Assembly (NCBI GenBank): GCA_020721645.1 | Contig: DYMH01000003.1 | Span: 24,274-59,767 of the forward strand | DNA: 35,494 bases | From: Draconibacterium orientale | GTDB lineage: Bacteria; Bacteroidota; Bacteroidia; Bacteroidales; JAADGE01 | Reading direction: 5' to 3' | Shown here: positions 1-35,494 of the stretch, in pieces | Position numbering within the stretch: the first letter of the stretch is position 1 | Layout of the letters: every line of letters begins with the position of its first letter | Notes under the pieces: model-generated | Told to the model about the DNA's origin: nothing | The model's database searches: none | The model's input: only the letters and a program-made list of their open reading frames with translations | Made by a program: the position numbers and the translations under genes

Positions 1-854
1 GATAAAAAACTCGATTTGGTTATTTATCAGGAAATGCAAGCCGGAACATCGAATGTTTTTGGGTTGCCAAGTAATCCGTATTGGAAAGTATATTTGGGAA
101 CCGGTTCGGGATTTTCTACAACAGCAACAAATTGGGCTCTTCCTGCCGGCGGTTACATCAACAATGGCACAAATTATAGTTTTCGAGACCTTTACGGATC
201 TACCTTTGGAAGCGAAGGTTCGCAGGAATGGGTAACAACCGATATAAACGGCGATGAAAAACCCGATTTGGTTATATATCAAGTAAATCAGGGCGGAATT
301 AACTTTGTTTACGGAATGCCGAGTGCTCCGTACTGGAAGGTATTTTTGAATACAGGAACCGGGTTTTCAACAACAGCTACCAATTGGACACTTCCCGCAG
401 GCGGATATGTTAACAGCAGCGGAACAAGCAGCAGTTTTTATCAATTTAGTTACAGTTATGCCACCGAAAACGGTTCTCAAAAATGGTTGCCAATGGATAT
501 GAATGGCGATAAAAAACTCGATTTGGTTATTTATCAGGAAATGCAAGCCGGAACATCGAATGTTTTTGGGTTGCCAAGTAATCCGTATTGGAAAGTATAT
601 TTGGGAACCGGTTCGGGATTTTCTACAACAGCAACAAATTGGGCTCTTCCTGCCGGCGGTTACATCAACAATGGCACAAATTATAGTTTTCGAGACCTTT
701 ACGGATCTACCTTTGGAAGCGAAGGTTCGCAGGAATGGGTAACAACCGATATAAACGGCGATGAAAAACCCGATTTGGTTATATATCAAGTAAATCAGGG
801 CGGAATTAACTTTGTTTACGGAATGCCGAGTGCTCCGTACTGGAAGGTATTTTT
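1..854 (+). repeat. Perfect 347-bp direct repeat with 507-bp period inside the VCBS-like gene
   Basis: Bases 1-347 and 508-854 read identically line by line; the first difference is g at 348 versus a at 855. The period of 507 bp equals 169 codons, so the reading frame is kept. Identity at synonymous positions points to recent duplication or gene conversion rather than selection on the protein alone. The left copy runs off the window, so more copies may exist upstream. Confidence 0.93.
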
Positions 855-1122
855 AAATGCTTCTTTGACGGGTGTACAAGAGTTTACAAACAATGAAAAC
901 GAATTTATTGCATACCCAAATCCTTCATCAGGTAAATTTATTTTCGCAAATCCTAATCAGATTCAAAATATGAAAGTTGAAATTTATAATATTACGGGCA
1001 TTAAAATCTTTGAGAAAGAGAATGTAAACGAAATAGATATTTCAAATTTTCCAAAAGGTATTTATTTTGCAAAAATTTATGCAGATTCTAAAATCTTTAA
1101 ACATAAAATAGTATTGTACTGA
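1..1122 (+). CDS. VCBS/FG-GAP-like repeat protein with T9SS sorting domain, 5' end missing
   Basis: The frame is open from base 1, so the gene begins outside the window and no signal peptide is visible. What is present consists of subrepeats of about 84 residues. Each has a Ca-binding-like turn (DINGDEKPDL or DMNGDKKLDL), then DLVIYQ, YWKV(Y/F)L and a GFSTTATNW stretch. Two subrepeats make a 169-residue unit. The acidic D-x-N-G-D loops resemble those of VCBS/FG-GAP beta-propeller repeats. The last ~75 residues form a type A T9SS C-terminal domain: YPNPSSGKF, then a VEIYNITG core, then FPKGIYFAKI and a basic IVLY end. By family knowledge such proteins are carried across the outer membrane by the T9SS and either released or anchored. 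The specific ligand or function is unknown. A strong terminator follows. Confidence 0.85.
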   Translation, partial: DKKLDLVIYQEMQAGTSNVFGLPSNPYWKVYLGTGSGFSTTATNWALPAGGYINNGTNYSFRDLYGSTFGSEGSQEWVTTDINGDEKPDLVIYQVNQGGINFVYGMPSAPYWKVFLNTGTGFSTTATNWTLPAGGYVNSSGTSSSFYQFSYSYATENGSQKWLPMDMNGDKKLDLVIYQEMQAGTSNVFGLPSNPYWKVYLGTGSGFSTTATNWALPAGGYINNGTNYSFRDLYGSTFGSEGSQEWVTTDINGDEKPDLVIYQVNQGGINFVYGMPSAPYWKVFLNASLTGVQEFTNNENEFIAYPNPSSGKFIFANPNQIQNMKVEIYNITGIKIFEKENVNEIDISNFPKGIYFAKIYADSKIFKHKIVLY

Positions 1123-1173
1123 TACGATATCTTAATTTTTCTATGTAACATTGTATATCAGCGAATTATATTA

Positions 1174-1209
1174 ACCGTCGGAGTTTAAAACCCCGACGGT
1201 ATTTTTTTT
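1174..1209 (+). terminator. Rho-independent terminator of the VCBS-like gene
   Basis: The arms ACCGTCGG (1174-1181) and CCGACGGT (1193-1200) pair perfectly around an AT-rich loop and are followed by eight T residues at 1202-1209. The hairpin lies about 50 nt after the stop codon. Confidence 0.88.
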
Positions 1210-1240
1210 CGTCCTCAAAGTGTTAGAAAACCATTTCAAC

Positions 1241-1262
1241 GGCTTAACTTAACGACATAACA
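1241..1262. repeat. Possible end of the MITE-like repeat family
   Basis: The plus strand at 1243-1258 reads CTTAACTTAACGACAT. This differs by one base from the right terminal inverted repeat of the element at 7036-7201 (CTTAACTAAACGACAT). No matching opposite end was found nearby, so this would be a solo end or remnant. The match is short and could be chance, but it falls exactly where the neighbouring gene fragment stops. Confidence 0.35.
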
Positions 1263-1516
1263 TTATAAAAAATCTGTTCCATTCATGTTTCGTGCACTTG
1301 TTATTGTACCGAATAACGAATCATTGATTGCCAAATACGGGTAATTGTGTGTTCTTCTGTCTTCTTCAAAAATTCTTGCCGATTCTGTTCCCAAAAACCA
1401 CACAATAAAATAGAAAATACCCATCAAAATTACGATTATAGAAATAAAAGGATTTTTTTTATCAGTTTAAAAAAGTTTTCTTAGGCTTTGAATAATTTAT
1501 AATTTTCTTGATTCAT
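1263..1516 (-). pseudogene. Decayed small membrane-protein gene fragment
   Basis: On the minus strand an ATG at 1516 opens a frame that stops after 11 codons (TAA, 1481-1483). Reading on past that stop, a one-base shift at a run of eight A residues (1453-1460) enters a second open frame that runs to a stop at 1263. The second frame encodes a hydrophobic stretch (ISIIVILMGIFYFIVWFLG) and then a charged tail including TESARIFEEDRR. It looks like the N-terminal part of a single-pass membrane protein with two lesions and a lost 3' end. If the second frame is instead a real gene, the ATG at 1424 would give only 53 residues. No family is recognised. It stops next to the repeat-like end at 1241-1262. 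Confidence 0.4.
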
Positions 1517-1585
1517 GTTGAGTTAATTTAATGACAATAAATTAAACCATAACAGTTGTATTTACAAAACAATAAATTACAGAAT

Positions 1586-2086
1586 TTAGATACTTTTAAC
1601 ATTTCGAAATTCATCAATAAATGTATCCGGATTATCCGGCGAAATAACTATTTTACGCCCGGATTTCAATTCAATTAATACCAAGTTTTGTTTCACGCTC
1701 CCGGAATACATTTCAAATTTCCCAAGTTTATGGTTAGAAAACTTGCCAAAATATTTAAACATTCCACCCGATGCAAACAATCGAATAGTACCATTCAAAT
1801 CATCTTTTTCTATTTTTGTAATCTTTTTAACATCGCTTTTTTTTATATTGAGACTTCCTATTACTTTCTCAATTGTCAATACTTCATGTTCTAAAATGTA
1901 TTGTTGAGGAGAATATATATATGTCAATACAATTGGAATAAATGCAATAAGCAGATTGATAATGAATAGAGCATTAATTTTGGGTATCAAAAAATAAAAT
2001 GTAATGAATACACCAATGAGAAATAACAAAATGAGTGATGTTATTACATAAACTGCTCTATCTGTATAAATTTGATAAGTATTCAT
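1586..2086 (-). CDS. Membrane protein with bacterial PH domain (bPH_5-like)
   Basis: This is a 166-residue protein. Two hydrophobic helices near the N-terminus (about residues 13-35 and 40-60, with only a short loop between) are followed by a soluble domain of about 100 residues. The domain includes EVLTIEKVIGSL and then IRLFASGGMFKYFGKF..KLGKFEMYSG, ending in KSGRKIVISPDNPDTFIDEF. The SGG-FG-FGKF and LGKF motifs and the terminal KIVISPDNP strand are typical of small Bacteroidota proteins assigned to the bacterial PH domain family PF10882; their molecular role is not established. It lies downstream of the PepSY gene in the same direction with a 113-bp gap, so it may or may not be cotranscribed. 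Confidence 0.7.
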   Translation of the reverse strand: MNTYQIYTDRAVYVITSLILLFLIGVFITFYFLIPKINALFIINLLIAFIPIVLTYIYSPQQYILEHEVLTIEKVIGSLNIKKSDVKKITKIEKDDLNGTIRLFASGGMFKYFGKFSNHKLGKFEMYSGSVKQNLVLIELKSGRKIVISPDNPDTFIDEFRNVKSI

Positions 2087-2199
2087 ATTTCAACTAAATT
2101 TATTGCATCGCAATTTTTTACATTTTTTTTTTAACAGAATGTCTGATTTTGAAATATTTGAAAATGAGAAATGGAAAAACTCAAATTTCATTTTCCGAA

Positions 2200-2790
2200 T
2201 CAAAAAAATATCAAAATCAAAATCGGAATCAAGATTCCTAAAACCATGTAAATACCGCCGCGTCCCCAAATTCCTTTTTTGCCTTTTATCATAAACAGGG
2301 AAGACAAAGCAAAGAAAATCAATGCACCGGCAAAAATATCCGAAAACCATTTCCACCATTCGTTTGGGTTGTAGTGCAAATAATTGACTTCGTAAAACAG
2401 CGGGCGTTTTCTCAAAAATTCGGCACTCCCCTCGCCCGTTGCGGTATTTACAAAAACTGTGGAACCGCCTTGCAAATAGATTTTCAGCTCGGATTCGGTT
2501 CGGTAGGCATGTGTTTTGTAATTTTTGCGAGAATCAACATCATCTAAAAGTAACAGAATATTTGATTTGGAAACATCACTTTTTCGGAGGTCAATATTTG
2601 TTTTAAAATCTTCATATACAACAGAATAACTCGGATTCCAATCTTTCAAATGATTGAGTGCAATGCCCGAAAGTCCATAAACAATTGATGTTCCAATAAA
2701 AAAGAATCCGATATCGCGGTGCAATATCCGATTCCATTTTCTGAAAACGCGCATAAATCGCCCATCGGCAGTTGTTTTATTTTGTTCCAT
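2200..2790 (-). CDS. PepSY-associated transmembrane protein
   Basis: This 196-residue protein has the layout of short PepSY-TM proteins (PF16357-like). Near the N-terminus there is W-N-R-I-LHRDIGFFF, a first membrane helix (FIGTSIVYGLSGIALNHL), the DWNPSY motif, and an extracytoplasmic PepSY-like beta domain with VNTATGEG. Next comes LHYNPNEWWKWFSDIF leading into a second helix, KGKKGIWGRGG, and a third C-terminal helix (IYMVLGILIPILILIFF). The conserved His, Trp and Arg residues fit the family. Family members are often found near iron or other metal uptake genes, but none is present here, so the substrate or partner is unknown. The start codon follows the lipoprotein stop after a single base, so the two genes are almost certainly one operon. 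Confidence 0.85.
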   Translation of the reverse strand: MEQNKTTADGRFMRVFRKWNRILHRDIGFFFIGTSIVYGLSGIALNHLKDWNPSYSVVYEDFKTNIDLRKSDVSKSNILLLLDDVDSRKNYKTHAYRTESELKIYLQGGSTVFVNTATGEGSAEFLRKRPLFYEVNYLHYNPNEWWKWFSDIFAGALIFFALSSLFMIKGKKGIWGRGGIYMVLGILIPILILIFF

Positions 2791-2791
2791 T

Positions 2792-3316
2792 TTATTTATT
2801 CACAGTATGCGAAACATATTTTAAAGAGTAAAAAGACAGATGATCGACATTTGCAGTTTTCATCGAATCGCGATATTCTTTAATTTGTTGTTTTTTATGT
2901 TCCAAATTTTCGCTCGATGTTTCTTCGCCTTTATGTTTCTTAATGCCATCTTCTTCCATTTTCAAAAGATAAGCTTCGTCGATACGTAATTCTTCGACCA
3001 ATCCGATAATTGTTACTGCCGACCCCATCAAAGCATCGTCGAAACGAGTATCGGATTCTACATGCAAATCGGCACCATTATCGACTAAAAACAATCGTTT
3101 TCCGCCGTGTTTGCACACATGGTCGGCAATTCCTGAAATTTTGACTTCTTTACCTACATATTTTGAGGCTTCTTTATCGAAATCTTTTAAAGCAATTTGC
3201 GGAACTTTTGCCGAATCCAAATTGGCAAGAGAATCATTTTCTTTCGATTGATTTGAATTTTGAGAACATGCAGCAAACAAGGCAGCAGCAACGAAAACGA
3301 ACAGAATTTTTTTCAT
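2792..3316 (-). CDS. OB-fold-like lipoprotein, partner of the PepSY protein
   Basis: This 174-residue protein starts with a lipoprotein signal (MKKILFVFVAAALFAACSQ) with the lipidated Cys at residue 16, then a low-complexity Ser/Asn/Glu linker. The central region (EASKYVGKEVKISGIADHVC..GGKRLFLVDNG...V.SAVTIIGLVEELRIDEAYLL) has the strand pattern of a small OB-fold domain of the tRNA_anti-like type. A VCKHGGKR motif puts Cys and His close together and could bind metal (inference). The C-terminal part is charged and probably helical. It is first in the operon with the PepSY membrane protein. The function is not known; the operon structure suggests that the two products act together at the cell envelope. 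Confidence 0.7.
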   Translation of the reverse strand: MKKILFVFVAAALFAACSQNSNQSKENDSLANLDSAKVPQIALKDFDKEASKYVGKEVKISGIADHVCKHGGKRLFLVDNGADLHVESDTRFDDALMGSAVTIIGLVEELRIDEAYLLKMEEDGIKKHKGEETSSENLEHKKQQIKEYRDSMKTANVDHLSFYSLKYVSHTVNK

Positions 3317-3370
3317 AATGATTTTAAGTTTATTGTGTGAAAATTATAATAATTTCAAAGATTTGAATTT

Positions 3371-3378
3371 CAAATTTA
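3371..3378 (-). promoter_or_regulatory. Candidate -7 element for the lipoprotein-PepSY operon
   Basis: The minus strand reads TAAATTTG, an exact match to the Bacteroidota -7 consensus TAnnTTTG, 55 nt before the ATG at 3316. No convincing -33 TTTG was seen at the usual distance and the stretch is very AT-rich, so a chance match is possible. Confidence 0.35.
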
Positions 3379-3538
3379 ATTTGGTAAAGATTTATATTTT
3401 TTTGATGACAAAAAAAATATTTTGTCGTTGGAAATAATGCTTATTCGTTACATTAAGTCCGGCAACAACTCAAATTTCCCTGAGTATGCAGAAAGGCAAC
3501 GCCTAACCACTAAATCTCTCGCCCTTTCAGGACAATTA

Positions 3539-3887
3539 CAATTTGCATTATTTTGTGTTGAATATAAATATATGTTGATAACTCATTTAATTATCTGTAT
3601 ATCAATATAATAAGCTGTTGATAACTTGATAATAAGATGTTTAATACCTTTTGATAGTTGCAATCCGTATTATTTTGTATTGAAAATAAATAGATGTTGA
3701 AAACTCATTTATTCAACTGTATATCAATATAATAAGCTGTTGATAACTTGTTAATAAGATGTTTAATACCTTTTGATAGTTGCAATTCGTATTATTTTGT
3801 ATTGAAAATAAATAGATGTTGATAACTCATTTATTCAACTGTATGTCAATATAATAAGCTGTTGATAACTTGTTAATAAGATGTTTA
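3539..3887. repeat. Tandem repeat, 122-bp unit, about 2.9 copies
   Basis: The units begin at 3539, 3661 and 3783. Landmarks recur at exactly 122 bp: AAGCTGTTGATAACTTG at 3613, 3735 and 3857, and GTTGAtAACTCATTTA at 3574, 3696 and 3818. Units 2 and 3 differ at only a few positions; unit 1 is more diverged. The array has no conserved open frame, so it is non-coding. Confidence 0.92.
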
Positions 3888-3952
3888 TTACATGTTCAAA
3901 TATACACTTTATATGCAATCTCGTTCGATGAAGCCTTGAAATGACAAAACAT

Positions 3953-3979
3953 AAAAAAAAGCCGTCCACAGACAGCTTT
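3953..3979 (-). terminator. Terminator of the rpsF-rpsR-rplI operon
   Basis: Read on the minus strand, AAAGCTGTC and GACGGCTTT form a 9-bp stem with one G-U pair around the loop TGTG, followed by a T run (3953-3957 on the plus strand). It lies about 85 nt after the rplI stop. Confidence 0.85.
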
Positions 3980-4064
3980 TATTTATTATAAATCAATTAG
4001 TTACCGGATTTTTAATAATTAGTCAAATTAGTTTCTAAATACTCAATCCTAATATCTAACAGTT

Positions 4065-4511
4065 TTATTCCGAAACAACTTCAAAAGGCAATTCAACTCT
4101 TACTTCACGATGCAATTTAATAATTGCAGTGTAAGTACCTATTTCTTTGACACTTTCTTCTTTAATCGAGATTTTTTTGCGGTCGATTTCGAATCCTTTT
4201 TTGCTGAGAGCTTCTGCCACTTGAATGGTATTCACAGAACCGAAAATTTTACCGGTTGTGCTTGTTTTTGCTCCAACTTTTATTTGTTTGTTTTCCAATT
4301 GTTTGGCTAATGCCAATGCTTCATCTTTCAATTTAGCTTCTTTGTGAGCACGTTGCTTCACGTTTTCGGCTTGTATTTTTTTCGCCGAGGAAGTTGCCTG
4401 AACGGCAAATCCTTGCGGAATCAAATAATTGACACCGTAACCGTTTTTTACTTTTACGATGTCGCCGGCGGAGCCTAAATTATCGATATCTTGTTTTAAT
4501 ATGAGTTCCAT
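4065..4511 (-). CDS. rplI: 50S ribosomal protein L9
   Basis: This 148-residue protein has the full L9 layout. The N-terminal rRNA-binding domain begins MELILKQDIDNLGSAGDIVKVKNGYGVNYLIPQGFAVQAT. A long connecting helix rich in Lys, Ala and Glu follows, then a C-terminal domain with SVNTIQVAEAL and ending LPFEVVSE. The length matches the usual ~148 residues. L9 binds 23S rRNA near the L1 stalk and supports reading-frame maintenance. It is the last gene of the conserved rpsF-rpsR-rplI operon, 31 nt after rpsR, and is followed by a good terminator. Confidence 0.97.
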   Translation of the reverse strand: MELILKQDIDNLGSAGDIVKVKNGYGVNYLIPQGFAVQATSSAKKIQAENVKQRAHKEAKLKDEALALAKQLENKQIKVGAKTSTTGKIFGSVNTIQVAEALSKKGFEIDRKKISIKEESVKEIGTYTAIIKLHREVRVELPFEVVSE

Positions 4512-4542
4512 TGTTGAAAATGTTTAAAATTAAAATAAATGA

Positions 4543-4809
4543 CTACTTCATCATGTCGGTAACATAAGGCAATAGTGCCAAATGACGACAACGTTTTACG
4601 GCTTCTGCAACTTTTCTTTGGTATTTCAAAGAAGTTCCTGTCAATCGACGGGGAAGAATTTTTCCTTGTTCGTTCAAGAATCTTTTTAAAAATTCTGCGT
4701 CTTTGTAGTCGATATATTTAATGCCTGCTTTTTTGAAACGGCAATATTTTTTCTTTTTAACATCAACCGCTACCGGGGTTAAATATCTGATTTCTCCTTT
4801 TTCTGCCAT
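4543..4809 (-). CDS. rpsR: 30S ribosomal protein S18
   Basis: The 88-residue product, starting [23 protein letters not shown], contains the S18 core [23 protein letters not shown], then [34 protein letters not shown]. The frame stays open upstream to an ATG at 4860, but that extension is not part of S18 and would overlap rpsF by 50 bases. The ATG at 4809 is therefore preferred; it lies one base after the rpsF stop, which suggests translational coupling. S18 binds 16S rRNA beside S6 on the platform of the small subunit. Confidence 0.96.
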
Positions 4810-4810
4810 T

Positions 4811-5161
4811 TTAAGCCTCCTTTTCTGATTTTGAATTTTTATTTCGTTTTCTTTCGGCAAATGCTACCGAGAATTTGTCCATTTTGAAGGTTAAGAATCG
4901 AATAATTCGCTCATCGCGACGGTATTCAGTTTCTAATTTTTCGACCATGGTACCGGCGGCTTTAAACTCAATCAAATAATAAAATCCGGTTGATTTGTGT
5001 TTAATTGGGTACGCCATTTTTTTCAGACCCCAATCTTCTTCATGCACGATCTCTGCGTTGTTATCACGAAGGATTTTCTTGAATTTGTCGACCGCTTCCT
5101 TTACCTGATCGTCAGATAAAACGGGAGTAACAATGAAAACGGTTTCATACTGATTTAACAT
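4811..5161 (-). CDS. rpsF: 30S ribosomal protein S6
   Basis: The 116-residue product starts [24 protein letters not shown] and continues with the S6 signatures [25 protein letters not shown] and [18 protein letters not shown], ending in a charged Lys/Glu-rich tail. A longer reading from 5275 adds 38 residues with no relation to S6 and would leave no room for the promoter, so the ATG at 5161 is chosen. S6 pairs with S18 in the small subunit. First gene of the operon, divergent from dnaX. Confidence 0.96.
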
Positions 5162-5194
5162 AAATGTATTTTTTTTGTTAATAATTTGAGGCTG

Positions 5195-5225
5195 CGAAGT
5201 TATAAATTCTTCGGTAATTAACAAA
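5195..5225 (-). promoter_or_regulatory. Candidate rpsF operon promoter
   Basis: On the minus strand a TTTG (5222-5225) is followed 19 nt later by TAACTTCG (5195-5202), which matches TAnnTTTG at five of the six fixed positions. Spacing and distance (33 nt) to the rpsF ATG fit the Bacteroidota -33/-7 arrangement. Confidence 0.45.
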
Positions 5226-5306
5226 CACATCGGCATTATATTTCCTATTTTTTTATTCGGTGGAATGTTGTGCAAAACTCGTCTTTTTTTGTGTAAAAAA
5301 TTCGAT

Positions 5307-5314
5307 TACATTTG
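5307..5314 (+). promoter_or_regulatory. -7 element of the dnaX promoter
   Basis: TACATTTG exactly fits TAnnTTTG and lies 27 nt before the ATG at 5342. It overlaps a possible TTG start at 5312, which argues that translation begins at 5342 instead. A TTTG at 5288-5291 could be the -33 element, but the 15-nt gap is shorter than usual. Confidence 0.55.
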
Positions 5315-5341
5315 CAATTGTTTGGAAAACTCAATAAACTA

Positions 5342-7018
5342 ATGGAAAATTTTATCGTATCCGCCCGTAAATACAGACCTGCAACCTTTGAAACGGTCGT
5401 TGGTCAGCGTTCGATTACTACAACTTTGAAAAATGCCATCAAGAACAATCATTTGGCACACGCATATCTATTTACAGGTCCGCGCGGTGTGGGAAAAACA
5501 ACGTGTGCCCGTATTTTTGCAAAAACGATTAATTGTTTCAATATCTCAACCGATTTTGAGGCGTGTGATGTATGCGAATCGTGTAAATCGTTCAACGAAA
5601 ATCGCTCGTACAGCATTCACGAGCTCGATGCGGCGTCGAATAATTCGGTCGAAGATATTCGCACGCTGATTGAGCAAGTTCGCATTCCTCCGCAAATCGG
5701 CAAACACAGCGTGTATATCATCGATGAGGTTCACATGCTTTCGTCGGCAGCTTTCAATGCGTTTCTGAAAACCTTGGAAGAACCGCCGGCTCATGCAATT
5801 TTTGTGTTGGCAACCACCGAAAAACATAAGATTCTGCCTACAATTTTATCACGTTGTCAGATTTTCGATTTCAACCGGATTAAAGTTGAAGATACGGTAG
5901 AACATCTGGCTTTTGTTGCACGAAGCGAAGGTATTGAAGCTGAGCATGATGCACTGAATATCATTGCTCAAAAATCCGACGGTGCCATGCGAGATGCCTT
6001 GTCGTTTTTCGACCAAATTGTGAGTTTTTCCGGAAGCAAAATGACCTACGAAGATGCCATCGAAAATTTGAATGTGCTCGATTACGATTATTTTTTCAGA
6101 TTGACGGATACTTTTCTTCAAAACAACATTTCAAACGCACTCCTAACTTTCAATGAAATTTTGAATAAAGGTTTCGACGGGCATCATTTTATTACCGGAT
6201 TGAGCGAACATTTTCGAAATCTGTTGGTTTGCAAAGACGAAATCACTCTGGAATTGCTCGAAACAGGCGAAATGATAAAGCAAAAATATAAAAAACAAGC
6301 ACAAGGCTGTTCGGTACCTTTTCTTTTGAATTGTCTGAATATCAGCAACCAAACAGATTTATCGTATCGTGAAAGCTCCAATAAGCGATTACAGGTGGAA
6401 TTGGCTCTAATGAAATTGTGCAATATCACTCAAATTCAGACAAATGCAGCACTTACAGCACCTTCGGAAATTAAAAACGAACAAAAAACCTTAGGTCAAA
6501 AAGAAGCGATTAAAAGTGTTGAAAAAGAAGAAAATACGGCAAATCCGATAAAATCGAAAACAGGCTCGTTGAAATCAATTATCAACACCCCCAAAGAACC
6601 TGTTATTGAAAATGAGATAAATGTTGAAAAAACGGAAGCTCAATCGATTTCTAATACAGGTATTTTAAGTCCTGAATCGGTTAAAAAAGCATGGTTGGAT
6701 TTTGCCGAATTGGTAAAAGACAAACCGCGTTTGTACAATGCGTTGAAAACTCAGAATTTGAATTTAAACGGGCATCAAATTGAAATTTCGGTCGTCAATC
6801 CGCTCCTGAAAGATGCGATTGATAACATTAAACCAAAAATTCTGGCTTTTATCAAACAAAATTTAAACATAACGGAAATAGACCTCATTACAAGTGTTTC
6901 GGAACAAAATGAAGAAGGAAAATTATACACCGATTCCGATAAATACAACTATCTGAGCAAAAAAAATGAAAACCTAAAAATTCTGAAAGATGAGCTGGGA
7001 TTGGAATTTGGGAAATAA
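5342..7018 (+). CDS. dnaX: DNA polymerase III subunit gamma/tau
   Basis: This 558-residue AAA+ clamp-loader subunit begins MENFIVSARKYRPATFETVVGQ, the standard DnaX start. It has Walker A GPRGVGKTT (about 46-54), a zinc-binding set of four Cys (about 65, 75, 78 and 81), Walker B VYIIDEVHML with DEVH near 128, and the ILSRCQ arginine-finger motif. The domain III helices follow. A Lys/Glu-rich linker (~370-430) leads to a C-terminal domain with KKAWLDFAELV and ending DELGLEFGK, as in other Bacteroidota DnaX. It loads the sliding clamp at replication forks. No slippery-site frameshift motif was noticed. A TTG at 5312 would add 10 residues but sits in the promoter, so ATG 5342 was chosen. Confidence 0.96.
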   Translation: MENFIVSARKYRPATFETVVGQRSITTTLKNAIKNNHLAHAYLFTGPRGVGKTTCARIFAKTINCFNISTDFEACDVCESCKSFNENRSYSIHELDAASNNSVEDIRTLIEQVRIPPQIGKHSVYIIDEVHMLSSAAFNAFLKTLEEPPAHAIFVLATTEKHKILPTILSRCQIFDFNRIKVEDTVEHLAFVARSEGIEAEHDALNIIAQKSDGAMRDALSFFDQIVSFSGSKMTYEDAIENLNVLDYDYFFRLTDTFLQNNISNALLTFNEILNKGFDGHHFITGLSEHFRNLLVCKDEITLELLETGEMIKQKYKKQAQGCSVPFLLNCLNISNQTDLSYRESSNKRLQVELALMKLCNITQIQTNAALTAPSEIKNEQKTLGQKEAIKSVEKEENTANPIKSKTGSLKSIINTPKEPVIENEINVEKTEAQSISNTGILSPESVKKAWLDFAELVKDKPRLYNALKTQNLNLNGHQIEISVVNPLLKDAIDNIKPKILAFIKQNLNITEIDLITSVSEQNEEGKLYTDSDKYNYLSKKNENLKILKDELGLEFGK

Positions 7019-7035
7019 TTTAACCTATAAAAATT

Positions 7036-7201
7036 CAATGTCGTATAGTTAAGAAACGTATTTGTTGTTCGGCTTAGGCTCTGCCTAAGTCGATTTATCA
7101 TGACAGGCTCTGCCTGTCTGTCAAAGCAAGGCAGAGCCTTGCAAAATAAGTCCGACTGAGGCAGAGCCTCAGCCGAACACATGCTTAACTAAACGACATT
7201 G
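7036..7201. mobile_element. MITE-like element with four internal hairpins
   Basis: The terminal inverted repeats are CAATGTCGTATAGTTAAG (7036-7053) and its near-complement at 7184-7201, with 17 of 18 bases matching. Inside are four perfect 7-bp hairpins with 3-nt loops sharing the core GGC-TCT-GCC or its complement, at 7073-7089, 7102-7118, 7126-7142 and 7156-7172. A second inverted pair, TGTTCGGCT (7066-7074) and AGCCGAACA (7171-7179), closes the hairpin block. AT-rich near-duplicates (TATAAAAATT on the left, TATAAAATT on the right) abut the two ends and may be a target-site duplication. There is no coding capacity. The length (166 bp) and structure fit a non-autonomous element moved by a transposase elsewhere. 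Confidence 0.65.
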
Positions 7202-7233
7202 TATAAAATTTTATAACTGCAAAATATCGAAAA

Positions 7234-9711
7234 GTGAAAATATTTTACCCCAAAGTCCTTTATCTCGTAATTTTTTTTTCGGGATTTTCGTTTTTAATCT
7301 ACGAAATTGCTTGGAATCATTACCTTTCGCTTATTCTGGGCACCACAGTAAATGCCTCGACATTGGTTTTAGCCGCTTTCATGGCGGGTTTCGGAACAGG
7401 TGCCTTTTACTTGGGAAAATATGCCGACAGAACAAAAAATGCTTTTCGATTGTTAAGCATAATGCTTTTGGGTATCGGCATTCTCAACTTGCTCAACCTT
7501 ATTATTTTTGAAAACATCTCCCTTGCACTCAACAATTTAGGTCTATCACTTTCGACTTTCGACACACTTTTATTTTTCGCTGTTTTTATTCTGCTTGCTC
7601 TACCCTCTTTCCTGATGGGCGGCTTAATTCCCGTTACCGGTAAAATTTTGATTTCAAATTCAATTGATTTTGAAAAACGTTTTGGTAAAATTTACGCCTT
7701 AGAAACACTCGGAAGCACATTGGGCGGGTTGTTTGCAGGTTTCGTACTTTTGGGCTTAGTCGGACAAAAATACACATTTTACACAGCCATAAGTCTTAAT
7801 TTTTTATTAGGGTTGATATTACTTTATATCAGCAAATATAATAAAAGGAACGAGCATTATGTTATTGAAAACAATTACAAATCGAACAAAATCAATCAGT
7901 CTGCGTTTCCAAATAGTGCATTATCGGCAACTTTCGTGTTTGGTTTTGCAATATTAGCACTGCAAATATTATGGATTCGGATTTTTAAAACCTATTTTAC
8001 AAACACAAGCTATACGTTTGCACTAATTACAGCTTTTGTTATACTCGGACTGTCGATTGGAAGCATTATTTTCAGGCAAAACGGACAGAAAATAAAAAAC
8101 ACCGAAACGGCATTAATCAAACTTTTAACAGCTGCCGGATTTTTGTCGGTTTTTGGCTTGATATTTCTTTACAAACTCCCCGAACTCCTTTTGTTTCCAT
8201 TTGCAGACGAGGCCGGTAATCAATGGTTTCGGCTGATTTTACTTCCTGCAATCGCATCAATACTTGTTATTTTGCCTCCCACAATTATTTCCGGCTTTGC
8301 CTTTCCTTTGGCAAGCAAAATTTATTCGAATAAAATTGAAGAAACCGGCAAAAACTTAGGTAAAATACTGATGTACAACACGATTGGCTCGGTAATCGGT
8401 CCGCTCGCAGCAACATATTTTTTGATACCGATTTTAGGTGTCGGAAAATCAATTTTGATAATTATCGCACTATTTTCAACAACAGCATTTTTTCTATTAA
8501 AACATATAAAATTTAAAAATAATTCGTTAAAATATCTGTTGATAGGAAAATTTTTTATCATTTTATTAATTGTTATTTTTTCAGATACACTGCAATTTGT
8601 TCCGCCTTCGGTTACGCGATTTAAAACTCAGATAACAGAATACAAAGAAACCGTGGAAGCCACAATTACAGTGGTAAACGAAGCCGAAAAACGCCTTTTC
8701 GGAAACAGTACTTTTGTCAATAACAGTGCGGTTATCGGTTCGAGTTACGATGCTGTGAAAGCGGTAAAAATGATAGGGCACCTTCCGTTTTTTGCCGGCT
8801 TAAAATGCAAAAATGTGTTAATAATCGGATACGGTATCGGTATCACAAGTTCAGCCATCGCATCACACCCGGAAGTTGAACACATTGATTGCATTGAACT
8901 GGCAAAACCCCTTGTTGAATCGGCACATTTATACTCAGACCTTAACAAAAACGTACAATTCGACCCGAGATTCCATCTGATTTCGGGCGACGGACGGCAT
9001 TTCCTGCAAGCCTCCAAGCAAAAATACAACCTCATTTCGAGCGACCCCACACACCCCGTTCTCGGCTCGGGAAATCTATACACACAAGAATTTTTTCAGG
9101 AATGTTATCAACATTTGAATCAAGGCGGAATGGTTTCGCAATATTTGCCGCTTCATAAATTACGCCTCGAAGATTTACTTGGTATTATTAAAACATTTCA
9201 TTCTGTTTTCGATAACAGCTCGGTTTGGCTCGGACAATTTCATGCCATTCTTATCGGCAGAAAGGGAAACGAAAAAATTGATTTTCCGGCATGGAAATCA
9301 AAAGTAGAAAACATGCCCAAAGACGATTATTTCTATCTCGATGCTTATCATATTGCTGTGAATGCCATTTTAGATAAAACTAAAATTGAAGAATTAACAA
9401 AATCGGCAAAAATTAATTGCGATAATCGCAGTTACACCGAATTTTTTTCTTTCGATTGTTTCGATTCCCAAAATATTTATATCAATTTTAAATATTTGAC
9501 CGATAACAGATGTAAACCAAAAAAATTGTTCGAGAATATTGACAATTTAAGTTTATTTGAAAAATATTTGCAGGGAAATATTAAATTAAACGAAAGCATC
9601 TATTATTCGCTTACCGGCGAGAGAACCAAATCACTTTTAAGTCTCCAAAAAGCCGTTTTGCTGAATCCGGAAGACCAAGAATACCCTTTTTTAATCAAAT
9701 TTAACTTCTGA
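7234..9711 (+). CDS. Membrane protein fused to a spermidine synthase-like domain
   Basis: This 825-residue protein starts at GTG. The N-terminal half (to about 450) is a polytopic membrane region of 11-13 helices that opens LVIFFSGFSFLIYEIAWNHYLSLILGTTVNAS, the signature of fused MFS/spermidine synthase proteins. The C-terminal half is a class I methyltransferase fold. It has motif I VLIIGYGIGITSS (Gly 532-536), IDCIEL with the acidic residue that would contact the ribose, LISGDGRHFL, SSDPTHP (Asp 604), and YTQEFFQECYQHLNQGGMVSQYLPL. After that come ~120 residues ending in a TPR-like helix pair. The family lies in membranes and its true substrate is mostly unknown; aminopropyl transfer should not be assumed. 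There is no partner gene, and the MITE-like element lies just upstream. Confidence 0.82.
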   Translation: MKIFYPKVLYLVIFFSGFSFLIYEIAWNHYLSLILGTTVNASTLVLAAFMAGFGTGAFYLGKYADRTKNAFRLLSIMLLGIGILNLLNLIIFENISLALNNLGLSLSTFDTLLFFAVFILLALPSFLMGGLIPVTGKILISNSIDFEKRFGKIYALETLGSTLGGLFAGFVLLGLVGQKYTFYTAISLNFLLGLILLYISKYNKRNEHYVIENNYKSNKINQSAFPNSALSATFVFGFAILALQILWIRIFKTYFTNTSYTFALITAFVILGLSIGSIIFRQNGQKIKNTETALIKLLTAAGFLSVFGLIFLYKLPELLLFPFADEAGNQWFRLILLPAIASILVILPPTIISGFAFPLASKIYSNKIEETGKNLGKILMYNTIGSVIGPLAATYFLIPILGVGKSILIIIALFSTTAFFLLKHIKFKNNSLKYLLIGKFFIILLIVIFSDTLQFVPPSVTRFKTQITEYKETVEATITVVNEAEKRLFGNSTFVNNSAVIGSSYDAVKAVKMIGHLPFFAGLKCKNVLIIGYGIGITSSAIASHPEVEHIDCIELAKPLVESAHLYSDLNKNVQFDPRFHLISGDGRHFLQASKQKYNLISSDPTHPVLGSGNLYTQEFFQECYQHLNQGGMVSQYLPLHKLRLEDLLGIIKTFHSVFDNSSVWLGQFHAILIGRKGNEKIDFPAWKSKVENMPKDDYFYLDAYHIAVNAILDKTKIEELTKSAKINCDNRSYTEFFSFDCFDSQNIYINFKYLTDNRCKPKKLFENIDNLSLFEKYLQGNIKLNESIYYSLTGERTKSLLSLQKAVLLNPEDQEYPFLIKFNF

Positions 9712-9807
9712 AAACATTAGAACGACCCCATGTTTAAATATCAATGCTTATAATAATATTTCATGTTCTTTTTATTTCTAAAAAATTAATTAATTTTACA
9801 TTCAACG

Positions 9808-9826
9808 AATGCAATAAAATTGCATT
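9808..9826 (+). other. Small hairpin in the leader of the C25 peptidase gene
   Basis: AATGCAAT (9808-9815) and ATTGCATT (9819-9826) form a perfect 8-bp stem with an AAA loop, 36 nt before the peptidase ATG. It has no T run, so it is not a terminator of the gene before it. It could be an operator or a leader structure. It may also be chance in AT-rich sequence. Confidence 0.3.
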
Positions 9827-9862
9827 ACGAATATCTAAATTTACTAATTAATTTTTTAAACA

Positions 9863-12800
9863 ATGAGAAAAATTTTATTCACAACACTCTTGGCAGTCAT
9901 CTTTATGTCTGCCGGGTTTGCTCAAAAATCCGCTGTGATAAAACTCAACGGCAACGAGCAAAAATTTGAAGTTACTTCGTTGAAAAGTACAGGATTCAGC
10001 ATTAAAAATTCCGTTTCGGAATTAAAGTTGAACCCTGTTTCGTTTTCAAAAGGCAACTTTATGTCGCTGGAAATTGAAGGATTAGGTAAAGTTTTTACCG
10101 AAGGACTGCCGAACATTCCGGTTATTTCTAAATTGATTGAGGTTCCGCAAGGAGCAGAAGTCGAATTTATCGTAAAAAGTTATGATGAACAAATCATTAA
10201 ATTGTCGGACTACGGCATTACCGATAAAATTCAACCCGCCTTGCAATCGCTTTCCAAAAGCGAAAGTAAAGTTCCTTTTGTAATTAAAGAGGACGTTTAT
10301 AAAACAGATGCATTTATCAACAAGAACATTGCCGTTTACCAAGAATCGGGCATGATGCGAAATGTAAGATTGGGACGAATCGAAATCAGCCCAATTCAAT
10401 ACAATCCGGTTACAAACACCTTGCGAATTTTGAATAATTTGGAAATCGAAGTTGTTTTCAAGAATGCCGATTTGGGGAAAACATCGCAAATGGCAAAGAA
10501 ATATCAATCACCATTCTACGAAAACATTTTCGCAACAGGAGTTATCAATCACATTCAAAATTCAAAAGAATTTATAACTCAAACACCTACCGAATTTGTA
10601 ATTGTTGCCGATCGTATGTTCGAGGCAACTCTTACACCTTTTATTGCTTGGAAACAAATGAAAGGTTTTCATGTTACGGTTGCATACACAGATGTTATCG
10701 GAACTACAACAACTGCTATTAAAACGTATCTTCAAGGATTATATAGCGGCTCGACACCTCCTTCTTTTGTATTATTCGTAGGTGATGTTGCACAAGTTCC
10801 CGCTTTTACCGGAACATCGGGCAGCCACGTTTCCGATTTATACTATTGCGAATACACAGATGACAAAATTCCGGAAGTTCTCTACGGACGTTTTTCGGCT
10901 TCTACCACTGCTCAACTGGCTTCGCAGATTAACAAATCTTTGGAGTATGAAAAATATCTTATGCCCGATCCTTCTTATTTGGACGAAGTTGTCATGGTAG
11001 CAGGTGATGATGAATCTTGGGAAGATGTTTACGGTAACGGACAAATCAATTACGGAACCACATATTATTTTAACGGAGATAACGGTATCACTTCACATAC
11101 ATATCTTCAGGACTTAGACAATAATGCCGCCTCAATTCAAATTATTCAAAACGTGAGTAATGGTGTTGCTTATGGAAATTATACGGCTCATTGCAGTCCT
11201 GCCGGTTGGTATTCTCCGAGCTTTGAAACATCCGATGTTCCGGGATTACAAAATGCAAGTCAGTACGGATTATTGGTTGGAAACTGTTGTTTATCAAATA
11301 AATTCGACGATACAGAGTGTTTCGGTGAAGCTTTATTGCGAGCCGAAAACAAAGGTGCCATCGGTTACATCGGAGGCTCGAATTCCACATACTGGGATGA
11401 AGATTACTACTGGGGTTGCGGTTTTGGTACTGCTGTTGAACACCCTGTTTACACCAATTTCGGAACAGGAGCTTATGATGGTGTTTTCCATACATTAGTT
11501 AACGAAGTTTCAAATCTCGATAAATGGTATATTACTCAAGCACAAATGAATCTTTGCGGTCAACTTGCCGTTGAAGCGTCAACTTCCACAAGGAAAACAT
11601 ATTATTGGGAAATTTATCACCTCATGGGCGATCCTTCTATTATCAATTACATGAGTGTTCCCGATGCAATGACCGTAACTCCTTCGCCCGCAACTTTAAT
11701 GATTGGAATGACTACACTGCAAGTTACTTCCGCCCCATATTCTTATGTTGCTTTGTCGCAAGGCGGAACCTTATTAGCTACGGCAATCTCCAGCGATTTG
11801 GGTGTTGCACAACTTAATTTTACCGGACTTTCTGTCGGGACAGCCGATTTGGTTGTTACAGCTCAAAATAAACAACCTTATATCGGAACAATCACTGTTT
11901 CACCTGCCAATGAACCTTACATTGTTTTGAACAGTTATACAACAAGTGCTTCGCCTGATTTCGGACAAACAATTGATTTAAACATAACATTGGAAAATGT
12001 TGCAGCGTCGGGCAGCGGATACGATGCCGCCAGTGTTGCAGCAACACTTTCAATTACAGATACTTATGTTACAATTAATAATAATTCGGCAAGTTTCGGA
12101 ACAATTATTGCCGGCACAACAGAAACTGTAAATGCAGCTTTTAATATTACAATAGCAAACAATGTTCCTGACCAACATGTTTTCAATTTTGATATGACAA
12201 TTACCGGAGTTGATGCCAAATATACTTGGCCCGCGACTCTTACAATGACTGCCAACGCCCCCCTATTAACCCCCGGCACCCTCACGATTTTGAACGATGA
12301 CAATGCCGATGGAATCCTCGACCCCAACGAAACAGCCGATGTTAAAATAACGGCTTCAAACACAGGTCATGCTGATATTACCAACGTTATCGGAGCCATT
12401 GCATACACGGGGAGCGATTTAACAATCAACACCGGTTTAACCTCCGCTACAACATTAGCCATCGGCGAAACCAAAGACTTTATGTTTAATGTTTCGGCAA
12501 ACGCAGCCACCCCAGCCGGAACCCCTGCAACCATTGAATTTGACGTAACAGGAGGCACAGCCGACCAATACACCGCAGCCAAAGATTTCACAGTAATAAT
12601 CGGTTTTGTACCCGAATATTGTGCTTCGGGAGCTACGAATACGGGCGACAGCAACATTGAACAAGTAAACCTTGGAACCATTGCAACCAATACAACCGGA
12701 GAGTGCACAGGTTATACCGATTTTACCGAAGACCCTGCTGCAACAACTGTTCTTGTCATTGGTTCAACAGTAAATATGAGCTTCTTTTTAGGCAATTGCG

Positions 12801-14413
12801 ATTCAGGTAATTTCCTAAAAGCCGGAAAAGTATATATCGACTGGAATTACGACGGCGATTTTGACGATGCCGGCGAAATGATTCACGAAGCAGCAGCTCA
12901 AAACGCCAATTGGTTAGAATCATTCACTTTTACAGTTCCTGCGGTTAATCCCGGACCTAAATTTATGCGACTTGTTGTAAGCGAAGATGAAACAAATGTC
13001 AATCCTTGCGGCACCTATTCCTACGGCGAAACCGAAGATTACAAAATAACACTGGCAGCTCCCATAGCTCCTATTGCAGATTTTTCGGCAAACGAAACAA
13101 TTATCACCGCAGGTGCAACAGTACAATTTACCGATTTATCGCAAAACTACCCCACATTGTGGCTTTGGGAAATAAGCGGCAGCGAAGGTTCGGATTATAT
13201 CTTTACAAATACGACCACTTCCGCATCGCAAAATCCAAGCGTAAAATTCTTGATAGCAGGCTCTTACGATGTTACAATGACAGCAACAAATTCAATTTCT
13301 TCGGACTCGGAAGCAAAAGCTGACTATATCACCGTAAATGCAGTAACAACAGTATCTGTTGCCGATTTTACAGCAAATTTTACAACAATTCCAACAGGAG
13401 ATAAAGTAACGTTTACCGATTTATCGACAAATTTACCCGATGCGTGGAATTGGACCGTAGAACCAAGCACCGGCGTTGTTTTTACAGACGGAACCGATAA
13501 CACATCGCAAAATCCGATTGTTCAATTCAACGAAGCAGGCGTTTTCAGTGTGAGCCTTACAGCTCATAATTCGATAGGCTATTCTGCCCCGGTAACAAAA
13601 ACCGATTATATCACGGCAAGCAACGAAATTACAATCGGCACCGGAACAATACAATCCTCTCCTCCGTTCAATAATTATTGGGAAAACAATAAAACACAAA
13701 TCATCTACTATCAATCGGAAATAGGTGCTGCAAAAGATATTACAACCCTTGCACTCGATTTTAGCCATGTTTCGGCTGATGCCTCCGACAGGATAATGAA
13801 TAATCTGAAAATCAACATGATGCCTACATCAATGAGTGAATTTTCAGCAGCTTATATTCCAAGCACTTCGGCTACAACCGTTTTCTCACAAGCAACTTAT
13901 ACTTTGCCTGATGTTACAGGTTTGCATACGTTCGACATAACAGATTATCAATACAACGGTACAGACAATTTGTTGGTTGAAATTGTATGGGGCGATAATG
14001 GTTTTTATACCAGTGATTCGTATAAAGTAAATTCAACCACAGTTGCAAAAGCCTACGTAGTTGCTTATGGTTATGACGACTACGCAACCCCCACTTACGA
14101 TGGACAATCTGCTGACAGACCAAATGTAAAATTAGGTTTCTCGCAAAGCACAATCGATGTTTCAGATGTTCAAAAATCAAAAATTATGCTGTATCCTAAC
14201 CCCAACACAGGCGAATTTACAGTGAATTTGAATGGTTTGAAATCCGGAAAATCAACCGTTTCGGTTTATAATATCAACGGACAAATGGTTTATCAAAACC
14301 TAAATGCTTCGGCTATACTCAATGTAGATTTGAGCCAAGAACCACGCGGTATTTATTTTGTAAAAATAAGTTCGGGAAGCGAAACTTTTAACCAAAAAGT
14401 TGTGCTCTACTAA
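9863..14413 (+). CDS. Gingipain-family (C25) cysteine peptidase, T9SS cargo
   Basis: This is a 1516-residue multidomain protein. A signal peptide (1-20) is followed by a C25 propeptide region (~25-235) and the catalytic domain (~244-590), which ends in HLMGDPSIINYM. The likely catalytic pair is His443 in NYTAHCSPAGW and Cys476 in NCCLSNKF; the Cys is 5 residues before Phe, as in gingipains. Ig-like and CARDB-like beta domains (~600-910) follow, then a GEVED domain (~917-1066, YCASGATNTG...YSYGETEDYKITL), two PKD domains (~1069-1160 and 1166-1255) and a beta-rich domain to ~1430. A type A sorting domain (YPNPNTGEF...PRGIYFVKI...KVVLY) ends the protein. It probably degrades external protein at the cell surface. 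Cleavage specificity cannot be read from sequence. It is not PorU, the T9SS sortase of the same family, because it carries a sorting domain itself. Confidence 0.9.
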   Translation: MRKILFTTLLAVIFMSAGFAQKSAVIKLNGNEQKFEVTSLKSTGFSIKNSVSELKLNPVSFSKGNFMSLEIEGLGKVFTEGLPNIPVISKLIEVPQGAEVEFIVKSYDEQIIKLSDYGITDKIQPALQSLSKSESKVPFVIKEDVYKTDAFINKNIAVYQESGMMRNVRLGRIEISPIQYNPVTNTLRILNNLEIEVVFKNADLGKTSQMAKKYQSPFYENIFATGVINHIQNSKEFITQTPTEFVIVADRMFEATLTPFIAWKQMKGFHVTVAYTDVIGTTTTAIKTYLQGLYSGSTPPSFVLFVGDVAQVPAFTGTSGSHVSDLYYCEYTDDKIPEVLYGRFSASTTAQLASQINKSLEYEKYLMPDPSYLDEVVMVAGDDESWEDVYGNGQINYGTTYYFNGDNGITSHTYLQDLDNNAASIQIIQNVSNGVAYGNYTAHCSPAGWYSPSFETSDVPGLQNASQYGLLVGNCCLSNKFDDTECFGEALLRAENKGAIGYIGGSNSTYWDEDYYWGCGFGTAVEHPVYTNFGTGAYDGVFHTLVNEVSNLDKWYITQAQMNLCGQLAVEASTSTRKTYYWEIYHLMGDPSIINYMSVPDAMTVTPSPATLMIGMTTLQVTSAPYSYVALSQGGTLLATAISSDLGVAQLNFTGLSVGTADLVVTAQNKQPYIGTITVSPANEPYIVLNSYTTSASPDFGQTIDLNITLENVAASGSGYDAASVAATLSITDTYVTINNNSASFGTIIAGTTETVNAAFNITIANNVPDQHVFNFDMTITGVDAKYTWPATLTMTANAPLLTPGTLTILNDDNADGILDPNETADVKITASNTGHADITNVIGAIAYTGSDLTINTGLTSATTLAIGETKDFMFNVSANAATPAGTPATIEFDVTGGTADQYTAAKDFTVIIGFVPEYCASGATNTGDSNIEQVNLGTIATNTTGECTGYTDFTEDPAATTVLVIGSTVNMSFFLGNCDSGNFLKAGKVYIDWNYDGDFDDAGEMIHEAAAQNANWLESFTFTVPAVNPGPKFMRLVVSEDETNVNPCGTYSYGETEDYKITLAAPIAPIADFSANETIITAGATVQFTDLSQNYPTLWLWEISGSEGSDYIFTNTTTSASQNPSVKFLIAGSYDVTMTATNSISSDSEAKADYITVNAVTTVSVADFTANFTTIPTGDKVTFTDLSTNLPDAWNWTVEPSTGVVFTDGTDNTSQNPIVQFNEAGVFSVSLTAHNSIGYSAPVTKTDYITASNEITIGTGTIQSSPPFNNYWENNKTQIIYYQSEIGAAKDITTLALDFSHVSADASDRIMNNLKINMMPTSMSEFSAAYIPSTSATTVFSQATYTLPDVTGLHTFDITDYQYNGTDNLLVEIVWGDNGFYTSDSYKVNSTTVAKAYVVAYGYDDYATPTYDGQSADRPNVKLGFSQSTIDVSDVQKSKIMLYPNPNTGEFTVNLNGLKSGKSTVSVYNINGQMVYQNLNASAILNVDLSQEPRGIYFVKISSGSETFNQKVVLY

Positions 14414-14431
14414 GTTGAACTCATATTTAAT

Positions 14432-14465
14432 AAAAAGGTCGAACGGTGTTCGACCTTTTTTTTTT
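14432..14465 (+). terminator. Strong terminator of the C25 peptidase gene
   Basis: AAAAAGGTCGAAC (14432-14444) pairs perfectly over 13 bp with GTTCGACCTTTTT (14448-14460) around the loop GGT, and the T run continues to 14465. It lies 18 nt after the stop codon and separates the peptidase from the kinase promoter. Confidence 0.93.
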
Positions 14466-14505
14466 GTATAAAAAATTGTAACTTGTTTGTCGGTATTTCC
14501 GATAC

Positions 14506-14552
14506 GTATTTTTACCTATTTGTTGAAATGAACAACATCTAAGTAAAAATAC
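14506..14552. promoter_or_regulatory. Pair of inverted GTA-N4-TAC dyads upstream of the kinase
   Basis: GTATTTTTAC (14506-14515) and its exact complement GTAAAAATAC (14543-14552) face each other with centres 37 bp apart. The second ends 25 nt before the -7 element at 14578. The same 10-mer at the same 25-nt distance occurs at two other promoters in this window (18467 and 18976), so this is very likely an activator binding site. The REC-PAS-LuxR regulator encoded in this transcription unit is the natural candidate (inference). Confidence 0.65.
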
Positions 14553-14577
14553 AACAATTTGGTGTTCGAGGAATATT

Positions 14578-14585
14578 TACCTTTG
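14578..14585 (+). promoter_or_regulatory. -7 element of the kinase-regulator operon
   Basis: TACCTTTG matches TAnnTTTG exactly. A TTTG at 14558-14561 is a possible -33 element with a 16-nt gap. Transcription would start close to 14592, just ahead of the leader ORF. Confidence 0.6.
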
Positions 14586-14592
14586 TGAAATA

Positions 14593-14646
14593 ATGCAAAG
14601 CAAAAAAGTAGTAACCGGTTTCAATATCGATATATCGCTGCAATGA
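14593..14646 (+). CDS. 17-residue leader ORF overlapping the kinase start (ATGA)
   Basis: An ATG seven bases after the -7 element opens the frame MQSKKVVTGFNIDISLQ, which stops at TGA (14644-14646). That stop overlaps the kinase ATG (14643-14645) by four bases in the form ATGA. The position suggests translational coupling from a nearly leaderless message. The peptide itself has no recognised similarity. A similar arrangement precedes the PKD gene. Confidence 0.4.
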   Translation: MQSKKVVTGFNIDISLQ

Positions 14647-17285
14647 ACGAAAAAAATAAAATAGTAATTTTTATCGACAGCCCCGATTTAATATTGGAAA
14701 ATATTTTGCCGCCGAATATTTTTACGGCAAACGAAATTTCTATCTGCACCAAATCTAAAAATTTTGGTAACGATGTCATCGAATTTACTCCAATTTTAAT
14801 TATTTTTATTGGCAATAATAAAACTGAATTACTTGCAGAACAGTTTGATGTTCCGTATCTGGTTGTATTAAATACTGAAATTACTGTTGATGCAATCGTT
14901 GAAATTGTAAGACAAGGTGCTTACGATTGTGTTACAAAAAGTCGATTAGCCGAACTGGAACATATTATTGAAAAAGCGATTTTATACAGAACAACGCAAA
15001 ACAGAAGATATAATTTATTGGAAAAAGCTCAAATCGGTAATATTTGCGACAATATTCCCTTGCCTTTTCATATTTTGGACGAAAAAGGAACAATTCTGGA
15101 AGTGAATAATGCTTGGACAGATTTTTTTGGCTTATCAAAAAAAGAAGCCATCGGGAGCAATATCTCCGAAACGCTTACGTGCGAAATGGTTCCAAAATTT
15201 TACGAAAATCGCTCAAATTTAATCAATACCGGAAATTTGAAAAATTCTGTTTTTCGAATCATCACCAAAACAAAAGGCATTCGTATTGTATCGGTAAACT
15301 CGCTGTTTAAAGCAGGGGTTGAAAAAGACAAAGGTTTGATATTCAGCAATTTTCAGGATATTTCGACACACAAAAATGAAAAATTGAATGAAATTGCATA
15401 TCAATTTGACGAACTCATTTACTCGATGGACGATGTTTTTTATTCGTATGATGTTTTGCGAGAACAGTTTACAATTATTTCGCCTTCGTGTAAAAATATT
15501 TTCGGTCGTTCGCCCGAAGAAATTATAAATTTTCCCGAACTTTGGAACAAAGCTGTTTATTTTGAAGATAATAATACTGCACTGCAAATTAATCAGCTTA
15601 AAACACTAAGAAATAAATTATCACTCAAATATCGAATTATTCACTCCGATGGGTCTGTTTGCTGGGTACTCGATAAAATGACACCATTTTTTGATAAAAA
15701 TAAACAACTCATACGTATTGATGGTATTTTATCGAATATCAACAAAGAAGAAACACTGCATAACGAAATTCTCGAAAATTCTGATTTTAAGGCAAAAATT
15801 CTTGAAACAGCACAAGTCGGTTACGCAATTTTCGATTTGGAAGGTTTTTGTAAAGATTTCAATATTTTATATACTGATACTATCGATATACCTGTAAGTG
15901 AACTTATTGATACAAATCTATTATATTCTTCGTTTTGGCAGTTACATAAATGCGATGAAAAATTTGTTGAGTGTATTAATCTTCAAAAACCAATTCAATG
16001 TAACATTTCCGTGATAAATTTCAGGTTGAAAACAGAACTGTTTATTGATTCCGAATTTTCACACTTTCTGTACAAAGGCAAACTTCATATCATTCAATTT
16101 GTTCGCGATGTTACAGAAAGTAAAAATGCCGAGAAAAGAACTTTGTTTTTAGCAGCAGAATTGCAAAATTTGATTCAAACCATAAATGTTGCCATCATAT
16201 ATTTTAATAACGAAGGAAAAATAACGGAGTGGAATTATGCAGCAGAACAACTGACAGGATATTCGCGAACCGATGTCTTATCCATGAAAAAGATTTTTAA
16301 ATTAATAACTTCCGATTTGGGGAAAATGTTGCATTATCAAATTTCGGAGGTATTGAAAAACCAAATGTATGAAACAGTCGAAATAGAAATAATACACAAA
16401 AACGGTAACCGAAAAAAAGTGCTGGTTTCCGGTTCGCAACGGTTAAATATAAACGGAGAATTAATTGGCGGAGCATTTTTTGCACAAGATATAAGCGAAC
16501 TTGCGGAATACCGCAGCAAATTGGAACAAAAAATTGAAGAACGCACCCAACAACTTAAAAAAGCCCTAAAAAAAGAAAAAGATGTTATCGAAATGAAAGC
16601 TAAATTTATTTCGATGACTTCTCATGAGTTTCGCACGCCGCTTGCCGCCATTAATTTCTCGAACGGTTTTCTGAAAAAATATTGGACACGCATCGATGAA
16701 ACGGAAAAACTCTTGAATTTCGATAAAATCGAACATCATATCAAACACATGACCATGCTGCTCGACGATGTATTGACTATCGGAAAACTCGAAAGCGGGA
16801 ATATGGAATGTAAATTGCAAAATATCAACTTAAAAGAATTTCTGGGACACATTGCCGAGTCTATTTATAAATCCGGCAGAGACACTCATTATATTGATAT
16901 ATCGAATGTTGATGAAAGCATTTTGATTGAAGCCGATGAGAAATTATGCGTCAATATTTTTGGTAATTTATTAACCAATGCCGTCAAATTTTCACCGCAA
17001 GCCAAGCGGGTTGTTGTATCAGCAATTGAAACAGAAGAGAGTTGCGAAATACAGGTTCGCGACTATGGAATCGGTATTTCGCCAAAGGATTTGGAACGAG
17101 CTTTTGAACCATTTCATCGCGGCGAAAATGTTGAAACCATACAAGGAACAGGGCTTGGACTTTCGATAGTGAAACATGCCGTTGATTTGCACGGTGGCAT
17201 GCTGAAAATAGAAAGTCGAGAAAACGAAGGAACCATAATGCACGTTTTTTTCCCCATAAAAAAGACGATTTTGGAAAATAATTAA
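14643..17285 (+). CDS. Soluble multi-PAS sensor histidine kinase
   Basis: This 880-residue protein has no membrane segment, so it senses from the cytoplasm. The first ~125 residues resemble a receiver domain with the phospho-acceptor lost (ILIIFIGNNKTE where the Asp should be) but with the late GAYDCVTK motif kept. Four PAS domains follow at about 130-250, 255-375, 385-495 and 505-630. A coiled coil (LEQKIEERTQQLKKALKKE) leads to HisKA, with the phospho-accepting His661 in SMTSHEFRTPL. The HATPase domain has an N box in NIFGNLLTNAVKFSP, G1 DYGIGIS and G2 GTGLGLSI. The response regulator starts 23 nt downstream and is almost certainly its phosphorylation partner. The signal is unknown; redox or small-molecule binding by the PAS domains is possible. 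The promoter carries the GTA-N4-TAC dyads. Confidence 0.92.
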   Translation: MNEKNKIVIFIDSPDLILENILPPNIFTANEISICTKSKNFGNDVIEFTPILIIFIGNNKTELLAEQFDVPYLVVLNTEITVDAIVEIVRQGAYDCVTKSRLAELEHIIEKAILYRTTQNRRYNLLEKAQIGNICDNIPLPFHILDEKGTILEVNNAWTDFFGLSKKEAIGSNISETLTCEMVPKFYENRSNLINTGNLKNSVFRIITKTKGIRIVSVNSLFKAGVEKDKGLIFSNFQDISTHKNEKLNEIAYQFDELIYSMDDVFYSYDVLREQFTIISPSCKNIFGRSPEEIINFPELWNKAVYFEDNNTALQINQLKTLRNKLSLKYRIIHSDGSVCWVLDKMTPFFDKNKQLIRIDGILSNINKEETLHNEILENSDFKAKILETAQVGYAIFDLEGFCKDFNILYTDTIDIPVSELIDTNLLYSSFWQLHKCDEKFVECINLQKPIQCNISVINFRLKTELFIDSEFSHFLYKGKLHIIQFVRDVTESKNAEKRTLFLAAELQNLIQTINVAIIYFNNEGKITEWNYAAEQLTGYSRTDVLSMKKIFKLITSDLGKMLHYQISEVLKNQMYETVEIEIIHKNGNRKKVLVSGSQRLNINGELIGGAFFAQDISELAEYRSKLEQKIEERTQQLKKALKKEKDVIEMKAKFISMTSHEFRTPLAAINFSNGFLKKYWTRIDETEKLLNFDKIEHHIKHMTMLLDDVLTIGKLESGNMECKLQNINLKEFLGHIAESIYKSGRDTHYIDISNVDESILIEADEKLCVNIFGNLLTNAVKFSPQAKRVVVSAIETEESCEIQVRDYGIGISPKDLERAFEPFHRGENVETIQGTGLGLSIVKHAVDLHGGMLKIESRENEGTIMHVFFPIKKTILENN

Positions 17286-17308
17286 GAAAAACTAAAAAAC
17301 CTAAAATC

Positions 17309-18421
17309 ATGAAAAAGCAAACAATATTGGTTATCGATGATTATCAGCCACTTTTGGAAGATGTTGTGAAGTTGATGAACATGGAAGGTTACAAAGGTAT
17401 GGGTGCAAAAGACGGCGCCGAAGGAATTCAACTGGCATTACAGCTCAAACCGGATTTAATAGTGTGCGATATCGAAATGCCCAAAATGAACGGCTTAGAA
17501 GTTATCAAATCAATCCGCCAAATAGCGGGTTATGAATCCATTCCCTTCATTTTTCTTACGGCACGTGCCCAACCCGATGATTTTCGTACCGGCTTGAAAT
17601 TGGGTGCCGATGATTACATTACAAAACCCTTCGAGTTGGACGAATTGCTGCTTTCGGTTTCGCAAAAATTAGAAAAATATGAAAATTTGGCTCGAAAAAA
17701 CGAAAGCAAATTCCTTGCCTTGGCAGAAAATCCATTTATCGGTATTTTTATTTTGACACAAAACAATATCATCTATTCAAATAAATATTTTGAAGACATT
17801 AGCGGTTATAGTTCACACGATATTAAACAATTGAACATCGAAGACATTGTGATAAGCGATAAAGAAAAATTTGTTCGGGAATTGAATTTTTGCGTTTCCG
17901 GATTGCATCAGGATTTCAGAACCGATATTTCGATTTTAAGCAAAGACCGAAAAGCAAGAATCCTCAGTTTTTATGCCAAGCATATCGATATCAGTGGCTC
18001 CAATGCTGCTGTTTGTACGGTTTATGTCAACGAACCCGGTGCAAGTTCTGATAAACATTCTAAAACACCCGGACAAATTACCGAAATAGAATCGATAATA
18101 GAAAAATTAATTTTATTAGATAAAAACGAAATAGTATCGGAAATAGAAGCGGTTTTACAGATTGTTGATTTTGATAAAGAAAATCTGAGAAACGACATCA
18201 TGAAAAAATGCAACATCTCCGAACGCGAAACGGAAATATTGGAACTGGTTTGTCGCGGACTCACAAATTCACAGATTGCCGAAAAACTTTTCATCAGTCC
18301 TCGAACCGTTGATAATCACAGAGCCGCCCTGTTGGCAAAAACAGAAACCGCTAATACGGCAGCCTTAGTGGCTTACGCTGTTTCAAATAAATTAGTTGAC
18401 TTAAAAAAAATTACGCATTAA
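17309..18421 (+). CDS. REC-PAS-LuxR response regulator
   Basis: This 370-residue protein has three domains. The receiver (~5-122) has the acidic pair in VIDDYQ, phospho-acceptor Asp54 in VCDIEMPKMNG, FLTARA and the TKPF Lys. A PAS domain (~130-245) includes NIIYSNKYFEDISGYSSHD. A LuxR-type helix-turn-helix (~302-365) reads ISERETEILELVCRGLTNSQIAEKLFISPRTVDNHRAALL. A PAS domain between receiver and HTH is less common than the two-domain NarL form and could add a second input. It is cotranscribed with the kinase. Family knowledge says the HTH binds short inverted repeats as a dimer. The GTA-N4-TAC dyads at the neighbouring promoters are therefore its likely sites (inference). Confidence 0.92.
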   Translation: MKKQTILVIDDYQPLLEDVVKLMNMEGYKGMGAKDGAEGIQLALQLKPDLIVCDIEMPKMNGLEVIKSIRQIAGYESIPFIFLTARAQPDDFRTGLKLGADDYITKPFELDELLLSVSQKLEKYENLARKNESKFLALAENPFIGIFILTQNNIIYSNKYFEDISGYSSHDIKQLNIEDIVISDKEKFVRELNFCVSGLHQDFRTDISILSKDRKARILSFYAKHIDISGSNAAVCTVYVNEPGASSDKHSKTPGQITEIESIIEKLILLDKNEIVSEIEAVLQIVDFDKENLRNDIMKKCNISERETEILELVCRGLTNSQIAEKLFISPRTVDNHRAALLAKTETANTAALVAYAVSNKLVDLKKITH

Positions 18422-18466
18422 AAAAATCGGAAAAACTACTTATCATAATAATAGGATTTGATTTGT

Positions 18467-18509
18467 GTATTTTTACTCTTTTTGCGGTGTTACAAAAGTG
18501 ATAAATTTA
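18467..18509 (+). promoter_or_regulatory. Promoter of the single-domain regulator with GTA-N4-TAC site
   Basis: GTATTTTTAC (18467-18476) ends 25 nt before TAAATTTA (18502-18509), which matches the -7 consensus at all but the last base. The ATG at 18524 follows 14 nt later, which would give a very short leader. Confidence 0.55.
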
Positions 18510-18523
18510 CTGTAAAAACCGCC

Positions 18524-18901
18524 ATGAAAACAATAATGATAGTAGAAGACAATCCGATGATTCACGAAAAATTAATTGATATTTTTCGTATGGAAAATTA
18601 TTCCACTCTGCACGCCGGAAATGCACTGATAGCCATAGAAATGATGAAAGCCGCACTTCCCGACCTGATTATAACCGATATTACAATGCCGGGTTTGGAC
18701 GGATTTCAATTTATTTTGAAATTAAAAAATACAGAACGAACTCAACACCTTCCGATACTCATTCTTTCGGCAAAAATAGGCGATAAATACGAAAAGCGTT
18801 CCGAAGAGCTCGGAGTTTTAAAATATCTTACAAAACCAATTTCTGTTCAAGATTTATTGGATTCGGTCGAATTGGCTTTGAAAACGCAAGCCGCGGACTG
18901 A
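18524..18901 (+). CDS. Single-domain (CheY-like) response regulator
   Basis: This 125-residue protein is a receiver domain only. It starts MKTIMIVEDNP with the acidic pocket at 8-9, has phospho-acceptor Asp52 in LIITDITMPGLDGFQF, LPILILSAK for the switch Ser, and YLTKPI for the Lys. An earlier ATG at 18458 would add 22 residues unlike any receiver and would overlap the promoter, so 18524 is preferred. It has no output domain; it may pass phosphoryl groups on, compete for the kinase, or bind a target protein. It has its own dyad-containing promoter and terminator, between the kinase operon and the PKD operon, which suggests it belongs to the same circuit. Confidence 0.92.
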   Translation: MKTIMIVEDNPMIHEKLIDIFRMENYSTLHAGNALIAIEMMKAALPDLIITDITMPGLDGFQFILKLKNTERTQHLPILILSAKIGDKYEKRSEELGVLKYLTKPISVQDLLDSVELALKTQAAD

Positions 18902-18932
18902 CGGCTCCGAAATTTTACCCAGTGTTTTTATA

Positions 18933-18957
18933 AAAAATACGCTTTTTGCGTATTTTT
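18933..18957 (+). terminator. Terminator of the single-domain regulator
   Basis: AAAAATACGC (18933-18942) and GCGTATTTTT (18948-18957) form a 10-bp stem around a TTTTT loop, ending in T residues. It lies about 30 nt after the stop codon. Confidence 0.8.
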
Positions 18958-18975
18958 AAAACTTACCGACAATAA

Positions 18976-19018
18976 GTATTTTTACTCATTCTCCTCGCTT
19001 CCGTTTTCGATAACTTTG
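18976..19018 (+). promoter_or_regulatory. Promoter of the PKD-SprF-PorE-like operon with GTA-N4-TAC site
   Basis: GTATTTTTAC (18976-18985) ends 25 nt before TAACTTTG (19011-19018), an exact TAnnTTTG. No TTTG -33 element is present at the usual place, which fits a promoter that depends on an activator. Confidence 0.65.
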
Positions 19019-19029
19019 TACAAGTGCCC

Positions 19030-19062
19030 ATGAAAATCACTTTTTTCAAATTATCGCTATGA
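19030..19062 (+). CDS. 10-residue leader ORF overlapping the PKD gene start (ATGA)
   Basis: An ATG 11 nt after the -7 element opens the frame MKITFFKLSL, whose TGA stop (19060-19062) overlaps the PKD gene ATG (19059-19061). The arrangement mirrors the leader before the kinase gene. It is very short, so chance cannot be excluded on this copy alone. Confidence 0.35.
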   Translation: MKITFFKLSL

Positions 19063-22000
19063 AAAACAAGATATATCCCAAAATCGCATTTTTCGCATTT
19101 TTTCTTGCTCAATTGATTCATTTTTCAAGTATCAATGCACAAATTCATGCCGATTTTACTGCCGATAAAACAGAAGGCTGTTCACCAATAATCGTAAATT
19201 TCACCAATTTATCGAATCCCGAAACAGGCTTAAGCTATTTTTGGGATTTTGGTAACGGCAGCACTTCCGCCACTCAAAATCCATCGGTAATATTCAGCGA
19301 ACCGGGTTTTTTTACAATAAAACTTGTGATAACCGACGGCGTTTTGCAAGACTCTTTAATCCGAACCGATTACATTGAAGTATTCGCAAATCCGACACCA
19401 ACGTTTATAATATCTGCTTCCGACACAGGCTGTGCTCCTTATTCTGTTACATTTATCGACCAATCACTATCACAAGCTCCCATCGTTTTTTGGCATTGGG
19501 ATTTTGGCGATGGTTCCGAAAGTTTGCTTCAAAATCCTCAACATACATATTCGTTTCAAAACAATTTTGGCGTTTCCTTATATATCAAAGACGCTAACAA
19601 TTGCCAAAACACTCTTTTTGCTGATAATTTTATTCATGTTTATAAGCCGACAGCCGATTTTTGGGCAACCGATTCCTTTAGTTGTAATGGCATTTTAAAT
19701 GCCGATTTCATCAACAATTCATCGAATGCCGAGCAATTTGAATGGAATTTCGGAAACGGGCAAACTTCCCAAGAGCAAAATCCGGTTTGTTTCTATTCCG
19801 AAGCCGGACTGTTTACGGTATCGCTCATCGCAAAAGGAGGATATACCTGCTCCGACACGCTGATTCGAACTCATTATATCAACATAAAAAATATCGAAGC
19901 CAATTTTTCGATGCCCGATGATACAGTCTGCCTCAATGCAACGGTTCAATTTACAAATTTATCGGAAAACGCAACAACATATTTCTGGGATTTTGGCAAC
20001 GGGGAAATTTCGTATCAACGAAATACATCCGGCATCTTCAACCAAACGGGAATCTATCCCGTGCGTTTAGAAGTCGGAAGTGTTTGGGGGTGTTCGGATA
20101 CGCTGATAAAAAATATTTATGTCGAAGAAATCAGTGCCGATTTTCATTCCGTTGATTCGTTTAGCTGTTCGGTTCCGGTTGATGTCCATTATTTAAACAC
20201 CTCGACTAATGCCGATACATATTTGTGGCATTTTGCCGATGGAAGCACTTCTCCGGACAGAGAGCCAATCCACACATTTACGGAACCCGGAATGTATTTC
20301 GATACGCTGTTTGTAGAAAATCGACATGGTTGCACGGCTGTAAAAATTGCGGAGCGTCCTTTTGAAGTTGCTATTTTGCAAGCATATATCACACCGAATC
20401 TTTTTGTGCGAACCAACGAATTATCAGGTTGTGTTCCTCTGACGATAAATTTTAAAGACGAAACACACTACGCCACCGCTTCGGATTACATTTTCAGTCG
20501 AACATGGAATTTTGGCGATAATACAAGTTCAACCGAACAAAATCCAAGCCACACCTATACAAGTTTGGATACTTTTATCATAACACTCGATATCGTAAGC
20601 CTCAGAGGCTGTACATCTTCCAATATTGTATCCGCCGCAACGGGAACACCTCAGACAGCATCATTTGTTGCCGACAAACCGCCGGTGATTTGTGCTTCGG
20701 AAAATGTACAATTTACCAGCACATCAACCAACGTGAACTTAATAAACGGCTATTTGTGGCAATTTGGCGACAGCACGATTTCAACAAAAATGTATCCACT
20801 GAAACAATTTACCGATACAGGTTATTTTGATATATCACTGACAGTGTATAACAATGGTTGCGGAGCGAAAATAACCAAAGAAAAACTTTTTTATGTTAAA
20901 GGTCCGGTTGCCAAAACAACTGTTACGTATCATTGTGAAAATAATTTTACACCTTCATTTTCGGTCGATGTCAAAGATTTTGAATCATATTCATGGAATT
21001 TCGGCGATGACAGTCCGCTTGTTACCAATTCATTGAACCCTACTCACACTTATACACAACGTGGTATTTACAACACGACATTTCATGCCGTAAATAATAC
21101 AAATTCATGTGTATTTGATGTTTCTGATATTGTTACCATAACCGATATTACGGCAGATATTGCACAAGCTGATACTTTCGGCTGTTTGAATCAAAATTTC
21201 GATTTCGATGCCTCGGCTTCGGACGATGCCTCAACAATTCAGATTGGAAATTTAATAGGATTGTATTTGTGGGATTTTGACGACGGCAGCCCGATTCAGA
21301 TTAGTGATACCATTGTTAATCATACTTACCGACAGAAAGGAATTTTTAATCCGAAAGTAAAAGTTCGCGATATTCACGGCTGTTTCGATTCCGTTTCGAC
21401 CCGGATTTTAATTTCAAAACCTGATGTTATTTTTACAACAGAAAGTATGCTGGGGTGTATGCCGATGTTGGTAGAATTTTCAAATCAAACGCAAGCCGAT
21501 ACCACAATTGCAGCATGGCAATGGGATTTTGGCGATGGGTGTTTTTCGGCGGAAGAAAATCCGGCTCATACCTACAACGAGTTTGGTATTTATCCCGTAA
21601 AATTAATAGCAACCGACCGTATCAATTGTACTTCGGAACTCACAAAAACAGATTTTATCCGAGCTTTGCGACCGTCTCCCGATTTTTTTTCGCCCGACCG
21701 AACGCAGTGTTTCGGAGATACGGCACGGCTTTTTTCGATAAGCAATGAAATAATAACAGAATATTTTTGGGATTACGGTAATGGATATATTTCCGGAGCA
21801 GCACAACCGGAATACGTATATCCCGATTCGGGCTCATACACTGTTACCTTAAAACTTGTTGATGACGTTGGTTGCGATTCCATGCTCACAATTGCGAATT
21901 TTTTGAAAGTACAAAAACCACCCATCGCGGAATTTTCGGCAGATACCATTTCATCTACCTGTTTCCCATTTATTGTGCAGTTTTCCGATTATTCTATTCA

Positions 22001-23399
22001 CCCTCAATTGGCATCTTGGCATTGGAATTTCGGATTCGGAAATGCCTCTTCCGAATTACAAAATCCGATATACACCTACACACGTCCCGGATTATACGAT
22101 GTTAAATTAACCGCTTTCAGTTCGTTCGGCTGTGCGGCAGAAAATATAAAATCGAATTATATTGATGTTGGCGGACCTTATGCCGAATTTACTTTTCCCG
22201 ACACAGTTTGTAGCTATTCCGACATCTTGTTTGATAAATACAACGAAATCAATGTAAACTCTTTCAAATGGTTTTTGGGCGACGGTAGAACCTGCGAAAC
22301 CGACTCTGTTATTTATCATTTTGGCGAAAGAGGCACACTATTTCCCACTCTTTTTCTTACTGCCGATGACGAGCATACCTGCGATAAATTTTTCACCGAC
22401 ACGGTCTATATCCGAAAACCGGAGATTGATATATACGCACCTTACACTTTTGAAGGGTGTACACCGTTTTTGGCTGAATTTTCGAATCGCACCGATGAAT
22501 CTGCCTCACAATATTGGGATTTTGGCAACGGAGAAACGTCTTCGACAACAAACACGCATGTTACGTATGAAAATGCAGGAAACTACACCCTTCGATTTAT
22601 TGTCAATGATATTAAATTGTGCAGTGATACTGTTTTTAAAAACATCATCGTAAACCCACTTCCCAATGTCGGAATCACACCTGATACTCTTATCTGTTTG
22701 GGCGAAACGGTTCAATTAAGTGCTTCGGGAGCCGAAAATTATGAGTGGATTCCTTCTCGGTATTTAGATAATGCGACGCTTTCAAATCCAATATCAATGC
22801 CCGATTCATCAATCGTTTACTATGTTGCGGCGACCGACACCAATCTGTGTGTAAATTATGCCCATACAAATATCAAAGTACAACAACATCCATACGTTGA
22901 ATTACGAGATACTGCGGTGATTATCGGAGAAACCGTGCAATTCGATGCAACAGCTGATGACATCGGAAATTACGAATGGTCGCCGACTGCCTCATTAAAT
23001 TGTTCCGATTGCCCTATTGTTTTTTATCAGGCTACCGAACCTCTTTTAATCGAACTTTTTTATACTGACACAGCAGCTTGCTTTACCGAAAAAGCACAAT
23101 CGCATATCGAAATCAGAAAAGAATATTCTTTGGATATGCCCACGGCATTTTCGCCTAATAACGACGGAGTGAACGATGTTTTATTTGTTCGCGGCTGGGG
23201 TATTAAACAGATTTTGGAATATAAAATTTTCAACCGATACGGCGAAATGGTTTTCAGTACACAATATCTCAACGAAGGCTGGGACGGAACGTACAAAGGT
23301 AAAAACCAGAATATTGAAACATATATTTACAACGTAACGGTGTTAAATTACGATGACAAAATTCTGACAAAAAAAGGCAACGTCAAACTGATAAAATAA
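19059..23399 (+). CDS. Giant PKD-repeat surface protein with gliding-type (type B) T9SS sorting domain
   Basis: This 1446-residue protein has a signal peptide (to about residue 27, ending INAQ). Fourteen PKD modules of roughly 80-110 residues follow, each with a W-x-F-G-[DN]-G or closely related core (WDFGNGSTS, WHWDFGDGS, WNFGDNTSS and others). Nearly every module has a Cys near its start (EGCSP, TGCAP, SGCVP, LGCMP, EGCTP) and many have a second Cys late (YTCSDTL, WGCSDTL). Two Ig-like segments (~1205-1350) lead to a C-terminal domain (~1358-1446) of the gliding motility type TIGR04131: PTAFSPNNDGVNDVLF, then YKIFNRYGEMVFST, GWDGTYKG and YIYNV. By family knowledge such type B domains need a SprF-like partner for export, and one is encoded 28 nt downstream. 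It is probably a long adhesin or a filament on the cell surface, like SprB in role but not in sequence. Confidence 0.9.
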   Translation: MKNKIYPKIAFFAFFLAQLIHFSSINAQIHADFTADKTEGCSPIIVNFTNLSNPETGLSYFWDFGNGSTSATQNPSVIFSEPGFFTIKLVITDGVLQDSLIRTDYIEVFANPTPTFIISASDTGCAPYSVTFIDQSLSQAPIVFWHWDFGDGSESLLQNPQHTYSFQNNFGVSLYIKDANNCQNTLFADNFIHVYKPTADFWATDSFSCNGILNADFINNSSNAEQFEWNFGNGQTSQEQNPVCFYSEAGLFTVSLIAKGGYTCSDTLIRTHYINIKNIEANFSMPDDTVCLNATVQFTNLSENATTYFWDFGNGEISYQRNTSGIFNQTGIYPVRLEVGSVWGCSDTLIKNIYVEEISADFHSVDSFSCSVPVDVHYLNTSTNADTYLWHFADGSTSPDREPIHTFTEPGMYFDTLFVENRHGCTAVKIAERPFEVAILQAYITPNLFVRTNELSGCVPLTINFKDETHYATASDYIFSRTWNFGDNTSSTEQNPSHTYTSLDTFIITLDIVSLRGCTSSNIVSAATGTPQTASFVADKPPVICASENVQFTSTSTNVNLINGYLWQFGDSTISTKMYPLKQFTDTGYFDISLTVYNNGCGAKITKEKLFYVKGPVAKTTVTYHCENNFTPSFSVDVKDFESYSWNFGDDSPLVTNSLNPTHTYTQRGIYNTTFHAVNNTNSCVFDVSDIVTITDITADIAQADTFGCLNQNFDFDASASDDASTIQIGNLIGLYLWDFDDGSPIQISDTIVNHTYRQKGIFNPKVKVRDIHGCFDSVSTRILISKPDVIFTTESMLGCMPMLVEFSNQTQADTTIAAWQWDFGDGCFSAEENPAHTYNEFGIYPVKLIATDRINCTSELTKTDFIRALRPSPDFFSPDRTQCFGDTARLFSISNEIITEYFWDYGNGYISGAAQPEYVYPDSGSYTVTLKLVDDVGCDSMLTIANFLKVQKPPIAEFSADTISSTCFPFIVQFSDYSIHPQLASWHWNFGFGNASSELQNPIYTYTRPGLYDVKLTAFSSFGCAAENIKSNYIDVGGPYAEFTFPDTVCSYSDILFDKYNEINVNSFKWFLGDGRTCETDSVIYHFGERGTLFPTLFLTADDEHTCDKFFTDTVYIRKPEIDIYAPYTFEGCTPFLAEFSNRTDESASQYWDFGNGETSSTTNTHVTYENAGNYTLRFIVNDIKLCSDTVFKNIIVNPLPNVGITPDTLICLGETVQLSASGAENYEWIPSRYLDNATLSNPISMPDSSIVYYVAATDTNLCVNYAHTNIKVQQHPYVELRDTAVIIGETVQFDATADDIGNYEWSPTASLNCSDCPIVFYQATEPLLIELFYTDTAACFTEKAQSHIEIRKEYSLDMPTAFSPNNDGVNDVLFVRGWGIKQILEYKIFNRYGEMVFSTQYLNEGWDGTYKGKNQNIETYIYNVTVLNYDDKILTKKGNVKLIK

Positions 23400-23427
23400 T
23401 GGAGAATGGTTACTAAAAATTATTACA

Positions 23428-24438
23428 ATGAAAACAAAATTTTACATATCGGTTATACTAATGCTGTTTGTTGTGCTTACAACTAATGCCCAGGATATTC
23501 ATTACACTAATTTTTTGTCGGCACCTCAGGTATTAAATCCGGCACAGGCAGGCAACGACCCGGGCAGATACCGCATACAGAACAATTACCGAAAACAGGG
23601 AAATCAAATCTCGAATCCGTACATCACCAACATTATCAGTTTCGACATGCCTGTTTATTATTATTCGGAAAAAGGAGCGGTCGGTTTGATTTATATTAAC
23701 GATAAATCGGCAGATAAAACATTGATATCCAACCAAATCTATATCAATTCAGGCTATTTTCGAAAAATAAGCAAATCTTCGTATTTACACTTTGGATTTC
23801 AAGCCGGTTTTGTTATCAAAAAATATTCTCTGAGCAATTTATCGTTTCCCGACCAATTCGATATGACAAGCGGATATTTCAATGCAAGTTTACCAACAGC
23901 AGAAAATCTCAACAATCAAAAATCGTCATATTTCGATTTGAATTGGGGCTTGATGTGGTCGGTGCGAAAAGAAAAGTATCAATCCGAAATTGGCTTTGCC
24001 ATGTTTCACTACAATCGACCGGAACAAAGTTTTTTTGATAATGCCGATAAACTTCCGGTTCGGTATGCAGCTCATGCGTTTTACACTCAAAATTTTTCTC
24101 AGAATCACTATCTCAAACCCAAATTATTGTTTACCCAACAAAATACTGCACACGAAGTGCTTGTAGGCATTGATGCCGGCAAGATTTTAAAGAATGCTGA
24201 TTTGAAAGATGTACGATTCGGAATTGGATATCGCGGCGGTTTGCATCGAATTTCTGATGCGATGGAATTTAATATCGGACTTATCTATCGAAATTTTCAA
24301 ATATCATCGGCTTTCGATTTTAATATTTCAAATCAAAAAGACAAATTGATGGCACGTAATGCTTTTGAAATTTCGGTAGTGTATCAATGTCCGGCTTCGG
24401 TTGTTCGATACAGAACAACCAATTGCGAAATTTATTGA
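23428..24438 (+). CDS. PorP/SprF family type IX secretion membrane protein
   Basis: This 336-residue outer-membrane beta-barrel has a signal peptide (about 1-21, ending TNAQ). It opens with the family signature: DIHYTNFLSAPQVLNPAQAGNDPGRYR, i.e. aromatic-rich with a NPAxAG motif. Next comes the alternating aromatic barrel pattern seen in PorP/SprF proteins, with GAVGLIYINDKSADKT and FRKISKSSYLHFGFQAGF. SprF proteins are paired with the large type B sorting-domain protein encoded just upstream and are needed for its export or attachment (family knowledge). It starts 28 nt after the PKD gene. It is a local, cargo-dedicated copy rather than the core PorP, since no other core T9SS gene is close by (inference). 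Confidence 0.9.
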   Translation: MKTKFYISVILMLFVVLTTNAQDIHYTNFLSAPQVLNPAQAGNDPGRYRIQNNYRKQGNQISNPYITNIISFDMPVYYYSEKGAVGLIYINDKSADKTLISNQIYINSGYFRKISKSSYLHFGFQAGFVIKKYSLSNLSFPDQFDMTSGYFNASLPTAENLNNQKSSYFDLNWGLMWSVRKEKYQSEIGFAMFHYNRPEQSFFDNADKLPVRYAAHAFYTQNFSQNHYLKPKLLFTQQNTAHEVLVGIDAGKILKNADLKDVRFGIGYRGGLHRISDAMEFNIGLIYRNFQISSAFDFNISNQKDKLMARNAFEISVVYQCPASVVRYRTTNCEIY

Positions 24439-24442
24439 TATT

Positions 24443-24484
24443 AGACACAAGACGAAAGACACAAGACCAAAGACACAAGATTTA
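24443..24484. repeat. 14-bp tandem repeat, three copies
   Basis: AGACACAAGA occurs at 24443, 24457 and 24471, spaced exactly 14 bp, with the spacers CGAA, CCAA and TTTA. It fills part of the 106-bp gap between the SprF-like and PorE-like genes. It does not form a hairpin. Confidence 0.8.
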
Positions 24485-24544
24485 TCAATGAAATTCTGAA
24501 AATCCGAAAGCTCTCATATCAAACAATAAACACCACAAAGTCTT

Positions 24545-26629
24545 ATGAAAAACTTTATACTCACCCTGCTACTACTATTTATAATTTTTGATATTTCGGC
24601 ACAAAACAAAGAGTTGAATAAATATTCGGCTTCGCAGCTGAAATCTCTTGCAAAAAGTGCACACCGCCAAGCGGATACCTACTCCGAAATCGATTTTTTA
24701 CATGAATATGCAAAAAAAAAGCCTGCGGATTTGAAACAGCTCAACCGTTTGGCATTTTTATATTATTCGGTAAAAAATTATCCGAAGGCTGAAAAAATAT
24801 ATACACGGCTGTATCGAGCCGATTCGCTGCGATACAAAACAGTATCATATTATTTGGGTGAAATTTATAAAGCTTACGAAAAATACGATTCGGCACTCTA
24901 CTATTTCAACAGATGTGTGCAAACTTCCGGAAATCAGCATGAAAAGCCGATATTTTACTACATATCCCTTGCCGAAACAGAATCGTGTCGATTTGCTTTG
25001 GAAAATTGCACGAACAACGATAGAATTGTTGTTTATCATCTTAACAACGGAATCAACAAAGCACATTTAGAAACTTCGCCTCAAATATTAAACGACAGCA
25101 CATTTATTTATTCGTCTTTCAATCTGGATTCGGTGCCTGTCTATCCCCTTGCCGATTCGGTATTGAAACCGACACTGAATTTCTATGCGGCACACTTGGA
25201 CAAAAATCAATGGAAACCGGCTTCGTATCTTCCATCGCCGTTTTTTGAATTAAACACTGAAAGTGTTGCAAACGGTTGTTTTTCGTCGGACGGTCTGCGA
25301 TTTTATTTCACCGTGAGCAAACAAAATTTTAAAAATCAAACTATTTCGCAAATCTATGTCAGTCAATTAGTTTCAGGAAAATGGACACGCCCCGAAGTGC
25401 CCGACAAACGACTGAATTATAAAGGCTATACATCGACACAACCCACTTTGGGAGAACCATTTCAGAATAATTTAGATGTACTGTACTTTGTTTCCGACCG
25501 CCCCGGCGGGCACGGTGGCATGGATATTTGGTACACGGTTTACAATAAAACCACAGATTCGTACAACAAACCCGTAAATGCCGGCGGATACATCAACACG
25601 TTTGGCAACGAAACAACGCCTTTTTATGTACAGGAAACCCGAACCATGTATTTCAGTTCCGATGGATTGCCGGGTTACGGCGGCTTCGATATTTTCAAAA
25701 CCAATGGTTCGACTGTTAATTGGCTTCCTGCCGAAAACTTGGGAAAACCAATTAATTCTTCTTACGATGATTATTATTTCCGGAAATTGCAAAATACCGA
25801 AAGTGGTTTTCTTGTATCGAACCGAACCGATGCAATTGCACTGAAAAATGACCATTGTTGCTACGATATTTTTGAGTTTCGTTTGCCGGAGAAAATAGAG
25901 ATTCTGCTCAGCGGCAATATTGTCGAATCCGATACTTCTTCCTTGGCAAGGGTTTATCGCAAATTCGATACAGACACTTTTTCTGTTAAAAAACGTATGC
26001 GAAACTCAATCGACAGTACCATTGTGGCTTTGCGTATGAAAAATACAACGACAGGAAATTCGGTCGAAATTTCGTCGCAAACATTAGATTCCGATTCGGC
26101 ACATTTTCAATTCAACTTAGAACCCGATAAAACATATGAGCTCGATATTCATAAATCCTATTTTTTGCCTAAAAACATTGATGTGAAAACCGACAGTGTG
26201 AACGAAAACTCTGAAATTGTTTTGAAAGATATATTAATTGAACCGGTTCCTTCAAAAGCCATTGCTTTTAGAAATATATATTTTGATTTTAACAAATCTG
26301 AGCTCACATCGGAATCGAAAACAGTGATAGACAGCACCATTTTGGAAATTATGAAAGAATATCCCGAAATTGTGGTCGAAATTGGTGCTCATACCGACTA
26401 TATCGGAAGCGATGAATACAATTTGGAACTTTCGCAGGCACGTGCCGAAAGTGTTACGGATTATCTTTCGAGCAAAGGCATATCACCCAAACGCCTGAAA
26501 GCAATGGGCTACGGCGAGCTTGTTCCCGTTTCTTCTGCTTTAACACCCGAAGGGATTGATATTCCGGAAGGTCGGGAAAAAAACCGACGCATCGAATTTA
26601 AGTTAATTGGGTTTTTATTAACAAAATGA
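24545..26629 (+). CDS. PorE-like TPR/beta-propeller/OmpA envelope protein
   Basis: This 694-residue protein has a signal peptide (1-19, ending ISAQ), TPR-like helices (~45-130, FLYYSVKNYPKAEKIYTRLY and then EKYDSALYYFNRC), and a PD40/WD40-like beta-propeller (~240-435). The propeller blades contain FSSDGLRFYF, YFVSDRPGGHGGMDIW and YFSSDGLPGYGGFDIF. A carboxypeptidase-regulatory-like beta domain (~450-565) and a C-terminal OmpA domain (~575-694) follow. The OmpA domain has YFDFNKSEL, HTDYIGSDEYNLELSQARAESV and GYGE.P...GREKNRRIEF, with the Asp and Arg that bind peptidoglycan diaminopimelate in this family. The domain order matches PorE, a T9SS component that anchors the machine to peptidoglycan; no lipobox was seen, unlike PorE. 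It probably anchors the SprF/PKD complex to the cell wall (inference). Last gene of the operon. Confidence 0.87.
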   Translation: MKNFILTLLLLFIIFDISAQNKELNKYSASQLKSLAKSAHRQADTYSEIDFLHEYAKKKPADLKQLNRLAFLYYSVKNYPKAEKIYTRLYRADSLRYKTVSYYLGEIYKAYEKYDSALYYFNRCVQTSGNQHEKPIFYYISLAETESCRFALENCTNNDRIVVYHLNNGINKAHLETSPQILNDSTFIYSSFNLDSVPVYPLADSVLKPTLNFYAAHLDKNQWKPASYLPSPFFELNTESVANGCFSSDGLRFYFTVSKQNFKNQTISQIYVSQLVSGKWTRPEVPDKRLNYKGYTSTQPTLGEPFQNNLDVLYFVSDRPGGHGGMDIWYTVYNKTTDSYNKPVNAGGYINTFGNETTPFYVQETRTMYFSSDGLPGYGGFDIFKTNGSTVNWLPAENLGKPINSSYDDYYFRKLQNTESGFLVSNRTDAIALKNDHCCYDIFEFRLPEKIEILLSGNIVESDTSSLARVYRKFDTDTFSVKKRMRNSIDSTIVALRMKNTTTGNSVEISSQTLDSDSAHFQFNLEPDKTYELDIHKSYFLPKNIDVKTDSVNENSEIVLKDILIEPVPSKAIAFRNIYFDFNKSELTSESKTVIDSTILEIMKEYPEIVVEIGAHTDYIGSDEYNLELSQARAESVTDYLSSKGISPKRLKAMGYGELVPVSSALTPEGIDIPEGREKNRRIEFKLIGFLLTK

Positions 26630-26662
26630 AAATTTCAAATTTGTTTCCAAAACCTGTAAACA

Positions 26663-26690
26663 AAAAAAGCATCTCGAAAGATGCTTTTTT
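26663..26690. terminator. Bidirectional terminator between convergent operons
   Basis: AAAAAAGCATCT (26663-26674) and AGATGCTTTTTT (26679-26690) form a 12-bp stem around CGAA, with T runs on both strands. It lies 33 nt after the PorE-like gene and 17 nt after the end of the minus-strand beta-helix gene, so it serves both. Confidence 0.93.
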
Positions 26691-26707
26691 ATTTTTACTA
26701 TTTGCAG

Positions 26708-29700
26708 TTACTTCTTAATCAATCTAAAATTATGAGTTTCGGTATTGTTGGTTAATATCAGATTGTAAATTCCCGAAGGATAATATGATAAATCAACGGT
26801 GTTCGTTTTATTATTCAAATCTTTGGCACAAATAACTTTTCCGGTGATATCTATCACTGTTAATTTGTATAAAGATTCGGAAGCCACTGTAAATAAACCT
26901 GATGTCGGATTCGGATAAATTGAAATCTTTTGAGCCAAATGATTATCAATTGACGAAATAACCGAAAGAATTGAAGCCTCACTTGTTACTGTATTACAAT
27001 CGTTAGAAACAACACAATCGTAACTCCCTGCATCACCTGCAAGAACACCTGTTATGGTTAAGGTTGCAGTTTGCGAGCCGGCGATTGTTCCTCCGTCAAC
27101 TAAATCGCTTCCGCCTTTTCTCCATTGATAATTAAGGTCTGTACCCGAAACATCGAATGTCATTGTTGCAGTTGCACCCAAGATAAGTTCTTGTAATGCA
27201 ATTGGTTGCACATTAACAGTGGGCGAAAAAGCAACCCAAACAGAAACATCGGATGCATCGCTGCAATAGTCATTGGAAACAGTCCAAGTGAGCGTATTTT
27301 CGCCTGCGGTCAACGAACTTACTTCTGTATTGAATAAAGTTGCATCGTTAAAAGATGCACCTATTGGTGCAATTGTCCACGTACCTACATTGGTCATATT
27401 ATTAACAATTAATGACGGGTTGTTTCCGCTCAAAGTAGCAGTTGCTATATCGCATAAATTTTGAGTTGTTCCTGCAACAGATGTAACCGAAGCGTTGGTA
27501 ATCACAACATCATCGAAAGTAGAGCAAACACCGTTTGAAATTGTCCAAGTTAATGTAGATGCACCGAGGGGAAGGTCGTTTACATTTGTAGAGAATGCAC
27601 TTTCATTGTCGAAAGAAACTCCAACAACAGCGGAAGACCACGTTCCTGTATTTGCACCGGGGTCGTTGCCGAGAATAGCAGATGTTGTTCCGCATTCAAA
27701 ATCATCAGCTCCTGCGTTGGCAGTTACGGTAATCGGATTATTGTTGATTGCGACATCATCGGAAGTTGAACATGTTCCGTAAACGGCTGTCCATGTAAGA
27801 GTTGATATTCCTACGAGTAAATCACTTAATCCGCAAGTGTTCAAAGTAGCATCGCTGAATGTAACTGCTTGAGAAGCTGTCCATGTTCCGGTTGCGGGGC
27901 TTACTGTGTTTCCGTCCAAAGTATATGTTCCGTCGCAGGAAACGTCATCGGAACCTGCATTTGCAATAATTGGCGAAGAATCAAATTCGTCGGCACCCAT
28001 ATCCGGAGTTGATTCACTGCGAGTATCGCCGTCGAAATCGGTGGTAATTCCGCTGATTGGTGTTCCTAAATCGGATAACTGACAGTTGGCTTGCGAAATG
28101 AGGTGTAAATCGGTAGCGGAAACGAAATAAGGAGCAATCGATTTACTGTTCGCATCTTTTCCGGTTGCGGTTTGCCATGCAGCTAAATCTAAAACAGCAG
28201 CTCCTGCAAAATATCCTAAATTTGTTCCGGCAGAAATGTAATCATTGTAATCGAGGTTGGAAAAAGTAGCACTTGTTGTGTTACAGATGATTGCATATCG
28301 AGTTCCAACTGTTGAACTTATCGAAAAAATATTATTTCGAATATCTAAACTTCCGGCAGTGCTGACAGTCGAATTAATAATTAAGCAAGCAGGAGTTCCT
28401 GTACTTTGATTTGCCGATAAACTGATAGTGTTATAGTATAAATTATAACCTCCGCCGCTGAGAATATTGATACCGTAACCATTATCAGTTGTGGTAGAAG
28501 TCCAACCATATCCTGTAACATCGCTTATTCTGTTATTAGAAACTGTTGTATTCGCTGTGGTTAATGATGAAGCCAATGCAATACCGATAGCACTGTATCC
28601 GCCCGAATTTGTGTTTTTGATATTAGAAATCGTATTTTTGCTGATATTAACACCACTTATTGCACTTCCGATATAAATACCGTAGGAAACAGAAGATCCG
28701 GCAACAGAAATGTCGCTGATGGTATTATTTGTTACATTGATGTTTGAATTTGCTGCACCGTTTGTAATATAAATTGCTGATGATGAATAGCTTCCTGAAT
28801 TATTTGCGTATATCGAATTCAATGTATTAGAATTGATTGTACTGTTTACGGTTCCTGTTGCAAACCAAATTCCTTTGGGACTTTCGGCATTGGCAGTTGC
28901 GAAATATCCGATTGTATTGTTTGAAACAGTTGCACCATCGACACCTTGAACATAGATACCAACTAAACGAATGGAATTTCCGCCCGAAGCATTCAACGTA
29001 TTTCCCGAAATAACCAACCCATTACCATTGCTCGGAGCCAAAGCTGAATTACAATAGATACCAATATAAGCAGTTTGAACGCTGTTATTCAGAATTGATA
29101 TATTATTAAAATATCCGGCAGTTCCCGTATAACTTGTAACGACAAGAGCAGATGAAGTATTTGCACCATTAACAATATTACAATTTTCGAGAGTAATATT
29201 TGAAATGGGATTTGTTCCGAGCGACCCGAACAAAATAACTTTTGGTGCAGTTGTACTCAAATTTTTGATTGTCAAATCTCTGGTTGTTCCATCAACTGTA
29301 TTTGAACCGTCAATAATAATATAGCTTGCACCATTAATTTTTATTACAGCATCACTTGCAACCGAGCCTGTGATAGCTGACACAACTCCGTCAGCCGGTT
29401 TTATGGTTACTGTATTGACAACACTGGAACCCGGATTTGAATTGATAATCAAGGGGAAGGTTTCGGAAGTCGAATAATCGGCATCTATTAATTGGAAAAC
29501 CAGAGCACCGTTGAGTTCGTTGTTGTTCAAGGCATTAACAGCGGCAGTCAAAGTTGCAAAATCTCCACCGACACCAACTGTTTTTATTCCTGAAATATAA
29601 CCCAAAATAGTATATGAGCTTGGCGTTGCCGGTCCTGCTGTTGCTACCGGAGGATTAGCCGTAACTGTTGCTCCGCTCGGATATGAACCTACGTTTGGTG

Positions 29701-32221
29701 TGCTTGCATTGTCTTGTGCAACAACAAAATATGAAACAACATCTGCTGCCACAACACCGTCTCCAAAATCGTAAGTATAGACACTGCCTGCTATTGAACT
29801 TGGTGCTACCGGTCCCGTATATGAAGCTGCGGCATTAATTTTCCAATATAAAACCGGTTGATTTGCACCGCTTCCCACACCGCTGAAATCGGTAATGGTA
29901 ACAGCCAAACTTCTTGCACTTGTTGATGAAGTGTTGCTTAGGGCTGTGTAAGATATTGAAGGAGCTGTTAAATCGGAAGGTGTAAATGCACCTTCATCGG
30001 CACCGATATCGGGTGTGCTTGCATTTCTTGTCTCTTCATCGAAGTCGGTTGTAACAGCAAAAGGAGCAGAAACTACGACACCGCCGCTTTCGCATTGTGT
30101 TGCAATAGTGGTTTGCAGATGCAAATCGCTTGCACTTACAAAGGGAGGATTTTCGGAAATCGAAACCCCGTCTCTGCCCGAAACTCGAGTTTTGTATGCC
30201 GCCAGAGTTTGATCGGAATTTGTTCCGTCGAAAAAGATTAATGTATTCGCAGCCGGGACACCTGCATAAAAACAGTTGTTGTTTGATGTTGCAGCATAAT
30301 ATGTTTCGTTATAAGTTCCCGACCAACGATAAGCAACTGTATTTCCGCTTGTTGCACCCGGAGTGGAAACATTGACAACAATATTATTTCTGAAATCACC
30401 TGTTGTTGTTGATGATTTATAGATACCGGTTGAACCAAATGTAGCACCGGTACTTGAAGTATTCAAATAAATTGAATTGTAGAATACATTTGCCGTAGTA
30501 CCTCCCGAAATATACAATCCGCTTACGGCATTTGATCCGGTGGCGGCAGGGGCTTTTATATCTGAGATAAAATTATTATAAATATTATTCGTTGTACCGC
30601 TCGAAATATACATACCGTAAGTCGTTCCGCCGGTTCCGCTCGAACTCAAATTATAGATTTTGTTTTTATATAAATTTGCCGGTGCACCCAAAGCTTGGTA
30701 TATACCATAAATAGTACCGTTTCCGGTTGTAACATTCAAATTATTAACATTATTTGAATAAATATTTTTTACAGCTGTGGCAGTTGTGTTTGAATATATT
30801 CCGTAAATTGTTCGCGCTCCGCTGCTTGTTCCGCCTATACTTAAACCATTTATTTGATTATTGTAAATTCCTTCAATTAATGGCGAACCAAAATTATAAT
30901 AACCGTAAATTGAAGCGGCACTTGTTCCTGATGTTGTAGGAACTGTATTGTCGGTTATAATATTGTCGTGAACCGATATTGTTCCGGTACTTGCACGAAT
31001 GCAATACATTGTTCCTGAGGCTCCGGTTTTGGAATTTCCGGAAATGGTATTGCCATATATTGAAGCCGTTGTAACAGTTGATGTTGTATATATTAAACCA
31101 AAAGTACCTGTTCCTGCTGATGAATTGTCGGTCAGTGAATTATCATAAATATTCAGATTTGCGACTTCGCCATTTTGATAAATTAAATAAACTATACCTG
31201 ATGTAGAACTTGTATAAGTGAAATCGTGAATAATGTTGTCATGGATATTCAAGGTTCCGTTACCTGTGATTGCACTTTCGATTGCATTCAACTGGCTTGA
31301 AGTGGCACTCGAAGATAGTTGAATGTGATTATTATAAATATCACCCGAAGCATTTATGGTACCTGCAAGATACATACCTCTTAAAGTGCCTGTTGTTCCG
31401 GAATTTATTATTGCATTATTTGCAATCTTGAAATTATTATTATATCTAATATAAATCGAATAACTCGATGAAGAACCACCAAAATTAGACAAGGAATTGC
31501 CGGTGGTAACACCTATCTCATTATTTTGGTCGAAATATGCTACTGTCGAACTTCCGTTAAATGAAATATTTGTAAAGGAATTTGTAACAGTATTTCCATT
31601 CACTTTATTATACGAATTTGCACCTAAAACATCGGTTACTGTTAAGGCTGTTGTGTTTGCATCGGTATGATTTCCTGAGTAAACACCAACAGTAGCAATA
31701 TTTGTTTTATTTAAAGTAACGGAACAGTTCTTAATTTCATTATACTGTGCACCATCGGTTGCAGAAGTTTTTACAAGAGCATAGCCCCATTCCATTTGCA
31801 TTGTGGCAGTGGTATTTGATGTATTCTCAGTGAGATCAATGCCATCGAAGGTAATATAATCACCGCCTCTGATAACAATGATTCCGTCCACAGTAGGGCT
31901 GACACCCGGTGTTGCTGCTGTGATTACGGGATTGGCTGCTGCACCCGATTTTTGAAAAACGATTGGATTGGCAGCAGTTCCGGTTGCAGTAATCAACCCT
32001 GCTGTTGGCGAAGCAAAGGTTTCGGTATAACCTGCCGCAACATTGAAAATAACGCCGCCCGCACCAACACCTTGCGTGTTCAAGTCGGTGATTGCCAATG
32101 CAACAGAGGCATAATCGCCGGGAATTGTTTTGGTTCCGGTTAATTGCCCATAAGCAGTTCCTGTTAAGAGAAGGATTGTAGCTAAAACATACAATCTTCT
32201 GAAAAAGTCGATTTTTTTCAT
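26708..32221 (-). CDS. Giant duplicated beta-helix protein with T9SS sorting domain
   Basis: This 1837-residue protein has a signal peptide (1-25, ending GTAYGQ). It carries two long right-handed beta-helix blocks full of short Asn-ladder rungs such as IYNNFISDIK, SNNTIGYF and NINVTNNTIS, at about 30-700 and 875-1370. Each block begins similarly (GTKTIPGDYASVALAITDLN; GIKTVGVGGDFATLTAAVNALN) and ends similarly (DLHL...TTDFDEETRNASTPDIGADE; DLHL...TTDFDGDTRSESTPDMGADE). About 125 residues of Ig-like sequence separate them. Three HYR-like repeats (~1418-1660, each containing TGTW and STLTWT) and one Ig domain (~1665-1755, LNYQWRKGGSDL..AGSYDCVVSNDCN) follow. The protein ends in a type A sorting domain (IYPNPTSGLF...YPSGIYNLIL). 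Such proteins are adhesins or polysaccharide-binding or cleaving enzymes; no catalytic residues could be assigned. Confidence 0.88.
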   Translation of the reverse strand: MKKIDFFRRLYVLATILLLTGTAYGQLTGTKTIPGDYASVALAITDLNTQGVGAGGVIFNVAAGYTETFASPTAGLITATGTAANPIVFQKSGAAANPVITAATPGVSPTVDGIIVIRGGDYITFDGIDLTENTSNTTATMQMEWGYALVKTSATDGAQYNEIKNCSVTLNKTNIATVGVYSGNHTDANTTALTVTDVLGANSYNKVNGNTVTNSFTNISFNGSSTVAYFDQNNEIGVTTGNSLSNFGGSSSSYSIYIRYNNNFKIANNAIINSGTTGTLRGMYLAGTINASGDIYNNHIQLSSSATSSQLNAIESAITGNGTLNIHDNIIHDFTYTSSTSGIVYLIYQNGEVANLNIYDNSLTDNSSAGTGTFGLIYTTSTVTTASIYGNTISGNSKTGASGTMYCIRASTGTISVHDNIITDNTVPTTSGTSAASIYGYYNFGSPLIEGIYNNQINGLSIGGTSSGARTIYGIYSNTTATAVKNIYSNNVNNLNVTTGNGTIYGIYQALGAPANLYKNKIYNLSSSGTGGTTYGMYISSGTTNNIYNNFISDIKAPAATGSNAVSGLYISGGTTANVFYNSIYLNTSSTGATFGSTGIYKSSTTTGDFRNNIVVNVSTPGATSGNTVAYRWSGTYNETYYAATSNNNCFYAGVPAANTLIFFDGTNSDQTLAAYKTRVSGRDGVSISENPPFVSASDLHLQTTIATQCESGGVVVSAPFAVTTDFDEETRNASTPDIGADEGAFTPSDLTAPSISYTALSNTSSTSARSLAVTITDFSGVGSGANQPVLYWKINAAASYTGPVAPSSIAGSVYTYDFGDGVVAADVVSYFVVAQDNASTPNVGSYPSGATVTANPPVATAGPATPSSYTILGYISGIKTVGVGGDFATLTAAVNALNNNELNGALVFQLIDADYSTSETFPLIINSNPGSSVVNTVTIKPADGVVSAITGSVASDAVIKINGASYIIIDGSNTVDGTTRDLTIKNLSTTAPKVILFGSLGTNPISNITLENCNIVNGANTSSALVVTSYTGTAGYFNNISILNNSVQTAYIGIYCNSALAPSNGNGLVISGNTLNASGGNSIRLVGIYVQGVDGATVSNNTIGYFATANAESPKGIWFATGTVNSTINSNTLNSIYANNSGSYSSSAIYITNGAANSNINVTNNTISDISVAGSSVSYGIYIGSAISGVNISKNTISNIKNTNSGGYSAIGIALASSLTTANTTVSNNRISDVTGYGWTSTTTDNGYGINILSGGGYNLYYNTISLSANQSTGTPACLIINSTVSTAGSLDIRNNIFSISSTVGTRYAIICNTTSATFSNLDYNDYISAGTNLGYFAGAAVLDLAAWQTATGKDANSKSIAPYFVSATDLHLISQANCQLSDLGTPISGITTDFDGDTRSESTPDMGADEFDSSPIIANAGSDDVSCDGTYTLDGNTVSPATGTWTASQAVTFSDATLNTCGLSDLLVGISTLTWTAVYGTCSTSDDVAINNNPITVTANAGADDFECGTTSAILGNDPGANTGTWSSAVVGVSFDNESAFSTNVNDLPLGASTLTWTISNGVCSTFDDVVITNASVTSVAGTTQNLCDIATATLSGNNPSLIVNNMTNVGTWTIAPIGASFNDATLFNTEVSSLTAGENTLTWTVSNDYCSDASDVSVWVAFSPTVNVQPIALQELILGATATMTFDVSGTDLNYQWRKGGSDLVDGGTIAGSQTATLTITGVLAGDAGSYDCVVSNDCNTVTSEASILSVISSIDNHLAQKISIYPNPTSGLFTVASESLYKLTVIDITGKVICAKDLNNKTNTVDLSYYPSGIYNLILTNNTETHNFRLIKK

Positions 32222-32463
32222 ACAGATTAAATTAGTTTAACATGAGTTAATTTGATAATAATTTTTTCTAAAAAGATAGTAATAATACAAAATAAATATT
32301 GAAAAAAAAATAACAAAAATTACTGTCTTAAAAAAAACGGTTAAATTCTACAACACATTTTCTATTCACTTTTTTAAAAATAAATCATTAAAATTTTCAA
32401 CTATAAATAAATAAAAGTCTTTTGCGAAGTTCTCGGTCTATAAACATTTCAAAAAAATTATAT
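32222..32463. other. AT-rich intergenic stretch without a gene
   Basis: This is most of the 409 bp between the two minus-strand surface-protein genes. It is very rich in A and T with many stop codons in all frames. It should hold the promoter of the beta-helix gene, but no exact TAnnTTTG was found on the minus strand, so none is called. The remaining part (32464-32630) holds the terminator of the next gene and nothing else recognised. Confidence 0.6.
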
Positions 32464-32503
32464 AAAAAAAAGATGTAGGAATTGATAAATCCCTACATCT
32501 TTT
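32464..32503 (-). terminator. Terminator of the right-hand T9SS cargo gene
   Basis: AAAAGATGTAGG (32468-32479) pairs over 12 bp with CCTACATCTTTT (32492-32503). On the minus strand the stem is followed by a T run (A residues at 32464-32470 on the plus strand). It lies about 130 nt after the gene's stop codon. Confidence 0.8.
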
Positions 32504-32630
32504 ATAATTTTTTTAGAATTAATTGATATGATAATTAATTCATGTGTTGATAAAATAATAAATTACGACAAATTCACTGAATTAATTCTTCCATAATAAA
32601 CGGACTGTTCCCTATTTATTTTATGACGCT

Positions 32631-35468
32631 TTATCGAATTTCGATTTTGCTTCTGAAAATTTCGTGTTCCGAACGAATCTCAACAAAATAAATTCCTTTT
32701 CCAAAAGGTGATAAATCGATTGTTTGGAGTGTTAGGAATCTGTATTTTCTGAACACAATTCGACCTGCAATGTCGCTAACAGAAATTTGAGCCTCCGAAA
32801 ATCCTGTGAATTTGATTTTCAAAATACCGGAACTTGGATTTGGATAAACACTTACTGCGTATTGATTGGCATTTTCGACCGACAACGCATTTTCTTCAAC
32901 TTCGATATTGAAACTTGAAAGAGCAGCTTTACCAAAAAAATCGTGTGCAGTAACCGAAATATCGAGGCTTTGAATGGTTTTCGGAATACCCGAAAATTGT
33001 TTTTTTCCGGCTTCGAAATTCAACCAATCGGGCAACGGGTCGCCGTTGGAAAGCGTGGCGGTATAGTTTAAAATATCGCCGTAATCGGGGTCGGTAAACA
33101 TTTTATCGGGCAGGGTAAATAAAAAGAGCTTTTCAACTTCCGTGTTCTGATTTGGAATATCAAATGCCGTGGGAGAATGATTGATTGCAAACAGTAGAAA
33201 AAATCGATTTTCATTATTTTCGACTCCTTGCGTAAATGTGTATTCGGGTTTAACGGTAATATTTTGCAATGTATTTAATTGATTATCTTCCAAATAGATA
33301 TGGCGTTCGACAAATGTATTTTCGATATTACGGATTGTGTATGTACCTGAAATTCCGGCATATACACCCAGCGGGAGTGATTCTTCTTCGTTCATTTCGG
33401 GCAGTGCATTGACAGCGAACAAATTGGAATTATCGATATTGTACGTATAAATTTGTGGGTGAGTTGGATTCCACGAAAATTTTTTGTAGGCATCATAGTG
33501 TGCATCATGTTCTTGTGATGCGTCCGGAATTGTACGAATAACGGTTTCATCGGATAAGTTTCCGGTCGATAATTTCAATTTCAGGATATTCGGCACTTCG
33601 GCAATCGTTTTTTTCCAAAACGCTTGTTCGCTGTGCATTCTTGAAGCAGGCGAGATTGTTACCATTCCGGAATGTGTAACATCGGTATTTATCACTTTTA
33701 CAAAAAATGCCTGTCCGCTCGGAACCATATTCGAGCCTCCGTTGAGAGTAATTCCAACGTTCCATGCCGAAGAGCCGCCGCCGGATACGTAATATTGATA
33801 ATTATCGCCATCGTAGAAATAGGTACCTGATTCAATATCATCTTTTGCAACCAAATCCCAATCGATTGCCGCAGTAAAGGGGTTTCCAATCAAATTCCAA
33901 CCATCAAAAGTCGTCCATGCTTGAGTTACACCGTTTTCAATTGTTCCTATATTTTTGGTGTAGGAGACTGCGAACTCTTTCGATTCAACAAATAAATTGC
34001 CGCCGATTTGAGAAAATGTTTTATCGGTGGATTGGTATCTGTTGAATATAAATCCTTTATTTGCAGGCAGATATGTACTCAACAATTCCGATGCCCAACC
34101 CGAATTACCGAAAATGGTTGAGATATTCCAATAATCATCGGTTGTTTCGTTGTATGAATAGATGTTGGGATTTGAATATGGACCTTCTGTTGTAAAAGTT
34201 GTTGTCAGAATTTCGTTCATCGGAGCAAACATGTAATGCCACGAATCGGCGGTAATATATCGTTCGACAGTTGCTTTCACATTCGGCGTATTTTGTATCA
34301 ACGAGCCGGTTCCTGTTTCATCGGATTTCAGAATAAATCCGGCTGCTTCGGCATCGTTTGTGAGTGTTCCGGTTACTGTTAAATTTCCTAAGGGCGATAC
34401 TGATAATTTGGCAGTGCTTCCGATTGTAAGATTGTTATCAACGATAAAATCGTTTATTATTGCAGTTTCGGCTGTGCCCGAAATTTCAAAATCGCCTAAA
34501 ATTTCCAAAGCCGAATTAGGCAATGTTTTAATACCTGTTCCGCTCAAAATTAATGTACTGTAACGATTTGTAGCACTGTTCGGAATTACAACTGTTTGGA
34601 CGGCACCGTTGTATTCTACGGTTGTTTGTCCTCCGACAAAAGCATTCCATGCTCCGGAATTTGTAACTGCTCCCGCTATTCTCATAGTGCTTCTGTCAAC
34701 CATACTTAATGCATTATCCGTATTTATTGTTACATTATAAAAATTTGTTTCTCCTGAAATTGTTGCATCGGCATTTGTGAAAATCACATTGCTTGTATTG
34801 GGAATAAAAGTTCCGCCGACACAACTCCACGTGCTTCCGGCTCCGTTAACCGTAAATTGCGCATCGGCAACTGCATTTAAAATACCTGCAGCTTCAATTG
34901 TAATGGTTTTTATTTCGGTGAAAGCCGGTAATGTAGGAGAAGATAATGTTGTTGAAGCATCCGGAATTATGACATTCATTGTTACAGACGGACCAACATT
35001 CGGAGTCCAATTTTCGATACTTGTCCACGAATCTGACAATGAACCGTTCCATGTTATTGTAGTCGTTGTACCAAATTCATCGAGTGTTACATTTTTAGTG
35101 CCCGACCAGGTTGATAAGAAAAACCCAACATTTACATTTGATAAGGAAACCCAATTATCTGCGGAATTAAAAGCCGAACGCCCATATTCATAATTTGTAG
35201 GCGTAAGCCCAACCCAAAAAACAAGGTTTTCTTCAATATTTTCGTTTAATTCTTCATCTGTATAATGATACGAAAATATGCCTTTTGTTCCGCTTCCGCC
35301 TGTTTGAATGATTTCCATTTCTCTAAGAATTGCTCCCGGTCTCCAAGAAGGAGATGTTCCTATAGTTATTTTTGCACTCATTTCGGAAGGTAAAGTTCCA
35401 GTATTTGGAAAATAAACTGTTGTAAATTGATTTCCGAAAGTATAATTAGAGTCCGTCCATAAAGTCAA
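32631..35468 (-). CDS. Beta-strand-rich T9SS cargo protein lacking its N-terminus
   Basis: The readable frame gives 945 residues from a TTG at 35468. There is no signal peptide and the protein begins in mid-domain (YHYTDEELNENIEENLVFWVG is normally internal in such proteins). In-frame TAA lies six codons upstream (35484-35486), so the start is lost to a frameshift, an insertion or the contig edge. Domains: beta-strand repeats with TITWNGSLSDSWTSIENW and similar to about 390, a region with SWHYMFAPMNE..GFIFN..GWNLIGNPFTAAIDWD (~400-680), and a cadherin-like putative Ig domain (~763-858, PDKMFTDPDYGDILNYTATL...GIPKT). A type A sorting domain (YPNPSSGILKIKF...FGKGIYFVEI) closes it. The role is surface adhesion or matrix, by family. 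The intact 3' end and terminator suggest a recently broken or edge-cut gene. Confidence 0.75.
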   Translation of the reverse strand: MTLWTDSNYTFGNQFTTVYFPNTGTLPSEMSAKITIGTSPSWRPGAILREMEIIQTGGSGTKGIFSYHYTDEELNENIEENLVFWVGLTPTNYEYGRSAFNSADNWVSLSNVNVGFFLSTWSGTKNVTLDEFGTTTTITWNGSLSDSWTSIENWTPNVGPSVTMNVIIPDASTTLSSPTLPAFTEIKTITIEAAGILNAVADAQFTVNGAGSTWSCVGGTFIPNTSNVIFTNADATISGETNFYNVTINTDNALSMVDRSTMRIAGAVTNSGAWNAFVGGQTTVEYNGAVQTVVIPNSATNRYSTLILSGTGIKTLPNSALEILGDFEISGTAETAIINDFIVDNNLTIGSTAKLSVSPLGNLTVTGTLTNDAEAAGFILKSDETGTGSLIQNTPNVKATVERYITADSWHYMFAPMNEILTTTFTTEGPYSNPNIYSYNETTDDYWNISTIFGNSGWASELLSTYLPANKGFIFNRYQSTDKTFSQIGGNLFVESKEFAVSYTKNIGTIENGVTQAWTTFDGWNLIGNPFTAAIDWDLVAKDDIESGTYFYDGDNYQYYVSGGGSSAWNVGITLNGGSNMVPSGQAFFVKVINTDVTHSGMVTISPASRMHSEQAFWKKTIAEVPNILKLKLSTGNLSDETVIRTIPDASQEHDAHYDAYKKFSWNPTHPQIYTYNIDNSNLFAVNALPEMNEEESLPLGVYAGISGTYTIRNIENTFVERHIYLEDNQLNTLQNITVKPEYTFTQGVENNENRFFLLFAINHSPTAFDIPNQNTEVEKLFLFTLPDKMFTDPDYGDILNYTATLSNGDPLPDWLNFEAGKKQFSGIPKTIQSLDISVTAHDFFGKAALSSFNIEVEENALSVENANQYAVSVYPNPSSGILKIKFTGFSEAQISVSDIAGRIVFRKYRFLTLQTIDLSPFGKGIYFVEIRSEHEIFRSKIEIR

Positions 35469-35472
35469 CGTT

Positions 35473-35494
35473 TTTCGGGATTTTTATCCCGAAA
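35473..35494. repeat. Perfect hairpin at the right edge of the window
   Basis: TTTCGGGAT (35473-35481) and ATCCCGAAA (35486-35494) form a perfect 9-bp stem with a TTTT loop, ending on the last base. It contains the in-frame stop upstream of the truncated surface-protein frame. It may be the end of a repeat element, or a terminator of a gene beyond the window. Confidence 0.7.

Follow-up and report, generated by a model that had tools for sequence, protein, structure and literature searches.

Three adjacent promoters of a Bacteroidales bacterium share one type of dyad, GTA-N4-TAC, and in each of them the dyad ends exactly 25 nt before the −7 box, as the original prediction had described. Downstream lie an operon for a PAS kinase and a LuxR-type response regulator (RR), a lone receiver gene and a T9SS adhesin operon, all within the window, the 35,494-nt stretch of DNA analysed here. 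We consider it probable that the dyads are operators of the RR encoded at 17309 and that this protein acts as a class II activator both of the adhesin operon and of the operon to which it belongs; the identity of the binder, the transcription start, activation over repression, phosphorylation and the signal are all predicted.

All features of the locus lie on the plus strand. The PAS histidine kinase (14643..17285, 880 aa; Pfam PAS, HisKA and HATPase_c) precedes the RR (17309..18421, 370 aa), the predicted binder, which comprises a receiver domain, a weak PAS domain under the Pfam cut-off and a LuxR/GerE helix-turn-helix (HTH) domain (18215..18379) with the recognition-helix sequence TVDNHRA encoded at 18305-18324. 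The Response_reg (94.1 bits) and GerE (57.4 bits) matches are both over cut-off, residues D54, T84 and K106 are invariant in an alignment of seven sequences, and the protein is a NarL/FixJ-type (LuxR-HTH) response regulator; identity with NarL itself was rejected (NF007935 equivalog model, 87.7 bits against a cut-off of 250). The matches listed from a PDB search (60 of 302) are mostly receivers, including NarL, VraR and FixJ. Next comes the stand-alone CheY-like receiver (18524..18901, 125 aa); in G014, G015, G007, G012 and G009 a receiver-sized ORF sits between kinase and RR instead. A terminator-like hairpin, AAAAATACGC-TTTTT-GCGTATTTTT (18933..18957), was read directly from the sequence and contains GTATTTTT, which we left out of the dyad count. 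The adhesin operon begins with a PKD-repeat T9SS type B cargo protein (19059..23399, 1446 aa; PKD_4, CHU_C) of predicted adhesin function, with a type B sorting domain at 55.1 bits against a cut-off of 35 (TIGR04131), and continues with its PorP/SprF family partner (23428..24438, 336 aa; PF11751 E 1.7e-34, 120 against a cut-off of 22.3), the pair that marks a T9SS type B cargo operon. The TPR-PD40-OmpA protein that follows (24545..26629, 694 aa; profile match) reaches 258.6 bits with the NCBIfam PorE model NF052230, short of the 600 cut-off, and the earlier label "PorE-like" is a fair one.

At the kinase promoter the proximal dyad GTAAAAATAC (14543..14552, predicted centre −42.5) precedes the −7 element TACCTTTG (14578..14585); at the receiver gene the pair is GTATTTTTAC (18467..18476) and TAAATTTA (18502..18509, final base off consensus), and at the adhesin operon GTATTTTTAC (18976..18985) and TAACTTTG (19011..19018). 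A second dyad, overlooked in the original prediction, lies 36-37 nt upstream of the proximal one and is also conserved. It is the exact GTATTTTTAC at the kinase promoter (14506..14515, 37 nt start-to-start above the dyad at 14543; predicted centre −79.5) and the imperfect GAAAAACTAC, with one mismatch, at the receiver gene (18430..18439, 37 nt above the dyad at 18467); the adhesin-operon promoter has no distal dyad above 18976. When both strands of the window were scanned for a dyad with up to one mismatch, a gap of 24-26 and a −7 element with up to one mismatch, nine rows resulted, and the exact dyad occurred only in the three named promoters. The dyad-gap-(−7) pattern was observed three times against a simulated mean of 0.02 and maximum of 2 (second-order Markov, n=400), with the TTT[GA] part of the pattern fitted post hoc, and GTATTTTTAC with up to one mismatch matches the window 19 times against 6.73 expected, a count reached in 0 of 100 shuffles. 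Judged by eye, the spacers of the compared promoters show no consistent −33 TTG. The available part of one source gives the sigma-A box as spanning −12 to −5 (PMC9723704), and taking it so here puts the dyad at −47 to −38; the position near −42 claimed earlier would thus fit, with a predicted centre of −42.5 and a start of transcription placed by analogy. A class II activator site is expected near −41.5, at a constant distance from the promoter.

Conservation upstream of RR orthologues holds in part. Six of the ten readable close orthologues keep the arrangement at the operon promoter (G014, G015, G007, G009, L122 and G186, where kept means a dyad with up to one mismatch, a gap of 25 and an exact −7 element), but one site is degenerate (G190) and three promoters have none (G282, G073 and G272), although the RR orthologue is good. 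The G186 site, with a mismatch in each of its two dyads, lies some 7 kb upstream of the RR, where a series of genes on the same strand begins. G012, in which the contig ends within the kinase, and G082, which offers just a partial unidentified ORF before the RR and no site in the 264-nt gap immediately before it, were not counted as readable. At the loci of six relatives, selected for homology to the RR (set A), the exact dyad with an exact −7 element occurs five times at gap 25, never at gap 26 and twice in total across 54 other gaps. At loci of other families (set B, L237-L242) and at distant loci (set C; L077, L123-L125, L243, L244 and L246-L251, with L245 dropped for sequence shared with L123) that exact combination occurs 0 times at gap 25; with one dyad mismatch it occurs four and five times, respectively, against other-gap means of 1.04 and 1.48 and a maximum of 4, a weak signal. 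Within set C, a tandem precedes a receiver gene in G182 (38 apart, gap 25, one mismatch in the proximal dyad), GTATTTTAAC stands at gap 25 before an ORF of 132-133 aa in G147/G244, neither L124 nor L125 has a site at its kinase promoter, and the kinase of G030, also in the distant set, lies 85 nt from a contig end.

Control of the adhesin operon, as first proposed, has a clear site in the window but a weak or absent one in four relatives: the PKD-operon site of G014 and G007 has gap 26 and one mismatch, that of G012 has gap 25 and two mismatches, and the PKD operon of G009 has none. Such a promoter also stands before a T9SS type A cargo gene near the RR in L122 and before a PID-CTERM-like gene near the RR in G007.

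A genome-wide excess of motif plus spacing, which the original prediction had offered as a check, is absent: GTANNNNTAC-N25-TANNTTT occurs at 11 places against 10 in the reversed control, the composite with up to three mismatches at 317 against 339, and RRGTAWWWWTACYY, whose sites are palindromic and so each listed on both strands, at 10 against 9. A global regulon is rejected on these counts. By the terms of the original prediction this outcome, opposite to that of the orthologue comparison, speaks against it; we take it to mean that any regulon is small and local. Three of the 11 places fall within the 4.5 kb of the locus; the other eight comprise three inside ORFs, two without an ORF near downstream and three preceding an ORF, and just one of these last three (C177:5700, L040), a candidate further target site, shows a second dyad 35 nt upstream, the imperfect GTGAAAATAC (by eye). 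Across the family, dyad-N25/26-TANNTTTG occurs at 33 places, eight of which belong to this system, against 7 in the reversed control; at any gap from 10 to 40 there are at least 272 over 31 spacings (a lower bound, as possibly one gap was listed per start), or about 8.8 per spacing, so the family excess at gaps 25-26 is at most about twofold. Of 21 family genomes, five have exact tandem dyads, at seven places in all, and the reversed control gives none. In the order-wide search 7 of 393 genomes matched, two inside the family (G000 and G007) and five outside, and the reversed control likewise matched in seven genomes, so that beyond the family such dyads do not rise over background.

The putative operator has the form ATRRGTA-W4-TACYYAT with inward-facing half-sites, whereas NarL heptamers face outward, and the NarL-type 7-2-7 arrangement with its 2-bp centre is not found in these dyads. 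The half-sites themselves resemble TACYYMT, given as the NarL/NarP heptamer in the available text of PMC4886647: 20 of 54 match it exactly, against 1 of 86 halves of other dyads (a comparison set that excludes any string identical to a regulon half), and 42 of 54 match at six or more of the seven positions. This count covers 15 of the 17 compared promoters, omitting G014_PKD as well as G017_P1, which nearly duplicates G014_P1, and takes in none of G012, G186 and G190.

In the mechanism that we propose, the stimulated kinase would phosphorylate the RR, and an RR dimer would bind the operator centred at about −42.5, adjoining the −33 region, and recruit RNA polymerase to a promoter that has a good −7 box. 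A second RR dimer at about −78.5/−79.5 may assist at the kinase promoter. The predicted targets are the kinase-RR operon, which would give positive feedback, the receiver gene, and the operon that encodes the large adhesin-like T9SS protein together with its two partners, PorP/SprF and PorE-like. The RR at 17309, named earlier as the likely binder, is favoured by its linkage to the sites, by the NarL-like half-sites and by TVDNHRA, which the genome assembly encodes once, in this protein (near-variants of the helix left out of the count); this support is circumstantial. The dyads could instead be operators of another HTH regulator encoded elsewhere, with the linked RR controlling something else. 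At least 34 genome matches to the RR at E<=0.001 (33 of 70 first-look candidates scored) imply that other receivers and LuxR-type proteins exist in the genome, G017 has a site at its kinase promoter but its assembly yielded no orthologue of the RR, and the three siteless genomes above have a good orthologue. The single TVDNHRA and the half-sites speak for the linked RR, however, and among the 6 family genomes with an RR orthologue 4 have exact tandem sites, as against 1 of the 15 others (G017); we regard a different binder as unlikely, if the most serious of the alternatives.

Slightly less probable still is that the RR binds but represses, as negative autoregulation: the inner half-site adjoins the −33 region, an 18-bp operator at −42.5 reaches about −34 and could block polymerase, and sequence does not tell positive from negative control. 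On the other side, the spacing to the −7 box is strictly fixed and a constant −33 TTG is lacking, features that better suit activator-dependent promoters, and NarL activates from −44.5 and −77.5, according to the available text of PMC7419079. We find it very hard to credit that the three promoters are alike by chance, in intergenic DNA rich in AT, or by common descent. GTATTTTTAC is indeed common (56 places against 27 in the reversed control), some copies belonging to a repeat, and the composite is not enriched genome-wide. Conservation of the spacing in relatives is already a strong argument against both: the gap histogram of the close loci peaks only at 25, the three 25-nt window spacers agree pairwise at just 5, 6 and 11 positions, the window kinase spacer matches those of six relatives at just 7-9 of 25, and similar promoters occur at RR loci of other families.

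The proposed activation by the linked RR has partial parallels in known systems, as far as the available texts describe them. E. coli ogt is activated by NarL, also a NarL/LuxR-type RR, from two tandem operators centred at −44.5 and −77.5 (PMC7419079), here predicted at about −42.5 and −78.5/−79.5, and the half-sites here match the same heptamer; in ogt, however, these form 7-2-7 inverted repeats about a 2-bp centre at a sigma-70 promoter, whereas here they face inward over 4 bp, stand before a TAnnTTTG promoter and are linked to T9SS genes and to the gene of their putative regulator. PorXY-SigP of Porphyromonas gingivalis likewise places T9SS-related genes of Bacteroidota under two-component control, but there the route runs through the sigma factor SigP (PMC8265659), and here through a LuxR-type RR with −7 boxes of the ordinary kind. 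In remFG-sprCDBF of Flavobacterium psychrophilum a T9SS adhesin operon with SprF is also controlled at the promoter level, but with sigma-54 and a TAnnTTGY box, and the available part of that account makes no mention of a dyad near −42 (PMC9723704).

A broader reading, which we put forward as speculative and rather doubtful, is that REC-PAS-LuxR regulators of Bacteroidota share a position-locked double operator through which, in several families, two-component systems directly control T9SS surface-protein operons. Inward NarL-type heptamers at −42.5 and −79 would then be bridged by an RR tetramer, the upstream site lying about 3.5 turns away on the opposite helix face. On the main reading, the locus would supply a concrete operator sequence and a fixed position for a LuxR-type RR in Bacteroidota and link the operon of a secreted adhesin to a sensor kinase. 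Titles and abstract openings in the open-access literature named no operator of this kind for T9SS genes. The rule of a dyad, 25 nt and TAnnTTTG may be used to predict the targets of related regulators.

Reading of the sequence confirmed the three GTA-N4-TAC dyads of the original prediction, at 14543-14552, 18467-18476 and 18976-18985, and their -7 boxes (consensus TAnnTTTG), which begin at 14578, 18502 and 19011, with a gap of 25 nt between dyad and box in each; the box at 18502 is TAAATTTA, whose last base deviates from the consensus. A dyad left undiscussed there, also exact, lies at 14506, the start coordinate of the predicted feature. On both strands of the window a mechanical scan found no further exact dyad at a gap of 24-26 from a -7 box with at most one mismatch, and Markov-simulated windows gave a mean of 0.02 matches (maximum 2 in 400) versus three in the real window. 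The gene order is a PAS histidine kinase (14643..17285, +), a response regulator (RR; 17309..18421, +) with receiver, weak PAS and LuxR HTH domains, a lone receiver, and the adhesin operon, which encodes a PKD/type B T9SS cargo (19059..23399), PorP/SprF and a PorE-like OmpA protein; a terminator-like hairpin (18933-18957) was read between the last two. TVDNHRA, the predicted recognition-helix sequence of the RR, is encoded once in the organism's own assembly (3.8 Mb, 97% complete; exact string counted). Directly upstream of the kinase operon lies a gingipain-like C25 peptidase (9863-14413) that carries a propeptide, GEVED and PKD domains and a T9SS sorting tail. A single ORF at 7234-9711 joins an N-terminal MFS domain to a spermine synthase domain, and a perfect 300-nt direct repeat (1-300 and 508-807, starts 507 nt apart) overlaps the edge ORF 16..1122.

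Across nine pooled loci (165,643 bases, gaps 5 to 60 counted; L091 and L092 picked by tandem motif), exact dyad and exact -7 box paired eight times at gap 25, once at 26 and twice over 54 other gaps. Six loci picked by RR alone gave five pairs at 25, none at 26 and two elsewhere, and the window alone two, none and none; RR loci of other families (L237-L242) and distant-RR loci gave no exact pair at gap 25. Spacer identity is 7-9/25 between the window and other kinase promoters, 19-20/25 in close pairs and up to 15/25 in the remainder, so that spacer length, not sequence, is conserved at the constant gap. Where exact AT-centred dyads of the pooled loci lie 11 to 80 apart, the distance is always 36 (four cases) or 37 (three).

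An RR search of 60 genomes yielded orthologues at 46-48% identity in five same-family genomes (G014, G015, G007, G012, G009) and another at 36% in G030. The kinase-operon promoters of G014, G015, G007 and G009 carry the dyad (one mismatch in G009), a gap of exactly 25 and then TAAATTTG or TAACTTTG; that of G012 is unreadable, the contig ending within the kinase. In the Bacteroidales MAG GMC5.concoct.141 (L122; RR orthologue at 44%), GTATTTATAC-N25-TACCTTTG precedes the kinase and GTTATTTTAC-N25-TAGTTTTG a T9SS type A cargo gene. With its RR as query, 19 of 393 genomes order-wide matched at E<=1e-60, and orthologues from other families were added at E<=2e-90. G186 shows the arrangement with two dyads, 37 apart and with one mismatch each, heading a same-strand gene run that ends in the RR ~7 kb downstream; the G190 site is degenerate (GTGTTTTTAC-N25-GATATTTG), and the operon-promoter arrangement was not found in G282, G073 and G272 despite a close RR orthologue. 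The anticipated conservation upstream of orthologues thus held in part: among 12 close orthologues, ten were readable (G012 and the unassessable G082 excluded), of which six were positive, one degenerate and three negative, the six not being fully independent because G015 and G007 are mutually close. G017, found by motif, has a kinase promoter like its relatives', and no RR orthologue was found in its assembly. The adhesin-operon site is exact in the window; in the four relatives with the PKD gene it has one mismatch and gap 26 (G014 and G007), has two mismatches (G012) or is absent (G009). 

In four relatives the PKD gene is directly preceded by a small secreted-looking ORF (L072 11252-11746; in reverse-complement coordinates L074 11195-11758, L075 6002-6496 and L076 3805-4296, minus), whose G014 copy has no NCBIfam match; the window has no such ORF of at least 80 aa there. 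In L074 (G007), the gene for a 66-aa PID-CTERM-like protein (21.8 bits, below the cut-off of 26), divergent from the adhesin operon, has a promoter at ~11006-11085 (reverse complement) whose tandem dyads are exact, lie 37 apart and keep gap 25. Another tandem-dyad promoter (36 apart, gap 25, TAATTTTG) occurs in G014 (L072 4707-5250) and G017 (L091 6991-7361), followed by several hundred bases without clear ORF (three forward frames examined in G014), possibly a non-coding RNA or relic, and then by the kinase promoter.

The expected genome-wide excess of the motif-plus-spacing composite was not found. Raw GTATTTTTAC counts are inflated because GTATTTTTAC sits inside a ~104-147 bp repeat, seen in seven copies in the own genome (L007, L008, L011, L015, L018, L019, L023). 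A candidate fourth target is GTATTTGTAC-N25-TAACTTTC near 5700 of L202 (own-genome contig C177), which has an imperfect dyad 35 nt upstream and lies 87 nt before a gene whose 1474-aa product is predicted to be secreted and matches nothing in NCBIfam. In the distant-RR locus L125 (12419, minus strand), an exact dyad (GTATAAATAC-N25-TAGTTTTA) next to a second RR of Flavicella points away from a 1576-aa secreted-looking ORF.

Extended into its flanks, the dyad reads ATRRGTA-W4-TACYYAT (15 promoters). Among its half-sites, with related genomes counted separately, 20/54 match TACYYMT exactly and 42/54 at six or more positions; of the control halves, taken from the remaining GTA-N4-TAC sites of the pooled loci, 1/86 matches exactly. 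NarL heptamers point outward, whereas those at window-type sites face inward over 4 bp. TACYYMT is given as the NarL/NarP heptamer in PMC4886647, and NarL sites as inverted 7-2-7 repeats in PMC7419079. The heptamer is shared and the arrangement different; judged by sequence, the operator is therefore NarL-like rather than a true NarL site. The RR scores below the NarL equivalog cut-off.

In a flavobacterium, the sigma-A box spans -12 to -5 (PMC9723704); by analogy, the proximal (promoter-near) dyad is predicted to occupy -47 to -38, with the distal (upstream) one centred on -78.5 or -79.5, comparable with NarL at E. coli ogt, which works from -44.5 and -77.5 (PMC7419079). About three and a half turns off, the distal dyad would lie on the other face of the DNA helix, and an RR tetramer might bridge the two. 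We infer that the linked RR, encoded beside the sites, would activate as a class II activator, which would place the kinase operon under positive feedback from its own RR.
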